From contig JAUSFM010000014.1 of NCBI GenBank assembly GCA_030651375.1, positions 1 to 64,000 of the forward strand: 64,000 nt of DNA, given 5' to 3'. Both the position numbers and the translations under genes were made by a program. Source of the stretch: Candidatus Woesearchaeota archaeon. GTDB lineage: Archaea; Nanobdellota; Nanobdellia; Woesearchaeales; UBA12501. The notes beneath the pieces were generated by a model. The model did not search any database, was not told the DNA's origin, and was given only the letters and a program-made list of their open reading frames with translations. Below, one piece after another: positions 1 to 64,000 of the stretch; the first letter of the stretch is position 1; the number at the start of each line of letters is the position of its first letter.

Positions 1-217
1 GCCGACCGCCGGACTCGATCCAAAGCAGATCATCGAAACGCGTGAGCTCATCAAGCAGCTCGCCGGAAAGCTGGCGATTAAGGAAAAATCAATTGAGGGC
101 GGGCTCATCGCAGAAACTGCTGACGGAACCGTCAGCGTTAATTACACCTATGAGCATTTCCTCGCAGAAATTCAGGAAAAAAACTTGCAAGAGCTGAACA
201 CAATACTGTTCGGGTGA
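1..217 (+). CDS. atpE: V/A-type ATP synthase subunit E, C-terminal part (5' truncated by window)
   Basis: Reading frame 2 is open from the window edge to TGA at 215-217 and gives about 71 residues. The GG-x-I-AE...DG-TVSVNYTYE pattern near the end is typical of the C-terminal domain of subunit E, the peripheral-stalk protein that links the catalytic head to the membrane motor. Its stop overlaps the GTG start of subunit C, as expected in a translationally coupled ATPase operon. The start and N-terminal coiled coil lie outside the window. Confidence 0.9.
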   Translation, partial: PTAGLDPKQIIETRELIKQLAGKLAIKEKSIEGGLIAETADGTVSVNYTYEHFLAEIQEKNLQELNTILFG

Positions 218-1320
218 ACGAGACACGCATGGTATTTGACAAACTGTTTATCGGCGACCATCCGTACACGTACGCACGCGTGTGCGCGATGAAGGGAAAG
301 CTCATCGGTACTGAACAGTATCATCGGATGCTGAAAATGCGCACCAATGAAATCCTCAAATTCCTGCAAGAAACCACATACAAGCGGGAAATTGATGAGA
401 TGACCGTCACCCATCTTGGGCTGCGTTCCGCCGAAGCAGTACTCGACAAAAATTTGGTGAGAACGCTGCGCAAGCTCAAGCGCATTTCAGACGGCAACCT
501 CGCCAGTGTTATTACCAAATATCTTGAACGGTACGACATCTACAATCTCAAGACCGTGCTGCGCGGCAAGTTCACCGGAAGTGGAGAAGAAAAAATTGAG
601 CCCATGCTCCTCAACGTGGGAAAAATCAACAAAGCAGTGCTGCTGAACCTCATCAAGCGTGACCATATTGATGATATGATAGGCGAGATTCCGCACATCC
701 TCGGCGCAGGACTCAGTCCTGAATCTGCGCGCGAACTCAGCATACACGTCAAGGCAGCGCGCGATGCATTCAAAAAACACAACAACCTGTTTGAGATTGA
801 AAACGTGCTCGATCACCATTATTATGCAACCATGCTTGAGTTCAGCAAACGCATCGCCGGGCAGGGCGACGTGTTCAAAACATTTTTGCTCCACGAGATT
901 GATGTGCTCAACATCAAAACACTCCTTCGGCTGAAACGCGAAAAAATGCACCCCGCAGAAATTGAAAAGTATCTGATTTTTTCCGGCGCGACGCTGTCAC
1001 GAGAAACCCTGCGACGCTTGCTGAAAATAAATTCACTTGAAGAACTGGTTGAAGAAATAAAAAAACGAGGATATTGCAAGCGTGTGGACATGGATCGCCT
1101 GAAAAAAGAAGGGTCGCTGATAGATATCGAGACACACCTGCAGCATTACCTGCTTGAAAAAGCAAATCTCCTGCTCCATCAGCATCTCCTCACGGTTAAC
1201 GTGATTTTGGGGTACATGCTGGCTAAGGAAATCGAAGTGAGAAACCTGAAAATACTCATCAAAGGAAAAGGATTGGGCCTGCCTGAAGAATACCTCGGGC
1301 GCGAGCTCATCGCGCGGTGA
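214..1320 (+). CDS. atpC: V/A-type ATP synthase subunit C
   Basis: This 368-residue protein is the central-stalk socket subunit (V-ATPase subunit d family) that couples rotor and head. The early YTYARVCAMKGKL segment is the family hallmark, and the rest is the expected alpha-helical repeat of about 350 residues. The GTG at 214 overlaps the upstream stop; an in-frame ATG at 229 is an alternative start. It lies between E and F, in standard archaeal order. Confidence 0.92.
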   Translation: MNETRMVFDKLFIGDHPYTYARVCAMKGKLIGTEQYHRMLKMRTNEILKFLQETTYKREIDEMTVTHLGLRSAEAVLDKNLVRTLRKLKRISDGNLASVITKYLERYDIYNLKTVLRGKFTGSGEEKIEPMLLNVGKINKAVLLNLIKRDHIDDMIGEIPHILGAGLSPESARELSIHVKAARDAFKKHNNLFEIENVLDHHYYATMLEFSKRIAGQGDVFKTFLLHEIDVLNIKTLLRLKREKMHPAEIEKYLIFSGATLSRETLRRLLKINSLEELVEEIKKRGYCKRVDMDRLKKEGSLIDIETHLQHYLLEKANLLLHQHLLTVNVILGYMLAKEIEVRNLKILIKGKGLGLPEEYLGRELIAR

Positions 1321-1655
1321 ATGATACAATGGACATCAGTGTTGTGGGCGGAAGCGGATTCACCCTTGGATTCATGCTGGCCGGCATCAAAAAAGTGGTG
1401 ACGGTTGAAGCAGACGAACACGAACCCGGATTCGCTGTGCAGGCAGAAAAAATAGTTGATGACGCGCTGCTGGAGAAAGACACGGGCATTGTCATCATTG
1501 ATGAAGCGCTCCTGCGCACGCTGAATGAGCGCATGCGCGAAAAAGTGGAGCGCAGTGTGCGCCCGGTTTTTGTGCCGGTGTCAACCGAAGCATCGCAGGA
1601 AACCCTGCGCCGGATGATTATCAAGTCGATTGGCGTGGACCTTATGCGCGAATAA
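1317..1655 (+). CDS. atpF: V/A-type ATP synthase subunit F
   Basis: A 112-residue central-stalk subunit that regulates rotation. It starts with the typical DISVVGGSGFTLGFMLAGI strand-loop, and the VIIDEALL segment fits the Rossmann-like F fold. The GTG at 1317 overlaps the atpC stop by four bases; the ATG at 1329 is the other possible start. A 79-base gap with a ribosome site (GGTGAGATA) separates it from atpA. Confidence 0.92.
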   Translation: MNDTMDISVVGGSGFTLGFMLAGIKKVVTVEADEHEPGFAVQAEKIVDDALLEKDTGIVIIDEALLRTLNERMREKVERSVRPVFVPVSTEASQETLRRMIIKSIGVDLMRE

Positions 1656-1734
1656 CAGGGTAACACTCAAAAAAAGACACAACAAAATACCAAATGAATA
1701 ACAAACAAAACAACATGACACTCAAGGTGAGATA

Positions 1735-3624
1735 ATGGCAAAAATAACCAAGAAAAAAACAAAACAAAAATCATCCTCAACAGCAGCTACGGCAACTACG
1801 CGCGTGGTAAGCAGAGGCGTGCTCCAGCGCATTGCCGGACCAGTGGTTGTAGCAAAAAATCTGGCTGCCAGAATGTATGACGTCGTGCGCGTCGGCAACC
1901 AGCGCCTGATGGGTGAAGTCATCCAGATTAACAGAGACAAAACAACGATTCAGGTCTATGAAGATACGTCAGGCATCAAGCCCGGCGAACCCGTTGAAAA
2001 CACCGGCGAACAGCTCTCAGTTGAGCTCGGCCCAGGACTCCTCACGAGCATTTACGACGGCATCCAACGCCCACTTCCGGTGCTCCAGCGTGAGCAAGGC
2101 GACTTTATTGAGCGCGGCGTGCACGCACCCGGCCTTGACCACCAGAAGAAGTGGGATTTCAAGCCGACAAAAAAGAAAGGCGACAAAGTCCACGGCGGCG
2201 AAGTCATCGGCGAGGTTGAAGAAACTCCCGGCAATATCCACCGCATCATGATTCCACCGAACGTGCTCGGCGCTGACGAAGAAGCGACGATTACTGACAT
2301 ACAGTCAGGAAACCACACGATTGACGAAACCGTGTGCGTCATCGAAAGCCACGGAAAAAAGAAAAATATCCTCATGCATCACCGCTGGCCCGTCCGAAAG
2401 GCACGACCGGTTGCAAAAAAACTGGCGCCAACCATTCCCCTTATTACCGGACAGCGCGTGTTTGACGTCTTGTTCCCGTTGGCAAAAGGCGGCACCGGCG
2501 CGATTCCCGGGCCGTTCGGCGCAGGAAAAACCGTGTCGCAGCAGCAAATCGCAAAATGGTGCGACGCAAACTTTATTGTCTATGTCGGCTGCGGCGAACG
2601 CGGCAATGAAATGACGGAAGTTCTGGTCGAATTCCCGCATCTGAATGACCCGCGCAGCGGCCATCCGCTGATGAACCGCACGGTGCTCATCGCAAACACA
2701 TCGAATATGCCGGTTGCTGCGCGTGAAGCATCGATTTACGTCGGCGCAACGATTGCGGAATATTTCAGAGACATGGGATATTCCGTTGCAATGATGGCGG
2801 ACTCAACCAGCAGATGGGCAGAAGCCATGCGTGAAATTTCATCGCGGCTTGAGGAAATGCCCGGAGAAGAAGGATACCCTGCGTACTTATCAACAAGGCT
2901 CGCGGAATTTTACGAGCGCGCCGGACGCGTCATTCCCTTATCCGCGCGAAATAGAAAAGACAAAGAGGAAAAAAAGGAAGACAAAGGAAAAGGACGTGGG
3001 AAAACAAAAGAAACCGGCGAAGGATCCGTTACCATGATTGGAGCCGTCAGCCCGCCGGGCGGCGACTTTTCAGAGCCCGTCACCCAAAGTACACTGCGTG
3101 TCACCAAAACATTCTGGGCGCTGGATGCGAAACTCTCCCAGCGGCGGCATTTCCCGTCGATAAACTGGCTCACGAGTTACAGCTTATATCTTGACACGCT
3201 CGAGCCGTGGTTTGCCCAGAATGTGGCAAGCGACTGGAAAAGCATTGTGAGCACCATGATGGGGATTCTCCAAGAAGAGGAAAAGCTCATGGAAATCGTG
3301 CAGCTCGTCGGCTCGGATTCATTGCCGGACAAGCAGCAGCTCACGCTTGAAGTCGCGCGCATGATTCGCGAATTTTTGCTGCAGCAAAACGCGTTCCACG
3401 AAATCGACACGTTCTGCACGCTCGAAAAGAGTTATCTTATCATGAAGACCGTGCTCCATTTCAACACGCTCGCAAAAGCGGCGCTTGACCAAGGCACGCG
3501 CATGAAGGATATCATTCGAATGAAGTCAAAGGACAAAATTTCAGAAGCGAAATTCACCAAAGAATATGACAAGCTTCTGAAAAGCGTCCAGAAGGACATG
3601 GAATCAGAATTCAAACTGGTGTAG
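1735..3624 (+). CDS. atpA: V/A-type ATP synthase catalytic subunit A
   Basis: The catalytic nucleotide-binding subunit of the head. Walker A GPFGAGKT is at about residues 259-266, and the non-homologous insertion typical of A subunits (GDKVHGGEVIGEVEET) is at about 149-163. At 629 residues it is some 30-40 longer than the family norm, because of a Lys/Thr/Ala-rich N-terminal extension (about residues 1-24) and a Lys/Glu/Gly-rich insert at about 405-430, between the conserved RVIPLSARN region and GSVTMIGAVSPPGGD. The start has a GAGATA ribosome site. Subunit B follows after 10 bases. Confidence 0.96.
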   Translation: MAKITKKKTKQKSSSTAATATTRVVSRGVLQRIAGPVVVAKNLAARMYDVVRVGNQRLMGEVIQINRDKTTIQVYEDTSGIKPGEPVENTGEQLSVELGPGLLTSIYDGIQRPLPVLQREQGDFIERGVHAPGLDHQKKWDFKPTKKKGDKVHGGEVIGEVEETPGNIHRIMIPPNVLGADEEATITDIQSGNHTIDETVCVIESHGKKKNILMHHRWPVRKARPVAKKLAPTIPLITGQRVFDVLFPLAKGGTGAIPGPFGAGKTVSQQQIAKWCDANFIVYVGCGERGNEMTEVLVEFPHLNDPRSGHPLMNRTVLIANTSNMPVAAREASIYVGATIAEYFRDMGYSVAMMADSTSRWAEAMREISSRLEEMPGEEGYPAYLSTRLAEFYERAGRVIPLSARNRKDKEEKKEDKGKGRGKTKETGEGSVTMIGAVSPPGGDFSEPVTQSTLRVTKTFWALDAKLSQRRHFPSINWLTSYSLYLDTLEPWFAQNVASDWKSIVSTMMGILQEEEKLMEIVQLVGSDSLPDKQQLTLEVARMIREFLLQQNAFHEIDTFCTLEKSYLIMKTVLHFNTLAKAALDQGTRMKDIIRMKSKDKISEAKFTKEYDKLLKSVQKDMESEFKLV

Positions 3625-3634
3625 GTGAGTCACA

Positions 3635-5020
3635 ATGAAAGAATACAAAACAATCACTCGTATTGCAGGGCCGCTGATTTTCGTCGAAAAAACCGACCCG
3701 GTCGGCTACAACGACCTTGTCCAGATTACCATGCCAAATGGCGACGTGAAAAACGGCCAAGTGCTTGACACCAGCGACGAGATTGCCGTCGTGCAGGTGT
3801 TTGAAGGCACGAGCGGCATTGACCGCGAAAGCAAAGTCAAATTTTTGGGCGAAAACATCAAGCTGTCGGTTTCCAAGGATATGCTTGGCAGAATCCTCAA
3901 CGGCGCCGCAAAGCCGATTGACGGCGGGCCGGAAATCATTCCGGAAAAGAGATTGGACATTACCGGCGCGGCAATTAATCCGTACGCGCGCGGCAGCCCG
4001 TCAGACTTTATCCAGACCGGCATCTCAACCATTGACGCGATGAACACGCTCGTTCGTGGACAAAAGCTTCCGCTCTTTTCAGGCAGCGGCCTGCCGCACA
4101 ACGAAATTGCGCTTCAAATCGCACGGCAGGCGAAAGTCGTCGGGCAAGAAAGCAATTTTGTCGTCGTATTTGCCGCCATGGGCATCACGAACGAGGAGGC
4201 GCAGTATTTCATCAAGGACTTTGAAGAAACCGGCGCGCTACAGAGAAGCGTCGTGTTCCTCAACCTCGCTGACGACCCGGCAGTTGAAAGACTTGTCACG
4301 CCGAGAATGGCGCTGACCGCTGCAGAATATTTCGCGTATGAAAAAGACATGCACGTCCTTGTTATTCTGACGGACATGACGAACTACTGCGAATCACTGC
4401 GTGAGATTGGCTCGGCGCGTGAAGAAGTCCCCGGTCGACGGGGATATCCGGGATACATGTACACTGACCTTGCCATGCTCTACGAGCGTGCCGGAATGAT
4501 TCGCGGGCGAAAAGGCTCGGTTACCCAGATTCCGATTTTGACCATGGTGGGCGACGACATCACTCACCCGATTCCGGATTTGACTGGTTACATAACTGAA
4601 GGGCAGATTGTGTTGTCGAGAGAACTCCACCGCAAAAACAATTATCCGCCGGTTGACGTCCTGCCGTCGTTGTCGCGGCTCATGAATTTGGGCATTGGCG
4701 AGGGCAAGGGAAAAACGCGCGAAGACCACAAGCAAGTGTCTGACCAGATGTACGCAAACTATGCTGAAGGGCGCGACCTGCGCGGCCTTGTCGCGATTGT
4801 CGGCGAGGAAGCACTGTCTGACCGAGATAAGAAACTGCTGCGGTTTGCAGAAGATTTCGAAAGCCAATTTGTCAAGCAGTCACGCAATGAGGATAGAACC
4901 ATTGCCCAGACGCTGAACCTCGGCTGGAAATTGTTGGGACGCTTTGAGAAGCGCGAGCTCACGAGAATCAGCCCGGCGCTGAAAGAGAAGTACCACAAAG
5001 AGACTAAGGAAGAGAAATAA
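3635..5020 (+). CDS. atpB: V/A-type ATP synthase subunit B
   Basis: The 461-residue regulatory subunit that alternates with A in the hexameric head. As normal for B it lacks a Walker A loop; the equivalent position reads [34 protein letters not shown] and the [15 protein letters not shown]-like segment are family hallmarks. A GGTGAGTCACA ribosome site precedes the ATG, and only two bases separate it from atpD. Confidence 0.97.
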
Positions 5021-5022
5021 CA

Positions 5023-5634
5023 ATGGCCGACATCAAGCCCACGCGGAGTGAGCTCATCAAGCTCAAGATAAGGATTAAACTGGCAAAGTCAGGCCACAAG
5101 CTGCTGAAAAAAAAGCGTGACGGCCTGATTCTTGACTTCTTTGAGATACTCAAAAAAGCAAAAACCCTCCGGCAGGAACTCGCGCAAGAATACCGCGCAG
5201 CGCTCGAAAAAATAAACATCGCGCGCACGCTGGAAACTGACTTGAAGATTACGTCGCTTGCGATGGCCATCAAGAACAACCCGCAGATTACGGTTGAGAC
5301 AAAAAATATCATGGGCGTTGTGGTCCCAAAAATTGGGGCTGCCCACCGCACCACCACGCTGCTTGAGCGCGGCTATGGTTTTATGGACAGCACCTCTTCT
5401 ATTGATGAGGCAACAACGTCGTATGAACGGGTTGTTGCAAAAGTTATTCAGGCAGCAGAGACCGAGACCGCGATGAAAAAAATTCTGGCTGAAATTGAGA
5501 AGACGAAACGCCGCGTTAATGCGCTTGAATTTTCAGTGATTCCCAGCATGGAAAAGAGCGGAAAGTTCATTAAATTGCGGCTGGAAGAGATGGAGAGAGA
5601 AAACGTCTTCCGACTTAAACGGATAAAGAAATAG
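5023..5634 (+). CDS. atpD: V/A-type ATP synthase subunit D
   Basis: The 203-residue central rotor shaft, mostly two long helices. The N-terminal PTRSELIKLKIRIKLAKSGHKLLKKKRDGL segment and the C-terminal RRVNALEFSVIP motif are diagnostic. It is the last ATPase gene; the next gene runs convergently and its end is 11 bases away, so the operon ends here. Confidence 0.96.
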   Translation: MADIKPTRSELIKLKIRIKLAKSGHKLLKKKRDGLILDFFEILKKAKTLRQELAQEYRAALEKINIARTLETDLKITSLAMAIKNNPQITVETKNIMGVVVPKIGAAHRTTTLLERGYGFMDSTSSIDEATTSYERVVAKVIQAAETETAMKKILAEIEKTKRRVNALEFSVIPSMEKSGKFIKLRLEEMERENVFRLKRIKK

Positions 5635-5645
5635 CGAAAATAGTT

Positions 5646-6218
5646 TCACCACAATTTTTTCCCATCTGCGCATTTCGCAACAATAATGCTAATGCGCTTT
5701 GTTTTTGTCTCTGGCCGTTTCGCCCGCTCAACAAAGTAGATGAGCGTGCGCCGATATGAAGGGGCAATCCTGCTGAAAAATTCTTCGGCTTTTTTGTTTT
5801 TTTGAAGAGAAGCAGTTAAATCAGCCGGCGTATTTGGATTTCGTGGAAGGTTATGGTCTATCGTCGGCTTGGTCAAGCCATGTTTGTATGCAGCAAGCCC
5901 TGCCTTGGTCATTTTTCGTTGTTCTATCATCTCGCGCGCGTAGCGCTGCGTATTCCGGCTCCACCTGCTGTTGCTGTTTCTTCTGACAAAACACTGCTGA
6001 TACCGCTCATCATCAAGGCGCTTGACCGTTGTGTCAATCCAGCCAAAACAGATTGCTTCCTCGAGCGCTTCCTTGTTGGTGACCGTTGGCTTTCCCGTGT
6101 GTTTTTTATATTTGATAAGATAGACTTTTGTTTCAGTTGTGTGGTTTTTCTTCAGCCAGTTTCTCCAGTCTTTTCTGGTGGAGGGATGAAAATTGAGTTG
6201 GGATGGTTGGTTGGGCAT
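5646..6218 (-). CDS. YdeI/OmpD-associated family protein
   Basis: This 190-residue protein matches the YdeI/OmpD-associated (bacteriocin-protection-like) family: FHPSTRKDWRNWLKKNH, VTNKEALEEAICFGWID and SRWSRNTQRYAREMIEQ are in family order, with a helical C-terminus rich in basic residues. The family is common in bacteria, where some members affect peptide sensitivity. The molecular function is unknown, and transfer from bacteria is possible. It converges on atpD. Confidence 0.75.
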   Translation of the reverse strand: MPNQPSQLNFHPSTRKDWRNWLKKNHTTETKVYLIKYKKHTGKPTVTNKEALEEAICFGWIDTTVKRLDDERYQQCFVRRNSNSRWSRNTQRYAREMIEQRKMTKAGLAAYKHGLTKPTIDHNLPRNPNTPADLTASLQKNKKAEEFFSRIAPSYRRTLIYFVERAKRPETKTKRISIIVAKCADGKKLW

Positions 6219-6304
6219 GGTGATGGGATTACTTGTTTTGTGGTTATTAAAGGTTTGTGGATGTTGAAGAGGATAAAGAGATAGAGAGAGTTTTCTAATG
6301 GTGA

Positions 6305-7084
6305 TTAGTTCGTTCGTTTCACCAGCGTCCGTATCTCTTCATTTTCGAGCAATCGCACCAACCCGTAGTTTATATTTCCAATAATAGTTGGTATGTTCGC
6401 TCCTAATAATAGTTCAGCGGCTTCTAATTTGGTTCTCATGCTACCGGTACCCGTGCCGCCAGTTCTTATCAAGCCTTTCACGTACCCGTTTACTTCAGTG
6501 ACACGTTGTACGAGTTTATCTTCTTGATCCAACAAACCATCAACGTCAGTCATTATGACTAGTCGATCAGCAACCAGTGCCCGCGTGAGTCGTGCTGCTA
6601 TGTTGTCGTTGTCTCGAGTAACTTCGGTGGGATCTACCCCATCATTATAATTCACCAGAGGCACTATTTTTCCACCAACATCCAGTCGTATTCCGTCAAC
6701 AATGTTTCTCATTTCGATGGTGTCGTCTAAATTATGGTAGGTTATTAAATATTGTCCGGTCAATAGTTTGATTTTAGGAGTTGCTTCTCCAGTAGCGTAT
6801 GTTTCATAGCCTTGGCGTAAACCACGGGTGTATGCCTCCATTAATAACGGTTGCCCGACTCGTGCGCAACTCTGCAAATCTGGCGACTCTTTTGGTTTTT
6901 CGGTGAGGCCTTTATCTTTCATCCCTAAGCGGATGGCACCCGAAACAACCAATACGGAGTCGGTGGCTTTCTCAAGAGTGAGTTGAGCGAGATCATAGCC
7001 GAGACGGGATAATCTCTCGTAGTCAATTGAACCGTTATGGAACATCGAACTCGTGCCTATCTTAACAACTTGTAATTGCCTCAT
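6305..7084 (-). CDS. proB: Glutamate 5-kinase-like amino-acid kinase
   Basis: The 259-residue protein carries the amino-acid-kinase motifs of glutamate 5-kinase: VVKIGTSS at the N-terminus, VLVVSGAI, NDGVDPTEVTRDNDNIAARL, TDVDGLLD and GTGSMRTKLEAAELL. It would phosphorylate L-glutamate, the first step to proline. It has no C-terminal PUA domain, and no proA is nearby, so the real substrate could be another carboxyl or phosphate acceptor. The start has a clear AGGTGATTT ribosome site. Base composition is more AT-rich than the neighbours, which hints at recent transfer. Confidence 0.7.
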   Translation of the reverse strand: MRQLQVVKIGTSSMFHNGSIDYERLSRLGYDLAQLTLEKATDSVLVVSGAIRLGMKDKGLTEKPKESPDLQSCARVGQPLLMEAYTRGLRQGYETYATGEATPKIKLLTGQYLITYHNLDDTIEMRNIVDGIRLDVGGKIVPLVNYNDGVDPTEVTRDNDNIAARLTRALVADRLVIMTDVDGLLDQEDKLVQRVTEVNGYVKGLIRTGGTGTGSMRTKLEAAELLLGANIPTIIGNINYGLVRLLENEEIRTLVKRTN

Positions 7085-7307
7085 AGAAAATCACCTGATA
7101 AGAGAAATGAAACCGATACCAATGAGGTCATGTCAATTAGGGTATGGAAAAGTAAGAGTTGTATAGAGGTATAATTAGAAAGACAATTACCGACGAGGAA
7201 TGCAACCAACTCTATTCAGTTTCATAGAAACAGGAATAGTAATCTGTTATATAAACCTTTTGGTTAATGTACCGTGTGCCTCCGCACCTCTCACTCCCAT
7301 CCACAAA

Positions 7308-7320
7308 CAATTTATAAATC
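7308..7320 (+). promoter_or_regulatory. TATA box of the DHH gene, likely leaderless
   Basis: The A/T stretch AATTTATAAATC lies about 25 bases ahead of the ATG at 7340, the spacing expected if transcription begins at the start codon. A second TATA-like run (TTATATAAACC, 7245-7255) lies 60 bases further upstream. Confidence 0.6.
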
Positions 7321-7339
7321 CCAGCCATTCTGGGGGTAT

Positions 7340-8401
7340 ATGCTCTCACAAAAAACACTGGATAAATTCAGGCAGGAACTCGATGAGTGCCAGCGCCCAC
7401 TCTACTTCTTTGATGATGATCCAGACGGTTTCTGCGCGTTCCTGCTCCTGTATCGGTACAAGCGCGAAGGCAGGGGCATTCCGGTCAAAAGCTCGAGTTT
7501 GAACACCAAGTTCATCAACCCTATCAAGCATTATGAGCCAGACAAGATATTTGTGCTGGATGTGCCGGTCATTGAGCAGGAGTTTCTTGAACAGATGCGG
7601 GAACGGAAAATGCCGGTCGTATGGCTGGACCATCATGGGCCGGCGGAAAAAGAAAAGAGCAGTTTGACACGCTATTTCAATCCAAAAAATGAAGACATGA
7701 AAGATACGAGCTCAACAACGGTGAATGCGTACGGCGCAACAAGAAACGAGAAGGATTTATGGATTGGTATGGTCGGCGCAGTGGGTGACTGGCAGCTGCC
7801 GGAATATGCCGAAGAATTCACCAAACAACACCCTGAACTTTTGCCAGCGGGGATTACCCAGCCAGAAGTGGCATTGTTCAAAACCCCCCTCGGCAAACTG
7901 GTGAAGCGAATCTCATTCATGCTGAAAGGCAGCACCACGGCGGTGCACAAGTGCATCAAAATCATGACGCGTATCGAGCATCCGGATGAATTGATGAAAG
8001 AGACAACGGCGCGTGGAAAATTTCTGATGAACCACGCCGGAAGAATTGAGAAACAATACGACGAGTTGTTTGCGCAGGCGCATGAGGCAATCAAAAAAAC
8101 CAAGGAACATGTTGCTGTCTTTACCTATGAAGATGACCGCACCAGCTTCACGAAAGAGCTGTCAAATGAGTTTATCTTTTTGTATCCAAAAAAGGTTATC
8201 ATCATTGGCCGCCGGCGCGGCGATGAGATGAAAATGAGCATGCGCACAGCCAAAGAAGACCTTCCGTCACTCCTGCCGAAGGCATTCGAAGGGATTGAGG
8301 GATATGGCGGCGGCCACCTGCACGCCTGCGGCGCCTGCGTCAAGATACGCGATTTTGAAACATTCCTGAAACAATTTAAAGAAGCAGTTGAGAAAAAGTA
8401 G
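7340..8401 (+). CDS. DHH/DHHA1 family phosphoesterase
   Basis: The 353-residue protein has the DHH-family signature: FFDDDPDGFCAFL near the N-terminus (DxD metal site), WLDHHGP (the DHH triad) and GGGHLHACG of the DHHA1 substrate domain near the C-terminus. Such enzymes hydrolyse phosphodiesters, for example short oligonucleotides (Nrn/RecJ-like) or cyclic dinucleotides. The ATG at 7340 is chosen over upstream in-frame ATGs because the TATA box sits within the longer form. The exact substrate cannot be told from sequence. Confidence 0.85.
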   Translation: MLSQKTLDKFRQELDECQRPLYFFDDDPDGFCAFLLLYRYKREGRGIPVKSSSLNTKFINPIKHYEPDKIFVLDVPVIEQEFLEQMRERKMPVVWLDHHGPAEKEKSSLTRYFNPKNEDMKDTSSTTVNAYGATRNEKDLWIGMVGAVGDWQLPEYAEEFTKQHPELLPAGITQPEVALFKTPLGKLVKRISFMLKGSTTAVHKCIKIMTRIEHPDELMKETTARGKFLMNHAGRIEKQYDELFAQAHEAIKKTKEHVAVFTYEDDRTSFTKELSNEFIFLYPKKVIIIGRRRGDEMKMSMRTAKEDLPSLLPKAFEGIEGYGGGHLHACGACVKIRDFETFLKQFKEAVEKK

Positions 8402-8424
8402 AAAAGAAAAAAAGAGGCGGAACA

Positions 8425-9303
8425 ATGCGTGAGCGCGTACTGCACCAGAGTGCGGTCTTGACAACCATGCTCTGTTTGAGCTTTATCGGCATCTTTGTCA
8501 AGCTCATCAACGGTGGCGTACCGGGCATGACCGTTGGCTTTTTGCGCACGGCAATCGGATTTGTCTTTCTGCTTTCGTTCGTGCCATGGATTGACGCTTC
8601 CTGTTTTCATAATTTCAAAAAAGAGATGAAGCACTACGCCTGCATCGGCCTGCTGATGGCAATCGGCTTTACGCTCACTATTTTTGCATTGAATTACGCG
8701 CCGGTTTCTAATGTGGTGCTGGTTATGACGACGAATGTTATTTTTGTCTCCCTGCTTGCCTCGCATTTTTTGCATGAGAAGCTCTCGGGCCGCGAAAAAG
8801 GGGCGTTGGCGCTTGGCCTTGTGGGTGTGGTGGTCATGAATCCGTTTCAGGGCGGCTATATTGTGGGAAATGTGCTTGCGCTGTTGGTTGCCATTACCGG
8901 CGCGCTCCTCGTGGTGTTTATGCGTGCGGAAGAGAAAAACCACACCGCAGGAGCCAGCATGTGGTTCCTGTTTTTTGCCATGCTTTTTTTGTCGCCGGCG
9001 CCATTTATCTGGGGCTGGGGAAACCTCCCACAGAATTGGTTCTGGCTGCTCATGCTCGGCGTCTTATGCACTGGACTTGCGTACCTGCTGTTGAGTTATG
9101 GAATTCAAAAAGTAAAGGCAGATGATGTATCAATTATCAGTATGCTCACCCAGCCGATTTTTTCGATTACGCTTGCCTATTTTTTGCTGGGCGAAGTGCC
9201 AACGGGCAGGATGCTCCTTGGTGGAGGAGTGCTGATTATTGCCGGAATTATTCTTGAGATGAAAAGAATGCCGCCGCCAAACATCATGGTGCACAGCGAT
9301 TGA
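8425..9303 (+). CDS. DMT-superfamily (EamA-like) transporter
   Basis: A 292-residue integral membrane protein with about ten hydrophobic helices in two repeated EamA halves. The first half includes FVKLINGGVPGMTVGFLRTA and the second ends in MLTQPIFSITLAYFLLGE, both typical of drug/metabolite exporters. It lies 23 bases downstream of the DHH gene in the same direction with its own GGCGGAAC ribosome region, so cotranscription is likely. The substrate is unknown. Confidence 0.88.
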   Translation: MRERVLHQSAVLTTMLCLSFIGIFVKLINGGVPGMTVGFLRTAIGFVFLLSFVPWIDASCFHNFKKEMKHYACIGLLMAIGFTLTIFALNYAPVSNVVLVMTTNVIFVSLLASHFLHEKLSGREKGALALGLVGVVVMNPFQGGYIVGNVLALLVAITGALLVVFMRAEEKNHTAGASMWFLFFAMLFLSPAPFIWGWGNLPQNWFWLLMLGVLCTGLAYLLLSYGIQKVKADDVSIISMLTQPIFSITLAYFLLGEVPTGRMLLGGGVLIIAGIILEMKRMPPPNIMVHSD

Positions 9304-9325
9304 TTTTCTGTTAATTGTTGTTTTG

Positions 9326-9571
9326 TTAATTTTCTTCTTTGACTTCCTGCAGAATTCGGTCGAGATTGCTCATGATGTGTGTGAGAACGTCATTGTCTGA
9401 AAGCGTTGGATTTCTTGATTTATGCACCAAGGCCTTGTTTGCCGCAGAAAGCATGGCTTGCTTGGTTACCTGCGCGTTTCGCAGCGGGTCAACGCCATTC
9501 TGGGGCTTTTTATTGAGCATACGACTCTTTTGGAGAGGGTGCATAAAAAGTTTTTGGTGGTGGAGAAGCAT
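9326..9571 (-). CDS. Small hypothetical protein
   Basis: An 81-codon frame, mostly polar; starts at residues 10 (9544) or 18 (9520) are also possible. The C-terminal half (NPTLSDNDVLTHIMSNLDRILQEVKEEN) looks like an amphipathic helix. The palindromic TATA-like sequence at 9588-9599 could serve this gene or the tRNA-Gly-like copy on the other strand. No family is recognised. Confidence 0.45.
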   Translation of the reverse strand: MLLHHQKLFMHPLQKSRMLNKKPQNGVDPLRNAQVTKQAMLSAANKALVHKSRNPTLSDNDVLTHIMSNLDRILQEVKEEN

Positions 9572-9587
9572 TGCCGAGCCTAAGAAA

Positions 9588-9599
9588 ACTTTATAAAGT
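9588..9599. promoter_or_regulatory. Symmetric TATA box upstream of the truncated tRNA-Gly copy
   Basis: ACTTTATAAAGT is a perfect palindrome about 25-30 bases ahead of the truncated tRNA-Gly copy. It could act in both directions, also serving the minus-strand small gene ending at 9326. Confidence 0.5.
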
Positions 9600-9621
9600 T
9601 AGTCAAAACCCAATCACTCAA

Positions 9622-9660
9622 CGCACCGGTAGTCTAACGGTAGGATGCCTTCCCCGCATA
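9622..9660 (+). pseudogene. Truncated 5' duplicate of tRNA-Gly
   Basis: Positions 9620-9646 repeat, base for base, the 27 bases at 9755-9781 that cover the leader and the acceptor and D-arms of the intact tRNA-Gly. The homology continues with GCCTTCC after a small deletion and then stops. The 3' half is missing, so no functional tRNA can form. It retains its own TATA box 30 bases upstream, which suggests it is the original 5' end, split from its gene by the inserted DNA. Confidence 0.8.
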
Positions 9661-9754
9661 AGGGCTACCGCCCTTATCAACCCGCGTGCGGCCTACGCGC
9701 TTCGCGCTCGGCCACACAAAAACTATAAATAACAAAAAAAGAATACTCCTGAAA
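9647..9754 (+). repeat. Hairpin-rich non-coding element between tRNA-Gly duplicates
   Basis: About 108 bases separate the truncated and intact tRNA-Gly copies. It contains a perfect 8-bp stem with a 4-base loop (ATAAGGGC/GCCCTTAT, 9657-9676), a GCGC-TTC-GCGC hairpin near 9697-9707, and at its right end the TATA-like AAAACTATAAATAAC (9718-9732), which can promote the downstream intact tRNA. No coding frame is evident. Confidence 0.65.
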
Positions 9755-9757
9755 AAC

Positions 9758-9828
9758 GCACCGGTAGTCTAACGGTAGGATCTCGGCCTTCCAAGCCGAT
9801 AGTCCGGGTTCGAATCCCGGCCGGTGCA
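9758..9828 (+). tRNA. tRNA-Gly (TCC)
   Basis: Complete cloverleaf: acceptor GCACCGG/CCGGTGC with discriminator A, D-arm, anticodon stem TCGGC/GCCGA with loop CTTCCAA (anticodon TCC), and T-arm CCGGG-TTCGAAT-CCCGG. The CCA is not encoded. A TATA box at 9720-9731 has the right spacing. The next gene starts only four bases beyond the tRNA. Confidence 0.95.
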
Positions 9829-9832
9829 TATT

Positions 9833-10255
9833 ATGGTCCGCGTCAACATCATCCGCCCAAGCCATCTTGCTGACCAGCATCTTGTTGCGGAGTACGCCGA
9901 GATTTTGATGATTTTCACGTATGCAAAAAAGCATCCGGACATTGAAGGGATTCCAAAAAAATACTGTCTCGGCACAGGCCACATCAAGTTCTTCAAGAAC
10001 AAGCTTGCTTATTTGAAACAACGGCACGAGGCGCTGAAGAAAGAGATGCGCAAACGCGGATTCACTCCTCAATTTTCTGTTTCCTATGCTGGCATCAAAA
10101 AAGGCCTTATCAAAAACTGGAAACCAACAGCGGCAGACAAGCGAATCATCAAGCAGCGGCTTATCTGGAAACTGAAAAAGAAAAAAGGATTCTACAAATA
10201 CTACGGCAAAAACAAGGCGACCGCCTTTTTCTTACAGATGATAAAGACTGCATGA
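9833..10255 (+). CDS. Pyrimidine-dimer DNA glycosylase (T4 endonuclease V-like)
   Basis: A 140-residue protein. MVRVNIIRPSHLADQHLVAEY matches the N-terminal signature of the T4 DenV/pyrimidine-dimer glycosylase family, in which an N-terminal residue and a following acidic residue act in catalysis; later segments (KFFKNKLAYLKQRHEALKKEM, YAGIKKGL) also fit. It would start base-excision repair of UV dimers. The ATG at 9833 is four bases after tRNA-Gly, so it is probably expressed from the tRNA promoter after end processing. Confidence 0.75.
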   Translation: MVRVNIIRPSHLADQHLVAEYAEILMIFTYAKKHPDIEGIPKKYCLGTGHIKFFKNKLAYLKQRHEALKKEMRKRGFTPQFSVSYAGIKKGLIKNWKPTAADKRIIKQRLIWKLKKKKGFYKYYGKNKATAFFLQMIKTA

Positions 10256-10257
10256 AC

Positions 10258-10305
10258 AGGAGGTATTTAAATAGAAAACTATAAATACCCTCCTGATGGC
10301 AGGAG
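10258..10305 (+). promoter_or_regulatory. Alternative hairpins over promoter and ribosome site of the PIG-L gene
   Basis: AGGAGGTATTTA (10258-10269) is complementary to TAAATACCCTCCT (10282-10294) except for one extra C. The right arm overlaps a second perfect hairpin, CTCCTG-ATGG-CAGGAG (10290-10305), which contains the ribosome-binding AGGAG four bases before the ATG at 10310. The two structures compete for CTCCT. The TATA box TATAAATA (10280-10287) lies in the same segment. Confidence 0.45.
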
Positions 10306-10309
10306 CCTC

Positions 10310-10960
10310 ATGGCAGCCAAAGAATCCATCCTCGTGCTCTGCGCCCATTCCGACGACCAAGTCTTCGGCGTTGGCGGCACGCTTGCAAAATATGCTGAAG
10401 AGGGAAAAACAAGCAACGTTATTGTTTTTTCATTCGGCGAGAACTCGCACCCATGGCTTAAGAAGCACATCATTGTCGAAACACGGGTGCAGGAAACAGA
10501 CGAAGCAGGAAAAATTCTGGGCATACAAGAAAATATATTTCTCGGATTGAAAGAAGGAAAATTTAAATCCCAACTCAACCAGGAGGGGATTGAACAACAG
10601 ATGAAGGCCTATTTCAAAAGGTTTAAACCGACAAAAATTTTCACGCATTCGCCCGACGACCCGCATATTGATCATCGCGAAGCAAGCGCGTGGGTAATCG
10701 GTTTTTGCGAACGGAATAAATTTCGCGGGCATGTCTATGGATTTAACGTCTGGACACCGGTAACGATTAAAACCAGAAAACTGCCGGAGATGGTGGTTGA
10801 CATCAGCGCCACCTTCGGCAAGAAAATTAAGGCGCTTCGCTGTTTCAGAAGCCAGTGGATGGCCATGCTCTCTCTTTTGTGGAGCGTGTACTGGAAGGCA
10901 ATCAACAATGGCCGGAAACACCGGATGAAATACGCAGAAGTTTTTTACAAGCTTAGATGA
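10310..10960 (+). CDS. PIG-L family deacetylase
   Basis: A 216-residue zinc-dependent N-acetylglucosamine-type deacetylase. The metal motif reads AHSDDQ near residues 12-17 (AHPDDE in the family) and HSPDDPHIDHR supplies the C-terminal histidines. The family removes acetyl groups from GlcNAc-linked lipids or small thiols. The glycosyltransferase that follows four bases later suggests joint action on a glycan or glycolipid. The Glu-to-Gln change in the first motif is a notable departure. Confidence 0.85.
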   Translation: MAAKESILVLCAHSDDQVFGVGGTLAKYAEEGKTSNVIVFSFGENSHPWLKKHIIVETRVQETDEAGKILGIQENIFLGLKEGKFKSQLNQEGIEQQMKAYFKRFKPTKIFTHSPDDPHIDHREASAWVIGFCERNKFRGHVYGFNVWTPVTIKTRKLPEMVVDISATFGKKIKALRCFRSQWMAMLSLLWSVYWKAINNGRKHRMKYAEVFYKLR

Positions 10961-10964
10961 GACC

Positions 10965-12113
10965 ATGGAAAAAACAAAGAAAAAAATCGTCATTGTAACA
11001 GACAACTTTGCGCCCAAGAAAGACGGCGTCACCCGCTTTTTGGAAATGGTGGTGCAGGAACTTGGCCACCGGTACGAGATTGTTATTCTGGCGCCGTCAT
11101 ATAGCAGTAACGCGTACGAAGAACAGTTTCACGGCGCGAGAGTCATTCGTTTTCCTTCGTCGCGCTTTTTCCGGCTGGGAGGGTATGGTGCAGTACTGGC
11201 GCGGCCCGGGCGAATTGCACCGCATATCAAGGACGCCGACATTGTCTGGCTCAACAGCATGTCACCCTTTGCCATTGCTGCACTCCGCGCAGCACACCGG
11301 TGCCACAAGCCAGTCGTTGCATACAAGCACTCGGTTGAATGGGAACTCGTCTCGCACATGATGGTGCGGTCGTCAGCATTCACCAAAAAAATAATTTCTT
11401 CAATCGTGGCGCACATGGTTAGGTATTTTTACAACCAGTGCGACCTGATTATGGTATCGTCGAGAAACGTGGCAAAAACACTCGAGGAACACAAAATCAC
11501 CGCACGAAAAGTGATTGTGCCGCTCGGTGTGGAGTGTGACAAGTTCATGCCGCCGCTGTCCAAAGCAACGGCAAAACAAAAGATTGACATTCCGCCACGA
11601 AAAATAGTCATCGGCTACTGCGGCAGAATCAGCAAGGAAAAAGACATTCCAACCTTGGCAAAGGCGTTTGCCGGACTGCAGCAGAAGCACCTGAATTTGT
11701 TTTTGCTGATTGTTGGTGATGGAACGAGAACTGATGTTACTAACTATGTAAAGAGGGATTTCCGTATCACCGGCTTTGTTGATGACGTCGTACCCTGCTT
11801 GCAAGCAATGGATATTTTTGTGATTCCCTCGCAAACTGAGACATCATCCCTTGCCACGCTTGAGGCAATGGGCTGCGGCGTGCCGCCGGTTGCAACGCCC
11901 GTTGGCCACATTGTTGAGTATATCGAACACAACTTTAACGGCATGCTATTCCCACGTGAAAATATTGATGTGCTTGAAGCGCGGCTTGAGCGGCTTATTA
12001 CCCGCCCGGAAATTCGCGAGCAGCTCGGCAAGCTGGCGCGGAAGACGATTACCACGCGGTATAGCTGGGAGAAGACGATTGTCCAGATTGATCGGGTGTT
12101 GAGCAGGTATTAA
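10965..12113 (+). CDS. Glycosyltransferase family 4 (GT-B)
   Basis: This 382-residue protein has the two Rossmann-like halves of GT4 enzymes: TDNFAPKKDGVTRFLEMV at the N-terminus, VPLGVECDKF, GYCGRISKEKDI, and ETSSLATLEAMGCGVPPVATPVGHIVEYI containing the E-x7-E nucleotide-sugar motif. It transfers a sugar from a nucleotide donor, probably to a lipid or cell-surface glycan. It is coupled to the PIG-L deacetylase, echoing the glycosyltransferase/deacetylase pairing of GPI-like or mycothiol-type pathways. Confidence 0.9.
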   Translation: MEKTKKKIVIVTDNFAPKKDGVTRFLEMVVQELGHRYEIVILAPSYSSNAYEEQFHGARVIRFPSSRFFRLGGYGAVLARPGRIAPHIKDADIVWLNSMSPFAIAALRAAHRCHKPVVAYKHSVEWELVSHMMVRSSAFTKKIISSIVAHMVRYFYNQCDLIMVSSRNVAKTLEEHKITARKVIVPLGVECDKFMPPLSKATAKQKIDIPPRKIVIGYCGRISKEKDIPTLAKAFAGLQQKHLNLFLLIVGDGTRTDVTNYVKRDFRITGFVDDVVPCLQAMDIFVIPSQTETSSLATLEAMGCGVPPVATPVGHIVEYIEHNFNGMLFPRENIDVLEARLERLITRPEIREQLGKLARKTITTRYSWEKTIVQIDRVLSRY

Positions 12114-12158
12114 ATGAGAGATATTAATTTATAGTACTTCGTGTTTCAGAAACAAAAC

Positions 12159-12231
12159 GGGGCTGTGGTCTAACTTGGTATGATTGGCGGTTCGGGGCCG
12201 CCCGATCGGGGTTCAAATCCCCGCAGCCCCA
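12159..12231 (+). tRNA. tRNA-Pro (CGG)
   Basis: Acceptor GGGGCTG/CAGCCCC with discriminator A, anticodon stem GGCGG/CCGCC with loop TTCGGGG (anticodon CGG), T-arm GGGG-TTCAAAT-CCCC. The TATA-like TAATTTATAG at 12124-12133 is correctly spaced. It is followed directly by hairpin DNA of the tRNA-associated repeat family. Confidence 0.93.
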
Positions 12232-12232
12232 T

Positions 12233-12333
12233 ACAACAGTTTTTTGCTTCGCAAAAAACTGTTGTGCAGCGTACGACTCCTCACTTCGTTCGGAGTCGTT
12301 GCGCTACGCGCAAAACGAGGAAAAACTTAAAAG
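12233..12333 (+). repeat. Hairpin repeat downstream of tRNA-Pro
   Basis: It begins two bases after the tRNA with a perfect 15-bp stem and 3-base loop (12233-12265, core TTTTTTGC-TTC-GCAAAAAA), then an 8-bp stem ACGACTCC/GGAGTCGT (12273-12299), then GCGCTACGCGCAAAACGA. Positions 12271-12333 are almost identical to 31776-31838 upstream of tRNA-Ser, including the terminal AAACTTAAAA that serves as TATA box for the next gene. No second copy of the tRNA-Pro end is seen. Confidence 0.75.
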
Positions 12334-12357
12334 AACTACATAAAGTCAGGTGAAACA

Positions 12358-12636
12358 ATGAAACAAATCCACGCATCGCACATTTTAGTGAAAACAGAAC
12401 AAGAGGCGCAAGCGCTTCTGTATGACGTTACGCACGGCAAGACGTTTGAAGAGGTTGCCAAGGAAAAATCTATGTGCCCGTCAGGAAAAAAGGGCGGCGA
12501 CCTCGGCTGGTTTGGCAAAGGCCAAATGGTGCCGGAGTTTGAAAACGCCGCGTTCACGCTCAAAACAGGTGAGATTTCAAAGCCTGTAAAGACACAGTTC
12601 GGCTGGCACCTTATACGAGTGACTGAAGCACGATGA
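12358..12636 (+). CDS. Parvulin-type peptidyl-prolyl cis-trans isomerase
   Basis: A single 92-residue parvulin domain with no signal peptide, so cytosolic. Hallmarks: ASHILVKTEQEAQALL at the start, FEEVAKEKSMCPSGKKGGDLGWFGKGQMVPEFE in the middle and FGWHLIRVTE at the end. It accelerates prolyl bond isomerisation in protein folding. SD AGGTGAAACA precedes the ATG, and its stop overlaps the start of the radical SAM gene. Confidence 0.92.
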   Translation: MKQIHASHILVKTEQEAQALLYDVTHGKTFEEVAKEKSMCPSGKKGGDLGWFGKGQMVPEFENAAFTLKTGEISKPVKTQFGWHLIRVTEAR

Positions 12637-13694
12637 TGCAGACGTTAATTGCTGAAAACGAAATCATCGGAGAGGATTTCAGCGAGGTTGTAGAATTACT
12701 TCCGCGCGCACAAAAAATATTCGCCCAGCGTTTTCCGGCTATCACTAATTTCGAGCGCGCGATTTTCTTCAGCTGGGGCTGCACTATTGGCGACTGCCAG
12801 TTCTGTTATATGAGTGCCCAGCCAACGTGGAAGAAACCATCTGAAACAAAACGAAGCAGGGAGTCTATTTTTGCTGAAGTGATTCTTGCCAAGCAGCTCG
12901 GCTGGGACATCGGCTTTTTTACTGGCGGCATTGGCGTGTTTACACCGAATGAGATTGAGGACATGCTCAAGGTGATGAGCGAAATTGCTGGCGAAAAAAT
13001 CTGGCTCTCCGTCGGCCCGGTGCCCAAGCCACTTCTTCTCAAATATCTGCCGTATCTCAAGGGAATTGTCGGCTCAACTGAAACAATAAATCCGGAGCTT
13101 CACAAAAAAGTATGCCCCTCAAAGCCGCTCGAACCGTATGAGAAAATGTTTTCTGCTGCTCAAGAGATGGACATCCGGCGCGCTATGACTTTTATCGTCG
13201 GCATGGGTGAGAAAAAGAGCGACCTTTCACTGTTGGTTGCGTTTATCAAAAAATATGACATCAGCAAAATCCACCTCTACGGCCTTATTCCCACCAAAGG
13301 CACGGCCATGGAACACTATCCTGTGCCGAGCGCCGACCAGCAGGCATGGTGGATTGCGCAGCTGCGCATCGCATGCCCAACGCTGGACATCCAATGCGGC
13401 ATTTGGGAAGACCGCACCGAGCGAATTTCTTATTTGCTCCAAGCAGGCGCCAATTCAATTTCCAAGTTTCAGGCGATAAAATTCTTCGGCACGTCGATTG
13501 CGCAGGAGATTGAAGCGCAGGCACACAACGCAGGGCGGGAATTTAAGGGAACGCTGACGAAACTGCCTGATATTGACTGGGAGAATGAAGTGAAACGGCT
13601 GTCAGTTGATGAAGCGTTAAAAAAGGGCATACAAGAAAAACTGAGCCAGTATCTGCGTCAGATTGAAAAGAGTGAAAAAAAGAGAAAGAAATAA
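12633..13694 (+). CDS. Radical SAM protein, BioB-like
   Basis: A 353-residue radical SAM enzyme with its cluster-binding cysteines at GCTIGDCQFCYM, spaced C-x4-C-x2-C instead of the usual C-x3-C-x2-C. FFTGGIGVFTPNEIEDML resembles the BioB/HydE group GGE region, and ETINPELHKKVCP and FIVGMGEKKSD follow in family order. It probably forms a 5'-deoxyadenosyl radical in a cofactor or modification pathway; the substrate is unknown. It is coupled to the parvulin gene by a four-base overlap. Confidence 0.8.
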   Translation: MMQTLIAENEIIGEDFSEVVELLPRAQKIFAQRFPAITNFERAIFFSWGCTIGDCQFCYMSAQPTWKKPSETKRSRESIFAEVILAKQLGWDIGFFTGGIGVFTPNEIEDMLKVMSEIAGEKIWLSVGPVPKPLLLKYLPYLKGIVGSTETINPELHKKVCPSKPLEPYEKMFSAAQEMDIRRAMTFIVGMGEKKSDLSLLVAFIKKYDISKIHLYGLIPTKGTAMEHYPVPSADQQAWWIAQLRIACPTLDIQCGIWEDRTERISYLLQAGANSISKFQAIKFFGTSIAQEIEAQAHNAGREFKGTLTKLPDIDWENEVKRLSVDEALKKGIQEKLSQYLRQIEKSEKKRKK

Positions 13695-13699
13695 AAAAT

Positions 13700-14365
13700 T
13701 TATTTTTTAATTCTGACATCAGACACATAGGGTACAATTGTATTCATGCTATCACCTGACGAACCTGATCCTGCCACCAGAATTTTACTCACGGAAGGAT
13801 AACGGGCAAATGATTTTCGGCAGGTGGTATCGGCCCGCACCATGCAGAATTCGCCAAATTGCCAGCTACCGGCCGAGTAGTAATAAAAGTTTATGCGTGC
13901 AGATTCAGTGCCCGTAAAGCTTGGATCCCGATACTGCTTTAGGTCAACGGCAATTTCACGTACATTTTGCTGTGCCCCTTGAGAAAAGTCAACAATGAGC
14001 GAACGGCCAATGCGCTTCGGTGTGTTTGCGCGCTGGGCACCGCTGAATTCACAGCGATAGGTAGCTTCAGCACCACCTCGAGGATTAGCGGGGCGAGAAA
14101 ATCCAGGCTCGCATACTGGTGGTTGGCCGTGAAGAACTGCTGTGCTTTGAGTATTTGCAGGCTGTGCATTCAAAGGAAGAGCAATTGCCGCGCCGCCAAC
14201 GATTCGATTAGCATGCACCGTGACAATAGCTGGTGCTGCAGCAACAAAGCCAGTAGTGCCATCTCCTCCCGTATCTGAAAAGAGCGGAGCTAACATACCA
14301 GTTGTGTACATTCCAGTCACCGCAACAGCGGCAAGCAGAAGAAGTATAAAACGATTTGAATCCAT
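13700..14365 (-). CDS. Membrane-anchored surface protein with C-terminal beta domain
   Basis: A 221-residue protein with an N-terminal membrane helix (about residues 6-27), then a GDGTTGF motif, a Cys-containing linker and a C-terminal domain ending in IVPYVSDVRIKK. The last 90 residues resemble the C-terminal domain of the 624-residue surface protein at 29472-31346 (FYYYSAGSW...FCMVRADTTCRKSF versus LYSTSA...YCILKADQSEMTCTKNF). The leader resembles that of the protein at 18185. Function unknown; it probably faces outside. A strong AGGTGAT ribosome site precedes the ATG. Confidence 0.75.
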   Translation of the reverse strand: MDSNRFILLLLAAVAVTGMYTTGMLAPLFSDTGGDGTTGFVAAAPAIVTVHANRIVGGAAIALPLNAQPANTQSTAVLHGQPPVCEPGFSRPANPRGGAEATYRCEFSGAQRANTPKRIGRSLIVDFSQGAQQNVREIAVDLKQYRDPSFTGTESARINFYYYSAGSWQFGEFCMVRADTTCRKSFARYPSVSKILVAGSGSSGDSMNTIVPYVSDVRIKK

Positions 14366-14422
14366 GGTATCACCTTTTTTATTTGAGATATTTTAGGTAT
14401 GAATATAGAATAATTTGGTATC

Positions 14423-14433
14423 AGACTTTATAA
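14423..14433 (-). promoter_or_regulatory. TATA box for the minus-strand surface protein gene
   Basis: The complement reads AATTTATAAAGTC, about 60 bases upstream of the ATG at 14365, leaving a short leader that carries the AGGTGAT ribosome site. Confidence 0.45.
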
Positions 14434-14457
14434 ATTTTTTTAAATTGGCGCAACCCA

Positions 14458-17400
14458 TCACACTTTCAAGCTCGTCACTTGGCTCACACCATGCTCGTCC
14501 ATTGAAATGCCGTACAGCCGGTCTGCTTCAGCGATAATATTATCGTTGTGGGTGATGACGACGTACTGCGCGCTGCTGGTGTATTTTTTGATGAGCTGTG
14601 CAAAGCGCTCTGAATTGCGCTTGTCGAGCGCAGCATCAACTTCGTCGAGAATATAGAACGACGCCGGCTCGTGCTCTTGGATGGCAAAGATGAATGATAA
14701 CGCAGTCATAGTCTTCTCGCCGCCGGAGAGGCTTCTTATGTCGAGGAATCGGGTACCTGAAATGCGCACCTTGACAAACAATCCACCGTCGAAGGGGCTC
14801 TCGGGGTTTTCAAGCACCAGCGACGCCTCGCCTTTGGTCGAGAGCGCAGAGAAGAGTGTCTTGAAATTTTCATTGACCACGTCAAAGGTTTTGGTGAACA
14901 TTGATTTTTTCTTGGTCTCAATCTCATTCATGAGCATGAGCACGTCTTCTTTTTCCCGTACGAGCTTGTCCTTTTTCTTGATCAGCTCACTGTACTCGTG
15001 CTCAATGGTGGAATAGATTTCAAGCGCTTTCATGTTGATGCTACCGAGACGAATGAGGGTTGCTTCCCACGAGGTTATCTGCCGCTTCAGCTCGCCGGCC
15101 GGCTTGTCGACAACCGCAATGCCTTCGTACTGCTTGAACTCATGCTCAACCGCCGCCAACTCGGCACTGATGCGGGAGATTTCAATGGAAACACTGTTGA
15201 CCTTAAGCTCGATTTTGCGTGCCCGTTCGCCGACGTCTTCAATTTTTTCTTCCTCTTTTTTGATGCTGTCATCGAGTTTTGCGCGCTTGGTGAAAAGCTC
15301 TTTGAACTGCTCGTGGAATTTGCGCTGGTGCTCTTCTTTTTGTTTCAGGTCAACGCCGGTTTCGGTAATAAGTTTTTCAACGGACAGCAGCTCTTGTTTG
15401 AAGTCTTCCTCTTCCTTGTCGTGCTGTTTGATTATCTTCGCCATGTTGTCCCGCTCCGGCGCAAGGACGTTGCTAATTTGCGAGTCGGTTGTTTTAATGT
15501 CAGATTCCTTTTTGAGTGATGCATCGACGAGCTGCTTGCGCTTTTCCTCAAAGGCATTGAGCTCGGCAACCAGCGCCGGGTTGCGCAGGTCAGCAATTCG
15601 GGAGCGAAGCTCCTGTTTGCGAATGCGGTTTTTGGTGAGAGTTTCATTTTCTTTTTCAATTGTTGATTCAACGCTGCGCAGGCTTTTTTGCACATCGTCA
15701 AGCGTTTTTTCAAACTCCTTGCGCACCTTGCGTGATGCATCCATGTCCGTGGTGTCAAGGTGGAGAATTTTTTCAAGTGTGATGATGCCGCCTTCAAGGT
15801 CGGCTTTGAATTGGCGGAGCCGGGTGATTTGTTCTTCAAGCTTTTTCCGCTCGCCTTCAAGCCGCGCAATGACCAGCTCTTGCTCGCGCATTGTTTTTTC
15901 CCATTGTTCCAACTCGGCGGCAACTTCTTTTTCCTGGAAGCCCAGCCCACGGCCTTGCCTGCCACGGTAGCCGCCCTGCAGTGCGCCGGATAATTCTGCG
16001 AGGTCGCCGTCGAGTGTCACCATCTTGACGCGGCCAATGCCAATCCGGCGCGCAACATCAATATCATCAACGACAAGTGTGTTGCCAAAAACATAGCTGA
16101 ACACATTTTTGTACTGCGGCTTGAACTGGAGCAGGTCAATGGCAAGGCCGGCAGCGCCGTTGGTTTTTTTCAGCTCTCCCATTTCCGCCAGAGGCGTGGG
16201 ACCCTTGATTTTGCTCATCGGGATAAAGCTGGCAATGCCGAACTTGTTTTCCTTGAGGAACTTGATGCAGGTAACCGCTGTTTTGTCGGTGTCAACAACA
16301 ATGCTCTTGAGCCGGCTTCCGGCGGCAATTTCGAGCGCGAGCGCGTATTTTGACTCGGCAACACCGAGCTCGGACACCGTGCCGTGAATGCCGGGAATTT
16401 TGTTTTTCTGCCCCAAGACTTTCTGCACGGCCGTGTCTGCTTCAAGTGATTCTTGGATTGAAATTGTTCGTGCCTGCAGCTTGGAAAGGTGCTCTTGCGC
16501 AACACCTATTTTTCCTTTTGCGGTTGCGAGATTTGCCGCGAGCGCGCTGTCGTTGTTGACGAGGGTGGAGAGTTCCATGGTTGCTTTTTTGAACTCCTGC
16601 TTTTTCTGCTTCAGCTCATTGACCTGCGCCTGATTTTCTTTTTCAACCTCGAGAATTTTCTGGAGCTGGTCGTCAACTGCTTGGATTTGGAATTCGAGCT
16701 TGTCTTTTTCGCGCAGCCCTTCCTGCTGTTTCTGGCGCAGGTCAAGAATTTCTTTTTGCTTTGCCTCGGCTTCCTTGTCCAGCAGGTCAACTTCTTTTTC
16801 AACATCCGCGATGCTGTCGAGCTTGTTTTTTTTCTTGAATTCGCCTACGCGCTTTTCAATCTGGCTTTTTTCTTTTTCGATAGATGCGAGCTCCCCTCGG
16901 GCGGTTGCTTTTTCCTGCTCGTGCGCTTTGATTTTTTGCTCGAGTTCGCCGAGGCTGGTACGAAGCTGTTCCTTGCGCTGCTTAATTTTCACGATTTCAT
17001 TTTTGACGGCCTCAATCCTGTTTTTCGACGAGGCAATGTCCACCTTAAGTTTTTCCACGTCTTTGTGAATCTGCACTTGGTCTTTCTCGCCGCGCTGCTC
17101 AACTTCCTTGTTGATGCCGTCGATATCAGTTCTGAACTGCCGGATTTTTTCTTTTGAGCCGAGAATCATGCCTTGTTTTTCCTGCAGCTCTTTTTTTTCG
17201 CCGGCGATGGCTTGGTCGAGCTTTTCCTTTTCCGTATTTTTTTCAGCCATCTGCTGGTGCAGCAGCGAGGCCTTGTTTATTTTAACTTTGTGCTGAAGGT
17301 CGCTGTATTCCTGCGCCTGCTCTTTTTCCTTCTTGAGGTCACGCAGCCGACTGTCACGCTCTTTCATGACAATCTCTGACTCCTTCATTTTTTCGTCAAC

Positions 17401-17952
17401 CTTGCCGAGCTCGTTGAGGGCTTTTTGTTTTTTTTCTTCATACACTGAAATGCCGGCAATCTGCTCGACAATCATTCTCCGCTCTTCTGGCGGCATCTCG
17501 ACAAAGCGCACGATGTCTCCTTGAAGGATGACATTGTAGCCGTCCGGATTTATTTTTGCGAGGGAGAGAAGCTCGAGAATTTGCTGGCGCGTGCGCACCT
17601 CGTCATTGATTTTGTACACGCTGCTGCCGTTCGCCTTGACAATTCTGCTGATTTTCACTTCTTTTTCCGGCGTGGGAAATGTTTTTTTTGTGTTGTCGAA
17701 GAACAGCGAGACTTCACCATTTTTCGCCGGCGCCTTGGACTTGCCGCCGTTGTAGAGCAAGTTCGCAGATTTTTCACTGCGCAGGGCTTTTGCCGAGCTT
17801 TTGCCGAGCACAAAGCATAAGGCATCAAGAATGTTTGATTTTCCCGAGCCGTTCGGGCCCAGCACCACATTGAACGTGTCGCCAAACGGAATCTCGGTAC
17901 GCTTGGCAAAGGACTTGAAACCGTGCAAAACAAGCTTGTTTATTTTAGTCAT
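14458..17952 (-). CDS. smc: Chromosome segregation protein SMC
   Basis: From the ATG at 17952 it is 1164 residues. Walker A GPNGSGKSN is at about 32-40, then a long coiled coil, a hinge around the centre (GIHGTVSELGVAESKYALALE), a second coiled coil, the ABC signature LSGGEKT and Walker B FYILDEVDAALD near the C-terminus. It folds into the rod-shaped ATPase that compacts and separates chromosomes, normally with ScpA/ScpB partners that are not seen nearby. The frame stays open 162 bases further upstream, but that part is not SMC-like and overlaps the TATA region near 18036-18046. Confidence 0.97.
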   Translation of the reverse strand: MTKINKLVLHGFKSFAKRTEIPFGDTFNVVLGPNGSGKSNILDALCFVLGKSSAKALRSEKSANLLYNGGKSKAPAKNGEVSLFFDNTKKTFPTPEKEVKISRIVKANGSSVYKINDEVRTRQQILELLSLAKINPDGYNVILQGDIVRFVEMPPEERRMIVEQIAGISVYEEKKQKALNELGKVDEKMKESEIVMKERDSRLRDLKKEKEQAQEYSDLQHKVKINKASLLHQQMAEKNTEKEKLDQAIAGEKKELQEKQGMILGSKEKIRQFRTDIDGINKEVEQRGEKDQVQIHKDVEKLKVDIASSKNRIEAVKNEIVKIKQRKEQLRTSLGELEQKIKAHEQEKATARGELASIEKEKSQIEKRVGEFKKKNKLDSIADVEKEVDLLDKEAEAKQKEILDLRQKQQEGLREKDKLEFQIQAVDDQLQKILEVEKENQAQVNELKQKKQEFKKATMELSTLVNNDSALAANLATAKGKIGVAQEHLSKLQARTISIQESLEADTAVQKVLGQKNKIPGIHGTVSELGVAESKYALALEIAAGSRLKSIVVDTDKTAVTCIKFLKENKFGIASFIPMSKIKGPTPLAEMGELKKTNGAAGLAIDLLQFKPQYKNVFSYVFGNTLVVDDIDVARRIGIGRVKMVTLDGDLAELSGALQGGYRGRQGRGLGFQEKEVAAELEQWEKTMREQELVIARLEGERKKLEEQITRLRQFKADLEGGIITLEKILHLDTTDMDASRKVRKEFEKTLDDVQKSLRSVESTIEKENETLTKNRIRKQELRSRIADLRNPALVAELNAFEEKRKQLVDASLKKESDIKTTDSQISNVLAPERDNMAKIIKQHDKEEEDFKQELLSVEKLITETGVDLKQKEEHQRKFHEQFKELFTKRAKLDDSIKKEEEKIEDVGERARKIELKVNSVSIEISRISAELAAVEHEFKQYEGIAVVDKPAGELKRQITSWEATLIRLGSINMKALEIYSTIEHEYSELIKKKDKLVREKEDVLMLMNEIETKKKSMFTKTFDVVNENFKTLFSALSTKGEASLVLENPESPFDGGLFVKVRISGTRFLDIRSLSGGEKTMTALSFIFAIQEHEPASFYILDEVDAALDKRNSERFAQLIKKYTSSAQYVVITHNDNIIAEADRLYGISMDEHGVSQVTSLKV

Positions 17953-18079
17953 AGTCGCCCCTTTTACTGTGCTCGACTGTCCCGTCCCGGACTGTGCTGG
18001 TGCTGCTCTGGGATGAGGAGAAAAACATCGCGGCAAATATATAAAGGTGTTGATTTCGGCAAAGGTTGAGCAAAAATAG

Positions 18080-18184
18080 AAATATTTATATATAAAAAGC
18101 CCTTGAATCGACATAACCTTTTGTTAATAAAGAATCGACAAAAATAACAACAGTTAACGAAAGAATCAAAATTGAGGTGACGAA
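18080..18184 (+). promoter_or_regulatory. Divergent promoter region with repeated GAATCGACA motifs
   Basis: Between smc and the plus-strand gene at 18185 lie TATTTATATATAAAAAG (18082-18098) and then GAATCGACATAAC and GAATCGACAAAAAT about 28 bases apart, with a weaker GAATCAAAATT copy, ending in the ribosome site GAGGTGACGAA. The repeated motif could be an operator for one or both genes. Confidence 0.4.
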
Positions 18185-18694
18185 ATGGCTGATGATACTA
18201 ATCGATACCTGCTTTCTATCGTGGCAGTGGTCGCAATAACCGGACTGTTTCTTTTGTATGGTCAGGATACTCCTACAAGTGCAGATGGCACAACCGGCCT
18301 TGCAGTAGGATACAACCCAGCATTAGGAGATGGGCCAACATTTGACGAAGAGGGCAACAAAATTTGCACCGGTCGCGTCAATGGAAATGAAATTGTCCCT
18401 GATTATATTAAGGGATGCCACGGCACGCACATGCGAATTAAGGATTGGGCAATGCTCCCCCCCGCAGTGAAGGCGTACTACAACCACAAGCAGGTGGCGT
18501 ACAAGCAAGTTGCACAAGGCAACCCTGCGTACGACTGGCCTACCGATGTAAAAGGTGCGGGCATCCGTACGGTGAAGGCATCAAAGGAAACCGGCGGTTC
18601 AGGACTGCCTGATCAAACCACAACCAACGAAGTTGAGATTGTCGAAGTGTTCGGCGCTGCCGGACAAGGACGATCAGTTTCAACGCTGGTTTAA
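18185..18694 (+). CDS. Short membrane-anchored extracellular protein
   Basis: A 169-residue protein with an N-terminal membrane helix (about 7-25), followed by ADGTTGLAV, the same arrangement as in the protein at 13700. The exposed part is hydrophilic with two cysteines (KICTG, KGCHG) and no recognised domain. The shared leader and the position on either side of smc suggest paralogy of the leader only. Function unknown. Confidence 0.7.
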   Translation: MADDTNRYLLSIVAVVAITGLFLLYGQDTPTSADGTTGLAVGYNPALGDGPTFDEEGNKICTGRVNGNEIVPDYIKGCHGTHMRIKDWAMLPPAVKAYYNHKQVAYKQVAQGNPAYDWPTDVKGAGIRTVKASKETGGSGLPDQTTTNEVEIVEVFGAAGQGRSVSTLV

Positions 18695-18761
18695 ATTTTT
18701 ATTTTTTAATTCTCTTTTTTTATCTCTTTGTTGATTGCAGCATAATAAAAAAGAACACTAA

Positions 18762-19424
18762 TTAGAAATCTGCCAGCAGTTTCTGCTTTTTCTTGCTTAT
18801 TTCACGAGTATATGATGCCCAGCTCTTTCGCATGATGCTGCCGTGCTGCGTGACATAGTCCCTGATGAAATGCTGAGTGAGCGGATCGGCCATGTAGCCG
18901 CTGCCAAAATCAATGCCAATTTTCGCCTTGAGTTTTTCAACTTCATCGTCGCGGATAACCTTGGCAAGGATTGACGCAGCGGAGACAATAGGATAATTTA
19001 CATCCGCCTTATGCTCGGCAATGAGTGGGATTTTCCGCAGCGGCGCATCAAGATTATTCTGCACATACTCTTTGTAGGCACGGCAATTTGGGCTGGGGCA
19101 ATCAAGAATGATTTTTTCTGGCTTCAGCTCGTTAATCATTTTTGCTGATTTGAGAGCTTCAAGCCAGTTGAGGTTGATGGATGAAGACAAAACCGCTGCG
19201 TCAACTTCTTCCGGTGGAATAACCAGCACGCGCAAATCCTTGACAATGGCCCGAATCTGCACACTCAGTTTGTCACGCTGTGCCGCAGTAAGCAGTTTCG
19301 AATCCTTAACGCCTATCTGTCTCAGTTTCGCTTCGTCACGGTCATCGACCAGCACGCCCACCATGACCAGCGGGCCGATCACCGGGCCGCGGCCTGCTTC
19401 TTCAATGCCGCAAACAAGAACCAT
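18762..19424 (-). CDS. rnhB: Ribonuclease HII
   Basis: A 220-residue type 2 RNase H that cleaves RNA in RNA-DNA hybrids. GIEEAGRGPVIGPLVMVGV carries the first acidic residues of the active site (DEAGRGP in most homologues; here EEAGRGP), followed by VKDSKLLT, LDCPSPN (Asp), AEHKAD and VSAASILAKVIRD. The first conserved Asp is Glu, which is unusual but conservative. Length is normal for archaea. Confidence 0.93.
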   Translation of the reverse strand: MVLVCGIEEAGRGPVIGPLVMVGVLVDDRDEAKLRQIGVKDSKLLTAAQRDKLSVQIRAIVKDLRVLVIPPEEVDAAVLSSSINLNWLEALKSAKMINELKPEKIILDCPSPNCRAYKEYVQNNLDAPLRKIPLIAEHKADVNYPIVSAASILAKVIRDDEVEKLKAKIGIDFGSGYMADPLTQHFIRDYVTQHGSIMRKSWASYTREISKKKQKLLADF

Positions 19425-19464
19425 ACGACAGGCGATTGAACAGCGTTTTATATAGTTTATGGTA

Positions 19465-19735
19465 CGTCTGCCACTATGGCCGGTTATGACGTTGTTTAAG
19501 GTTTTTGGCCTGAAGTGATTGCACTAATTCAACCATTACGAAAACGGGTTTTGCAAAACAGGCAAGAACCGAGCAAGATTCGGTGACGTTGCACCTTCTG
19601 TTTTTCCCGCGCAGCGAAAACGTGTCGCCACGTTTTCGCCTCTGATAGGCTGGTGCATGGTGCCGCGGCACCGCCCTATTTCCTCAACAGTTCGCTTCTT
19701 GCCGTTCCCGTTTGGGGTAGTGGCTCACACAAAAA
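19465..19735 (+). repeat. Palindromic repeat copy A
   Basis: An imperfect palindrome of about 255 bp in the gap between rnhB and the next gene. Outer arms GCCACTA (19470-19476) and TAGTGGC (19718-19724); inner arms include GGCAAGAA with TTCTTGCC; the centre at 19614-19639 is a 26-bp near-perfect palindrome built on GCGAAAACGTG/CACGTTTTCGC. Same orientation as copies B, C and E, reverse of D. Open frames through it show no conserved protein. Confidence 0.8.
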
Positions 19736-19842
19736 CAGACCAAGGGTGAAAATAGTTTAATCCAGAACAGCTCCTGCTCATCATCACCGACCTACAACAA
19801 ACTTTAAATACACCGGCGCCACCGCATTAATGAGGTGAGACA

Positions 19843-20247
19843 ATGGAACAAATCCAATACAGTGGACTGCACGATGTTGAAGAGGGTGACCGAAGAATTC
19901 TTGACAAGCTGTCAGCGGAATACTACGACAAAATCGCGCGCGAACTGAAAAATGAGACCGCGCTGCAGGTGCATATCAAGAGCTACAAGAAAATTGGCAA
20001 GCCAAAATTCTCAATCCATGTCAAGGCAATTGCGCCGACGCGCATTTTTGTCTCAACCAAGGCGCACGACTTTGATTTTGCAACGTGCCTGCACATGGCG
20101 TTTCGGGATTTGGAAACACAGATACATCACCGCCTGCACACTGATGACCAGAAACCAAAAAACATTTTCAAGCGCGGAGAAAAACCACTAACGCCTGAAT
20201 TCGCACGGCGGATTGGGCTGCACGTGAAGAATTTTTTTAGGAGATGA
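19843..20247 (+). CDS. Probable ribosome-associated HPF/RaiA-like protein
   Basis: A 134-residue basic protein whose middle (LQVHIKSYKKIGKPKFSIHVKAI) and AFRDLETQIHHRLH helix resemble the beta-alpha-beta-beta-alpha layout of hibernation-promoting factors, which bind the small ribosomal subunit. The Lys/Arg-rich tail would suit RNA contact. A TATA box (ACTTTAAATAC, 19800-19810) and SD GAGGTGAGACA support the start. The match is by pattern and remains uncertain. Confidence 0.5.
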   Translation: MEQIQYSGLHDVEEGDRRILDKLSAEYYDKIARELKNETALQVHIKSYKKIGKPKFSIHVKAIAPTRIFVSTKAHDFDFATCLHMAFRDLETQIHHRLHTDDQKPKNIFKRGEKPLTPEFARRIGLHVKNFFRR

Positions 20248-20269
20248 ATAACCCAGAACCAAGTCGGAA

Positions 20270-20281
20270 GCTTTATAAATA
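20270..20281 (+). promoter_or_regulatory. TATA box of initiator tRNA-Met
   Basis: GCTTTATAAATA ends 25 bases before the first base of the tRNA. Confidence 0.7.
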
Positions 20282-20305
20282 AACACCTTCTTTGGTAAAT
20301 CTTAG

Positions 20306-20380
20306 AGCGGGGTGGGGCAGCCAGGAGTGCCCGCAGGGCTCATAACCCTGAGGTCGGAGGTTCAAATCCTCCCTCCGCTA
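20306..20380 (+). tRNA. Initiator tRNA-Met (CAT)
   Basis: Acceptor AGCGGGG pairs with CTCCGCT, discriminator A. The A1-U72 pair and an anticodon stem with three consecutive G-C pairs (CAGGG/CCCTG, loop CTCATAA) mark it as the initiator. T-arm GGAGG-TTCAAAT-CCTCC. Its 3' end is duplicated 136 bases downstream. Confidence 0.95.
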
Positions 20381-20383
20381 TTT

Positions 20384-20494
20384 ATTTTTTTATAAGTTGA
20401 GAAACAGGGTTATAGTTGCGCGAAGCGCGGTTTTCTCCGGAGGAGAAAACACGTTCGTCGTTCGCAACAGTTTTTTGCGAAGCAAAAAAATGTT
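20384..20494 (+). repeat. Hairpin-rich element after tRNA-Met
   Basis: About 110 bases with a GCGC-GAA-GCGC hairpin, a 9-bp stem at 20430-20450 (GTTTTCTCC/GGAGAAAAC) that is identical to one after tRNA-Gln, and a T-run/A-run hairpin at 20471-20490 (TTTTTTGC-GAA-GCAAAAAA), the reverse complement of the hairpin found at tRNA-Gln, -Ser and -Pro. No coding capacity. Confidence 0.75.
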
Positions 20495-20520
20495 GGTTTA
20501 CATCCTCCCTCCGCTATTTT
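20495..20520 (+). pseudogene. Truncated 3' duplicate of tRNA-Met
   Basis: This segment repeats the T-loop, T-stem and acceptor 3' strand plus flank of the intact tRNA-Met (20359-20383) with two mismatches; the last 18 bases are identical. No 5' half is present. The next coding region starts 15 bases later. Confidence 0.85.
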
Positions 20521-20534
20521 TATTTTAAGAGTAT

Positions 20535-21038
20535 ATGAATCAACACACGAAAAAACTGGATATGGGTACATGGCTGTACATAGGGCTCTTTTTATTGTTG
20601 ATAGTCTATTATTTGGCTGATCTCCTTCTGTTTTTTAAACTCTTGAGTGCAGGGCATACTCGAAGTGCACTCATACTAAAAGGGGGATTTCATGTCACAT
20701 GGCTCGTGGTCTTTGGAGTAGCAATAAAAAAAAGTATGAGCGACTATTATAAAAAAAGAAAGTGGGAAAAAATAGTGACCGCAGGATTGTGTAGTTTTTT
20801 CTTGGTTGTAGCTCTCGTACTAAGCATAGACCTGTTCTTAGATGGGATAGATGGTAAAAAAGTATGTATGGAGGGTATGGTAACCGAGAGTACGCATGGA
20901 TGGAAATACGCTCCATCAAAAATAGTTATTAATGGAGAGCTGCTCTACCCGGGCAGAGATATTCAAGAAGGTGGGCAGTATCATGTTTGTTTTTTACCGC
21001 ACAGCAAATATGTCGTTGAGATCCAGCCGATTGGGTGA
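20535..21038 (+). CDS. Small integral membrane protein, unknown
   Basis: A 167-residue protein with three predicted membrane helices (about 12-35, 45-66, 80-102) and a C-terminal soluble part of some 60 residues with KVCMEGMVTES and YHVCFLPHSKYVVEIQP. More AT-rich than its neighbours. It starts 15 bases beyond the duplicated tRNA-Met end, so it may have arrived with, or be expressed through, that locus. No family recognised. Confidence 0.6.
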   Translation: MNQHTKKLDMGTWLYIGLFLLLIVYYLADLLLFFKLLSAGHTRSALILKGGFHVTWLVVFGVAIKKSMSDYYKKRKWEKIVTAGLCSFFLVVALVLSIDLFLDGIDGKKVCMEGMVTESTHGWKYAPSKIVINGELLYPGRDIQEGGQYHVCFLPHSKYVVEIQPIG

Positions 21039-21089
21039 GATACGCTCGATTCAACCAAAACATTGATAAAACAAATTCTTTTAAGTTGA

Positions 21090-21503
21090 ATGATGGCAGA
21101 GCAGCATTTTTATTTTGATACCTCAATCTGGATGGACATATATGACGAACGAGGGCATAATGGAGAAGTTGCGAGAAAGTTGATGGAAAAAATTGTGATG
21201 GACGATGATATTGTTCTATATTCAGATGCTATTGTTGCCGAATTGAAAAAGCTTGGCTTCTCAGAATATGAGATTAATCAGATGTTTAGTATCGCAAAGC
21301 CAGACCACATCAGGAGAGTTCAGTCAACAAAAAATCAAATTGAAGAGGCACAACGAGTTGCACAACAGAGAGATGTTCCGCGCCGTGATGCGCTTCACGC
21401 AATTCTTGCACGCGACCATGAGGCACAGCTGATCTCTCGTGACTGGGATTTTGAGAAATTGAGAGACATTACGAAAGCGAAAAAACCGGAGGATTTAATT
21501 TGA
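21090..21503 (+). CDS. PIN-domain ribonuclease, probable toxin
   Basis: A 137-residue PIN-fold protein: FDTSIWMD at the N-terminus supplies the first acidic residue, IVAELKK the second, and RRDALHAILARDHEAQLISRDWDFEKL the remaining acidic cluster. PIN toxins cut RNA. An RHH antitoxin-like gene lies on the opposite strand and overlaps its end by nine bases, so the pair is convergent, unlike the usual antitoxin-toxin operon. Start ATG at 21090 or 21093. Confidence 0.8.
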   Translation: MMAEQHFYFDTSIWMDIYDERGHNGEVARKLMEKIVMDDDIVLYSDAIVAELKKLGFSEYEINQMFSIAKPDHIRRVQSTKNQIEEAQRVAQQRDVPRRDALHAILARDHEAQLISRDWDFEKLRDITKAKKPEDLI

Positions 21504-21770
21504 CGAAAGACCAAGATTTTTTGCAAGTTCTTTGAATGTTTCTTCTCCCGCGCGGTGTATATCCGCATCCGTAATTTTTCTTCCTTTGTGTTTACCGGCA
21601 CCGTATGCCCGTTCAAGCCGAAGGAGCGCTGCCCGCTTTTCGATGTCCTTGATTTTGTCTCGAACAGCTTCGCGAATGAATTCTGTTTTTGTCGCATACC
21701 GATTTTCTTTCATGACTTTTTCTATGTCGTGGATGAAGCTCTCTTCGAAGCGGAGTGAAACGGTTTCCAT
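21495..21770 (-). CDS. Ribbon-helix-helix protein, probable antitoxin
   Basis: A 91-residue protein. METVSLRFEESFIHDIEKVMKENRYATKTEFIREAVRDKI is a clear RHH DNA-binding domain (beta strand 1-7, two helices), with a basic middle and an acidic C-terminal helix suited to binding the PIN partner. It is similar in plan to the RHH gene at 39839. The TATA-like run near 21785-21800 on this strand is close to the start. Confidence 0.8.
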   Translation of the reverse strand: METVSLRFEESFIHDIEKVMKENRYATKTEFIREAVRDKIKDIEKRAALLRLERAYGAGKHKGRKITDADIHRAGEETFKELAKNLGLSSN

Positions 21771-21830
21771 TGTATTACATAGTAATGCATAGTAATATAT
21801 AAAGATTTCGGGAATTATCTCGATTTTGAT

Positions 21831-24800
21831 TTAAAATTGCCGAAGCCCTTCTCTCGGCGGCTGTTCTTTTTTCTCGAACACTGACTTTATTTTGTCCCAC
21901 ACGTCAGAGAGTTTTTGCTTGAAGCCGCCTGCGGCCACTGCACTGGCAGTAGTGTTCGCTGCCGGTTTTTGGACAATCCCCATCTCGCTGAATGTTTTCT
22001 CAATCAACTTTGATGGAACATCATACTGTGCAAGGTGTTTCGCCAACATCTCTTTGGAATAGCCGCGCTGGCCGTAGTATTTGATGTAGTCAATCATCTT
22101 TTGTTTTTTGTAATCAGGAATTGCCTCGAGCTTTTTGTTTTCGTAATAGTTGTAGCCGGCAAATCCGCCGCCACCGAGCACCGCAAGTGCCGCGAGTGTT
22201 ATCAAAATATACAGCCAGATGTTGGGCCCTTCTTTTAATTCAGGAAGCGGCTGTTCGCTCGGCCGCGCAGGATAGGGTGATTCTGGCGCAACTTCTTCAA
22301 CTGGCTGAACCGGAAGTGGTGCATATTCTTGCAACGGCATTGATGGCGCGCCGCTCGGTGCGAGAGCGACACCACTTGTATCAAGGGGGGATGACGCTAC
22401 GGGTGTTTGGCCGCAATCCTGCGGGCAGTTGAGCTGGTTTTCAGCGAATGCAGATTGGCAGAGTCCGTCGCCACAGATGACTTGTCGACTGGCACGTCTA
22501 CGACCGCCTCCACTTCCTCCACCACCGCCACCGCTTCCTCCGCCGCCTCCACCACCGCCTCCTCCACTGCTACTGCTTCCGGTGTCTCCACTTGTTGCAG
22601 CGGCTGAAGCAGCAGTTTCTGTGACGCAGCGTCCGGCAGCAGCATCGCAGCCGCGCGGACAGACAACTGGCTCTTGCCGGTAGCCCTCGGGCTGCGCAGC
22701 ATCGCACGTAAACGTAAACAAAATATCAGTGCTCTGGTCACTGCATCGCGGAGTTAATGACTGTATCTGGCCAGTGGAATCCCGCGCCATGACTGAGCCA
22801 ATAGAAGGAGATGAACATTGTTGGTCTGGTGGAAGAACTGCACTTGCTCCAGCACTGCCTCCTCCGCCTGCAGGCTGGCCAGCAGCCCCTGGACTAACTG
22901 CGCACGCGCCATTCTGACAACCGTTCGGGCATTGGAACGGCTGGAGCGCAGCAGCAGTTGCACTGACACATTCGTATTGAGTAAGGCCAGTGGAATCACA
23001 GGTGTCGCGCTGCGTCGCAAGCTGGAAGGTGGCAGTATCAAAATAAATAGCGCGCCCTTTTTTCTCAGGAACATTTTGAGCGTCGCTGTCGTAACAGTAG
23101 GATGGATTAAACACCGCGTCAAAGCAGGCTGCATTTTCTGGAGCGCCGAGCGCTGCTTTTGCCGCAGCATCGTCGAGGTTGCGTAGTGATTCAACTTTTG
23201 CCTGACACTCTGCATCAAGTCCCGCTGGGATGCAGCTGCCGAGGAATGAGCGAATGTGATCGAGGATAGGGCGTGAGGAATGTTGTGCAAGACGGATGTT
23301 GAAGGTAATTTGTTTGCATTCTTCGAGTGCAGGGTCTTCAGCATCAGCGCAGACGGAATCGGTGCATACCTGATCGCCAGGACATTCGAAGTCGGTGGCG
23401 CACGACTGGCCACCTGCTGCAGGAACAACAGGTGCACCTGCACTGCCAGCAACACACGCGCCGGCTTGGCATTGGTCGCATACTGCTGCTGCTTCACTCA
23501 TCGCACCAAGTGCATCACACGTGTAGCTCACGGTGCGGCAATTTTCTCCGGTGCACGCCGCGGTTGGAGTAAATGAAGCAATAGTTCCCGAGAGGAGGAA
23601 TTGTTTGAGCGCAAGGGGAACGAGTTCAGGTTCTGCAAGCCGCGCTGCCTGACACTGTCCGTTGACGCAGCCATTCGCACATTCCAGTGCTTGCTCTTCA
23701 ACAAAGTTTAATTGCGCGTTGCACGCGTACTGAACAGCCCTGCAATTTCCTGCAGCACAGTTTTCAACAGGAGTGAATGAGGGAAGATTGCCAAGAAGTA
23801 ATTGTTTCACGTCGTCAGGAAGCAGGACGGGAGCAGGGAGAAGCAATGCAGCAACGGCATTGGCACAATGGTTATTGACACAAACTAAATCAGCTGCGCA
23901 GTTAACATCAACTTTACAAAACGTGTTCAGAGCACGTTCGGCATCTTCGATGCATGCATTGAGATTCTCGCACACTTCATTCACACCACATGCTGCGTCA
24001 TTATTTTCACAGCCAATGGGTGGAACAGCACCAATTTCAAGAGAAGAAACACCGGCAGTTGGCACCTCTTCAATGCCATTAAAAATGTACGAGCCGCTAA
24101 AAGAATTTTGCGCGCCGAACGCGTTGTCAGGAACAACAACGGTGTACGTGATATCCATGTCAGGAACACTTCCAGGTGGAAGTGAAATTCCAGGAATCAA
24201 ACCCCAACGGATTTGTCCATTTAGAAACGCGCCATTGTTTGAAATAACAGGATCAACATTCCATCCTGCTGGAGGTGTTTCAGTGATGAATAACGATTGA
24301 GCAGGATTGTTTTCATCGGCGTCAACATGGAGCCGAACCGTGACTCTGCTGTTGGGTGATGCTTGTGCTGGATCAAATGCACGGACAACGGTTCCTGCAG
24401 AATGCACGAGTGCACACACGCCATTAATGCACTGCGCGTTTTCAACGCAATCAGCATTTGCTTGGCAAGCGCCGCCGACGGAAATTGTTCCAAAAGATTG
24501 GGCGGGCTCTGCAGCAGGAGGTTCGGGAACAGGGGGAGGCACTTCAGGTGGTGGCACTGCAGGAGGCTCGGCAGCTGGTTGCGCAACACATCTTCCTGCC
24601 TGACAAAGATCACTTTGGCACATACGATTACTCAAGCACTGCGCACCGTCTATGGTGCGTGGAACACAAATTAATTTATCAGGACTGCAAAAAGCGGCAT
24701 CATCACAGGGTTCATGTGTTTGAACATTGCATGCTGCAGCAACTCCTGCTGCGGGTTGTTGAGGTACCGGCACCGCGCCAATAGAGAGTATGTTGCTGCC

Positions 24801-25223
24801 GATAATATTTGCTTCAGCGCCAACGCCGAAAAGATATGTTCCAGCAAACTGATGCCTGCTTTGGTCGAGCGCACCAACTGGTGCATGCGCAGTGTATGTA
24901 ATGGTCATGTCGGGAACATTTCCAGGAGGAAGTGAAAGTCCAGAAATCAGTCCCCAGCGGATTTTTCCATTTTGAAACGCGCCGTTGTTTGAGATACCAT
25001 CCGCAGTCCATCCTGCAGGAAGCGTTTCAGTGATGAAGAGTGAATTTTCAGGAGCAGCAGGATCCGCTTTGACAACGAGATTAACAACCGCTGCGCCGCC
25101 CGGAGGAATGGTATCTTGAGAAAAGCCACGTGAAACAGCTGAAACTGCTGAAACAAGGGGGAGCATAAGAAGTATTGTAAGAAGTGCAAATAGGGTTATC
25201 ACGCTCAATTGTTTTTTTCCCAT
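21831..25223 (-). CDS. Large cysteine-rich cell-surface protein with C-terminal membrane anchor
   Basis: About 1130 residues from the ATG at 25223 (an in-frame ATG at 25247 overlaps the upstream gene). Signal peptide at residues 1-28; two copies of a beta-sandwich repeat with the shared core NNGAF-NG-IRWGLI and LPPG-VPDM (about residues 30-145 and 275-400); multiple disulfide-rich modules; a poly-Ser/Gly stretch; an ICGDGLCQ...CPQDCG module; a membrane helix near residue 1035 (IWLYILITLAALAVL); and a cytoplasmic tail of about 90 residues (KKQKMIDYIKYYGQRGYSKEML). Likely an adhesin or S-layer-associated protein. Last gene of the operon. Confidence 0.8.
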   Translation of the reverse strand: MGKKQLSVITLFALLTILLMLPLVSAVSAVSRGFSQDTIPPGGAAVVNLVVKADPAAPENSLFITETLPAGWTADGISNNGAFQNGKIRWGLISGLSLPPGNVPDMTITYTAHAPVGALDQSRHQFAGTYLFGVGAEANIIGSNILSIGAVPVPQQPAAGVAAACNVQTHEPCDDAAFCSPDKLICVPRTIDGAQCLSNRMCQSDLCQAGRCVAQPAAEPPAVPPPEVPPPVPEPPAAEPAQSFGTISVGGACQANADCVENAQCINGVCALVHSAGTVVRAFDPAQASPNSRVTVRLHVDADENNPAQSLFITETPPAGWNVDPVISNNGAFLNGQIRWGLIPGISLPPGSVPDMDITYTVVVPDNAFGAQNSFSGSYIFNGIEEVPTAGVSSLEIGAVPPIGCENNDAACGVNEVCENLNACIEDAERALNTFCKVDVNCAADLVCVNNHCANAVAALLLPAPVLLPDDVKQLLLGNLPSFTPVENCAAGNCRAVQYACNAQLNFVEEQALECANGCVNGQCQAARLAEPELVPLALKQFLLSGTIASFTPTAACTGENCRTVSYTCDALGAMSEAAAVCDQCQAGACVAGSAGAPVVPAAGGQSCATDFECPGDQVCTDSVCADAEDPALEECKQITFNIRLAQHSSRPILDHIRSFLGSCIPAGLDAECQAKVESLRNLDDAAAKAALGAPENAACFDAVFNPSYCYDSDAQNVPEKKGRAIYFDTATFQLATQRDTCDSTGLTQYECVSATAAALQPFQCPNGCQNGACAVSPGAAGQPAGGGGSAGASAVLPPDQQCSSPSIGSVMARDSTGQIQSLTPRCSDQSTDILFTFTCDAAQPEGYRQEPVVCPRGCDAAAGRCVTETAASAAATSGDTGSSSSGGGGGGGGGGSGGGGGGSGGGRRRASRQVICGDGLCQSAFAENQLNCPQDCGQTPVASSPLDTSGVALAPSGAPSMPLQEYAPLPVQPVEEVAPESPYPARPSEQPLPELKEGPNIWLYILITLAALAVLGGGGFAGYNYYENKKLEAIPDYKKQKMIDYIKYYGQRGYSKEMLAKHLAQYDVPSKLIEKTFSEMGIVQKPAANTTASAVAAGGFKQKLSDVWDKIKSVFEKKEQPPREGLRQF

Positions 25224-25228
25224 GAACA

Positions 25229-26365
25229 TCAACCTTGGTGTATCCACACGGTAACTGCATTTGCAACATCAGGCATGGTGATTGATTCATCGCCGCCCAC
25301 CCATTTTTGGACATACGACTCAATTTCAGGCATTGAGATTGCACCATCACAATTCGAATCAGCGCGAGTATTCTCATTGGCGCAGGCAGCAGCAGGAATG
25401 GGAGGAGGCGGAATTGTACATGCATCTTTAAGACACATGAAACCGAGTTGTTGCATGCAATCTGCATCTTCATCACAGGCGAGACCATCGCCGCCTGCCT
25501 CTTGACAGGTAAACAATTCAGGATGGCCAACTTCATCAATGCTGCCCCTGCATACAAGACCTGCCTGACATTCTTCATTCTTTTGACAGGAAGTAGTAGA
25601 TGGTTTCAACACAGGAGCAGGTGGAACAGGTGGCTCTGCTTCAACATTTGGAGGAGGTATCGTACATGCATCGTTAAGACATATGAAACCACGTTGTTGT
25701 ATGCAGTCAGCATTTTCGTCACAGGCAAGGCCATCACCGCCTAGCTCTTGACAGGTAAATAATTCAGGATGACCCACTTCATCAATACTGCCACGGCAAA
25801 CAAGACCTGCCTGACATTCTGCATTCTTTTGGCAAGAAGTGGTAGCGGGTTTGAGCACAAGAGCTGGAACAGGATCAGGCGCGGGAACTGGTGCTGGCTC
25901 GACAAGCGGCGCCGGCGCCTGCACCGTCACTTGGGTATCACCGGCAATCGGCACACTCACTTGCATACTTTCAAAAATGTAGGTGCCGCTGAACGGGTAT
26001 ACCGCAGCTTTTTGCGGCGCGCGCACGATGTAGCCGTAGGATATATTTTGCACTGGCACCTTGGGGTCAAGACCATCAACAATAGTGATGCTTAATAGGT
26101 TGCCATCCTGCGTGAGACCACCTGCATTAACAATCGTCCAACCGACGGGAACCGTTTCATCAATAATATAGGCGCCTTCAATACCGACTTCGTTAACCGT
26201 GAGCTGTACTTTAATTTCAGCGCCCGGTGCAACGATTGGTGAAGAGAAACTGCGGGTGACTGTTGAGCCGACTACAATCGGTGCGAGAGGCGCAGCAGTG
26301 ATGAGCGGTACCACTAACAAAAACAAGACTATGCTCAAGATGGTTATTGTTTTTTGTTTTGCCAT
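25229..26365 (-). CDS. Secreted cysteine-rich protein with dockerin-like EF-hand tail
   Basis: 378 residues. Signal peptide at 1-24, then a beta-sandwich similar to those of the downstream protein (TVTRSFSSPIVAPGAEIKVQL...ETVPVGWTIV). Two near-identical 82-residue cysteine-rich repeats follow (SCQKN-ECQAGLVCRGS...). The C-terminus (RADSNCDGAISMPEIESYVQKW) matches the calcium-binding loop D-x-N-x-D-G-x-I-x3-E of dockerin/EF-hand modules. No membrane anchor is visible, so it may attach through the dockerin-like tail. Confidence 0.8.
   Translation of the reverse strand: MAKQKTITILSIVLFLLVVPLITAAPLAPIVVGSTVTRSFSSPIVAPGAEIKVQLTVNEVGIEGAYIIDETVPVGWTIVNAGGLTQDGNLLSITIVDGLDPKVPVQNISYGYIVRAPQKAAVYPFSGTYIFESMQVSVPIAGDTQVTVQAPAPLVEPAPVPAPDPVPALVLKPATTSCQKNAECQAGLVCRGSIDEVGHPELFTCQELGGDGLACDENADCIQQRGFICLNDACTIPPPNVEAEPPVPPAPVLKPSTTSCQKNEECQAGLVCRGSIDEVGHPELFTCQEAGGDGLACDEDADCMQQLGFMCLKDACTIPPPPIPAAACANENTRADSNCDGAISMPEIESYVQKWVGGDESITMPDVANAVTVWIHQG
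25367..25858 (-). repeat. Intragenic tandem duplication, period 246 bp
   Basis: Two consecutive units (25858-25613 and 25612 to about 25367) encode the 82-residue cysteine-rich repeats of the dockerin-tailed protein. Most residues and many silent positions are shared, which points to recent duplication. Confidence 0.8.
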
Positions 26366-26382
26366 GGTGGTTGTGATGAGGA

Positions 26383-27426
26383 TTATTTTTTACATTTAGG
26401 ATCCTTCTTGTCTTTACGCCATTTTTTGATGGTCTTCATCAAATCTTCTGCAGTCTGTTTTTTTCCTTTCCCATGCCCTTCTTTAATGTGACTCTTTAAG
26501 GTGTTGTCGTCGTCACATCCAGCAACAGGTGGAGCAACAGCAGCAGGTTGTTTAGCAACAACGTCTACTTGTGGGCACACGCCATCCGTGCAGGTCGTTG
26601 CGCAGGGTGTAGCTACTTTTTGTATGAGATTCAGATTCTGTTTGTCGCAGGAAAAGGCAACAACGGAACATCCCGGACCAGTGCACGTCGGCACGGGAAG
26701 CTCGACGCTGTGCTGGCGCACATAGTCAAGAAGTTCTGCCGGCAAAAAAGATTGGCCGATAGATGGCGAGGGAGAAATAACAGCAGGTGCAGGAGCGGGT
26801 ACACGTTGTGCTAATGCTTGAGCTTGAGCACCAAGCCCTCCAAGACCGGGAAGGGACGATGCTGCTGGTTGCGCTGGTTGTTGCGCAGGAGCAGGTGCGG
26901 AAGCACCAGCACCGGGAAGATTTGCGGGAACTCTGAGACCGGCAAGTGGATTCGGTTGCGGTGCTGGTTGTGGTGCAGGAGCTTGTGCGCGCTGAACCGC
27001 AGCAGCAACACCTGCTGCGACGCCGCCAGGCAAAGAAGCACCGGGTAGTGCAATAGGTGCATCTGAGCAAAGATTACCAATGCAGCTGTTCGATGTACAG
27101 TTGGTATTTGCAGTACACGCCTCACCAACATTTTTCTTGGGTTGTACATTAAGAGGGGGAAGGTTTCTCAACGCGCCGAGATTGGGCGGCGCAGCCAGCG
27201 CACCACTCAATGTGTCGAGTGCGCCATCAGTCAATCCGACGCCGTATGCTACTCTGCCGGTCAGCGCGTTGATTTCATCCTGCCAGATAACATACAATGC
27301 AAAGAGAGAGATAATGAGGAGAAGCGGAACAAAGTATTTTCCGAGCGGATGTTTTTTAGGATGCTGCGCATGCTTGTCAGGCGCGTGGTTCACATTATGG
27401 TGGTGGTGCGTGTGCTGTTGCTTCAT
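26383..27426 (-). CDS. Anchored Pro/Ala-rich surface protein with His-rich cytoplasmic tail
   Basis: 347 residues. The first 28 contain about ten histidines (QQHTHHHHNVNH), followed by a membrane helix (about 31-48), an ALTGRVAYG motif at about 54-62, a Cys module (CTANTNCTSNSCIGNLC), a Pro/Ala/Gln-rich linker (about 140-230), another Cys module and a Lys-rich C-terminus. Its start overlaps the upstream gene's stop by four bases. The exposed linker and modules resemble those of its operon partners. Function unknown. Confidence 0.75.
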   Translation of the reverse strand: MKQQHTHHHHNVNHAPDKHAQHPKKHPLGKYFVPLLLIISLFALYVIWQDEINALTGRVAYGVGLTDGALDTLSGALAAPPNLGALRNLPPLNVQPKKNVGEACTANTNCTSNSCIGNLCSDAPIALPGASLPGGVAAGVAAAVQRAQAPAPQPAPQPNPLAGLRVPANLPGAGASAPAPAQQPAQPAASSLPGLGGLGAQAQALAQRVPAPAPAVISPSPSIGQSFLPAELLDYVRQHSVELPVPTCTGPGCSVVAFSCDKQNLNLIQKVATPCATTCTDGVCPQVDVVAKQPAAVAPPVAGCDDDNTLKSHIKEGHGKGKKQTAEDLMKTIKKWRKDKKDPKCKK

Positions 27427-29426
27427 GGGGTACCTGCGCGAGCGCCGCCGCTAGTAATGACCTCTTTGATCGTGTCTTTCACCATTTTTTCAGCGTTAAA
27501 TGCAAGAGGATCCTGAAGCTGTTGAGAAAGATCATGCGCACGTGCTCTGGACGGGGAAATCGGATCCAATGTTGCACCTTTTATTGATAATTCTTTGACC
27601 GTGAAAACATCGTGCATTTGTGCAAACGGCACTCCAGCATCCGGAGTCTTACCCGTGAGAATATAGAAAGCTGCAGTTCGACCGCTTGTAAATTTCGATT
27701 TTGGAACAGCAACAGCGATGGTGGTGTCCTGATTTTCAGCGGTAACACCATCATTGAGACGGTACCAATAGCTTGGTGCATTTCCTATATTAAGACCGAT
27801 AAGATACGAACGGAATTTTCCCGCTTTGAAATCCGCATTGTTTTTATCCTTAATTCCGTTGGTCTTCAGGATAAAGGTAAGATCGCCTTGAACATCGCTA
27901 AAGACCGGAGCAAACGTGATTTCTTGAACAACAACCGCAGAGCTAGCGCCAGAACCGAGCGCAAGATTTGAGGCGAGAACAACTGGCAGCGGTGCGGCAC
28001 ACTTAGTGGCAACACAATTATTTGAAAGGCAGAATTTGTTTTGGTTACAGACAGCGCCGTCAGCGCGCTTGTTGATACAGGTTGCAGTAAGAAGAAGCTC
28101 GCAGTATTTTGTTGCCGGACACTCAGCATCTGCACGACATGTTACCGCAGCAGGCTGCGCTTGCTGCACGGGCAATGCACATTTTTTGGCCACACAGTTT
28201 TGAGACATACAATCAGTATTTGTTTCGCAGTATGCATCTTTTATTGCCTGTTCAAGGCACGCTTTTGGTTGGCCAAGCACTGTTTTGCGGCATACTTTTA
28301 TTGGGAGACTACGAGGACACGCGAGATTTGAGTCGCATGCATCACGAGCGGGCTGGGCAGGAACAGGTGCAACAACGGGAGCAGGTTGCGGAGAAGGAAC
28401 AACAGGCGCTCGTGCAGGAACAGGAATACTAGGAACTAGTGCAACAGCCGGTGCAGGAGCTGGTGCTGGACGAGGCAGATTGGATACTAATTGTTGCTGC
28501 GCAGGAACAGGTGGAGAAAGAGCAGGAGAATTTTGAACAGGTGCAGGCGAACGAGCTATTAAAGGAGAACCGACAACAGGTGCAGCAGCGCCACTAGCGC
28601 CCCCTACATTTATTATGGGCTGGACAAGCGCATTAGCACCTTGTGCAATGTCGACACCAGTGCCGCCGGCGACAAGAGCGTTTTTGCCAGCGACAACTGG
28701 ACTTGCTGGAGAAACAAGAGGAGAAGCGCCAGCGGCCTGCACAACTGCAGCAGGAGGAGGCGGGGGAGGAGCAGGTCGATCAGAACAAATACCGGATTCT
28801 CCAAGGTGAGGGTTACAAAACCCGGATGAACAATGCACATCCCGACCACACGGACCACCATTTGGCTTGAGCTGAGCTGGAGCAGGAACAGGTTGTTCCG
28901 CTGCTTGCCCGCACACACCATTGGCACATGCACAATCTTGAGTTACCAACCGCACATTATTTCCTTCACACGTTCCAAATGCAACACGTTGTGATTCTGC
29001 AACAACAACAAAGTTGTCGTCGACACACGACCGTGAAAAGGTGGTTGTTTTTCCTTTGATGGTAGATTGAACTTGATTATTTTGACTGGCACAAGAATCG
29101 CCCAACAACAGAAGGTTCAGCGGTTGGCCGAGCAATGAAACAGCATCAGCGCTGGACGAACAGGTCGTTTGTTTTGGAACAGAATTTTCTTCGCCGACCG
29201 TAAACCCGCCAACTGAAACAGGGATAACACCAGTCACTCCTGCTACGCCAGCAGCACATTTCAGGTTGTCTGCAACACTGATTGCGTGGCCAACAATACC
29301 AAAGTCTTTCAGCACGAAAAAACTGCCGGCAAAAATTGCAAGAATAGCAACTACCACGAACAGCGAATTCCTCTTTTCACGTGCAGCTAATTCTGCGTGC
29401 ACCTGTTTTACTTTGTCGTCTATCAT
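27423..29426 (-). CDS. Anchored cysteine-rich surface protein with beta domain
   Basis: 667 residues: a charged cytoplasmic start, membrane helix at about 21-39, GIVGHAIS motif at about 43-50, Cys-containing region, long Pro/Ala/Val-rich linker (about 215-370), four short cysteine modules of the type CRADAECPATKYCELL...CINK (about 370-480), and a C-terminal beta-rich domain (about 500-640, FAPVFSDVQGDLTFIL...). The modules resemble small Dickkopf/EGF-like disulfide knots. Second gene of the operon; function unknown, likely adhesion or envelope structure. Confidence 0.75.
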   Translation of the reverse strand: MIDDKVKQVHAELAAREKRNSLFVVVAILAIFAGSFFVLKDFGIVGHAISVADNLKCAAGVAGVTGVIPVSVGGFTVGEENSVPKQTTCSSSADAVSLLGQPLNLLLLGDSCASQNNQVQSTIKGKTTTFSRSCVDDNFVVVAESQRVAFGTCEGNNVRLVTQDCACANGVCGQAAEQPVPAPAQLKPNGGPCGRDVHCSSGFCNPHLGESGICSDRPAPPPPPPAAVVQAAGASPLVSPASPVVAGKNALVAGGTGVDIAQGANALVQPIINVGGASGAAAPVVGSPLIARSPAPVQNSPALSPPVPAQQQLVSNLPRPAPAPAPAVALVPSIPVPARAPVVPSPQPAPVVAPVPAQPARDACDSNLACPRSLPIKVCRKTVLGQPKACLEQAIKDAYCETNTDCMSQNCVAKKCALPVQQAQPAAVTCRADAECPATKYCELLLTATCINKRADGAVCNQNKFCLSNNCVATKCAAPLPVVLASNLALGSGASSAVVVQEITFAPVFSDVQGDLTFILKTNGIKDKNNADFKAGKFRSYLIGLNIGNAPSYWYRLNDGVTAENQDTTIAVAVPKSKFTSGRTAAFYILTGKTPDAGVPFAQMHDVFTVKELSIKGATLDPISPSRARAHDLSQQLQDPLAFNAEKMVKDTIKEVITSGGARAGTP

Positions 29427-29471
29427 AAGGGATACGAGATACGCATTAACGGGTAACGGTGATAGTTCCTT

Positions 29472-31346
29472 TCATGATTGGATGCGTTCTAAACACATTT
29501 TTTGTGAACCGAAACGAGGGAGGATACAGGCAAAGCCTTGTTGACATTCAGCATCAGCATTACACGCAACACCGGGGCCCTTAAGCTGTGGAGGGTCATT
29601 ACCACCAGCAGCGCCACCGGGAGCAGCAAGCTGACCAAGAACACGAATATCAGTCACGTAGGGTGTTGGACTATTTGCTCCCCAACTTGCACGTGCAACC
29701 ATCACGTAACCAACGGACACCGGAGTGGCAAAGTTTTTGGTACAGGTCATCTCAGATTGGTCGGCTTTTAATATGCAATAGGTTGCCCACGTCCAAGCAG
29801 AGGGTTTATCAAACGTAGCGCTGGTACTATAGAGTAGGTGATAACCAACATCACCGGCACCACTATTAGCCAGTTTTTTAACATCAACGGCAATGGACTG
29901 AACCGAAGAAACAACCGAGGGTAGTTTGGCAATGAAATGCCTTCCTACCGTCTTAAAATTACCAGGTCCAACCTCAAAGTGACAAAAGTTTGCATCTTTC
30001 CTTGAAAGCTTGAAATAATCCCTACAAAAACCAAGATCACCATACCCTGCACTGAATGGAAGTTTTACAAATTCGGATGGTGCGTCAGTAACGGCGGGAA
30101 AGGTGAATGGTGAAAAGGGAACCGCACCAGAAGCAAGCAATGTTGGACGAATCATCTGATCGCCGCCGCCAGCAAGTAGTGCAGCCTGAGCACACACATT
30201 ATTCTGGCAGCTGAACCCCGGAGCGCAGATGGCGTCCACGCCACCACACATTTGACCGGTTGTTCCAAAGCATTTCTTGCCTTGACCAGCAACTTTTTCG
30301 ATACAAACCGCATTTTCAAGGCATTCGCTGTCTTCTACACAGGCAACCTCGATAAATTTGAGGCAACGCTTGCCCGTGCCTTCTGGTTTTTCCGCGCAGC
30401 GCTGGAATTGTTCGCAGTCAGCATCAGCACGACAGGCGGGTGCAGAAATGCACACATCACCCTGACAAACCAATCCGGCATTACAGCTCTTGAGCCCTGC
30501 GATATTTGTTGCATCAAATAAGCAGGCACCACCGAGCTCGCCTGGTTGCGGACCTTGAGGAGCAGGATTATTTTCTGCAGGCACCTCATTAACAGGAGGA
30601 TTATTATCGACTACAATATTCGGTTGTGCACCCGGAACCTCGCATCGTCCGCCGACACAATTCAAACCAGGCCCACATTCATCAGCAAAATTTTGCGGGC
30701 ACGCAGAACCGGAAAAAGTGATGTAACAGCGTTGCAGAAGCCCGTTGTTTTTATCGACGCAGGAACGCGATGTACCGTCGGGAAGCGCGTTGCATACATC
30801 ATTAGAATCACAGTGCACCAAATTTTGGCAGTCAGCACCATTGGCGTCTGCGCAGTTACAATTAATGAGATTAACTTGGACATCATTTCCAGAACAAACG
30901 TGTTTGACGAGTGTATCTGAATGGGCGATGGTGTTTAATTGAGCATCGGCACAGCCGCTTACCAATCGCTGCGTCTGGCCTGATTCTGTTGTTAGTGTGA
31001 TGACACCATCGGCGCCCTGTGCGCATTGTTGGCCGAGCAGCAGGAAACTTCGCAACTCGCTAGCCGGCCGCTGGATGGGCACGCCGCACGTGCTTGCTTT
31101 GGCTACTTTTTCACCCAGTTGAAACGGCCCGGCGCTGCCGAGGAGCATCACGCCGTCGGTGCCGCCCGCAACAACGCTGCATTCATCCGCCGGACGGGCA
31201 ATTGCCTTGCCGGTAATGGATGATGGATCTAAAACAGAATAAATACCAAATGCGATAACGAGAAGCGCAACAAGGACAGCGGGGTCTTTTAAGCGGTCTG
31301 CTAACCGGAACGTTCTATCTCCCTCTGACCCTCTTTTATTGTTCAT
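29472..31346 (-). CDS. Anchored cysteine-rich surface protein, first gene of operon
   Basis: 624 residues: membrane helix at about 25-43, then SSITGKAIARP, many disulfide modules (CRADADCEQFQRCAEKPEGTGKRC, CVEDSECLENAVCIEK, CGGVDAICAPGFSC), and a C-terminal beta domain (about 470-570) that resembles that of the protein at 13700 and ends in TPYVTDIRVLGQ, followed by one more Cys module. It begins the five-gene minus-strand set reaching to 21831, with gaps of 45, -4, 17 and 5 bases, so one transcript is likely. Confidence 0.75.
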   Translation of the reverse strand: MNNKRGSEGDRTFRLADRLKDPAVLVALLVIAFGIYSVLDPSSITGKAIARPADECSVVAGGTDGVMLLGSAGPFQLGEKVAKASTCGVPIQRPASELRSFLLLGQQCAQGADGVITLTTESGQTQRLVSGCADAQLNTIAHSDTLVKHVCSGNDVQVNLINCNCADANGADCQNLVHCDSNDVCNALPDGTSRSCVDKNNGLLQRCYITFSGSACPQNFADECGPGLNCVGGRCEVPGAQPNIVVDNNPPVNEVPAENNPAPQGPQPGELGGACLFDATNIAGLKSCNAGLVCQGDVCISAPACRADADCEQFQRCAEKPEGTGKRCLKFIEVACVEDSECLENAVCIEKVAGQGKKCFGTTGQMCGGVDAICAPGFSCQNNVCAQAALLAGGGDQMIRPTLLASGAVPFSPFTFPAVTDAPSEFVKLPFSAGYGDLGFCRDYFKLSRKDANFCHFEVGPGNFKTVGRHFIAKLPSVVSSVQSIAVDVKKLANSGAGDVGYHLLYSTSATFDKPSAWTWATYCILKADQSEMTCTKNFATPVSVGYVMVARASWGANSPTPYVTDIRVLGQLAAPGGAAGGNDPPQLKGPGVACNADAECQQGFACILPRFGSQKMCLERIQS

Positions 31347-31419
31347 GTGTCCTTTAAAAATAATTGGCTTTCCCTTTTATATATTTTGTGGTGAAAAACG
31401 GAGCTGTCGTGCGTGGTGT

Positions 31420-31665
31420 GTCGTGGGCAGTAGGTGATGAACATCAATTAACATCATGAACGGGAACGGCAAGAAACGAACTGTTAAAGAAATAGGCGAT
31501 GCTGCGGCACCGTCAATCACTTCATCAAATGCGAAAATTCGGCGCCGAATTTTCGCGACGCTGGGAAAAACAGAATGTGCGGACAGCATCAGTATCTTGC
31601 TCGTTTCTTGTTTGTTCTGCATAATCCGTTTTGGTAGTTGCTGATTCAGAAGCGTAAAATAAACC
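31420..31665 (-). repeat. Palindromic repeat copy D (inverted)
   Basis: Reverse-complement copy of the family seen at 19465, 35525 and 44595. The central 26-bp perfect palindrome is at 31531-31556, built on GCGAAAATTCGGC/GCCGAATTTTCGC; the flanks ACGGCAAGAAACGAACTGTTAAAGAAATAG match the right side of copy A on the other strand. It lies between the surface-protein operon promoter and tRNA-Ser. Confidence 0.8.
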
Positions 31666-31676
31666 AAGTATGGGTA

Positions 31677-31688
31677 AATTTTATAAAC
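31677..31688 (+). promoter_or_regulatory. TATA box ahead of the truncated tRNA-Ser copy
   Basis: AATTTTATAAAC is about 30 bases upstream of the duplicated tRNA-Ser 5' end at 31717, and is stronger than anything directly ahead of the intact tRNA. Confidence 0.5.
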
Positions 31689-31716
31689 CACCACCCCACA
31701 ATCACACTCATCAACT

Positions 31717-31734
31717 GCCGCAGTCGCATAACCC
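31717..31734 (+). pseudogene. Truncated 5' duplicate of tRNA-Ser
   Basis: Positions 31716-31734 are identical to 31871-31889, covering the acceptor 5' strand and part of the D-arm of tRNA-Ser. The copy ends abruptly in the D-loop, where hairpin element sequence begins. Confidence 0.8.
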
Positions 31735-31870
31735 AAGACAACCTTTTTTTGCTTCGCAAAAAAAGCTTGGGCAACGTACGACTCCTCACTTCGTTCGGAG
31801 TCGTTGCGCTCCGCGCAAAACGACATAAAACTTAAAAAGCAACGATTAAAACAAGTATAATTAATCATAA
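31735..31870 (+). repeat. Hairpin-rich element between tRNA-Ser duplicates
   Basis: About 136 bases. A perfect stem TTTTTTTGC-TTC-GCAAAAAAA at 31744-31764, an 8-bp stem ACGACTCC/GGAGTCGT at 31778-31804, then GCGCTCCGCGCAAAACGA and a promoter-like AAAACTTAAAAAG at 31827-31839. Positions 31776-31838 almost duplicate 12271-12333 after tRNA-Pro. Confidence 0.75.
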
Positions 31871-31871
31871 T

Positions 31872-31985
31872 GCCGCAGTCGCATAACCCGGTATTGCGCA
31901 GGATTGCTAACGCAGACATGAAAAATGTCTCCCGTAAAGATCCTGTTTCCGCAAGGATATCCCGGTTCAAATCCGGGCTGCGGCG
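31872..31985 (+). tRNA. tRNA-Ser (GCT) with 30-base intron
   Basis: Acceptor GCCGCAG/CTGCGGC with discriminator G; anticodon stem CAGGA/TCCTG once a 30-base intron at about 31910-31939 is removed, giving loop TTGCTAA (anticodon GCT). The intron follows position 37, the canonical archaeal site, and carries the hairpin AGACAT-GAAAA-ATGTCT expected for bulge-helix-bulge splicing. A long variable arm and T-arm CCCGG-TTCAAAT-CCGGG fit class II tRNA-Ser. Confidence 0.88.
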
Positions 31986-32037
31986 TATATTTTTTAACAA
32001 CAAACATTAAAAAGGAAAGACACCATTAAAAAGAGAC

Positions 32038-34044
32038 ATGAAAAAAATAATGTATCTTATTTTGTTTATTCTCGTCTCACTTTCAGCCACCGCCCTCAAC
32101 GACACTGTCATCTACCAGAGCCAGTATATCATCGTTGACACAGATTTTTTTACCGCGCTCCAGATTGAGCAGACCGGGCCGCGCGCAACAATTGAAGACC
32201 TCGCTGCGGAGATTGCCTTTTTTCCCATTCAAACAGAGCATCAGCGCATACTAAGCAGCGGCCATAGCCCGCTGCCAAAAACAATTGATGAGCAGGAGCC
32301 TGCCATGCGATTCTCATGGAACAAGCCGTCAGGAACACTTCCGATTCACATCAAAAACCGCGTGCAGGTTGAGAGCACGCCGAAAAAAATTCGTGAAAAA
32401 ATTTCGTTCCCACTTGCCGGTCTGCCGGACGACATACAAAAATTCACCCAGCCGGCAGCCATCATCGACAGCAACGCTGATATTGTCCGGCTCGCATCTA
32501 CGCTTGCGCAAGGACAGGACGACACACTGGTTGTCGTCGACAATATCGCAGTGTGGGTAACCGCAAACATCAAATATAATCTCAGCTCTGCTGCGGCTGA
32601 TGCAACTGAAAAAGCAAGCACCGTGCTCCGCACCCGCGAAGGTGTGTGCGATGAATTAACCGCGCTGTTTATTTCAATGCTCCGTGCGCTGGGCATTCCA
32701 GCACGCTTTGTGGCCGGCATTGCGTATTCAAATTCGCCGGAACTTAATGGTTGGGGTCCGCACGGCTGGACAGAAGTGTACTTTCCAAACTACGGCTGGG
32801 TGCCCTACGACGTGACGTACGGCCAGTACGGATTTGTTGACGCAAGCCATATCGTGACGCGCTATTCCGCTGACTCGGAAAAAATAAAATCAAAATTCAC
32901 CTGGAAAGGCCGCGACACAACCGTCACAGTGCGCGATTTCTCGACCAAAGCAACCGTTCAAGAATACGGCCCGCTGCGCGAACCGCACATAGCACTGACC
33001 GCAGAGCCATTCAAAGGCAGCGTCGGGTTTGGCTCCTACAATCTGGTGATTGCGCACGTGCGAAATCTGCTGGATTATTACCAGCCAGTTGACGTCCATG
33101 TATCAAAAACAACCAAGCTGGAGATTATGGACGAGAGCGCGCCGACAGAAAATGCAAAATACAAAAAACATATTCTCCTTGCGCCGCACGAAGAAAAAAT
33201 TTTGTTCTGGACTATCAAGACAAGCAGCGAATTAGAAAACAACCTTATCTACACGTTCCCGGTTTCAGTGTACACGCCGACGGGAATGGAAGCAGTAACT
33301 GAATTCAAAGCAGTAAAAGACGGCATTCAGGTGCCGCGTGAACGCATTGAAAAAACAATGCAGGGGCTCGCGCCGGCGGACAACAACATGCTGACGCATG
33401 GCTTGATACTGAACTGCGCCAGTGCCAAACAAACGTATCAAGAAGATGAGCCGGTAGCGATTTCGTGCGCCATCAAAAATAACGGCAACACGTTTCTCGG
33501 ACAGGTCAATGTGTGCGCCGACGGAAAACAATGCCAAACCATTGATGTGGGCATTGCGCAAGAGCAGCAGCTGCACTTCGAGCTTACTGGCGCGCACGAC
33601 GCGGGAGAAAACGCCGCCACGATTACTGCGATGAGTGACGACGCGGTTGCCAAAGCATCAGTTGGTTTTTTTCTTCTTGACAAGCCGCTGCTGAAAATCG
33701 AAGCGGCTGAAGCGCCCGCGACGGTGCACTATGGCGACGAATTCACCGCAACACTTCGGCTCACCAAGGGTTCGTCAACAGCGCCGCAAAATGTTCATGT
33801 AACGGTTCACGGAGAATTGGTTGCGCAGGAATTTGACCTCGGCACACTCGACAGCAGCCTCGACCTCACGCTGGCAATGCAGGGAAGTGACTTGCAGCCA
33901 GACACGAATGTGTTTACCGTGACCGCGGCGTTTACCGATGAAAAAGGAACGCCGTATGAAACAACAAACACATTCACTGTGACACTGGTTGACGTGACGG
34001 CATGGCAGCGGATAAAAATATTCGTGAAATCGCTGTTCACCTAA
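32038..34044 (+). CDS. Secreted transglutaminase-like domain protein
   Basis: 668 residues with a signal peptide (about 1-19). A transglutaminase/cysteine-protease-like core has the triad Cys204 (REGVCDEL), His242 (PHGWTEVYFP) and Asp258 (WVPYDVTY). The C-terminal half is a series of beta-rich Ig-like domains (EEKILFWTIKTSSELENNLIY..., DEPVAISCAIKNNGNTF...). It may cleave or crosslink envelope proteins. No membrane anchor is obvious at the C-terminus. It follows tRNA-Ser by 52 bases. Confidence 0.85.
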   Translation: MKKIMYLILFILVSLSATALNDTVIYQSQYIIVDTDFFTALQIEQTGPRATIEDLAAEIAFFPIQTEHQRILSSGHSPLPKTIDEQEPAMRFSWNKPSGTLPIHIKNRVQVESTPKKIREKISFPLAGLPDDIQKFTQPAAIIDSNADIVRLASTLAQGQDDTLVVVDNIAVWVTANIKYNLSSAAADATEKASTVLRTREGVCDELTALFISMLRALGIPARFVAGIAYSNSPELNGWGPHGWTEVYFPNYGWVPYDVTYGQYGFVDASHIVTRYSADSEKIKSKFTWKGRDTTVTVRDFSTKATVQEYGPLREPHIALTAEPFKGSVGFGSYNLVIAHVRNLLDYYQPVDVHVSKTTKLEIMDESAPTENAKYKKHILLAPHEEKILFWTIKTSSELENNLIYTFPVSVYTPTGMEAVTEFKAVKDGIQVPRERIEKTMQGLAPADNNMLTHGLILNCASAKQTYQEDEPVAISCAIKNNGNTFLGQVNVCADGKQCQTIDVGIAQEQQLHFELTGAHDAGENAATITAMSDDAVAKASVGFFLLDKPLLKIEAAEAPATVHYGDEFTATLRLTKGSSTAPQNVHVTVHGELVAQEFDLGTLDSSLDLTLAMQGSDLQPDTNVFTVTAAFTDEKGTPYETTNTFTVTLVDVTAWQRIKIFVKSLFT

Positions 34045-34045
34045 A

Positions 34046-34056
34046 TATTTATAAAT
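34046..34056 (+). promoter_or_regulatory. TATA box of serS, leaderless
   Basis: ATATTTATAAA lies about 25 bases before the serS ATG at 34078, so the mRNA probably has no leader. Confidence 0.6.
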
Positions 34057-34077
34057 TCGCCAACTCATTCTGCCTAT

Positions 34078-35511
34078 ATGCTCGACATCAACCTCATTCG
34101 GGAACACGCAGAGATAGTCAAAAAAGACTTGCAAAAAAGAAACATGCCCGACAAGATAAAACTTCTTGAAGAAATAAAGCAAAAAGATGCCGAATGGAAA
34201 ATGATGCAGGGCCAGATTGGCGAGATGCGCTTCCAGCGCAACACCATGTCCCAGCAGATTGCGCAGGCAAAAAAAGCAGGGCAGAACATCGCGAATCTAT
34301 TGAAACGCGCTGCTGAAATCCCACAGGAGATACAGAAAAAAGAAGATTGGGCGAATGTGCTGCGCACGGAAATCGACGAGCGCATTATGCAGTTTCCCAA
34401 TGTGCTGCACGACAGTGTGCCGGTTGGTGACGGCGAATTGCACAATGCTGAAGTAAAAAAGTTTGGCAAGAAGCCGGTGTTTTCATTCCAGCCCATTGAC
34501 CATGTTGACCTGATGGAAAAACTCGATCTCGTGGACTTGCCCCGCGCGGCAAAAATTTCAGGCGCGCGATTTTGGTTTTTGAAAAATGACCTTGCAAAGC
34601 TTGACCTTGCGCTCCAATTATATGCAGTTGATTTTATGACGAACCGAGGCTACGAGCTCATGAGCCCGCCGCACTTGATGAGCCGAGCGGCGTATGCCGG
34701 CGTAACCGATTTGAAAGATTTTGAAGACGTGATGTACAAGATTGAAAATGAGGATTTGTATTTGATTGCGACCAGCGAACATCCGCTGACTGCGCAGTTC
34801 ATGAATGAAATTTTCCCGATGGATTGTTTCCCGGCGAAGTTCTGCGGCATCAGCGCATGCTTCCGCAAAGAAGCCGGCGCTCACGGCAAAGATACGAAAG
34901 GTATTTTCCGCGGCCACCAGTTCCACAAAGTCGAACAAGTGATTATCTGCAAGCCGGAAGAGTCGTGGAAACTGCATGAAGAACTCGTCAAAAATACTAT
35001 TGATTTTTTTTCCAGTTTGGGGCTCCATTTCCGGCAAGTGAATATCTGCACCGGCGACATCGGCACCGTGGCAGCAAAAAAGTATGACATTGAAGCGTGG
35101 TTCCCGGTCCAGCAGGCATACCGCGAAGTTGCGTCCATCAGCAACTGCACGGACTTTCAGGCGCGCCGGCTGAAAATGCGCTACCGCACTGACCTGCAGA
35201 ATCCTGAAGCAAAAGCAGTGCCGCACACGCTCAATGCAACCTGCGTCGCGACATCGCGCGCGCTCGCCGCGATTCTCGAAAATTTCCAGAACAAGGACGG
35301 CACGATTGACGTGCCAAAAGTGCTGTGGAACTACTTCGGCAAGCAGAAGATAACTAAGAAAATGACTGTTGAAGAAAAGAAAAAAGAGCAAGAAGAAGTC
35401 ATTAAATCCTTAGCAGGTGTATGGAAATCAAAAGAAACAGGAGCAGAATATACAAAAAGAATAAGGGGACATGGGAAAAAAAGGCCAAAGAAAAGTTCTA
35501 AAAAGAATTGA
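34078..35511 (+). CDS. serS: Seryl-tRNA synthetase
   Basis: 477 residues. An N-terminal coiled-coil tRNA-binding arm (DINLIREHAEIVKKDLQKRNM..., about 1-105) and a class II catalytic core with motif 2 FRKEAGAHGKDTKGIFRGHQF and motif 3 near LNATCVATSRALAAILENFQ. This is the common bacterial-type SerRS rather than the rare methanogen type. A Lys/Glu-rich tail of about 50 residues follows the core. It charges tRNA-Ser, whose GCT isoacceptor gene lies 2 kb upstream. Confidence 0.96.
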   Translation: MLDINLIREHAEIVKKDLQKRNMPDKIKLLEEIKQKDAEWKMMQGQIGEMRFQRNTMSQQIAQAKKAGQNIANLLKRAAEIPQEIQKKEDWANVLRTEIDERIMQFPNVLHDSVPVGDGELHNAEVKKFGKKPVFSFQPIDHVDLMEKLDLVDLPRAAKISGARFWFLKNDLAKLDLALQLYAVDFMTNRGYELMSPPHLMSRAAYAGVTDLKDFEDVMYKIENEDLYLIATSEHPLTAQFMNEIFPMDCFPAKFCGISACFRKEAGAHGKDTKGIFRGHQFHKVEQVIICKPEESWKLHEELVKNTIDFFSSLGLHFRQVNICTGDIGTVAAKKYDIEAWFPVQQAYREVASISNCTDFQARRLKMRYRTDLQNPEAKAVPHTLNATCVATSRALAAILENFQNKDGTIDVPKVLWNYFGKQKITKKMTVEEKKKEQEEVIKSLAGVWKSKETGAEYTKRIRGHGKKRPKKSSKKN

Positions 35512-35524
35512 GGTAGGAAGCGTG

Positions 35525-35795
35525 GTGAATTAATCAGCCGCCATGACAATGGGCAGGTAGTTTTGGATTTTTGGTCGTGTGTAACGTAAGCCAAAGACGA
35601 ATGAGTTGCACAAGACGGGCACAAGAACCGAGCAAGGGGGGGAATGATGCGGTCACATTCAGATTTTCTCTGCGCGGCGAAAATCCGGCGCCGGATTTTC
35701 GCCTTTGATAGGGTAAATGGCTGTGCCATCGTATCGCTTGTTTCCTTAACAGTTCGTCTCTTGCCATTCCAGTCCATAGTGGCTGACGCAACTCA
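35525..35795 (+). repeat. Palindromic repeat copy B
   Basis: Between serS and tRNA-Gln. Outer arms TCAGCC (about 35534-35539) and TGGCTGA (35780-35786), flanks ACAAGAACCGAGCAAG and TTAACAGTTCGTCTCTTGCC as in copy A, and a perfect 26-bp central palindrome at 35677-35702 built on GCGAAAATCCGGC. Frames through it resemble those in other copies only because the DNA is related. Confidence 0.8.
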
Positions 35796-35806
35796 TTCTT
35801 CCCACT

Positions 35807-35817
35807 AAATTTAAATA
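35807..35817 (+). promoter_or_regulatory. TATA box of tRNA-Gln
   Basis: AAATTTAAATA ends 25 bases before the tRNA. Confidence 0.6.
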
Positions 35818-35842
35818 CCCTGTGCTTTCTCTTAGATTTTAC

Positions 35843-35915
35843 AGCCCCGTCGTCTAGTGGCCAAGGATAGCGGACTTTGGATCCGTTGACCGCAGTTCGA
35901 ATCTGCGCGGGGCTA
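35843..35915 (+). tRNA. tRNA-Gln (TTG)
   Basis: Acceptor AGCCCCG/CGGGGCT with discriminator A, anticodon stem GCGGA/TCCGT with loop CTTTGGA (anticodon TTG), T-loop GTTCGAAT. The acceptor 3' strand is duplicated about 139 bases downstream. Confidence 0.93.
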
Positions 35916-35916
35916 T

Positions 35917-36039
35917 TATTTTCGTACCTCATAATTCGTACATTGGATGTCGTATCGGCACGTGCGGAACGCCGTTTTCTCCGGAGGAGAAAACGTTTTT
36001 GGTCAAGCTTTTTTGCTTCGCAAAAAAGGTTGGTTCTGT
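35917..36039 (+). repeat. Hairpin-rich element after tRNA-Gln
   Basis: About 120 bases containing the same 21-base hairpin as the tRNA-Met element (35974-35994, arms GTTTTCTCC/GGAGAAAAC) and a TTTTTTGC-TTC-GCAAAAAA hairpin (36009-36027), in the same order but with other sequence between. Non-coding. Confidence 0.75.
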
Positions 36040-36056
36040 ATCTGCGCGGGGCTATA
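36032..36056 (+). pseudogene. Truncated 3' duplicate of tRNA-Gln
   Basis: ATCTGCGCGGGGCTAT at 36040-36055 is identical to 35901-35916 of the intact tRNA, preceded by an altered T-loop (GGTTCTGT). As with tRNA-Met, only the 3' end is repeated. The next frame opens at the last base. Confidence 0.85.
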
Positions 36057-36388
36057 TGGATTTGTGTGCTGAGAACATGGAACAAAACAAAGACAAGAGA
36101 GCGTACGTTCTGGGAACCGTTGTGTTAGGCGCAGGGTCACTTGGTTTGGCAGAACGGGTGTATCGGGAGTATCAAAAACACAGCGGCATTGAGCCAACCG
36201 TGCACGATATTGAAACTGTGCGCACCTCGGCTATGCTTATGGATAAACCGATAACGTGGAATGAAGTATATTTCCGCGCACAACAGCGCGCACAGGGGCA
36301 ACACACGCTTGAGATGGGCGTGCTTGTTATTGGTGCGCTTGCCTGCTTCTACGGCGCCTACCGCTGCCTTCGCCGCGCCTTCCGCTAA
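36056..36388 (+). CDS. Small two-helix membrane protein, unknown
   Basis: 110 residues from the ATG at 36056 (103 from the ATG at 36077), with hydrophobic segments AYVLGTVVLGAGSLGLAE and MGVLVIGALACFYGAYRCL flanking a polar loop. No own TATA box is seen; it may be read from the tRNA-Gln promoter. The longer start begins exactly at the end of the duplicated tRNA end. No family recognised. Confidence 0.55.
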   Translation: MDLCAENMEQNKDKRAYVLGTVVLGAGSLGLAERVYREYQKHSGIEPTVHDIETVRTSAMLMDKPITWNEVYFRAQQRAQGQHTLEMGVLVIGALACFYGAYRCLRRAFR

Positions 36389-36400
36389 GTATATAAATCT
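36389..36400 (+). promoter_or_regulatory. TATA box of the PPDK_N-like gene, leaderless
   Basis: GTATATAAATCT starts one base after the upstream stop and ends about 20 bases before the ATG at 36420. Confidence 0.55.
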
Positions 36401-36419
36401 CCGGCTTTTTCTCGTTGGT

Positions 36420-37355
36420 ATGCTTATCAAACAACTCAAAGAACTCAACAAGAACGAAATTGCTACCGCCGGCGGCAAGGGCGCGTCTCTGGGAGAAATG
36501 TTCAACGCAGGCATGCCGGTGCCGGATGGTTTTGTGGTCACGGCATTGGCGTACAAGCATTTTATGGATTCGAACAAATTGCTGGAAGGCATCCATGAGC
36601 GGCTTGCCGTACTTGATGTGGAAGACAGCAGGGCGCTTGACATAATTGCGCAGGAAATCCAGCGCATTATTATCGCAGCAGAAATCCCCAAGCACCTTGC
36701 GCAGGAAATAAAAAAAGAATATAAAAAAATGGGCGGCTTTGTTGCGGTGCGCAGCAGCGCAACGGCAGAAGACTTGCCGGAAGCGAGCTTTGCCGGACAG
36801 CAGTCAACATTTCTCAACATCAAGGGAGAAAATGAAGTTGTTGATGCCGTCAAGAAATGTTTTGCTTCTCTTTTCACCGCGCGCGCGATTTACTACAGAA
36901 ACAAAAACAACTTTGAGCACGAAAAAGTGCTGATTGCGGTTGTGGTGCAGAAGATGGTGGAAGCTGCCAAGGCAGGAGTTATATTTACCGCCAACCCAGT
37001 CACCAATGACCGCAGCGAAATGATAATTGAAGGAGCGTTTGGATTGGGGGAATCAGTGGTCGGTGGAGAAATAACGCCGGACAATTTTATCATTGACAAA
37101 AAAAACGGGAGCGTCAAGCAAAGAACGATTAACGAGCAGACGTGGGGCTATTTCCGAGTCGATGGTGAAACCGTCAAAAAGGATATTGATTATGGCAGTG
37201 AAACTGTACTTGCCGACCATGAATTAAACGCCTTGTGGCAGCTTGCCAAAAAGATTGAAGCACATTACAACTATCCGCAAGACATTGAATGGGCAGTTGG
37301 TGAGGATAAGAAGATTTATATTTTACAATCGAGACCGATAACGACGCTGAAGTGA
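36420..37355 (+). CDS. Stand-alone PEP synthase/PPDK ATP-binding domain
   Basis: 311 residues corresponding only to the N-terminal ATP-grasp domain of phosphoenolpyruvate synthase: GGKGASLGEMFNAGMPVPDGFVVT, VRSSATAEDLPEASFAGQQ, GVIFTANPVTNDRSEMIIEGAFGLGE and DIEWAVGEDKKIYILQSRPIT. A complete enzyme also needs the phosphohistidine domain and the TIM-barrel pyruvate domain, absent here. A protein with a phosphohistidine domain is encoded at 61998-63452. The ATG at 36420 is preferred over an upstream in-frame ATG that overlaps the previous gene. Confidence 0.88.
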   Translation: MLIKQLKELNKNEIATAGGKGASLGEMFNAGMPVPDGFVVTALAYKHFMDSNKLLEGIHERLAVLDVEDSRALDIIAQEIQRIIIAAEIPKHLAQEIKKEYKKMGGFVAVRSSATAEDLPEASFAGQQSTFLNIKGENEVVDAVKKCFASLFTARAIYYRNKNNFEHEKVLIAVVVQKMVEAAKAGVIFTANPVTNDRSEMIIEGAFGLGESVVGGEITPDNFIIDKKNGSVKQRTINEQTWGYFRVDGETVKKDIDYGSETVLADHELNALWQLAKKIEAHYNYPQDIEWAVGEDKKIYILQSRPITTLK

Positions 37356-37390
37356 AAAATTTATAAAAAAGAATAGTATGTTACCCAGGG

Positions 37391-37705
37391 ATGGTGTATA
37401 AGGTTTATCGTTCAGTGCTTTTTGACAAGAAGGTTGAACTATTTTCAGATGAGTTTAAGAAACAGATGAGCGGCTTTGAAGATCAGCTCGCAGAAAATCC
37501 GTATGTCGGAAAACCATTAGGATTCAAATGGTTTCGAGAGAAAAAAGCTGACAAATTCAGAATGTATTATTTGATTTATGAAGACTTGCGGGCAGTCTAT
37601 ATTTTAACGTTAAGCGAGAAAAAAGACCAGCAAAAAACGATTAACACTATTAAGATGTTTCTTGAACAGTATCGATATGAGATTGAGCAATTGCTCTCAC
37701 GATAA
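37391..37705 (+). CDS. RelE/ParE-like toxin
   Basis: A 104-residue RelE-fold protein: FDKKVELFSDEFKKQMSGFEDQLAENPYVGKPLGFKWFREKK, then FRMYYLIYEDLRAVYILTLSEKKDQQKTI, which gives the beta sheet with basic residues used to cut ribosome-bound mRNA. The TATA box AATTTATAAAA (37359-37369) implies a leaderless message. A tiny RelB-like gene on the other strand ends one base beyond this stop. Confidence 0.8.
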   Translation: MVYKVYRSVLFDKKVELFSDEFKKQMSGFEDQLAENPYVGKPLGFKWFREKKADKFRMYYLIYEDLRAVYILTLSEKKDQQKTINTIKMFLEQYRYEIEQLLSR

Positions 37706-37706
37706 T

Positions 37707-37847
37707 TCAGCGTACCCGTTTAACATTCCCTGTAATAACATCTTTTAATCCCTGAACAAGTTCGTTGAGAAGTTCTTCATCTACTTCTTTATGTTTTTTA
37801 AGTTCGCGATATTCGCTCTCGGAGATGGTTACGGTTTCAGGAGCCAT
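37707..37847 (-). CDS. Small RelB-like antitoxin (46 aa)
   Basis: A 46-residue frame: MAPETVTISESEYRELKKHK then EVDEELLNELVQGLKDVITG and NVKRVR. This is the pattern of archaeal RelB-type antitoxins (a VTIS-EY-EL helix, an ELL-L helix, and a basic end). Its stop lies one base past the RelE-like stop, so the pair is convergent. ATTTAAATA-type promoter sequence is at about 37870-37880 on this strand. Confidence 0.75.
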   Translation of the reverse strand: MAPETVTISESEYRELKKHKEVDEELLNELVQGLKDVITGNVKRVR

Positions 37848-37889
37848 AAACAGAGAGAATGAAGATAGATTTAAATAGCTTTCTGTTTT

Positions 37890-38318
37890 TTAACGGTTTT
37901 GATTTAGTCTTGACGAAACATAGTTTTTGATCCTTCCTGCTGTTTTACTGGCCAGTTCGATTGGATATTTACTCATTCCTAATTGAATTTCTGTTAGATA
38001 CGCAAGGTAACCGGCGACCCACGTGTGATAATTGATAGCGATGCTGTACAGGTCGGTGTGAGCATCTTTTGGGATGCCTGCTCTTTCAACGAAATGCGAA
38101 ATAATTGGATATACTAAGCCCATGCGAATGAGGAGACTTCCTTGAATGTTAGGGAATTGAGTAATGTTGAGCGCTGCTCGTTCTTGGAATGTACCATAGA
38201 GTCGAGCATTGGCTGGATCAACAAACCCACGAAGGTATTCTTTGCAACGTTCACGTAATGAGGAACGTTTTTGATCCTGCGGTTCCGGTTCAACGAGCGT
38301 GTTAAGAGTCTCTACCAT
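37890..38318 (-). CDS. Hypothetical helical protein linked to a receiver-like gene
   Basis: 142 residues from the ATG at 38318 (longer in-frame starts run inside the upstream gene). Mostly alpha-helical, with GLVYPIISHFVERAGIPKDA and a basic C-terminus. It overlaps the end of the receiver-like gene by 17 bases, which implies a shared message and perhaps an output or partner role. No family recognised. Confidence 0.6.
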   Translation of the reverse strand: MVETLNTLVEPEPQDQKRSSLRERCKEYLRGFVDPANARLYGTFQERAALNITQFPNIQGSLLIRMGLVYPIISHFVERAGIPKDAHTDLYSIAINYHTWVAGYLAYLTEIQLGMSKYPIELASKTAGRIKNYVSSRLNQNR

Positions 38319-38910
38319 TGAGAAGTGCCTCCAATTGGTTATCAATACCCATAGATTTTGCTTTAGATTCCAGACTGATGAGCGTGTGTTCCCAAAATTT
38401 AGGATTTGCTTTATCATCTTGGCTATTTCGTCCACAGTCTATCAGCCGCCACCTTCTGCTCAAGTCGGCATACTCATATATCGGTTGAGTTAATTCATCG
38501 TGGTGATAGGTTGAAGTTGTCAGTACTAATGGCAATCCCAGTTCAACAGCCCTTTCTGCAACCAATATCCCTAAAGGTTGATTTTCTTCTGACTTCCCAA
38601 TTGCTCCGATAAGATTTCGACGATAGGATTCAGTATATGGTTTATAATCGTCTCGAACATCATCGGGGTTAGCTATTCTATTAACCACTTCCTTTCCAAG
38701 ATCCGTTTTCCCACTCCCTGTAATCTCGGGGAAAAAACAGTCTGTAATCACGCGATCCAAGTCCGGACTAGAACCGGATAATCGTGCAATTGCCTCAGAA
38801 TAGTCTTTTGCACGAACCACCGCAGTACCTTTTGAGGTCAAGTAGTGCTCTGCTGCTTGTGCATACTGTTCATTGTCTTCAACGAGTAATATTCTTGTCA
38901 TTTCTGTCAT
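38302..38910 (-). CDS. Receiver-domain-like protein
   Basis: 202 residues beginning TRILLVEDNEQYAQAAEHYL, with Asp57 in VITDCFFPE at the phosphorylation position of response-regulator receivers. An insert of about 60 residues (SGKTDLGKEVVNRIANPDDVRDDYKP...) separates this from a segment GLPLVLTTSTYHHDE that may replace the usual Thr/Ser strand. No DNA-binding domain. SD GGGTGAT supports the start. It is divergent from a TrmB-like regulator. Confidence 0.65.
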   Translation of the reverse strand: MTEMTRILLVEDNEQYAQAAEHYLTSKGTAVVRAKDYSEAIARLSGSSPDLDRVITDCFFPEITGSGKTDLGKEVVNRIANPDDVRDDYKPYTESYRRNLIGAIGKSEENQPLGILVAERAVELGLPLVLTTSTYHHDELTQPIYEYADLSRRWRLIDCGRNSQDDKANPKFWEHTLISLESKAKSMGIDNQLEALLNGRDS

Positions 38911-38944
38911 TTTTCATCACCCTATGTTCCCTGGCAAGGTCGAA

Positions 38945-39013
38945 GTATTTAAAATCTATCTTCCCTTAGGGGGGAAAAGATGACTATCCCTTAAGGGGGA
39001 AAGCTTTATAAAG
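38945..39013. promoter_or_regulatory. Divergent promoters with tandem operator-like repeats
   Basis: Two near-identical motifs TCCCTTAGGGGGGAAAA (38962-38978) and TCCCTTAAGGGGGAAAG (38987-39003) lie 25 bp apart, between a minus-strand TATA (complement of GTATTTAAAATC, 38945-38956) and a plus-strand TATA (GCTTTATAAAG, 39003-39013). Each contains the inverted core CCCTTAAGGG. The site is well placed to control both the receiver-like operon and the TrmB gene. Confidence 0.7.
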
Positions 39014-39034
39014 AATGGCCGCCTAATAGACAGC

Positions 39035-39793
39035 ATGGAAGTTGAACCGCTTCGCAAACTGGGATTAACTGAGGGTGAGATTAAAGTATATCTTGCCCTC
39101 ATCAGATTAGGAGAAACAACAACTGGACCGTTAGTGGATGAGTCTGGCATTTCTGTTTCTAAAGTCTACAGTATTTTAGACCGCCTCTCAAAAAAAGGGC
39201 TCGCAAGCCACATCGTCAAGAGAAAAACAAAATATTTCAAAGGGGCAGATCCTGACCGGCTTTTGGTTTATTTACAAGAGAAAGAAGCTGAAATGCAAGA
39301 CCAAGAAAGCAAACTCAAAAGTATGATTTCATTGTTAAAATTAGAGCACCAGACTGCCATCACTGCTGAAACTGCCCAAGTGTACGAAGGCCTCAAAGGA
39401 ATCCAAACCGCTCGAGAAAGGACATTAAAAATTATGAAAAAAGGAGATGAAATGTGGATTATTGGGATTGCCAAAACACCATACGAAGGCTCGATGACAC
39501 CATACTTTAAAGAATACCATAAACGGCGCTATGAAAAAGGCATCTTTTGCAGGTATTTGTACAACGAATATGCACGCGTGCCGTATGGTGAAACATCGGC
39601 GACGTACCCGTTAAGCGAAGTTCGCTACATGCCCAAAGGACTAGTCACCCACACATGGATGGAAATTTATGCGGATACGGTTACTATTGGAATTAACAAA
39701 GGAAAATCATTTTCTGTCATAATCCAAAATCAGGAAGTGGCAAATTCTTTCAAAATATATGCCCAATTATTATGGAGCATGGCGAAGCGATAA
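39035..39793 (+). CDS. TrmB-family transcriptional regulator
   Basis: 252 residues: an N-terminal winged helix (LGLTEGEIKVYLALIRLGETTTGPLVDESGISVSKVYSILDRLSKKGL), a coiled segment (QEKEAEMQDQESKLKSMISLL) and a TrmB effector-type C-terminal domain (YEGLKGIQTARERTLKIM...). TrmB proteins are archaeal sugar or metabolite sensors. It probably binds the tandem CCCTTAAGGG-like sites just upstream and so regulates itself and the divergent genes. Leaderless start. Confidence 0.88.
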   Translation: MEVEPLRKLGLTEGEIKVYLALIRLGETTTGPLVDESGISVSKVYSILDRLSKKGLASHIVKRKTKYFKGADPDRLLVYLQEKEAEMQDQESKLKSMISLLKLEHQTAITAETAQVYEGLKGIQTARERTLKIMKKGDEMWIIGIAKTPYEGSMTPYFKEYHKRRYEKGIFCRYLYNEYARVPYGETSATYPLSEVRYMPKGLVTHTWMEIYADTVTIGINKGKSFSVIIQNQEVANSFKIYAQLLWSMAKR

Positions 39794-39838
39794 AAACCAA
39801 AAAGTTTAAATAATACATTGTATATACTAAGTATTACC

Positions 39839-40111
39839 ATGGAAACCATCAGCCTGAAACTGGAAGAGAACATTCTCGGTGAGATTGATGAAAAGCTTGC
39901 AGCACATCGATACAGCACGAGGAGTGAATTTATTCGGGATGCCATCCGTGAGAAACTTTCTGACCTTGAGAAAGATGAGCTCTTGAAGCGTATCACCATG
40001 CTGCGCGGGTCGTCAAAACGAAGAACAACCGATGCACAACTGCATGCCGCACAAGATAGAGCATTTGAACTACTTGAAAAAAAGATCAAAGGACGACCGC
40101 ATAGAAGTTGA
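39839..40111 (+). CDS. Ribbon-helix-helix protein
   Basis: 90 residues. METISLKLEENILGEIDEKLAAHRYSTRSEFIRDAIREKL is an RHH DNA-binding domain closely similar in layout to that at 21495; a basic middle (RGSSKRRTTDAQLHA) and a helical tail follow. Start at 39839 fits the TATA run at about 39801-39813. No toxin gene is visible beside it, so it may be an orphan antitoxin or a regulator. Confidence 0.75.
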   Translation: METISLKLEENILGEIDEKLAAHRYSTRSEFIRDAIREKLSDLEKDELLKRITMLRGSSKRRTTDAQLHAAQDRAFELLEKKIKGRPHRS

Positions 40112-40183
40112 CGCGACGAAAGGTGTTGTACGAATTCTTCATTAATAGCACCACAAGTCTTATAAATCCCGTTTTTTCTGCCG

Positions 40184-41842
40184 ATGAGTATGGAAGCACG
40201 CCTCACTGAAGAAGGAGTATGGGAACTGCCGCCGCTCGAGGAGATTCTGGTACAAGGTGACCAGATGTGGGTGCAGAATGGTTTTTCGGAAAAAAAACGC
40301 GGCCAGCGGCGTGAACAAGTTACCGAGGAATATGAATTATATCAGCGCGTTGTTGCATTGTGGCAGCAGGGCATATCGTATCATTTTATCGGGAAAAAAG
40401 TAGGTAAGAAAGGCACTGTCATTCGTGATTGGATCGGAAAACACAAGCTGCCAAACATCCTTGCAGGAATTGCATACAAGAAAAGACGGGGAAGAAGAAT
40501 AGATATTCCTGAAGTGCCGAGCAACGACCTGCTGCGCGTCATTGCCCTCTGCCTCGCAACAACCCGCCATAATGATGTGTACAAGAAACGATGGACGTAC
40601 GAAAAAAATGATCCGGCGGATCCAGCGTTAGAATACGCTCGCACGGTACTTACTACAGCATTTGGCAAGGGAAGTTTTCATGAGCATGTCAAGGGAACGG
40701 TGAAAAAAGACTATCTTTTTTATCAGATTATTTTTCAGTCAGTTGCGTTTTTTGAATATTACAACGCAGTCACCCAGAACAGCACGAGTTTGCCGTGGGA
40801 GCAGATGCCAACGCTGGAAGCAAAGCTGGCCTTTGCCGAGGCATACTGCCAAGGAAGTCTAACGGTTGAAAACGAATATCGGCGCGCACGGCAACAAGCA
40901 CCAACTCCTACAGGGGTAGTAATAATAAAAAAGACGACGCCTGAAAATGTTTCAATTCTTGAACAAGTCGCCCTTCTGTTGAATGATGTCGGATGCTACC
41001 CGTATGTTGGTGTTCTCGACAAGCTGACTCTCCTGCAGATAACTGACCCTGATGATGTAACACGGCTTCTGGCATATGATGTTGTTCCGGCAGCGTGTTT
41101 GAGTGCTGCAGAAAAGATAGCAATTGGCAAAACCGGCCGGAGAATCAAAGGGCAGCACATGATTCTTCAGGCACATCAGGCAACCCGTGCACTGCCCCAA
41201 GGCTTGACACCAGACGTGATTGAGCAGAAACAGGAGATTGCAGATCGGTATGGTATCCAAATGAATATGGTAGGTGAATGGTATCGTGATGACAGCACGC
41301 CACGCGTTGTGCACCGGCACGCTATTCTGGGAGAATTGAGAAAAAAACACCGGCGTGAACCAGTGCCAGAACCACCTCGCCTGCACGCGATTGACAATGT
41401 TGTACGCAGATTCCTACAGACAACCCCAAAAAATGAGCCGATGTGCAGATACAGTGCACAACGATATTCTCATGAGGACGCGACATTTTACGCATTCGCA
41501 TTTCAACGCGGCCAAATTGAAAAAGAACACTGGACACGATTGCTCATGCTGCCAGAGGAAGTGCTCCACGCACGCCTTGACCGGACCACGCCGATAACTG
41601 TGACAACCAACGGCACCACGTACCAGTTGGGTTGGCACGCGCTCCGCGAGTATTGCCGAATTGAAGGGTTCCGGCCATACGCCTCGCCGGCTGATGAATG
41701 GCGAAGCCATCTCCGAACGATTCGGAATTGTTTACCGGAGCACGTGACACCGGAACAAACATCGTACCGGCATGATGGGCTCACGTTCACTCTTGCACGC
41801 GAAGGAGATATGGTCAAGGTGACGAGCATAGATGAAAAATGA
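40184..41842 (+). CDS. HTH protein with possible degenerate LAGLIDADG-like region
   Basis: 552 residues. Residues about 50-90 (YQRVVALWQQGISYHFIGKKVGKKGTVIRDWIG) form a helix-turn-helix. LLRVIALCLATTRHND and KLAFAEAYCQGSLTVENEYR recall LAGLIDADG helices that have lost their acidic residues. The C-terminal 150 residues show no known pattern. The TATA box CTTATAAATC (40159-40168) fits a leaderless start. A DNA-binding role is plausible; endonuclease activity is doubtful. Confidence 0.5.
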   Translation: MSMEARLTEEGVWELPPLEEILVQGDQMWVQNGFSEKKRGQRREQVTEEYELYQRVVALWQQGISYHFIGKKVGKKGTVIRDWIGKHKLPNILAGIAYKKRRGRRIDIPEVPSNDLLRVIALCLATTRHNDVYKKRWTYEKNDPADPALEYARTVLTTAFGKGSFHEHVKGTVKKDYLFYQIIFQSVAFFEYYNAVTQNSTSLPWEQMPTLEAKLAFAEAYCQGSLTVENEYRRARQQAPTPTGVVIIKKTTPENVSILEQVALLLNDVGCYPYVGVLDKLTLLQITDPDDVTRLLAYDVVPAACLSAAEKIAIGKTGRRIKGQHMILQAHQATRALPQGLTPDVIEQKQEIADRYGIQMNMVGEWYRDDSTPRVVHRHAILGELRKKHRREPVPEPPRLHAIDNVVRRFLQTTPKNEPMCRYSAQRYSHEDATFYAFAFQRGQIEKEHWTRLLMLPEEVLHARLDRTTPITVTTNGTTYQLGWHALREYCRIEGFRPYASPADEWRSHLRTIRNCLPEHVTPEQTSYRHDGLTFTLAREGDMVKVTSIDEK

Positions 41843-41879
41843 GAAAGGCTTAAAAATGAGCTCTTTCTCCCCTGGGTGT

Positions 41880-42695
41880 ATGGTCATCATCGACTTTATT
41901 GTCAAGCGGCATGGCGAGAAGGAATCCGTACCCGGACTTATTTCTTCAACGCCGCAGGATCGCACTGTCCCGCTCTCTGAAAAGGGAAGACTTGAAGAGC
42001 AAAGATTTGGCAACGATCATATTCATGCATTTCCGCATTATAAGCATGTGATCGGGATTACTTCTGATTATGTACGTGCAGAACAGACGCTTGGCTTGAA
42101 CCTCTTCGGCGCGGGTTATAATGTGAAGAACGGCCAGTTGGTTACCACGGTCGCACGGTCAGATATCGGATTAGGAGTGAACAACCACAACAAAGATGCA
42201 CATCCGGAAATGCCGAAATATGGCAACGAACCGGAAGTTCTGAACGCGTATGTCCGCACGCTTTTCGAAAAATTCTGGCACGCGCGCCCCGGAAATCCGC
42301 CGTGCATGGCAGCGTATGCCGCGGCGATGATGGATGCTACGGCTTATGCAATAAAGCGGGCGCAGATACTGCCCTTGCCTGACTATGCGCGTGTGCTGGT
42401 TGAAATTGTCACGCATTGTCCAGTGATTGATGCGGCTGCACACGTTTTTTCAAAAGGAAAGAGTCTGGAACAAGGAGCGTTTCAGACGGGTGAGTTTTTT
42501 ACTGGACATTATGATCCTTTAGGAGATCGCATGGAGGGGTTACAATTTGAAATTAAAGGAAGAACGCATAGACCTTTCTCTACATCTGATCGAGTAGATG
42601 CGAGTATCGTGGATACTTTAAGAGGCATGGTTGATTACTACGCACGCGAGGCCCTACCATTGTCCCTTAATATTCCACCCCCACAAACTTTTTAA
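41880..42695 (+). CDS. Histidine-phosphatase-superfamily protein
   Basis: 271 residues from the ATG at 41880. VIIDFIVKRHGEKES carries the RHG catalytic motif right at the N-terminus, and VPLSEKGRLEEQRFG is the usual next element of phosphoglycerate-mutase-like phosphatases. ATGs at 41832 and 41856 are in frame, but the TATA-like GGCTTAAAAATG (41847-41858) sits 25 bases ahead of 41880. Substrate unknown. Confidence 0.7.
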   Translation: MVIIDFIVKRHGEKESVPGLISSTPQDRTVPLSEKGRLEEQRFGNDHIHAFPHYKHVIGITSDYVRAEQTLGLNLFGAGYNVKNGQLVTTVARSDIGLGVNNHNKDAHPEMPKYGNEPEVLNAYVRTLFEKFWHARPGNPPCMAAYAAAMMDATAYAIKRAQILPLPDYARVLVEIVTHCPVIDAAAHVFSKGKSLEQGAFQTGEFFTGHYDPLGDRMEGLQFEIKGRTHRPFSTSDRVDASIVDTLRGMVDYYAREALPLSLNIPPPQTF

Positions 42696-42728
42696 ATAGC
42701 GACCTTCTCTCCAAACAGAGGGGTGCCC

Positions 42729-43106
42729 ATGGCAAAAACAGCAGTTAAAAGAAGCCTTGTCATTGTTGAAGACGACGAGAACATTGCACTGGCAGAACAG
42801 CTCATTCTCCAAGACCAGTTTACGGTTCACGTCGCCAAAGATGGCGAAGAAGGCCTTGCACTCGTCAGAAAGCACAAGCCGCACGCGGTTGTGTTGGATG
42901 TCATGATGCCTCGCCTCAATGGATATGAAGTGTGCAAAAAAATTCGCGAAGACACCACGCTGAAGCACACGAAAGTTGTCATGGTCACTGCCAAAGACCA
43001 GCAGAAAGATGAAACCAAAGGGCTGGACACCGGCGCGGATGATTATATCATGAAGCCATTTGAGCCGGCAGAGCTTCTCCACGTTGTTAATCAAGTGTTG
43101 GAATAG
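42729..43106 (+). CDS. Single-domain response regulator
   Basis: A 125-residue receiver domain: VIVEDDENIALAEQL (acidic pocket), phospho-acceptor Asp57 in VVLDVMMPRLNGYEV, Thr88 in MVTAKD and Lys109 in YIMKPFEPAEL. There is no output domain, so it probably works by protein contacts with the kinase that follows nine bases after its stop. A GTG start six bases upstream is possible. TATA at about 42688-42698. Confidence 0.95.
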   Translation: MAKTAVKRSLVIVEDDENIALAEQLILQDQFTVHVAKDGEEGLALVRKHKPHAVVLDVMMPRLNGYEVCKKIREDTTLKHTKVVMVTAKDQQKDETKGLDTGADDYIMKPFEPAELLHVVNQVLE

Positions 43107-43114
43107 GGGAAAGC

Positions 43115-44575
43115 ATGCCGTTTTCCCTCATTGCTGCATATCATGGAATCAACAAGTTTCTGGGCACATTCAGCGGCGACCTGCTGAAAAAAAGCATCGA
43201 GTTTGTGCTCATACTGATTATTCTCTACATGCTCGCCAGTGAGTACCGCAAGGAAAAAAGCAGCGAGCTGAAATATCTGATTGCCGGCTTTTTTCTGCTG
43301 TTGCTGGAAAAAATAGTGATGGTGGCAATTCTGTCGCAAGTGGTATTTGTTGGCCCCTCAAATGCAGCAGTAATAAAATACACGCCTATCATCACCAACA
43401 TGCTGGAAATTGTTGGGATGTTTATCATAACCACGACCTTGTTGAGTGACCTGTACCGAACAACGGGAACCATTCTGAAAAAAGGAATTATTGCAGGGGC
43501 AGTGTTATATGGCATCACACAGGCGGTGTGGCTCGCACATATTTTTTTCTTTCCGCGTGACACGCTCACTATTTCAATTTTATTTATTCTCTTTGAAGTT
43601 ACCAAGATTGCGGTATTGTGGTATCCGATTGTGTATCTCATCAAGCACCACAAGCTGACTGAATATTACAAGAAAGTCGCGCTTGCGTTTGGCGTGTATT
43701 CCGTCACACCCCTGGTGTACCTGCTGAACATTGTTTTTTTCTTTGGCGCGAACAAGTACCTCAAAGTTATTGCGCATCCGTTTCCGTTTCTTGCCATGCT
43801 CCTGCTCCTGCGGGTGATGTTTCTCAAGCTGGCAGACAAGGCGCTCATCAAAAAAGACCTTGAACTCACCCAACGCCGATATGAGGAAACAAAAAAAATA
43901 AGCAAAATGAAAGACGAATTTGTCAGCACGGTCAACCACGAGCTGCGCACGCCGTTGACCTCGATGAAACTCTACCTGTCGCTCCTTCGGCAGGGAAAAA
44001 TGGGTGCGCTCAACGCAGACCAGCAAAAAGCAGTCGATGTGGTCAACAAAGAAGCAGGCCGGCTTGCCGAATTAATCAGCGATATTCTTGATGTGTCCAA
44101 GCTGGAAAGCGGCAAGGAAAAACTGACACTGGCAAAAACAAATCTGGCTGCGCTCCTTGATTATACTGCGTATGAAAAATTGATCGACGAGAAAAAAATC
44201 CGCATCAAGAATATGGTGCCCAAAAAATTTCTTGTTGTAGTTGACGCTGCACGATTCAAGCAGGTATTTGTGAACCTGTTAAGCAACGCCATCAAATTCA
44301 GCCCGGAGCAGGGAACCATCACGCTTGATGCCGAGCGAGGGAAAAAAGTATGGCAGTTCTGGGTACAGGATGAGGGGCCGGGCATTGCCAAGGCGCACCA
44401 CACAAAAATATTTGAGAAGTTTTACCAAGTAGAAGATTACTTAACCAGAACAAAAGGCGGCACGGGGCTCGGGCTTCCCATTACGAAAAAAATTGTGGAG
44501 ATGCATAAGGGAACAATTCGCGTCGAATCAACACCGGGCAAAGGGAGCAGATTTGTGGTTGAGATGCCGCTTTAG
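43115..44575 (+). CDS. Membrane sensor histidine kinase
   Basis: 486 residues. The N-terminal half has about seven membrane helices (residues 28-236) resembling 7TM sensor modules, then a short coiled coil, the H-box FVSTVNHELRTPLTSMKLYL with His275, the N-box FVNLLSNAIKFSPE, and G-boxes WVQDEGPGIA and GGTGLGLPITKKIV. It autophosphorylates and passes phosphate to the adjacent receiver. The signal is unknown. Confidence 0.95.
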   Translation: MPFSLIAAYHGINKFLGTFSGDLLKKSIEFVLILIILYMLASEYRKEKSSELKYLIAGFFLLLLEKIVMVAILSQVVFVGPSNAAVIKYTPIITNMLEIVGMFIITTTLLSDLYRTTGTILKKGIIAGAVLYGITQAVWLAHIFFFPRDTLTISILFILFEVTKIAVLWYPIVYLIKHHKLTEYYKKVALAFGVYSVTPLVYLLNIVFFFGANKYLKVIAHPFPFLAMLLLLRVMFLKLADKALIKKDLELTQRRYEETKKISKMKDEFVSTVNHELRTPLTSMKLYLSLLRQGKMGALNADQQKAVDVVNKEAGRLAELISDILDVSKLESGKEKLTLAKTNLAALLDYTAYEKLIDEKKIRIKNMVPKKFLVVVDAARFKQVFVNLLSNAIKFSPEQGTITLDAERGKKVWQFWVQDEGPGIAKAHHTKIFEKFYQVEDYLTRTKGGTGLGLPITKKIVEMHKGTIRVESTPGKGSRFVVEMPL

Positions 44576-44594
44576 AAAATAATGAATGGGGTTT

Positions 44595-44862
44595 AGATCA
44601 GCCATCACGAAAGTGGTTTGAATTGGGTTTTGGCTTGATGTTTGTAGTTGGGTAACGTTTTGACCAATACAAAAACGGGTTGTGCACAACCGGCAAGAAA
44701 CGGGCAAGATACGGATGCTACCTGCACGCTCTGATTTTCTTCGCGCGGCGAAAACGTGGCGCCACGTTTTCGCCTCTGATGAAATAGTTGAAGGTGCCGC
44801 TGCACCAAAACAGTTCCTTCACAATTCGCCTCTTGCACATTCTCGTCTTTGGCTGATGTAGA
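44595..44862 (+). repeat. Palindromic repeat copy C
   Basis: Between the histidine kinase and the protease. Outer arms ATCAGCCA (44597-44604) and TGGCTGAT (44850-44857); perfect 26-bp centre at 44748-44773 on GCGAAAACGTGGC; flank GGCAAGAAACGGGCAAGATACGG as in copies A and D. The best-defined ends of the family. Confidence 0.82.
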
Positions 44863-44897
44863 AACGTAATAATTTTTTTAACATCTCGAACACCCCC

Positions 44898-44910
44898 ACA
44901 AACTTTATAA
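44898..44910 (+). promoter_or_regulatory. TATA box of the protease gene, leaderless
   Basis: AACTTTATAAAAA is about 25 bases before the ATG at 44934. Confidence 0.6.
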
Positions 44911-44933
44911 AAACTCGTTCCATTAAAAAGGAA

Positions 44934-45920
44934 ATGCTCATTATCGACAACAAACGAGAGGTGGTAACGGTCATTCTGCTATTTGCCATCATCACGGGCA
45001 GCTTCGTGCTCTACGGGCATCACCAAACAAGAATAGCGAACGCAGAGCTCACGGGCCAGTTGAGCGCCATTCAGGGTGAAATGCGTGAACGCTATGATCG
45101 TGTTGATTATGAAATAAAGCGGCTTGCCGAGGATGTTGATGCGAAAACATACAAGATAAAACAAGACCTGTATCAGCAAAAAGAAGCATCGTCAGGCATC
45201 AACGAGCAGTTTTCCGCGCTGCAAAAAGAAACCCAGAGCAAAATTGGGGAAATTACTGGCCAGCTAAACCGAGCCCATGAAGATGGCCAACGCATTGACG
45301 AATTTGAAAAACAACTCAAGCAGGTGAGCGCGGATTCGAGCGATTTCTCGTCAATAATTCAGAACGGTATGCCATCAGTGGTGAGCGTTGAGACCCTCAC
45401 CGGAAAAGCCAGCGGCACGATTATCAGCGACGATGGATATATCGTAACATCCAAGCACGTCATCGGCGACGCACGCGCGGTAGTAGTCCAGCTGTACAAC
45501 AAGAACGCGCTGCAGCGCGACCGATTTACCGCCCGTGTCGCCGGAGTGAACGACGGATATGACCTTGCGGTGCTGAAAATTGAGCCTAACAAAAAATTGA
45601 AGCCGCTGCCTATTGGCGACTCAAAAAAAACAGAGCTGGGCGAAAAAGTATTTGCGCTCGGCAACCCGGGGGCAATCGGATTTACCGCAACTGAAGGCAT
45701 TATCAGCGCAGTTGACCGGTATGTTGGCAACATTCCCTATTTCCAGACTGACAGCCCGATTAACATCGGCAATTCCGGCGGGCCACTCATCAACCGCCGC
45801 GGAGAAATGGTCGGGCTGAACACGCTGAAAATTGTCGGCTTGGAAGGAGTGAGCCTTGCACTGCCGTCGTATATTGTTGATGGGATTTCACGTACAATTA
45901 TCAAGAACGATGCATCGTAG
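44934..45920 (+). CDS. Membrane-anchored HtrA-like serine protease
   Basis: 328 residues: membrane helix at about 10-28, a coiled coil (about 35-130), then a trypsin-like domain with triad His175 (IVTSKHVIG), Asp210 (NDGYDLAVLKI) and Ser281 (INIGNSGGPLI). There is no PDZ domain after the protease. It probably degrades damaged proteins outside the membrane, with the coiled coil in oligomer formation. Confidence 0.9.
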   Translation: MLIIDNKREVVTVILLFAIITGSFVLYGHHQTRIANAELTGQLSAIQGEMRERYDRVDYEIKRLAEDVDAKTYKIKQDLYQQKEASSGINEQFSALQKETQSKIGEITGQLNRAHEDGQRIDEFEKQLKQVSADSSDFSSIIQNGMPSVVSVETLTGKASGTIISDDGYIVTSKHVIGDARAVVVQLYNKNALQRDRFTARVAGVNDGYDLAVLKIEPNKKLKPLPIGDSKKTELGEKVFALGNPGAIGFTATEGIISAVDRYVGNIPYFQTDSPINIGNSGGPLINRRGEMVGLNTLKIVGLEGVSLALPSYIVDGISRTIIKNDAS

Positions 45921-45933
45921 ATTAAGAGTATAG

Positions 45934-46899
45934 TTAGATTTTCTGCTCAATGCCCACAAGAATGTTTTTCTGGTAGTCAAGCAGCCGCTGTGCCGCGCGC
46001 TTTGTTTCAGCGGGTGAATACCCGCCGACGTACAGCACCATAGTTTTTTCTGATGTCATAAAGAGCTTAATGAGCCCTTCACCGGGCTTGAAAATCTGGC
46101 ACTGTCGGGGGTTGGTATTGAAGAACTGCTGAATCTTGAATAATTCTGCGGCTGCCTTGTTATCGCAGGGGTTGCCGATGACAATATAGTCTTTTGCACC
46201 GAGCTGTATTTCGCTGGCCAACATACCTTTGCCGACTGAGAGCCCTTCGCTCGCAATAGTGATGAGAATGTGTTCGCCGACCACCACATCTTCCGGTGGC
46301 GCCTTGTCGCCGACCACAACGGAAAAGCCTTTCGCAAGGCCGGGAAAGTTTATGAGATTGAGTTTTTCTTGGCTGGAAAAGCTGGTAATGCTGCAGCAGT
46401 CTTGGAAGCACGTGTTGCATGTTTCGCCATCTTTGCAGAGCGTGTCGCCGCAGCACTGTGAATTGAGTTTTGCAACGCAGACATTATTTTCACACGCGCC
46501 GGCTTTGCACACGCCGAGATCTTTTGCTGTGCAGCTGCCGCAGTCCAGCGGGCAGGTGCACTCGTTTTCATTCGGGCTGCACACGACGTCGCCGCAGGCA
46601 GCTTGCAGTTCGTACTTGTCGCACACGCCGGTATTGTCGACGTCAAGGCAGCACTCGTTGTTGATGATTTTTTGAGGAAGCGTGCAAGTCACAATAGTTT
46701 CAATGACACCGGTGCCTTGCTCTTCAATGAGTTCTGGTGAAGAAGGAATCGGCGCAGGAGGAACAGAAACGACATTGCTGGTCGTGCCGGAATTGCCGAC
46801 AAGGTCAACTGAGCAGCCAGTGAGAAATGCCAGAAAAACAAATACACTAACAATGATACGCCAGTTCAGAGTACGCATAGTGCGCATAGTGTACCTCAT
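45934..46899 (-). CDS. Cysteine-rich lipoprotein
   Basis: About 321 residues (starts at 46899, 46887 or 46878). Signal peptide with a lipobox-like FLTGC, so probably lipid-anchored. Two modules of the type CGDVVCSPNENECTCPLDCG and CCGDTLCKDGETCNTCFQDCC, the same C-G-D-x2-C...DC pattern as in the surface protein at 21831. The C-terminal 150 residues (KDYIVIGNPCDNKAAAE..., TMVLYVGGYSPAETKRAAQ) resemble the S-layer/COG1361-associated fold seen in archaeal envelope proteins. ATGA overlap with the small gene upstream. Confidence 0.78.
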   Translation of the reverse strand: MRYTMRTMRTLNWRIIVSVFVFLAFLTGCSVDLVGNSGTTSNVVSVPPAPIPSSPELIEEQGTGVIETIVTCTLPQKIINNECCLDVDNTGVCDKYELQAACGDVVCSPNENECTCPLDCGSCTAKDLGVCKAGACENNVCVAKLNSQCCGDTLCKDGETCNTCFQDCCSITSFSSQEKLNLINFPGLAKGFSVVVGDKAPPEDVVVGEHILITIASEGLSVGKGMLASEIQLGAKDYIVIGNPCDNKAAAELFKIQQFFNTNPRQCQIFKPGEGLIKLFMTSEKTMVLYVGGYSPAETKRAAQRLLDYQKNILVGIEQKI

Positions 46900-47069
46900 T
46901 TTTTCCGCTCGCGCAGCATGCCAAACAGCAGGCCGATGATGATTATAACCAGCGCAAGAATCAGCGCCCAGATGTTGACTGCTTCAAGCGATTTTCCCTG
47001 CGAGCCCATGAAGATGATGAAAATAACCAAGATGGCAAAAATGGCCCAGGGGTAGAGTCGGTTGCGCAT
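46896..47069 (-). CDS. Small two-helix membrane protein (57 aa)
   Basis: A 57-residue frame with two hydrophobic helices (PWAIFAILVIFIIFMG and IWALILALVIIIIGLLFGML) and a basic end. Its TGA overlaps the ATG of the lipoprotein gene, so the two are probably coupled. No family recognised. Confidence 0.6.
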   Translation of the reverse strand: MRNRLYPWAIFAILVIFIIFMGSQGKSLEAVNIWALILALVIIIIGLLFGMLRERKK

Positions 47070-47251
47070 TGTTCTTTTCTTTCCTTTTGGCTATTTAAAG
47101 TTAACGATACCCAAATCTTTAAATACCCCCTCCGGTTCCTGCATCATAATCAAGGGATACCACAGTGCAAGCTGGAGTATGCCGGCGAGAAGAACAGATA
47201 TTTCTCGCGCCAAAACAATCAAAAAACAACCAACACAAGGGAGTTGAACGT

Positions 47252-47707
47252 ATGGCACGTATGCATTCAGGGAAAAAAGGAAAATCCGGCTCAAACCGGC
47301 CACTCCAGCAGACCACGAAAAGCTGGATACGGCACAAGCCAAAAGAAGTTGAGACGCTTATTGTCAAGCTCGCAAAAGAAGGCCACACCGCATCAACCAT
47401 CGGCCTCGCACTGCGGGACAATTATGGTGTTCCTCGCGTCAAGGAGATCGCCGGCAAGACCATCACGCACATTTTGAAAGAGCGCGGCGTGGCAAAAGAG
47501 CTGCCTGAAGATCTCATGGCGCTGATTAAGAAAGCAATTGCGGTTCGCAAGCATCTTGAAGAAAACCGACAGGACCAAGTTGCCAAACGCGGCGTACAGC
47601 TAACGGACTCAAAGATCAGGCGGCTGGTTAAGTACTACAAGCGCAACGAGGTATTGCCTGCTGCGTGGAAGTACGACGTGAAGAATCTCAAGATGTATAT
47701 CGAATAA
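47252..47707 (+). CDS. rps15: Ribosomal protein uS15
   Basis: 151 residues of archaeal/eukaryotic-type S15: ARMHSGKKGKSGSNRPL at the start, WIRHKPKEVETLIVKLAKEGH, and RRLVKYYKRNEVLPAAWKYD near the end. It binds 16S rRNA in the small-subunit platform. The frame stays open upstream to an ATG at 47165, so a 29-residue N-terminal extension is formally possible, but family length favours 47252. The TATA-like TCTTTAAATACC (47112-47123) implies a leader of roughly 100 bases. Confidence 0.95.
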   Translation: MARMHSGKKGKSGSNRPLQQTTKSWIRHKPKEVETLIVKLAKEGHTASTIGLALRDNYGVPRVKEIAGKTITHILKERGVAKELPEDLMALIKKAIAVRKHLEENRQDQVAKRGVQLTDSKIRRLVKYYKRNEVLPAAWKYDVKNLKMYIE

Positions 47708-47857
47708 AGTTTTTTAGTTATTTTTATTTTACTTTTTTCTTTTTGTATCTCTTTCTTCTGTTTTGTTATTCTTCTAACACAACATTTTTATAATTGTCTA
47801 TCTCAAGACACCAAAGATTCATTTGTTGGGAACAGAGCCAGGTGCTTGGGTGATACT

Positions 47858-47980
47858 ATGAGAGGGTATAATAGACTGGTATTGGGCGAAAGCGAACAGC
47901 AACGCCCCGAGTTCTCTTTGAGAAGCATTGCTTTAGTTGTGGGTATTATGTTTATTTTTGTCCTGCTGGTTGTGCTGTAA
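47858..47980 (+). CDS. Small membrane protein (40 aa)
   Basis: A 40-codon frame: polar start (MRGYNRLVLGESEQQRPEFS) and one hydrophobic helix (IALVVGIMFIFVLLVVL). TATA-like TTTTTATAATT at about 47785-47795 and a GGGTGAT ribosome site eight bases before the ATG support translation. Function unknown. Confidence 0.5.
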   Translation: MRGYNRLVLGESEQQRPEFSLRSIALVVGIMFIFVLLVVL

Positions 47981-48019
47981 AAAAGAGAAACAGAAGAAAA
48001 GTTGAACGTCCATAGTTAT

Positions 48020-48180
48020 TCTTAATCATATTTAGATTGTTTTTGGTGCATAATTAGATTAATAACCACATTAAAGTTGATTCAGTGCATTTTTATAACA
48101 TATTCAGATTGATTCAAGAGTATAATTTTGATTAATTTATCTTCTTGGCATATTCAGTGCAAAAATAGATTAATAATGAC
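48020..48180. promoter_or_regulatory. AT-rich array of degenerate CATAWTYAGATT repeats
   Basis: Related 12-base motifs begin at 48027, 48049, 48071, 48099, 48121 and 48149, with steps of 22 or 28 bases; the clearest are CATATTTAGATT, CATAATTAGATT and CATATTCAGATT. They end just before the TATA box (AATATTTATAAAA, 48181-48193) of the winged-helix gene. An operator array for that gene is the simplest reading; an iteron-like origin is possible. Confidence 0.5.
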
Positions 48181-48227
48181 AATATTTATAAAAAACAAAA
48201 GCAAAGAAGAAATAAAGAGGTGATGGC

Positions 48228-48557
48228 ATGCACAAACTCGACCTTACACTCTATTCGTGGATACTGCGGGGAAGCCAACGCAGGGAGATCATCAAGGTGA
48301 TGAACGACCTCAAAATTCCTGCCCAAATCTTTCGCGAGGCGCAGCACCACAACCCAAAAATCAGCAGAAACAGCGTCAGCGATGTTCTTCGCAGCTTTCA
48401 GGAAAAGAGCATTGCCCGCTGCCTTAACCCCGAGGAAAAAAAAGGGCGGCTGTACCAATTAACGGCAAATGGGCAACTGATTCGCAGTGAGATATTAAAC
48501 AGTTCTATGCTCCCTGCGCACGAGGACCTGCAGGAGGAAACAGCGTCAGACAGATAG
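48228..48557 (+). CDS. Winged-helix DNA-binding protein
   Basis: 109 residues with an ArsR/MarR-like winged helix: WILRGSQRREIIKVMNDLKIPAQIFREA, NSVSDVLRSFQEKSIARCLNP (recognition helix) and KKGRLYQLTANGQLI (wing). No effector domain. SD GAGGTGAT. It may bind the repeat array directly upstream and autoregulate. Confidence 0.75.
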   Translation: MHKLDLTLYSWILRGSQRREIIKVMNDLKIPAQIFREAQHHNPKISRNSVSDVLRSFQEKSIARCLNPEEKKGRLYQLTANGQLIRSEILNSSMLPAHEDLQEETASDR

Positions 48558-48581
48558 AGAGATACAAGTGAGAGAAGAGAA

Positions 48582-49547
48582 TTATTCCGGCCTGACGTCT
48601 CCCCGAATCATGTTCTCAAGGCTTTCGATAAGGCTACGCACCACCAGCAGTTTTCCATGAAACTGGCGCGCAATTTTTTTGCAGTCAATTGCTTCAGGAA
48701 AGGGAATGAAAACAGGCGTTACGCCGGCACGCCGAAGATGATGGGCAAACACCTCACTGGGAGGTGTCAGCACGGGCGGATTCCCCTCACGCTGAAAGAG
48801 CATGTGGCGGTAGGCAGCCACAACATAGACAAGCTCGTGGTCTGGATAGAGCTCACGGAGCGGACGAACAAGGCGTGTTTCAAGATTGTTTCCCGGACGA
48901 TTGATATTCCACACATCTGATGACGGCCTCGAAATCGTTTTCGCATCGCCCACCAGAAGATACTTTCTGTCATTGACCGTGAAATACGCAAGCCCGTCAA
49001 TCTCCGCGCGCTCAAGGCTCAACTCTCCCTTCCGGTAGCGAAATCGATAAGAACCTGCATGCGCTTTTTGCAACAGCACAAAGGTTGTGCGCCGATCAAA
49101 CTTGAGCAGGTACTCGTTGTCCCAAAAAACAGCATCACCTCTGCCAGTGCGGTATTTTCGCTTTTCGCGCAACACATTTCCGTTGGCAGTTTCGTAGCCA
49201 GCATCTTTTGCATCAACAACCAGTTTGTTAACAAAACACTCGAGCAGCAGTGATAATAGCCGTTCGCCAACGCGGCCCTGAAATTGGCCAACAAAACTGT
49301 GCGCATCGCCTTTCCACGACAGCAAGTCGCGAATATCACCGAGGGGATACGAACAATCGCCGGCGTATGCCGTCGGTGTCACACGGTTTTTGCCGGCAGT
49401 GTGCACCGAGACTGTGGGCATGAATGGTGCCGGCACAACAATCACATCGTTCCTGCAATGCCCGTTATCAACCACAGTGCCAATATCCGGACAATACGGA
49501 CGAGGCGCATAATTCGCAAACGGGTCATACGATGGCATAGAGGGCAT
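48582..49547 (-). CDS. Hypothetical protein with PD-(D/E)XK-like motif
   Basis: 321 residues from the ATG at 49547 (leaderless relative to the complement TATA at about 49565-49575). RAEIDGLAYFTVNDRKYLLVGDAKTIS has the E-x-D...(D)-A-K arrangement of PD-(D/E)XK nucleases, preceded by FVNKLVVDAKDAGYETANGNVL with a candidate Glu. A nuclease or nuclease-derived fold is possible. No partner methylase or helicase is nearby. Confidence 0.5.
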   Translation of the reverse strand: MPSMPSYDPFANYAPRPYCPDIGTVVDNGHCRNDVIVVPAPFMPTVSVHTAGKNRVTPTAYAGDCSYPLGDIRDLLSWKGDAHSFVGQFQGRVGERLLSLLLECFVNKLVVDAKDAGYETANGNVLREKRKYRTGRGDAVFWDNEYLLKFDRRTTFVLLQKAHAGSYRFRYRKGELSLERAEIDGLAYFTVNDRKYLLVGDAKTISRPSSDVWNINRPGNNLETRLVRPLRELYPDHELVYVVAAYRHMLFQREGNPPVLTPPSEVFAHHLRRAGVTPVFIPFPEAIDCKKIARQFHGKLLVVRSLIESLENMIRGDVRPE

Positions 49548-49636
49548 GAAAAAATACTTTTTTGTGGCTATAAAAGATTTGTGGGATTCAAACCTATGTG
49601 ACAAACTATTTAAACGTACACCGCCCAAAGTAACGC

Positions 49637-49975
49637 ATGGCCCGCGGCAGAAAACCGAACAGCATCGTCCGCCAGCACATGGTTGACATCCTGGCCTGCC
49701 TCGGAAGCGCCAGTGGATATGATATCTACAAAGTGCATCGCGAGCTGTTTCCGAAGTGTACGCTCCGGTTAATGTATTATCACCTGAAAAAAGGAGTGGT
49801 GTTGGGAGAATTTATTGTTGACAAAATACAAAAAGTCGAGGGAACATATTCATGGGGGCCGCTAACGGAAAAAAAAATGTATGCAATCGGGCCAAAGGCG
49901 CATCCCAATCCTGAAAAGCGCGTCAAAGAATATATCACCACATTAAAAAAAGAGGAAGCACATGGACAACGGTAA
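49637..49975 (+). CDS. Small winged-helix-like protein
   Basis: 112 residues: VRQHMVDILACLGSASGYDIYKVHRELFPKCTLRLMYYHLKKGVVLGEF is a winged-helix pattern of the PadR type, followed by WGPLTEKKMYAIGPKA (wing) and a Lys/Glu-rich tail. TATA ACTATTTAAACG at 49605-49616. It overlaps the start of the cupredoxin gene by 14 bases, suggesting coupled translation and a link to that protein. Confidence 0.65.
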   Translation: MARGRKPNSIVRQHMVDILACLGSASGYDIYKVHRELFPKCTLRLMYYHLKKGVVLGEFIVDKIQKVEGTYSWGPLTEKKMYAIGPKAHPNPEKRVKEYITTLKKEEAHGQR

Positions 49976-50960
49976 AATTATCGTCGTGGCTGTGGCAATT
50001 CTTGCACTTATCATAATGAGTTACGCTCCTGAAATAACGGGCATGGCATACAGCAGAACATTGGGCAGAACTGAAACACGCATCACACCAGCAGTCAAGG
50101 ACTGCCAAACAAATGAGGACTGTCCTGACGGCTCGGCGTGCCGCGCGTATGGAGCGGTACAGAGAATCAGGCGAAAAGCACGCACCGGCTGCGTGCCCAT
50201 CTGTGAGGATGGTGAACAAAACCGGATTCCGTTCGCGGTGTTTGACCAGCTGAAATCGTCCTATGACATAAACGCCATCACCGGCTTTGATCCGCAGAAA
50301 CCAAAACCAACACGCTACCGGCCAAAAAACAGCTTTGAAACATTTGTGTACTCAAGCAATTGTAAAGATACAACAACGGTTGTTGAGCCGTTCTGCATTG
50401 ACGCAACAACCGATGGCGCGGCGGTTGCGACCATTGAAATTAATTGCGGCACCATCGGCGATGGATTCGGCTGTGTTGAAGACGACAACGGCGACGCAAG
50501 CTGCGGCCAGCCCGGAGAAGGAGACGATGTGCAGAGGATATATACGGCAACCGGAGGAATCGAAGCGCACGAAGAAACAGGCAGCGTGAGCACACCGGAA
50601 GAAACCACGCAAGCACCGCCGTCAACACTCCTATCACAAAAAGAAGAAACAATACCAATAGTGCCCATTCCAGAAAAACAAACACCACTACCACCTACTT
50701 CAACACCACCAGTTGAAACAAATATCGAGATTCGCGACTTCACGTTTGTTCCATCAACAATAACGGTTTCTGCTGCTGAAAAAATAACCATCAAAAACAC
50801 TGGCCAAGCAGTGCACACATTCAGTGTTGAGGCACTCGGAATCAATGAAGAACTCAAAGCAGGGGAAGAAAAAATAGTGGTGGTTCATGCACAGCCAGGA
50901 ACCTATCAGGGACAATGTAATTTCCATGCATCGATGAAGGTGACGATCAAGGTTACCTGA
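49962..50960 (+). CDS. Membrane-anchored cupredoxin-domain protein
   Basis: 332 residues: membrane helix at about 5-22, then APEITGMAYSR, a cysteine-containing extracellular region, a Pro/Thr-rich linker (about 205-245) and a C-terminal cupredoxin domain of about 85 residues. The type 1 copper ligands are visible as His in AVHTFSV and C-x2-H-x2-M in QCNFHASM. It probably carries electrons or binds copper at the cell surface. Confidence 0.85.
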   Translation: MDNGKIIVVAVAILALIIMSYAPEITGMAYSRTLGRTETRITPAVKDCQTNEDCPDGSACRAYGAVQRIRRKARTGCVPICEDGEQNRIPFAVFDQLKSSYDINAITGFDPQKPKPTRYRPKNSFETFVYSSNCKDTTTVVEPFCIDATTDGAAVATIEINCGTIGDGFGCVEDDNGDASCGQPGEGDDVQRIYTATGGIEAHEETGSVSTPEETTQAPPSTLLSQKEETIPIVPIPEKQTPLPPTSTPPVETNIEIRDFTFVPSTITVSAAEKITIKNTGQAVHTFSVEALGINEELKAGEEKIVVVHAQPGTYQGQCNFHASMKVTIKVT

Positions 50961-51025
50961 ATAACGACAAACAGAGACCGCAAAAAATAAAAAGCAATAA
51001 AATAAAAAAGAAAAAGAGGTGTTTT

Positions 51026-51301
51026 GTGTCTGAAAAGGTCAAAGCATACATTGCCGAAGCACTTCGGCGGCATCACCCTGTAGACACCATTGTGGGAAAA
51101 CTGATGAGTATCGGCCACGAAAAGGAACAGGCAATCATGCTGGTCAAACACGCCGTACAGCAGCGGATCCACATACTGGAACAGGTGCCAGCAGGAATAA
51201 GTGCCGGCAAAACAATAACCGGCATTGTCTTTTCATTTCTGATGCGTGGCGCAATTGGCGCTATCGCCGCATGGTCGCTATATCACGTCATCGTTGCCTG
51301 A
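51026..51301 (+). CDS. Small hypothetical protein with one membrane helix
   Basis: 91 residues from a GTG start (AAGAGGTG upstream): a helical, basic N-terminal half (KAYIAEALRRHHPVDTIVGKLMSIGHEKEQAIMLVKHAV) and a C-terminal hydrophobic helix (GIVFSFLMRGAIGAIAAWSLY). It converges on trmJ with a 14-base overlap. No family recognised. Confidence 0.6.
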   Translation: MSEKVKAYIAEALRRHHPVDTIVGKLMSIGHEKEQAIMLVKHAVQQRIHILEQVPAGISAGKTITGIVFSFLMRGAIGAIAAWSLYHVIVA

Positions 51302-52001
51302 GTATTTTCTTGAAAAAGCCCATCAGCGCACCTGCTTCGCGCTTAGTGAGAAAACTTTTGAAGATGATTTTTTTCCAGAGTTTTTCTTGTGTACGCTTTT
51401 TGGCGTCGGTTGAAAATGAAAGGGCACCGATTGATCGGTGCGCAAGCAGGAGCGCATGCTCATGCTCAAGGCGAGACGCAGGAGTGACATGGGAAAGTGA
51501 GGTTTGGTCAGCGCGTGCCGTAAAAAGCTCGTAGAGCACAATAGCACACGCATGGCTAATGTTCATGATGGAGTATGTTTTTGAGGCAGGGATAGAAACA
51601 ACAAGGTCGCAGAGAGCAAGTTCTTCATTCGACAAGCCATGGTCTTCGCGGCCAAGCACGACGATAATTTTGTTCTTCGGATTTTTTTTGAGCTGTTCAT
51701 GGAGCTGGCGGGGCGTTGATGGAAGACGCAGAATGTTGTACGCTGTGCCCACTTTTGCTGTGGTGCCGATGATGAGGTCATATTTTTTGAGCACGGCAAA
51801 ACTGGTTTCGCAACGGGCATTTTTAAGAATGTCCGCGGCATGCGACGCGCGGTCAAGAGCAGTCTTTGACCGATGGTCAATGGAGCTGTTGATGAGGATT
51901 AATTCTTCTGCGCCAAAGTTTTTCATCACGCGCGCGATGGCACCGAGATTTCCTTCGTTCTGGATGCCAATGCAGGCGATGGAGATGGTCGAGAGTGCCA
52001 T
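51288..52001 (-). CDS. trmJ: TrmJ-like SpoU-family tRNA 2'-O-methyltransferase
   Basis: 237 residues with the SPOUT knot motifs: IQNEGNLGAIARVMKNFG (motif 1), VVLGREDHGLSNEEL (motif 2) and IPASKTYSIMNISHACAIVLYEL (motif 3, SAM site). The length and a C-terminal helical extension fit TrmJ, which methylates ribose at tRNA position 32. Other SpoU substrates cannot be ruled out. Confidence 0.85.
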   Translation of the reverse strand: MALSTISIACIGIQNEGNLGAIARVMKNFGAEELILINSSIDHRSKTALDRASHAADILKNARCETSFAVLKKYDLIIGTTAKVGTAYNILRLPSTPRQLHEQLKKNPKNKIIVVLGREDHGLSNEELALCDLVVSIPASKTYSIMNISHACAIVLYELFTARADQTSLSHVTPASRLEHEHALLLAHRSIGALSFSTDAKKRTQEKLWKKIIFKSFLTKREAGALMGFFKKILRQR

Positions 52002-52032
52002 AGGAGAAAGGAAAAAGGGAGTGTTTAAAAAC

Positions 52033-53229
52033 TTATCCCGTGCATCCCTTGAACAGAATCATGAAGAGCACGACGATAAAGATGATGCCAACTTTTTTCC
52101 AGACCTGATAGGCAAGGTGCTCCTTGCCCTTGCCAAACAGTTTTAGCATGGCAATTTGGAACATTCTGCCGCCGTCGCAAATCGTCATCGGCAACAAATT
52201 AAAAAAGCCAATGCCGAGATTGATTGCGTAAAGCCAGAAGAGCAGGCCCATGAACCAGATGATAGCCGTGGGAACAAACGAACCATATTTTTCTTTAAAC
52301 GACTCTTTGACACTGGTTTTATCGGCGACAAACACGCCGAGATACGGCGCTGATGCATTCATCGGATGGGCACCAAGCGCGATGTCATAGGTTGTGCGGT
52401 TTGAAACAACATGCATCATGTCCCCTGGTTTTTTCTCTGCAAGCACCGCTGAAAAATCTTTGATTGATGCAATTTGTTTACCATTCATTTCAGTGATGAC
52501 TTCTCCGGCAGCCATGCCCGACTGCTGGACGGGGTATACCCCATCTTTAGTAATGCCGTGCACCAGCACGCCCTCGTGCTGGAGCATATGCGAATCAACC
52601 GGCACTGCAATGAGGAAGAAGAGGCCCACAACGAGCATGCCAAGCACAATGTTTGAGAACGGCCCGGCTGCAAGAATGCTGAGCTGCTGGTGATACGGTC
52701 GTTTCGCCATTTCTTTTTCATCCGGCTCGACAAACGCAACCGGAAGAATCGGGGCAAGCAGGCCAATCACGCCCACGCCGCTGGCTTTTACTTTAAGGTT
52801 GTGCACACGCGCCATGACACCGTGGCTGAACTCGTGGATGACGATAACGACAACGAGTGAAATGAGGAAGTAAAAAAACGGAACATACACGGTGCCGGGC
52901 AGGTTTTGTGAAAACGGCTGGAGAATGCCGACGCCGGGCACTGATTTTTTTGCAAAATAGAGCAGGTAGAGATTTTCAAGAAGCTTGTAGGCGATAAAAA
53001 GCATGCCGGCATACCCAACCACCCACGCCACGGTGCCCACTTTTTTAAGAAGCCGCGGGGCTTTTTTTGCCAGTCGGTCCATTGCTTTGAGGCCGACGCT
53101 GGTGCGGTACAAGAGAACGTACACCACGGGAAAGAAGATTTTTTGGAGCACAAACTTTTTCCGCTCGATATAGACAAAAATGGCGAGGAGGAGAATAAAG
53201 CCGATTGCGAAAAGTTCCTGAACGCCCAT
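52033..53229 (-). CDS. Site-2 protease family (M50) membrane metalloprotease
   Basis: 398 residues from the ATG at 53229. Zinc motif HEFSH at about 132-136 in a membrane helix, a PDZ-like domain (GVLVHGITKDGVYPVQQSGMAAGEVITEMNGKQI, about 250-330), and NLLPMTICDGGRMF, the second metal motif, near 355. It cuts transmembrane proteins within the membrane, such as anti-sigma-like or signal-peptide remnants. It is divergent from the ABC operon. An upstream in-frame extension overlaps the promoter and is rejected. Confidence 0.93.
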   Translation of the reverse strand: MGVQELFAIGFILLLAIFVYIERKKFVLQKIFFPVVYVLLYRTSVGLKAMDRLAKKAPRLLKKVGTVAWVVGYAGMLFIAYKLLENLYLLYFAKKSVPGVGILQPFSQNLPGTVYVPFFYFLISLVVVIVIHEFSHGVMARVHNLKVKASGVGVIGLLAPILPVAFVEPDEKEMAKRPYHQQLSILAAGPFSNIVLGMLVVGLFFLIAVPVDSHMLQHEGVLVHGITKDGVYPVQQSGMAAGEVITEMNGKQIASIKDFSAVLAEKKPGDMMHVVSNRTTYDIALGAHPMNASAPYLGVFVADKTSVKESFKEKYGSFVPTAIIWFMGLLFWLYAINLGIGFFNLLPMTICDGGRMFQIAMLKLFGKGKEHLAYQVWKKVGIIFIVVLFMILFKGCTG

Positions 53230-53282
53230 AAAGGACTTTTTGCTTTGGAGTTTTAAATAGTTTGTTATTTTGATAGAGATTG

Positions 53283-53300
53283 TGTCACAAGATTTATATA
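53283..53300 (+). promoter_or_regulatory. TATA box of the ABC operon
   Basis: CAAGATTTATATAAATAC lies about 45-60 bases ahead of the ATG at 53344, leaving a short leader that includes a GGAGAT ribosome-like site. Confidence 0.5.
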
Positions 53301-53343
53301 AATACATTGCAAAAGATAGAGAAGGAGATAGAGAGACTGACCC

Positions 53344-54045
53344 ATGAAAAAACCGATCATCAAACTCCACAAAGTATGGAAAACATATACGCTGGGCGAG
53401 ACAAAAGTACATGCGCTATCCGGCATTGACCTTGCGGTGTACCCAGGTGAATTTCTCGCCATCCAAGGGCCCTCAGGCAGCGGCAAGAGCACGGCGATGA
53501 ATCTCGTCGGCTGCCTTGATATTCCCACAAATGGAGAAATATTTCTCGACGGCCAGGCGATTAGCAAACTCCATGAATCTGACCTTGCACAAATTCGCGG
53601 CAAAAAAATAGGGTTTATTTTCCAGCGGTTTAATCTTATAGAAACGCTTACCGCCATTGAAAATGTGATGCTTCCTATGACGTTTCAGGGAATTCCTGAG
53701 TATCAGCGGCGGGAACGCGCCCAGAAACTCCTTAATCAGTTTGGCCTTGGTGACCGCATGCACCACAAGCCAAACCAGCTTTCCGGCGGCCAGCAACAGC
53801 GCGTGGCGATTGCACGCAGCCTTGCCACTGATCCGCCCGTTATTCTTGCTGATGAGCCAACCGGAAATCTCGACAGCACTATGGGCAAAGAAGTGATGAA
53901 GCACCTTCTCGAACTCAACAAAAAACACGGGAAGACTATTGTTCTCGTTACGCATGATGACGCACTTGCCCATCGGGCACAGCGCATTGCATTCTTAAAA
54001 GATGGTGTTATTGTCAAAACAAAAACAGTGAGGGGATACGCATGA
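53344..54045 (+). CDS. MacB/LolD-like ABC transporter ATP-binding protein
   Basis: A 233-residue ABC ATPase: Walker A GPSGSGKST, Q-loop, signature LSGGQQQRVAIARSLA, Walker B VILADEPTGNLDS and the H-loop VTHD. TYTLGETKVHALSGIDLAVYPGEF and NLDS are typical of the MacB/LolD/FtsE group that powers mechanotransmission rather than bulk transport. First gene of a four-gene operon. Confidence 0.95.
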   Translation: MKKPIIKLHKVWKTYTLGETKVHALSGIDLAVYPGEFLAIQGPSGSGKSTAMNLVGCLDIPTNGEIFLDGQAISKLHESDLAQIRGKKIGFIFQRFNLIETLTAIENVMLPMTFQGIPEYQRRERAQKLLNQFGLGDRMHHKPNQLSGGQQQRVAIARSLATDPPVILADEPTGNLDSTMGKEVMKHLLELNKKHGKTIVLVTHDDALAHRAQRIAFLKDGVIVKTKTVRGYA

Positions 54046-55280
54046 AACAATGCATGAAAGAATTGAAAAAACTAAATGTCACCACATGGCTCGTACTCGG
54101 GTTTGCTCTGTTGATTTTCCTGCCAGCGGTGCTGGCATTGCAGGGGCCGCGGCTCGACGTGTCAGTTCTCCGGTATGAGCCAACACCAACGGAACAAGGC
54201 GGCACCGTCGATGTGTGGCTGCAAATCAAGAATAGAGGAACTGAAGCAAACCACCTTTCCCTCAAGTTTGAAAAAGAATATCCGTTCAGCTTGGCAGAAG
54301 GCCAGTCCGAGAACATCGATGTCGGGTATCTCACGGCAACTGAAGAGAAAGTTGTAAAATTCACGCTAACGGTTGCGCCGGACGCGCCAAATGGCGAACA
54401 CGCCGCGAAATTTTGGTACCGGTTTAACACGGACAAAACAGATACAGGCACTGCCAGTTCATGGATCTTACTTGAGGCACCACTTCTTCTGCAAACTCAA
54501 AATGTTGGGCTGGTAATTGATTCGTACCATGTAAACCCAACACCATTATTGCCCGGACAAATTGCAACCATCCAGATGGCGTTGAGAAACGCCGGCACTA
54601 TGCCTGCAAAAAATGTGGATGTCATACTTGATCTCGATGAAAAAACATTCACAACGGTCACGAGCGGAACCAAGAAGCGCATTAGTTATATTGATGCCGG
54701 AAAAAGCGAAAATGTCAGCTTTGACATAGCCGCAGCAACCAACACCGAAATAAATCTGTACACGATTCCCATCAATTTTGTGTATCAGGACGCGCGAAAC
54801 AGCAGGTACAATGACTCAGCGAAAATTAGTGTCATGGTGAATGCACAGCCCGATGTCAGTGTGGTGGTTGATTCAACAAAAGCGCAAAAAACAACAGGCC
54901 CGGCAACTGTTTCGCTGAAAATTGTCAACAAAGGAATTGCCAATCTGAAATATGTTACTCTTCGGCTCATGCCAAACAAAGACTATGAGCTCTTGAGCCC
55001 CAGCAATGAAGCGTATGTCGGCAACATTGACAGTGATGATTTTCAAACCGTTGATTTCATGCTCAATGTGAAAGCAAAAAATCCGGTGCTCAATGTCAGC
55101 CTTGATTTCCGTGACCCATATAATAAACGATTTGAGCAGAAGTACACGATTCCATTTCGGCTGCTCACTGACCAGGAGCTCGGCACGGGAGGCAACGGCT
55201 TTGCTGTGGTGCTGGTGATTCTTGCCGCAGGCATTGGTGCAACGTGGTGGTACTTCACCAAGAAACGGCGGAAACACTGA
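54042..55280 (+). CDS. CARDB-type surface protein of the ABC operon
   Basis: 412 residues: N-terminal membrane helix (about 14-31), three beta-sandwich domains with patterns like GGTVDVWLQIKNRGTEANHLSLKF and GQIATIQMALRNAGTMPAKNVDVIL (CARDB/S-layer-associated), and a C-terminal membrane helix (FAVVLVILAAGIGATWWYF) with a basic tail. It resembles COG1361-type envelope proteins and may replace a MacA-like adaptor on the outer face. ATGA overlap with the ATPase gene. Confidence 0.85.
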   Translation: MKQCMKELKKLNVTTWLVLGFALLIFLPAVLALQGPRLDVSVLRYEPTPTEQGGTVDVWLQIKNRGTEANHLSLKFEKEYPFSLAEGQSENIDVGYLTATEEKVVKFTLTVAPDAPNGEHAAKFWYRFNTDKTDTGTASSWILLEAPLLLQTQNVGLVIDSYHVNPTPLLPGQIATIQMALRNAGTMPAKNVDVILDLDEKTFTTVTSGTKKRISYIDAGKSENVSFDIAAATNTEINLYTIPINFVYQDARNSRYNDSAKISVMVNAQPDVSVVVDSTKAQKTTGPATVSLKIVNKGIANLKYVTLRLMPNKDYELLSPSNEAYVGNIDSDDFQTVDFMLNVKAKNPVLNVSLDFRDPYNKRFEQKYTIPFRLLTDQELGTGGNGFAVVLVILAAGIGATWWYFTKKRRKH

Positions 55281-55286
55281 ATCCCC

Positions 55287-56501
55287 ATGATTAGCGACTA
55301 TGCGCTCATTGCCGTTAGAAATCTCCAGAAAAGATTTCTTCGGACGATGCTGACTTTGTTGGGAATTTTTATCGGCATTGCAACGGTCGTTGCCCTTGTT
55401 TCCCTTGGGCAGGGCATGCAAAAAGCGATAAACGCACAGTTTGCAAGTGTCGGCACGGACAAGGTTATTCTGCAGGGCGCAAGCCCAGGATTTGGGCCGC
55501 CGGGGCAGAACGCTGCAGGAATTGTTGACACGCACGACCTTGATTTGGTGCGGCGAATACCAGGAGTGATGAGAGCTGCCGGAAGGCTGCTGCGTTCAGC
55601 GCACGTCGAGTCCGGAAAAGATGCGGATGTTATTTTTGTTGCCAGCCTTCCCACAACAGCGGACGACCGCGCGCTGGTTGTTGAAGCAAACAATGTCCGG
55701 GTAATACAGGGGCGCATGCTGAAGCCTGATGATGCACGGCGTGCGCTCGCGGGAAATAATTTGTGGACAAAGGAACACTTCTCTAAAAAAATCGGTGTTG
55801 GAAGCACCCTCATTATTAACAAGGCGCGGTTTGAGGTTGTCGGCTTGCTCGATAAAATAGGAGCGGGCCGCGACACCGCACTGATGATAAATGAAGATGA
55901 CGCGCGGGATATTTTTAATGAGCCAACAGAGTACAGCGCCATTGTTGCACAGCTTGCACCCGGAGAAAAGCCCGCGCTTGTTGCAGAGCGGATGTTGAGA
56001 GCAATTCGGCACGACCGCCACCAGAAAGAGGGATTTGAGGATGTTACGGTTTCAACAAGCGAGGACCTTATCAAAAGCGTCAACACTATTCTCGGTGTGG
56101 TGCAGGTGGTGTTTATTGGCATTGCACTCATCAGCCTGCTTGTCGGCGGCATTGGCATTATGAACACGATGTATACCGCGGTGCTTGAGCGCAAGCGCGA
56201 AATTGGCATCATGAAAGCCATTGGCGCGCGCAATGGTGACGTGCTCACTATTTTTTTGTTTGAGAGTGGATTGCTGGGCATGGTCGGCGGTGCTGTGGGC
56301 ATTGGTATGGGCATAGGGTTAAGCATGCTCGTCGAGATTGGAGCGCGTGGATTTGTCGGCAGTATCCTTAAAGCGTCATTCCCGTGGTACCTGATTGTTG
56401 GTGCGCTTGCCTTTTCATTTTTGACTGGCGTAATCGCCGGTATATTTCCTGCGCGGCAGGCAAGCAAGATGCCACCGGTGGAGGCGATGCGAAGTGATTG
56501 A
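55287..56501 (+). CDS. MacB-like ABC permease, first copy
   Basis: 404 residues: an N-terminal helix (TLLGIFIGIATVVALVSLGQGM), an extracytoplasmic MacB-PCD domain (about 45-255), and three C-terminal helices including VQVVFIGIALISLLVGGIGIMNTMYTAVLERKREIGIMKAIGARNGDV, the FtsX/MacB hallmark. Six bases separate it from the CARDB protein and it overlaps the second permease by eight. Confidence 0.93.
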   Translation: MISDYALIAVRNLQKRFLRTMLTLLGIFIGIATVVALVSLGQGMQKAINAQFASVGTDKVILQGASPGFGPPGQNAAGIVDTHDLDLVRRIPGVMRAAGRLLRSAHVESGKDADVIFVASLPTTADDRALVVEANNVRVIQGRMLKPDDARRALAGNNLWTKEHFSKKIGVGSTLIINKARFEVVGLLDKIGAGRDTALMINEDDARDIFNEPTEYSAIVAQLAPGEKPALVAERMLRAIRHDRHQKEGFEDVTVSTSEDLIKSVNTILGVVQVVFIGIALISLLVGGIGIMNTMYTAVLERKREIGIMKAIGARNGDVLTIFLFESGLLGMVGGAVGIGMGIGLSMLVEIGARGFVGSILKASFPWYLIVGALAFSFLTGVIAGIFPARQASKMPPVEAMRSD

Positions 56502-57708
56502 GCTGCTGAAACTCGGATTGGGCAATCTGATCAAGCGAAAAAAAAGAACCGCGTTAACACTGGTCGGGCTCTTTATCGGCATTGCGGCAGTGGTTGCGCT
56601 GATTTCACTTGGCCAAGGATTGCAGCAAACAATTAATGCCCAGTTTGAGAAGGTTGGCGCAGACAAAATTTTTGTCCAGGCAAAAGACATTGGAAATTTC
56701 GGTGGAATCGAATCACCGGGAAAGCTTACTGAACGCGAACAGAAAATGATACAGAAGGTGCATGGTGTTGCACAAACCGCGGGCGAGATTTTTGTCGCGG
56801 CAAATGTGCAGTACAACAAGCTTCAGCGGACATTGTATGTGATAAGCGTTCCTGAAAAGCAAAAGGAAGCGCAGTTGGTTATTAAAACAAATATCTGGGA
56901 GGTGAGCGAAGGCCGGATGCTCACGCACACGGACAAGGGCAAAGCAGTGATTGGCTACAATTTAGGAAACAAAAAACTGTTTGGCAGGAACATTGCAAAG
57001 GGAGACAAGATTAGTGTCAATGGAGTCATGGTTAGTGTTGTTGGTGTGATTGCGCGAACCGGCGACCCCGGCACTGACAGCAGTGTCATTCTTCCTGAAG
57101 CAGACGCGCGTGCGGCAGTAAAAAACCCAGACACCTATTCGATGATACTTGCTCAAAGCATACAATCTGAAAACCCTGATACCGTCGCAAAGAATATTGA
57201 AAAAGCGCTTCGCCGTGACCGGCACCAAAAAGAGGGAAAAGAGGATTTCATGGTACAGACGAGTACGGAACTTATCAAATCATTCAATGTGGTGCTAAAT
57301 GTGGTGCAGGCGGTTTTTGTTGGCATTGCACTTATCAGCCTGCTAGTGGGTGGTATTGGCATCATGAACACCATGTTCACGTCAGTGCTTGACCGAACTC
57401 GAGAAATTGGCGTCATGAAAGCCATCGGCGCGCGCAATAAAGACATTCTTGGCATCTTTCTGTTTGAAAGCGGTGTGCTTGGCGGAGTCGGCGGGCTTGT
57501 GGGGATTATTGTGGGCGCAGGCATCAGCAAAGGTGTTGAGTTTGGCGCAAACACGGCGTTTGGCCCGGGCACGATAAGCACCGTATTTCCGTGGTACCTT
57601 ATAGTGGGGGTACTTCTGTTTTCAGTGGTCGTTGGGATTATCAGCGGAATTTTTCCTGCGCACCGCGCATCAAAACTGCAGCCAGTCGATGCATTGCGTG
57701 AAGAGTAA
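56494..57708 (+). CDS. MacB-like ABC permease, second copy
   Basis: 404 residues, the same length and plan as the preceding permease, and clearly its paralogue (LVGLFIGIAAVVALISLGQGLQQTINAQF; FVGIALISLLVGGIGIMNTMFTSVLDRTREIGVMKAIGARNKDI). The two probably form a heterodimer over the ATPase. Tandem duplication with divergence. Confidence 0.93.
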   Translation: MIELLKLGLGNLIKRKKRTALTLVGLFIGIAAVVALISLGQGLQQTINAQFEKVGADKIFVQAKDIGNFGGIESPGKLTEREQKMIQKVHGVAQTAGEIFVAANVQYNKLQRTLYVISVPEKQKEAQLVIKTNIWEVSEGRMLTHTDKGKAVIGYNLGNKKLFGRNIAKGDKISVNGVMVSVVGVIARTGDPGTDSSVILPEADARAAVKNPDTYSMILAQSIQSENPDTVAKNIEKALRRDRHQKEGKEDFMVQTSTELIKSFNVVLNVVQAVFVGIALISLLVGGIGIMNTMFTSVLDRTREIGVMKAIGARNKDILGIFLFESGVLGGVGGLVGIIVGAGISKGVEFGANTAFGPGTISTVFPWYLIVGVLLFSVVVGIISGIFPAHRASKLQPVDALREE

Positions 57709-57770
57709 AAAAGAGAAAAGGAAAATAAAAAGAGAATCGTAGTCGGGTTACCGTGTTTATTTAGTTTTGT

Positions 57771-57932
57771 TTATTTCTTCCGTACCGGCCGGAGCGCGGG
57801 GCTGCCACACGATCGGCATTTTATTTTGCCGGCGAGAATCTTGCGCATGGAGCTGCGCCGCTTTGCCTTGCAGTTTCTGCATACAAAGATGTTGCGCTGA
57901 ATCCGTGCTGCTGCTTCAGGAAATTTGACCAT
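57771..57932 (-). CDS. rpl40e: Ribosomal protein eL40
   Basis: A 53-residue zinc-ribbon protein: VKFPEAAARIQRNIFVCRNC, then KAKRRSSMRKILAGKIKCRSCGS, with four cysteines (C-x2-C and C-x2-C) and a basic tail. This is the archaeal L40e pattern, a large-subunit protein. It is followed upstream by aIF5A on the same strand. Confidence 0.92.
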   Translation of the reverse strand: MVKFPEAAARIQRNIFVCRNCKAKRRSSMRKILAGKIKCRSCGSPALRPVRKK

Positions 57933-57978
57933 AAAAATCACGTGGTAGTTTGGTTGTTATGTGTTTATTTAACTTGGT

Positions 57979-58371
57979 TTATTTGACTTGTTTCATCACT
58001 TTGCTGTCGAGGATGATCCAGTACAGTATTTGACATCCTTCGACGCACGTCTGCTTGAACTCATCAGGAATGTCAATGTCGAATGTTTCGTAGGTCTCAA
58101 CGTCCATGACGTTTGCCTTGTTGTCCTTGATGGAAAGAACCTGTGCGGTCTTTTTTTCCACCATGGGCACGTCAACGCTGTCGTGGCCGGGCATGACCAC
58201 CACGCGTTTCTTGTCATCCAACAGGCCGACACCGGTTAGCCGGACCTTGGCATGGCCGTGCTTGCCAGGCCGTGAGGTCTGGGTATCAGTAACTTTGCAC
58301 GCAACACCGTCAATAATGACATAGTTGCCTTTCTGCAATGTTGCAACGCTGACTGGTTTTGTATCGCCCAT
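57979..58371 (-). CDS. eif5a: Translation initiation factor aIF5A
   Basis: 130 residues. TQTSRPGKHGHAKVRL contains the lysine that is turned into hypusine or deoxyhypusine (the K between G and H). The SH3-like N-domain and OB-like C-domain are of normal length. It relieves ribosome stalling at difficult peptide bonds. It lies in a translation cluster with eL40. Confidence 0.96.
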   Translation of the reverse strand: MGDTKPVSVATLQKGNYVIIDGVACKVTDTQTSRPGKHGHAKVRLTGVGLLDDKKRVVVMPGHDSVDVPMVEKKTAQVLSIKDNKANVMDVETYETFDIDIPDEFKQTCVEGCQILYWIILDSKVMKQVK

Positions 58372-58502
58372 CTAAACACCAAGGTGGTTGGGTTATGAAG
58401 TGGTATTTAAATATTTCTAAAACAGTTAAAAAGGGGAGAAAGAAGAGAACTTTAAAAAGAAGAAAAGAAGCAAAAAAGAAAAGAATAGAGAAAAGAGAGG
58501 GA

Positions 58503-58691
58503 TTACGGCACTGATATGTAGGTATTGGGGCTATAGTGCGACGTATCAGTCTGTGGAGCGGTTCGCCCAACGGTGTTTGCGGTCAATACGACCTTGCCGT
58601 TCATGATTTTCTTTCCCGTCACGGTATAGAGGGACTTTTTGATGATAACCCGATCGCCCGGCTGAACATCCTTTGCTTTGACGCGTTTCAT
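58503..58691 (-). CDS. Small SH3-like hypothetical protein
   Basis: 62 residues: VKAKDVQPGDRVIIKKSLYTVTGKKIMNGKVVLTANTVGR looks like a small beta barrel (KOW/SH3 or aIF5A N-domain-like). AGGGTGTGATACT ribosome region before the ATG. It sits next to aIF5A on the same strand. Function unknown. Confidence 0.6.
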   Translation of the reverse strand: MKRVKAKDVQPGDRVIIKKSLYTVTGKKIMNGKVVLTANTVGRTAPQTDTSHYSPNTYISVP

Positions 58692-58776
58692 AGTATCACA
58701 CCCTTTGAGGTTTGTATCTTTTTCTTTTGAATCAATGCGGGAATTGGCTATTTAAAGTTTGTTGTTCACTACCAGT

Positions 58777-59547
58777 TCACCACCATTTTTTTATCAATCC
58801 GGCAAACGATGGCCGTAACCGTGAAACACCATGCGGAGAGGCCATGCGATTCGCTCGCTTCGCTTTCCGCAGCGCGAGCCGCAAACGGGCGTCAACTGCG
58901 TCGAAGTGTTCAAATGTGCGCTCGGCTTTCTTGAATGTCGCATCATGATAACACACTCTTCCTGCGCCGCCGCGGTATTTGTAGTATTTGTGCAGCATCT
59001 CATGGTACATTACCGTATCCAACAACGCAGGATCATGCGCAAGGGATTTGAACACACTGCTAATGACAATGGCGTCTGTTTTGAAATTGTACGAGCCGAG
59101 CTTGGTGGTTGAATACCTTCCCCACATCATATTGGGCTTTTCAACCATTCCAAGAAAATAGCGCTGGTTCAGCCGGCTGAATGAGTCATCGAGCACTGGA
59201 TCATTTTCTGTTTTTGGGATAGTGATGTGAATGTTGCGCACAAAATTATGGTACAGGTCGAGATAGAGCGTGTTCATCTCTGATTTATTTTTCTTTTTGT
59301 GCTTCCACAAGCGCAGGTATAAATCCTGCAGCAGGCCCATTTTTATTTCAGGGCCGACACTGCGCCATTTTTTTGAGAGTTTCGCCTGCAGCATGTTTCC
59401 CCGAAGCAGAATCTGGGCATTGTACGGAGACAAATGGCCAGAGTATGTGACTACGGAATCGTACAAGAAATGCTCGTCAAAAAGGTGGGTGTACGCATCT
59501 TTCATAAGGTTGACATCGATGGTGCTCACCCTAAAAGTTTGCCTCAT
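58777..59547 (-). CDS. SprT/M48-like zinc metallopeptidase
   Basis: 256 residues from the ATG at 59547, overlapping the aRF1 stop by 17 bases (an ATG at 59505 is an alternative). MYHEMLHKYYKYRGGAG has the HExxH zinc site (182-186), with a third ligand likely in YHDATFKK (His201), the SprT/WSS-like arrangement. The N-terminal part is helical (about residues 15-110). Being coupled to aRF1, it may act in quality control of translation or DNA-protein crosslinks; this is inference. Confidence 0.75.
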   Translation of the reverse strand: MRQTFRVSTIDVNLMKDAYTHLFDEHFLYDSVVTYSGHLSPYNAQILLRGNMLQAKLSKKWRSVGPEIKMGLLQDLYLRLWKHKKKNKSEMNTLYLDLYHNFVRNIHITIPKTENDPVLDDSFSRLNQRYFLGMVEKPNMMWGRYSTTKLGSYNFKTDAIVISSVFKSLAHDPALLDTVMYHEMLHKYYKYRGGAGRVCYHDATFKKAERTFEHFDAVDARLRLALRKAKRANRMASPHGVSRLRPSFAGLIKKWW

Positions 59548-60625
59548 ACCGGAGTATGGCGGCAACTTTTCCCAGATCGCGCAGCTGCACGCCCTCGCGC
59601 GTTTCAGTGGAAATAATTTTGATGGTGCTCCCGACTGCGCGCGCTTTTTCCTCAAATTCTTCAATCACGCTGTCTTCGAGCGATGAGGACAAGAGAAGGG
59701 TCTCAACCATGCTCAACTCAAGGTATTTCATCGTATCATCCTTGCCGTACGCCACCATGCCCTGCTTGGTGGAGAGCAGGGTAAAAAATTTGAGCATGAT
59801 TGCTTTTTCGTCAGCAATCTCTGCTTTCGCCAGCACATCCTGGCTTTTGTCAACCAATTCCTGCAGGCCAAATTCTTCAGTGTAGCTCAAGTCTTTGATG
59901 GCGATGATTTTTTGCTTGAGCTGGTCAGTAACGTAATCTCCGTCGTAAAATTCGTTTTTAGTATGGCCGGGCCCTCCGAGCAAAATTCCCTTGAGGTCTT
60001 TCATCATCAGAAATTGTTCTTTGATATAATCGCCCACTTTTTTGAAATGGTCTTTGGCTGCGCCTTCGCGCAGGCGGGAGAAACGCATGGCACTCTGGCC
60101 TCCTGCTTTGAATTTTCCCGGCACTTCAGAATGGGTTTTGAGAAGAGGAATGATTGTTTTTCCTTTCAACAACGCGATGTGCGCATCACGAAGGTCGAGC
60201 ACGACAAGGCCATAGATTTCTTTTGACTCGCACATCTCCCGCAGTGGCTCAAGCACAAAATCTTTGTCACAGCGATACACACGCAGGTTCAGGTCAACGG
60301 GCGGCTCAATGCTCCACACACGCACATCGCTCTTGCCCTCTACTGATGCAATGTTGCCGGAAAATGCAGCAAGCCCGTTGGGGGGAGTTCTTCCGACAAT
60401 ACGCAAGTGCTGAATCATGCGCTCCAACGCGTCAGTGACATTTTTTCGCGTGGCCGCAGACTTGATGTTGGACGCGGTTCCTTGTTCCTGCGCAAGATGC
60501 TGCATGATTTTGATGAGATCGTAATCCTTGGGAACGTACACGGAGACAAATTCAGTATGCCTGCCTTTATACTGTTCAAGCTCCTTGATGAATCTTTTCA
60601 GCTTAAATCGCGCGGTTTCGTCCAT
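59531..60625 (-). CDS. prf1: Peptide chain release factor aRF1
   Basis: 364 residues. NIKS at 53-56 and YRCDKDF at 117-123 (YxCxxxF) read the stop codon; AGGQSAMRFSRLREGA with GGQ at 175-177 hydrolyses peptidyl-tRNA; the C-terminal domain is of eRF1 type. At 364 residues it is somewhat shorter than most archaeal aRF1 (about 410), the difference lying in the C-terminal domain. TATA-like GCATTTAAAAAG on the complement is near the start. Confidence 0.95.
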   Translation of the reverse strand: MDETARFKLKRFIKELEQYKGRHTEFVSVYVPKDYDLIKIMQHLAQEQGTASNIKSAATRKNVTDALERMIQHLRIVGRTPPNGLAAFSGNIASVEGKSDVRVWSIEPPVDLNLRVYRCDKDFVLEPLREMCESKEIYGLVVLDLRDAHIALLKGKTIIPLLKTHSEVPGKFKAGGQSAMRFSRLREGAAKDHFKKVGDYIKEQFLMMKDLKGILLGGPGHTKNEFYDGDYVTDQLKQKIIAIKDLSYTEEFGLQELVDKSQDVLAKAEIADEKAIMLKFFTLLSTKQGMVAYGKDDTMKYLELSMVETLLLSSSLEDSVIEEFEEKARAVGSTIKIISTETREGVQLRDLGKVAAILRYEANF

Positions 60626-60704
60626 GATACCTGTGCAGAAGGGCGCATTTAAAAAGATTTACCTGAAGTGGGGGCATCTGTTTTATACACTGCTATTTCT
60701 ACGC

Positions 60705-60930
60705 ATACGAGAGCCAGCACGAATGGACAAACAAAAACCCGCACGAACGAACAAGACTTCGGAAAATTGACACGCGCACCGTGCGATTTTTCCGCTGGGC
60801 AAAAACGTCGGCGCCGACGTTTTTGCTTTGAGAAGACCTATGAATATACAGCATCTTCACTCAAAAACCCGCGCAGCGGGTTTTTGCTCTTGTCGCGCTG
60901 TGCCGTTCGTCCGTATTGGTTGACCCATAA
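60705..60930 (+). repeat. Palindromic repeat copy E (divergent)
   Basis: Between aRF1 and pta. The 28-bp perfect centre at 60799-60826 is built on GCAAAAACGTCGGC; the left flank GTGCGATTTTTCCGCTGGGC matches copies A and D (TTCTGTTTTTCCC-GCG). It also has a 10-bp stem AAAAACCCGC/GCGGGTTTTT at 60863-60885. The outer ends are less clear than in A-C. Confidence 0.65.
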
Positions 60931-60961
60931 AATACCTTTTAAATCGTCGAAAAAAAGAGTA

Positions 60962-60972
60962 AATCTTATAAA
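60962..60972 (+). promoter_or_regulatory. TATA box of pta, leaderless
   Basis: AATCTTATAAA lies about 24-33 bases before the ATG at 60995. Confidence 0.6.
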
Positions 60973-60994
60973 CCATCTTTATTCAACAGGTTGT

Positions 60995-61993
60995 ATGACC
61001 ACGATGCACGACCTTATCGACCGGATGAAGAAAAAGGCACAGGAAAAAAAGCGCACCATCATCGTGGCCGAAGGGTGGGATGAGCGCTGCCTGAAAGCAA
61101 GCGCGTCCATTCTCGCGAAGGGGTATGCCAACCTTATTCTTCTTGGAGACGAGAAAAAAATAAAAGACGAGGCAAAGAAGTGCAAGGCAGACATCACCAA
61201 GGCAACTCTTGTTAATCCAAAAACATACAAAGACACACCAAAACTGGCGAAAGAATTATACGAACTACGCAAGGCAAAAGGCCTGACTGAAGACGAGGCA
61301 AAAAAACTGATTTTGGATGTCAATTATTTCGGCTGCATGCTCCTGCACACCGGAAAAGCGGATGGACTTGCCGGAAGCGCAATATGCTCAACCGCGGAAT
61401 TAATGCGGCCGGTGCTCCAGATTATCAAAACAAAAAAAGACGCAGCACTGGTGTCTGAAGTGGTACTGGTCGAAGATGAAAAAAACAAGCGCGTGCTCTT
61501 TATGACCGACTGCAGCCTGAATCCGGAGCCGGATGAAGAACAGCTCGCCCAGATTGCAGTCAATGGCGGCGACTGCGCAGCCCACTTTGGCTTTGAGCCG
61601 CGTGTCGCATTTCTTTCCTATTCAACCAAAGGCAGCGGCGGCACTTCCCTGATTATTGAAAAAACACTGAAAGCAGTCGAGCTCGCGCGCAAAAAGAAAA
61701 AAGAATATGTTTTTGACGGCGAATTTCAAGGCGATGCGGCAATAAATCCGTACGCCGCCGGCAGAAAATGCCCCAATGCACTCATCAAAGGAGACGCCAA
61801 TGTACTCGTCTTTCCCAATTTGACTGCGGCAAACATTGTCTGCCATCTGCTGGGACAATTATCCAACGCTACCATCGGTATGGCAATGCTAGTGGGATGC
61901 CGCAAACCAGTTGCCATTTTGGGGCGAAGCGCGCCACTCGCCACTGTTGAAAACCTTATCATCAGCTGCGCAATGAAAGCAAACACTGAGTGA
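60995..61993 (+). CDS. pta: Phosphate acetyltransferase (Pta/EutD core)
   Basis: 332 residues: HDLIDRMKKKAQEKKRTIIVAEGWDERCLKA, LVNPKTYKDTPKLAKEL, HTGKADGLAGSAICSTAELMRPVLQI, FEPRVAFLSYSTKGSG and FDGEFQGDAAINPYAAGRKCPNALIKGDANVLVFPNLTAANI are in family order. It interconverts acetyl-CoA and acetyl phosphate; a butyryl variant is possible. No acetate kinase is in the window. In-frame codons further upstream run through repeat E and are rejected. Confidence 0.93.
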   Translation: MTTMHDLIDRMKKKAQEKKRTIIVAEGWDERCLKASASILAKGYANLILLGDEKKIKDEAKKCKADITKATLVNPKTYKDTPKLAKELYELRKAKGLTEDEAKKLILDVNYFGCMLLHTGKADGLAGSAICSTAELMRPVLQIIKTKKDAALVSEVVLVEDEKNKRVLFMTDCSLNPEPDEEQLAQIAVNGGDCAAHFGFEPRVAFLSYSTKGSGGTSLIIEKTLKAVELARKKKKEYVFDGEFQGDAAINPYAAGRKCPNALIKGDANVLVFPNLTAANIVCHLLGQLSNATIGMAMLVGCRKPVAILGRSAPLATVENLIISCAMKANTE

Positions 61994-61997
61994 AAAA

Positions 61998-63452
61998 ATG
62001 ATACCCGGAATCAATCCCAATGCTGAGCTCTTTCGCTGGGGGCCGATTGACGGAAAGCCAGTCTACCCGGATGCATGGTACGAGCCAATGGCCGCTTTTG
62101 GAAAACGATATGTCCGATGGCCGACTTTTTTTATGGATATTACCAAAGAAAAAATGCTGTTTATTTGTGAACTCCAGCCATTACGGGATATTGGTGAGGA
62201 AAATTTTAAGCGGTTTATTCTGGTTGATAGTGAATTCAAGAAAAATTATGCGGAATGGAAACGACTGCTCAAGGAATTGCTGGCCATAGGAAAAAACATC
62301 AAAAAACTTGATGTACTCGACAAGAAAAAACTTATCGAACTGTTTGAGCATTTTAGAACGACCTACACACGCCTCTGGACAGTTGGCCTGCTGCCAGAAC
62401 TGGTAAACTGGGGCGGCGAGCAAATGCTCAAGCGCGAATTGCATAGAGTAATAAAAAATGAAGGAGAATTTCTGCATGCCTTTGAACGGTTTTCAGCGCC
62501 GGAAGATTACTCGTTTTATCAGGAAGAGGAAATTGATGTGCTCAAGATAAAAAAATACGAAAATAAAAAACAAAAATTTGAACAAGCGCTCGAAAAGCAC
62601 CAGCAAAAATGGTTTTGGATGCTCAACAGCTATCACCACACACAGATACTGCCGGTTTCCCATTTCAAAAAGCACCTTGAGGAACTTTCTGCAAAAGAGG
62701 CGGCTGAAAAACTGCAAAAAATACTGAACCTGCCGAAAAGTGTGAAGCAGGAGAAAAAAGGTCTCATCAAAAAATACAAACTCTCAAAAAATGCTGAAAA
62801 AATAATACACCGACTTTCGTTCTGTATCTGGTGGCAGGACACCCGCAAGAGATATATTTTCATGGTCAACCATTGGATGGACGTATTTCTTGCAGAAGCG
62901 CAGCGGCGATGTTCAGTTGATTTTAATGAGTTGCAGTATTACATGATTCGGGAAGTAGCTGCATTGTTCAAAACAGGGACACGCATTTCTGGAACAGATA
63001 GTAGCCGGCGAATGCAAGAGTATTTGATGATATATGATACTGCGGCCAATAACTCACGGCTTGTCACAGATACCGCTGCGGCAAATCTAGTAAAGGACTA
63101 TGTCGTTAAAAAAGTTGATCCGGCGACAAGAGAGCTGCGCGGCATTGTCGTGAGCAAAGGAAACGGAAACGTGGTTGGAACCGCCAAAATTGTGCTATCT
63201 GCAAGTGAAATCAGCAAAATAAAACAAGGCGACATTCTGGTCGCGCCCATGACCGCTCCGGATTACGTTGTCGGCATGAAAAAAGCAGTTGCGATTGTGA
63301 CGGATGAAGGTGGCATGACAAGCCACGCGGCGATTGTGTCGAGAGAGCTGGGCGTGCCGTGTATTGTGGGGACGAAGGTGGCGACGAAGCTGCTGAAAGA
63401 TGGAGATAGGATAGAAGTGGATACGAGTAAGGGGGTTGTGAGGAAGATATGA
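61998..63452 (+). CDS. PEP-utilising phosphohistidine-domain protein
   Basis: 484 residues. The C-terminal 100 (VVSKGNGNVVGTAKIVLSASEI, DEGGMTSHAAIVSRELGVPCIVGT) are the mobile swivelling domain of PEP synthase/PPDK, with the catalytic His in GGMTSHAAI. The preceding 380 residues are helical, with charged coiled stretches and no recognised catalytic domain; no ATP-grasp or TIM barrel is present. It may receive phosphate from the stand-alone ATP-binding domain at 36420. It starts four bases after pta. Confidence 0.8.
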   Translation: MIPGINPNAELFRWGPIDGKPVYPDAWYEPMAAFGKRYVRWPTFFMDITKEKMLFICELQPLRDIGEENFKRFILVDSEFKKNYAEWKRLLKELLAIGKNIKKLDVLDKKKLIELFEHFRTTYTRLWTVGLLPELVNWGGEQMLKRELHRVIKNEGEFLHAFERFSAPEDYSFYQEEEIDVLKIKKYENKKQKFEQALEKHQQKWFWMLNSYHHTQILPVSHFKKHLEELSAKEAAEKLQKILNLPKSVKQEKKGLIKKYKLSKNAEKIIHRLSFCIWWQDTRKRYIFMVNHWMDVFLAEAQRRCSVDFNELQYYMIREVAALFKTGTRISGTDSSRRMQEYLMIYDTAANNSRLVTDTAAANLVKDYVVKKVDPATRELRGIVVSKGNGNVVGTAKIVLSASEISKIKQGDILVAPMTAPDYVVGMKKAVAIVTDEGGMTSHAAIVSRELGVPCIVGTKVATKLLKDGDRIEVDTSKGVVRKI

Positions 63453-64000
63453 CAATTTCACAAAACCAGCGCATCAGGGAAGCAGTGAAAGAGTTGATTA
63501 GTTCTGACAAGAAAAAAACAACGCTCTTTGTTGAGAATGAACATGTCCGCGGCGTTTCTCTTCCGAAATTCTGGTACAACAAACTGGTTTTCACGCTTCA
63601 AAAAAAGCTGGTGCCGTGCCATTTCAAGAACTGGCTTTTGCGCACAACAGGGATGAACGTCGGCCATGACGTGTGTATTCCGCACGACATTTCATTTGAT
63701 GCCTGTTTTCCGCAATTAATCACCATCGGTGATGGCGCATTGGTCGGCGGCGGCTCGACGCTGATTGGGCATCGTTTTGAAAAGAGCGGCAAAGGATGCA
63801 AACTCACCATCGGCAAAGTTGAAATCAAGGAACGCGCCATGAGCGGTGGCATGTGCACACTCTTGCCCGGCGCAGTGATTAACAAAAATTCTATTCTCGG
63901 AATGAATACACCGACCTTTGACATCGAAACTGGTGAGGGAGAATTATGGGAAGGAATCCCCGCGAAAATGACGCACAAATTCTCTCCCGAAGAGATTGAA
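63449..64000 (+). CDS. Left-handed beta-helix acyltransferase-like protein (3' truncated by window)
   Basis: At least 184 residues. The ATG at 63449 overlaps the upstream stop (ATGA). After a helical N-terminal part it shows hexapeptide-repeat turns (LITIGDGALVGGGSTLIGH, LTIGKVEIKERAMSGGMCTLLPGAVI, SILGMNTPTF), as in maltose/galactoside O-acetyltransferases and gamma-type trimeric enzymes. It likely transfers an acyl group to a sugar or lipid-linked substrate. The end lies beyond the window. Confidence 0.8.
   Translation, partial: MTISQNQRIREAVKELISSDKKKTTLFVENEHVRGVSLPKFWYNKLVFTLQKKLVPCHFKNWLLRTTGMNVGHDVCIPHDISFDACFPQLITIGDGALVGGGSTLIGHRFEKSGKGCKLTIGKVEIKERAMSGGMCTLLPGAVINKNSILGMNTPTFDIETGEGELWEGIPAKMTHKFSPEEIE

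Follow-up and report, generated by a model that had tools for sequence, protein, structure and literature searches.

A tRNA-Gly(TCC) gene of this Candidatus Woesearchaeota archaeon has probably been invaded by a short, non-coding, palindromic mobile element. Comparison of the sequence with its relatives suggests that the fixed end of the element, a hairpin that we call hp1, was joined at a loop of the tRNA and that the stretch from this loop to the edge of the gene was duplicated. We regard the insert as a non-autonomous mini-element, palindromic and with a target duplication of variable length, and not as an integrase-sized island. The features of the locus are as follows (all on the + strand); positions are those of the window, that is, the whole 64,000-nt stretch of DNA that was analysed.

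9587..9600, +, TATA box AACTTTATAAAGTT, a perfect palindrome and probably the promoter that the tRNA had originally (TTTATA starts 33 nt upstream of the outer tRNA copy)
9620..9653, +, outer copy of the duplication (D) of the 5' part of tRNA-Gly, truncated, 4 nt missing between 9646 and 9647 (alignment)
9654..9754, +, inserted element, 101 nt (space between the D copies; absent 5' of tRNA-Gly in relatives)
9654..9685, +, hp1 hairpin CCG-CATAAGGGCTACCGCCCTTATCAACC, the family signature (covariance model, 45 bits; pattern search; compensatory stem changes)
9686..9717, +, hp2, a second hairpin with GCGCTTCGCGCTC, of a kind often found 3' of hp1 (by eye here and at other loci; folding)
9723..9731, +, TATA-like box in the insert (CTATAAATA; TATAAA starts 34 nt before the intact tRNA)
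9755..9792, +, inner D copy, 38 nt, with its end in the anticodon loop (alignment)
9758..9828, +, intact tRNA-Gly(TCC) (ARAGORN, Rfam)

The 27-bp exact repeat described in a sequence-only reading of this DNA was found at 9620-9646 and 9755-9781, and no other direct repeat was found within 9400-10000. Local alignment extended the duplication beyond 27 nt, as 34 outer nt align with 38 inner nt with one 4-nt gap. D spans from 3 nt 5' of the tRNA-Gly(TCC) gene (Rfam tRNA, 69.3 bits) into the anticodon loop, just past the anticodon, and its inner junction (CTTCC/AAGCC) falls between the TCC and the AA of this loop. Since the outer D has lost 4 nt, the insertion at this locus may be old. The 101 nt between the D copies are too short for an open reading frame of at least 80 aa, and the list of frames has none in this place; a search of the curated Rfam families over 9647-9752 gave no match at E-values up to 10. 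The view of the insert as an integrase-type element did not hold: it is of ~101 nt, carries no gene and belongs to a palindromic repeat family.

Insert-free sites were observed in the relatives. A homologue of the neighbouring gene at 10310, which we take to be LmbE-like, is present in 7 of the 29 tRNA loci of relatives that were compared, and tRNA-Gly(TCC) lies beside it in six of these seven (L070 is without a tRNA-Gly match). Inspection by eye revealed no truncated tRNA-Gly copy in the 250 nt upstream in those relatives, and a TATA-like sequence is found in the insert-free relatives at a similar spacing. The proposal that the gene was split by an insertion, with the outer copy as its displaced or duplicated 5' end and the intact copy on the far side, is supported; these relatives are without the truncated copy. 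The intact copy, on the inner side, could be the original or an element-borne one.

With the locus as query against 99 relatives, a 30-nt piece of the insert gave, besides tRNA genes, three matches in G002 and one in G066. In context, these copies have a truncated tRNA end on one side and an intact one on the other, or are placed similarly. A narrow 29-nt motif, searched for with at most 3 mismatches, had matched only this genome among 194 and was superseded by a gapped family pattern, CATAAGG-N3..14-CCTTATCAACC. The gapped pattern is present in 39 of the 352 genomes of the order, two of which (G035 and G024) were judged from the context to be chance matches in coding DNA; the reversed-pattern control gave 0 in every genome. 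A scan of named genomes yielded at least 118 stretches, mostly from Woesearchaeota and other DPANN records, together with some Altiarchaeota, other archaea and a few bacteria among the matches listed, which also include a finished-chromosome record (L193). The own genome has one hp1 copy, at 9654-9685 (45 bits with the covariance model R1, whose 37 training rows include this copy), and the best R1 match elsewhere in the window scored 11.1 bits. Within the same family, G002, G004 and G008 have more copies, and the other six genomes gave no strong hp1 match (best E-values 0.01 to 0.6).

Among the 37 aligned copies, 18 have both partners of the hp1 stem pair at columns 12-19 changed, and none has a change in one partner only. 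Across these copies 99.7% of all stem cells are paired, a value in which the six outer stem pairs, fixed by the search pattern, carry no weight as evidence. The sequence 3' of hp1, judged by eye, is variable: there is either none, or a second hairpin with CTTCGCTC-like letters and then an AT-rich stretch. The element has one fixed end, hp1, and one variable end (hp1 alone, or hp1 with the second hairpin and the AT-rich tail).

At least 139 unique hp1 copies are among the matches listed. We kept 122 for the counts, including the Atribacteria record L222, and dropped 17 (9 viral; 6 bacterial, namely L127, L172, L173, L186, L204 and L207; and 2 coding, L089 and L090). Viruses as carriers of hp1 were rejected: the 9 unique copies from 12 viral stretches have neither a tRNA nor a repeat and look like chance matches in coding DNA. 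Bacterial hairpins similar to hp1 but with longer G/C stems (L172, L173, L186, L204, L207 and L222, from Alkaliphilus, Firmicutes and Atribacteria) lie away from tRNA genes in the stretches read. The two related genomes G339 and G340 carry about 20 hp1 copies each. In L141, L155 and L158, which are from these genomes, hp1 is placed inside larger inverted repeats (GTATTTGTTTAGCTC.. arms), and these copies resemble hairpins nested within the loops of other palindromes.

We observed an ARAGORN tRNA within 300 nt of hp1 for 48 of the 122 copies (among the matches listed). The corresponding figure for random points was 7 of 2000, a control biased low as the 1 kb surrounding hp1 was kept out of it; with some 45 tRNA genes per 1.3 Mb, an unbiased control would be expected to give ~2% by our estimate. 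A direct repeat ending within 14 nt before hp1 was found in 44 of the 122 copies (among the matches listed), and 29 of these repeats were mapped to an ARAGORN tRNA, the other 15 being outside the loop test. By eye, 27 of the 29 mapped duplications (among the matches listed) have their end within or at the border of a tRNA loop, which is the T-loop in 17, the D-loop in 6, the variable loop in 3 and the anticodon loop in 1, the locus described here. Relative to the 33.6% loop letters in those tRNAs this excess has p = 3e-11, which is overstated as it treats the 29 cases, some from related genomes, as independent. The exceptions, L092 and L098, end in a stem, and the sequence before hp1 suggests a T-loop; they are probably T-loop cases with a decayed outer copy.

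The D sequences come from either tRNA half. They match 11 different tRNA families (11 amino acids), which fits copying from the target. The distance from hp1 to D varies from 0 to 111 nt in the 29 cases. Twenty-two of these are 3'-type (tRNA on the opposite strand); the other 7, with this locus among them, are 5'-type. In 6 of the 7 5'-type cases D begins 0 to 3 nt upstream of the tRNA (L184 aligns from 14 nt upstream), and in 20 of the 22 3'-type cases it extends 0 to 26 nt past the tRNA end, the exceptions being L125 (99 nt) and L146 (15 nt short). Duplication of the 5' half, presented earlier as a distinctive point, is real at this locus but not special to the element, as the same hairpin has 3'-end duplications in 22 of the 29 mapped cases. 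The choice of the 5' half is not special also because pTN3-like archaeal integrases use it (PMC8371274).

In seven further copies hp1 directly adjoins one end of an intact tRNA. Two of them (L131 and L151) have a downstream repeat of the tRNA 3' end, and no such repeat was found for the other five. By the test described above, 78 of the 122 copies (among the matches listed) have no repeat ending within 14 nt before hp1, and many of them belong to modules of several hairpins that are not near tRNAs, most of all in G339/G340; tRNA targeting is therefore a strong preference and not a rule. A classical MITE, with terminal inverted repeats and a target duplication of fixed length, does not fit: D is 15 to 116 nt long in the 29 cases, and one end of the element is variable.

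L105 has three tandem units forming a 65-bp tandem; a CRISPR or similar array, which this tandem could suggest, was rejected as the tRNA end is itself part of the repeated unit. G066 has one insertion at its tRNA-Gln site. A related stretch of G122, of the same genus, reads as a tRNA-Gln remnant, hp1, a remnant of a second tRNA, hp1, and then the second tRNA.

Both tRNA copies at our locus are preceded by promoter-like sequences, in agreement with the sequence-only reading. The TATA-like hexamers, both putative promoters, start 33 nt upstream of the outer tRNA start and 34 nt upstream of the inner one; the inner hexamer, TATAAA, is inside the insert as had been stated. Among 8 5'-type loci, 4 have a TATA-like hexamer at -38 to -33 of the outer copy, and one, this locus, has it at -38 to -33 of the inner copy. 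The suggestion that the insert supplies a promoter may hold in this genome, but it does not describe a function of the element, and other 5'-type loci must do without such a promoter. The second TATA box and the choice of the 5' half are not family traits. Because the inner copy has a TATA-like box in only 1 of the 8 loci, read-through from the outer promoter would be an equally good reading here, and it would be the simpler state common to the 5'-type loci. The RNA expected from the outer copy (9623-9722) has a predicted fold of -38.2 kcal/mol (z -2.4), which is largely hp1 and gives no evidence of function. The outer tRNA fragment is probably a relic.

REP/BIME repeats and Rickettsia palindromic elements are short, palindromic and non-autonomous, with many copies per genome in some lineages, and hp1 resembles them in this. 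It differs from them in its strong tRNA-loop preference and variable target duplication, and we identified no partner transposase. Double-hairpin elements have the same traits as the hairpin elements of mitochondria, being short, dispersed and gene-less, with RNA genes among their sites. In sponge mitochondria, hairpin elements are inserted in rRNA genes and near tRNA genes (PMC2800124), and these repetitive elements share with ours the short dispersed hairpins, single or double, the absence of genes and RNA genes among the insertion sites. Unlike the mitochondrial and double-hairpin elements, hp1 is archaeal, ends in tRNA loops and is accompanied by a duplicated tRNA end.

Candidate enzymes were searched for in the 352 genomes. 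The own genome gave 0 matches to reverse transcriptase (RVT_1) and 0 to the Y1 transposase (Y1_Tnp), and Y1_Tnp also gave 0 in G002, which has 4 hp1 copies. Reverse transcriptase was found in 14 of the 37 copy-bearing versus 81 of the 315 other genomes (p = 0.12, uncorrected), and Y1 in 19 of 37 versus 106 of 315 (p = 0.045, uncorrected). Neither was retained as an obvious partner, as no clear association was found across these genomes. One tyrosine recombinase match, in an open frame of 284 aa, is present in the own genome.

This match bears on the reading that the loci are scars of tyrosine recombinases, with hp1 as an attachment-site arm and D as the att core, where either the body was deleted or a mini-element was moved in trans by a pTN3-like or other integrase. 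We consider it unlikely. In PMC8371274, tRNA genes are described as the preferred targets of archaeal tyrosine recombinases, whose cuts are thought to fall at loop borders; pTN3-like and SSV-like integrative elements resemble our loci in the tRNA target, the loop-related breakpoint and the truncated and intact copies, and the pTN3-like cases further in the use of the 5' half and in an element-borne promoter, the tRNA being expressed from the integrase promoter. In Thermococcaceae, tRNA fragments are reported to derive from elements of 9-23 kb (PMC9897764). Unlike the pTN3-like and SSV-like elements, the insert is a gene-less stretch of ~101 nt, the same hairpin is found across many tRNA targets and no large version was seen. 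An integrase gene or a kilobase body between the att copies is absent here, and the gap is always short, as none of the 71 copies that lack a near repeat was found to have one at a greater distance downstream in the flanking DNA examined. Moreover, D ends mostly within the 7-nt loop and not past it, and with D from 11 tRNA families each attP would need a new match.

One-ended transposition of single-stranded hairpins and loops by an HUH or Y1 enzyme (REP/IS200-like) would account for a hairpin with a conserved foot and a covarying stem and for the non-tRNA modules with hp1 between inverted arms (by eye), and Y1 shows the weak association given above. To our knowledge, IS200/IS605 insertions do not duplicate their target. 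This and the lack of a Y1 match in the own genome and in G002 make such an enzyme improbable. That the outer copy is a working 5' half-gene of a split tRNA, joined in trans to a 3' half, is hardly credible. A putatively promoter-bearing 5' half followed by a structured tail would suit it, but the Gly TCC, GCC and CCC genes are all whole in the own genome (CCC with a short T-loop insertion), on which ground the reading was dropped; in addition, no free 3' half fitting the acceptor was found, as the only pattern matches were known tRNAs and two sites without resemblance to a tRNA.

Side observations were made on other tRNA genes. A tRNA-Gly(CCC) gene at L001:950-1045 (G000:C9:137428 onward) has a ~23-nt insertion in the T loop after GGTTCGAA, probably an intron, and was missed by the Rfam tRNA search. 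The tRNA set of G000, a genome rated 100% complete, lists no Asp(GTC), Lys(TTT), Pro(TGG) or Leu(GAG) gene; hidden introns, split genes or gaps could be the causes. Near 413-479 of L042 (G000:C15:118412-118478), the 5' acceptor strand of a Phe-like tRNA mismatches the 3' strand and GGGAA occurs ~30 nt upstream, so that an intron may lie in the acceptor stem.

The fixed hairpin end, the variable other end, the variable D, the loop junctions and the target-matched D together argue that insertion copies the target and that an attP is not brought along. In the reading that we prefer, a break in a tRNA loop is the site of target-primed or templated copying. The hp1 end would be joined to this break (here in the anticodon loop), and the stretch from the loop to just outside the tRNA gene would be duplicated, so that an intact copy is kept and a truncated copy is left outside the element. 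The loop break may prime or receive the hairpin copy, the far-side join may be made at a variable distance by target-primed or templated insertion, and a machine from elsewhere would drive the process. Transcription of the intact gene could then start at the outer promoter and read through, or use the TATA box of the insert. As the breaks are in loops and D extends from there approximately to the termini of the primary transcript, we tentatively raise the possibility of an RNA or ssDNA route that reads the folded tRNA: fragments joined to the hairpin would be copied back beside their own gene, a tRNA-fragment-linked retro-insertion in DPANN archaea.

A literature search found no description of such elements, which is weak evidence of novelty as its coverage of subscription journals was thin. 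A gene-less hairpin that repeatedly lands in the loops of many tRNAs, in either half, with the tRNA end copied at each insertion, would suggest that folded tRNA-gene DNA or RNA is the substrate of an undescribed insertion process. Such a hairpin would also account for those tRNA fragments of DPANN genomes which might be taken for integrase scars, pseudogenes or split tRNAs, and the family gives exact junctions for tests of the mechanism.

Follow-up and report, generated by a model that had tools for sequence, protein, structure and literature searches.

The five genes A-E on the minus strand of the window, the 64,000-nucleotide stretch of DNA analysed here, form an operon that in our favoured reading (probability about 0.6) is accessory and fast-evolving, and encodes an adhesin-like surface complex, stabilised by disulfides, in a Woesearchaeota archaeon. 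Such a complex could assemble at the cell surface, bind glycans or proteins and adhere to a host or to other cells; adhesion seems the more likely because D and E carry a predicted stalk fold of the CLIPPER/DUF11 type and A ends in a discoidin/CBM32-like fold. The operon (21831-31346) consists of five co-directional ORFs with short gaps or overlaps, just as a sequence-only reading of this DNA had described, and its estimate of about 3,100 residues agrees with the 3,154 that we counted over A-E. A and B are separated by 45 nt and C and D by 17 nt, the B-C junction is an ATGA overlap, and the D-E overlap is 19 nt long with the GTG start but shrinks to 1 nt with the in-frame ATG at 25229. There is a single TATA-like box for A-E, about 34 nt upstream of A (Table 1), and the next gene downstream of the operon, an RHH gene, has its own TATA box.

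Table 1. Positions of the five genes, their domains and the neighbouring landmarks in the window.
Feature	Position	Strand	Description
Gene A	29472..31346	-	624 aa, 40 Cys; hydrophobic segment at the N-terminus with post-TM ITGKAIA motif, N-terminal domain with 8 Cys, 4-Cys modules (five or six), discoidin-like C-terminal beta-sandwich and a final 4-Cys module
Gene B	27423..29426	-	667 aa, 28 Cys; N-terminus paralogous to A, Pro/Ala linkers, 4-Cys modules, C-terminal region beyond
Gene C	26383..27426	-	347 aa, 12 Cys; cytoplasmic N-terminus rich in His, then hydrophobic segment, one 4-Cys and one 6-Cys module, tail
Gene D	25229..26365	-	378 aa, 18 Cys; signal peptide followed by CLIPPER/DUF11-like beta-sandwich, pair of near-identical double 4-Cys modules, EF-hand and helix tail
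Gene E	21831..25247	-	1138 aa, 56 Cys; signal peptide, pair of CLIPPER/DUF11-like domains, modules of 4 and of 6 Cys, then Gly-rich linker, TM, cytoplasmic tail
TATA-like box AAAATATATAAAAG	31374..31387	-	operon promoter element, read from sequence
C-terminal beta-sandwich of A	29640..30149	-	predicted fold nearest discoidin / CBM32
Beta-sandwich of D	25913..26266	-	nearest solved structure by TM-score 9ifr
Internal duplication in D	25404..25867	-	recent; 218-nt units, 84% identical, spacing 246 nt
EF-hand loop DSNCDGAISMPE in tail of D	25325..25360	-	single, canonical
First beta-sandwich of E	24774..25148	-	
Second beta-sandwich of E	24027..24401	-	duplicate of first; 108-nt unit 83% identical
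C-terminal transmembrane helix of E	22158..22214	-	hydropathy
Cytoplasmic tail module of E	21981..22112	-	L..YI......G.......L...G
tRNA-Met	20306..20380	+	distal island edge; orientation opposite to all matching relatives
tRNA-Ser(GCT)	31871..31986	+	proximal island edge; probable intron
Transglutaminase-like core gene	32038..34044	+	secreted; conserved landmark, outside operon

Hydropathy showed one N-terminal hydrophobic segment in each protein of A-E and a second one only in E, which lies near the C-terminus (residues 1012-1030) and is followed by a charged tail. With export signals in all five, Cys modules and the predicted D/E fold, the earlier description of exported (anchored or secreted) modular proteins containing beta-sandwiches holds, as does that of one member with a C-terminal membrane helix and a cytoplasmic tail, namely E. 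The same reading had also proposed three N-terminal anchors; the hydrophobic segments of A, B and C are indeed present but anchoring by them is not certain, because a G-x-[AV] motif found 5-14 residues past the segment in all three fits a signal-peptidase site.

The spacing of cysteines in A-E is far from chance. The five proteins contain 17 non-overlapping modules of the form C-x(5-7)-C-x(4-5)-C-x(4-10)-C, whereas residue shuffling gave a mean of 0.27 such modules (maximum 4) and permutation of the inter-Cys segments a mean of 8.5 (maximum 14 in 1000). Two VKOR disulfide oxidase genes lie in tandem in the genome (E 2.4e-21 and 1.9e-17), which makes disulfides plausible; within the order, 18 of 60 genomes exceed the VKOR cut-off. 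No domain of A-E passed a Pfam curated cut-off. The modules resemble Dickkopf_N, EB and DUF7107 in their four-Cys spacing, but the matches to Dickkopf_N and EB (20.3 vs 25 and 19.3 vs 24.3 bits) and to DUF7107 are all sub-threshold, and the modules here are archaeal, have a spacing of their own and are common in this order. The link to eukaryotic proteins that had been drawn from them is thus not supported. Pro/Ala- and Gly-rich linkers, together with a 208-aa ORF at 31377-32003 that we rejected as spurious, could be taken to indicate unrelated low-complexity or misassembled sequence; ordered Cys spacing, the confident D/E fold and syntenic homologues in other genomes leave this with practically no chance of being correct, and the first and last of these refute it.

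The beta-sandwich of D and E was modelled by AlphaFold with pLDDT mostly of 89-98, and Foldseek placed it next to the CLIPPER domain of a fibrillar adhesin (9ifr; E 5e-6, TM 0.73), so that it is predicted to fold like the CLIPPER/DUF11 stalk domain (CnaA-like) of these adhesins. The Pfam cut-off of CLIPPER (DUF11, PF01345) was not reached, E scoring 18.1 bits vs 24.6, no member of alignment A8 matched PF01345 at E <= 0.01, and a PDB sequence search returned Gly-linker matches only for E, none for D and nothing useful for the beta-sandwich profile. The domain in D and E lacks a conserved last-strand Asn for the Lys-Asp-Asn isopeptide triad, which is itself not universal in CLIPPER, and Arg38 of D is invariant at the apparent position of the isopeptide Lys. 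As in fibrillar adhesins with CLIPPER stalks, the products of A-E are long, modular and exported, with predicted Ig-like CnaA-type domains, a candidate tip and surface anchoring (a signal or TM segment in every protein and a C-terminal TM in E). The predicted Ig-like stalk domains number one in D and two in E, A-C having Cys modules instead. The system differs from CLIPPER adhesins in its sub-threshold domain with Arg in place of Lys, in a rigidity that probably comes from disulfides, in being spread over five genes and in its archaeal TM anchor with cytoplasmic tail. This suggests that disulfides, not isopeptide bonds, stabilise an archaeal CLIPPER-like stalk.

The recent duplications inside D and E are what diversifying pressure on surface proteins would lead one to expect. 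A search of genome contigs with short peptide seeds from D found no relatives, which we attribute to the family evolving too fast. The tail module of E is widespread in the order (55 of 60 genomes), with 5 copies in this genome. For most weak matches of E in relatives orthology was rejected, since they fell in the Gly-rich stretch, in common types of Cys module or in the widely distributed tail.

Among the remaining proteins, A and B have an 8-Cys N-terminal domain in common (BLASTP 4.9e-8, residues 24-181), and the 6-Cys module of C recurs in E (BLASTP 8.5e-5). The C-terminal beta-sandwich of A has a paralogue at 13703-14215, and among 242 genomes the domain was found in G000 and G005 (2 copies each) with one weak match in G206. 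A model built from 4 sequences (mean pLDDT 64.7, about 80 over the last 110 residues) matched CBM32, discoidin and lactadherin C2 in Foldseek at a TM of only about 0.4-0.5, and we propose with moderate confidence that the domain resembles discoidin/CBM32 folds. Its predicted jelly-roll would be shared with discoidin, F5/8-type C and CBM32 domains, from which it differs in having no sequence-level match (neither A nor the paralogue matched a discoidin/CBM32 Pfam family) and in its restriction to essentially two genomes. Discoidin-like and Ig-like folds are also known in non-adhesin enzymes and matrix proteins.

The tail of D had been described as dockerin-like, a label that we withdraw: it consists of one EF-hand and a second helix (helix pLDDT about 60) with no duplicated calcium-loop F-hands, and no match to Dockerin type I (PF00404) or cohesin (PF00963) was found in this genome. 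A helix-pair-like tail similar to that of D, absent from the earlier reading, ends C (residues ~303-340). The combination of a beta-sandwich with an EF-hand/helix tail recalls the logic of non-cellulosomal cohesin-dockerin systems, e.g. of Archaeoglobus fulgidus. Accordingly A-E might be a platform of this kind for binding or degrading extracellular polymers, with the beta-sandwiches as receptors for EF-hand tails and the discoidin-like domain as a polysaccharide binder that serves nutrition. The D/E domain is also cohesin-like (A. fulgidus 2xdh, TM 0.55), both D and C have helix-pair tails, and the order does contain true Pfam cohesins (12 of 118 genomes). We nevertheless regard such a platform as improbable, given the missing Pfam dockerin and cohesin in this genome, the single EF-hand loop of D and the fact that no catalytic domain was detected in A-E.

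The A-E cluster is an accessory island at a variable site flanked by tRNA genes. The site that holds tRNA-Met and tRNA-Ser(GCT) measures 11,794 bp here and 8,383 bp in UBA10192 (L179), whereas in close relatives (L180-L183, L197) it is a gap of 442-876 bp in which the two tRNAs are adjacent; the site is thus near-empty in relatives and filled here, from which we conclude that the cluster is accessory. The 5' end of tRNA-Ser(GCT) is repeated over 19 nt at 31716-31734. A mobile element may have given rise to the island: tRNA-fragment repeats were seen near tRNA-Ser both here and in UBA10192, but no integrase or mobility gene was recognised among the ORFs between the two tRNAs. Absence from the site in close relatives bears on the idea that A-E form or decorate an S-layer-like, disulfide-crosslinked coat with no specific adhesive role, as a coat would be expected to be conserved. 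The many Cys-rich secreted proteins around this order, the modules common to A-E, which suggest lattice-like packing, and a TM stalk with tail in E would all suit a coat, but the C-terminal domain of A, confined as it is to essentially two genomes, would not, and we find a coat unlikely.

A search for homologous clusters found a partial one at the same tRNA-flanked site in UBA10192, with homologues of D and E, and, in another family, a six-gene operon of parallel architecture (L123, G177). This genome was covered by searches and a 224-kb sample of stretches. Neither the tRNA-flanked insertion nor the occurrence of a partly homologous cluster in a second genus at this position had been part of the sequence-only reading. 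Both Woesearchaeota clusters (L123 and UBA10192, L025/L179) have in common with A-E the N-terminally anchored arms, a beta-sandwich protein and a final gene whose product has a C-terminal TM and the tail module. They differ in that L123 adds TSP3 repeats and W-rich tails, whereas in UBA10192 the D-like protein has a beta-helix (with the same tail type as D), the E-like protein has 1428 aa, 100 Cys, a TM and a tail, and A-B-C are lacking at that site.

Whether the operon is more specifically the host-attachment apparatus of an obligate episymbiont was also considered, host attachment being a role that the sequence-only reading had suggested. A largely symbiotic lifestyle is predicted for Woesearchaeota (PMC8421398), and in nanohaloarchaea an operon of LamG, adhesin-like and MSCRAMM-like surface proteins (SVXNc_0798-0813) was proposed to serve host recognition (PMC10266531). 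That operon resembles A-E as a DPANN operon of several large surface proteins, although A-E have no LamG or MSCRAMM and instead have Cys-rich, CLIPPER-like and discoidin-like domains. Together with the adhesin-like folds and variability of A-E these points make host attachment a possibility worth keeping, at well under even odds, since the same modules could serve self-aggregation, biofilm formation or mineral attachment.

In the adhesin-like complex that we favour, A-E would take the Sec route and undergo oxidation once outside the cell, with the two VKOR-type enzymes as the probable catalysts. E would be the stalk, fixed by its C-terminal membrane helix with the cytoplasmic tail, and its two CLIPPER/DUF11-like domains and Cys modules would project outward; D, which has the same domain, may pack on E, its EF-hand and helix tail being a candidate for docking that depends on calcium. 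A, B and C would be tethered (or released) via their N-terminal hydrophobic segments and carry Cys-module arms, with the discoidin/CBM32-like end of A as the best candidate for a binding tip. A bolder and rather doubtful version is that of a Woesearchaeota-specific, disulfide-armoured multi-subunit adhesion complex which is exchanged at a tRNA-Met/tRNA-Ser(GCT) hot spot, where EF-hand/helix tails dock on CLIPPER/cohesin-like domains and the tip known from two genomes sets the partner cell. Our analysis provides concrete candidates for cell contact in Woesearchaeota, namely the C-terminal domain of A as tip, D and E as stalk and the tails of D and C for docking, and as they sit at a variable two-tRNA site relatives can be compared there.

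The neighbouring transglutaminase-like gene has Cys204, His242 and Asp258 invariant in 6 aligned sequences. Its named relatives are Woesearchaeota, in line with the earlier placement of the cluster in a DPANN archaeon. We rejected it as a member of the system: it is present in 69 of 79 relatives regardless of Cys-rich neighbours and is therefore a landmark. Cys-rich exported genes lay within 2 kb of it more often upstream (8 of 51) than downstream (1 of 49; Fisher p = 0.03, ignoring locus relatedness).

Five minus-strand ORFs (A to E) occupy 21831-31346, and their junctions measure 45 nt or 17 nt or overlap. A lone TATA-like box, AAAATATATAAAAG, lies about 34 nt ahead of gene A, and none was seen in the 40 bases preceding B, C or D. 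The RHH gene downstream of E has its own TATA box, so the operon comprises A-E, as the sequence-only reading had proposed for this tightly joined cluster. A PIN-domain gene (Pfam PIN 8.4e-11) converges on a VapB/RHH-like gene, their 3' ends overlapping by 9 bp; the usual VapBC order differs in having both genes on the same strand.

Features of the window discussed in the text
Feature	Position	Strand	Post-TM motif
Motif-bearing gene	13700-14365		yes
Motif-bearing gene	18185-18694		yes
S30AE/HPF-like gene	19843-20247
tRNA-Met	20306-20380
PIN-domain and VapB/RHH-like genes	21090-21770	+ and -
Gene E	21831-25247	-
Tail module of E	21981-22112	-
Gene D	25229-26365	-
Gene C	26383-27426	-	yes
Gene B	27423-29426	-	yes
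Gene A	29472-31346	-	yes
TATA-like box	31387-31374	-
Copy of tRNA-Ser(GCT) 5' end (31871-31889)	31716-31734
tRNA-Ser(GCT)	31871-31986
Transglutaminase-like gene	32038-34044	+
Lipoprotein-like gene	45934-46899
Membrane-anchored cupredoxin gene	49962-50960		yes

Cysteine makes up 3.5-6.4% of residues across A-E. Four-Cys modules number 17, versus 0.27 (maximum 4) in residue shuffles and 8.5 (maximum 14) when the order of inter-cysteine segments alone was permuted. The proteins also share parts: an N-terminal region recurs in A and B (E 4.9e-8), a beta-sandwich links D with E (E 3e-9), and C has a six-Cys module in common with E (E 8.5e-5). Gene D carries a 218-nt tandem duplication (84% identity), and in E the beta-sandwich is duplicated (83% over 108 nt), so these genes are still undergoing remodelling.

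Each protein begins with a single hydrophobic segment, and E alone adds a C-terminal one followed by a charged tail. A [T/V/S/A]-G-x-[A/V] motif (forms ITGKAI, IVGHAI, LTGRVA, TTGFVA, TTGLAV and ITGMAY) follows soon after the hydrophobic segment in A, B, C and other exported proteins of the genome. A stricter form, [TSAV]GxA[ILVFY], was counted in 148 proteins of other genomes: the 20-residue bin at the TM end held 7 occurrences, four of which come from one operon, and all later bins up to 195 residues together held 11. Signal peptidase sites follow the -3/-1 rule. The motif fits this rule, so the segments of A, B and C may be cleaved; the three N-terminal anchors claimed earlier thus stand as hydrophobic segments but are not certain as anchors. 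The motif is possibly a lineage-wide cleavage or sorting signal. Extracellular disulfides are plausible, since the genome has two adjoining VKOR genes on contig C9; among 60 genomes of the order, 18 score above the VKOR cut-off. A cupredoxin-like gene adjoins this pair (L163 8350-9910), and the window encodes a second cupredoxin (PF13473 4.9e-14), which is membrane-anchored and has a Cys module.

The beta-sandwich of D was predicted with pLDDT mostly 89-98, and its top TM-score among the matches listed (0.73, rmsd 3.3) was to 9ifr, a fibrillar-adhesin CLIPPER (DUF11) domain; cohesins scored lower (A. fulgidus 2xdh, 0.55), while YcnI and TRAP subunits were similar by E-value. By our own alignment of the two motifs, the CLIPPER isopeptide Lys corresponds to an invariant Arg in D/E, and an isopeptide bond is therefore not expected. 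The C-terminal domain of A, modelled from four sequences (pLDDT 65-91 over the last 110 residues), has CBM32, discoidin and lactadherin-C2 domains as its nearest compact structural matches. The tail of D comprises two low-confidence predicted helices and one canonical EF-hand loop. The best-supported reading is an adhesion system in which E would form an exported, oxidised stalk tethered in the membrane, and its associated proteins would present the discoidin-like tip of A. Assembly via the tails of D and C is a guess consistent with these parts, and host attachment is one among several uses that such a system may have. For DPANN, a role in host recognition has already been proposed for operons of large surface proteins (PMC10266531); in the literature searched, whose coverage is incomplete, we found no paper that connects DPANN to surface proteins rich in cysteine and stabilised by disulfides.

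Of 242 genomes from the order, 39 match the D/E beta-sandwich profile, about a dozen of them strongly, and the C-terminal domain of A has two copies each in the window's genome and Woesearchaeota UBA10192 plus one weak match elsewhere among the 242. The D-like protein of UBA10192 is 673 aa long and combines a beta-helix (PF13229, E 1e-11) with Cys modules and a tail that bears D's SMPE motif. After it comes an E-like protein of 1428 aa that has 100 Cys, a C-terminal TM and a tail; the A-like protein of this genome lies on a different contig (L026). A six-gene operon from a different family (L123) parallels the logic of A-E: several of its proteins have an N-terminal hydrophobic segment and G-x-A motif (TSGQAV, VAGQAI, VAGQAL, LAGRAF), two have helix-pair tails, one is a beta-sandwich protein, and the last gene encodes a signal peptide, C-terminal TM and tail module. 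The E-type cytoplasmic tail module occurs in 55 of 60 genomes of the order. Its consensus, L..YI......G.......L...G, is common to many membrane proteins of the order, including small TM proteins adjoining surface-protein genes (L027, L137), and no Pfam family was found for it.

The A-E cluster is accessory. The genome (1.30 Mb, 23 contigs) is listed as 100% complete. The interval from the S30AE/HPF-like gene to the transglutaminase-like gene measures 442-876 bp in close relatives (L180-L183, L197), where it contains tRNA-Met and tRNA-Ser(GCT) and no gene of at least 120 aa; it is 11,794 bp in the window and 8,383 bp in UBA10192. In both of the latter the Cys-rich genes sit between the two tRNAs, divergent from the transglutaminase-like gene, and tRNA-Met in the window is inverted relative to matching relatives. 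In the window the tRNA-Ser(GCT) 5' end recurs as a 19-nt copy 155 bp away; in UBA10192 a 23-nt stretch of the 3' end is repeated about 100 bp away (L179 9217-9456). These copies are att-like remnants near the island edge; no integrase was recognised at the island.

The transglutaminase-like protein is secreted and has an invariant Cys-His-Asp; 69 of the 79 genomes in the relatives set encode it. Its closest named homologues are from Candidatus Woesearchaeota, mostly groundwater metagenome-assembled genomes. In several other Woesearchaeota (L186, L192, L200, L217, L229) the divergent gene upstream of the transglutaminase-like gene encodes long Cys-rich repeats behind a type IV pilin-like N-terminus (KKRAQAAIEYLL...). 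The lipoprotein-like protein of the window has 23 Cys, a weak S-layer outer-domain match (E 0.087) and a homologue in UBA10192 (L025 16432-17403).
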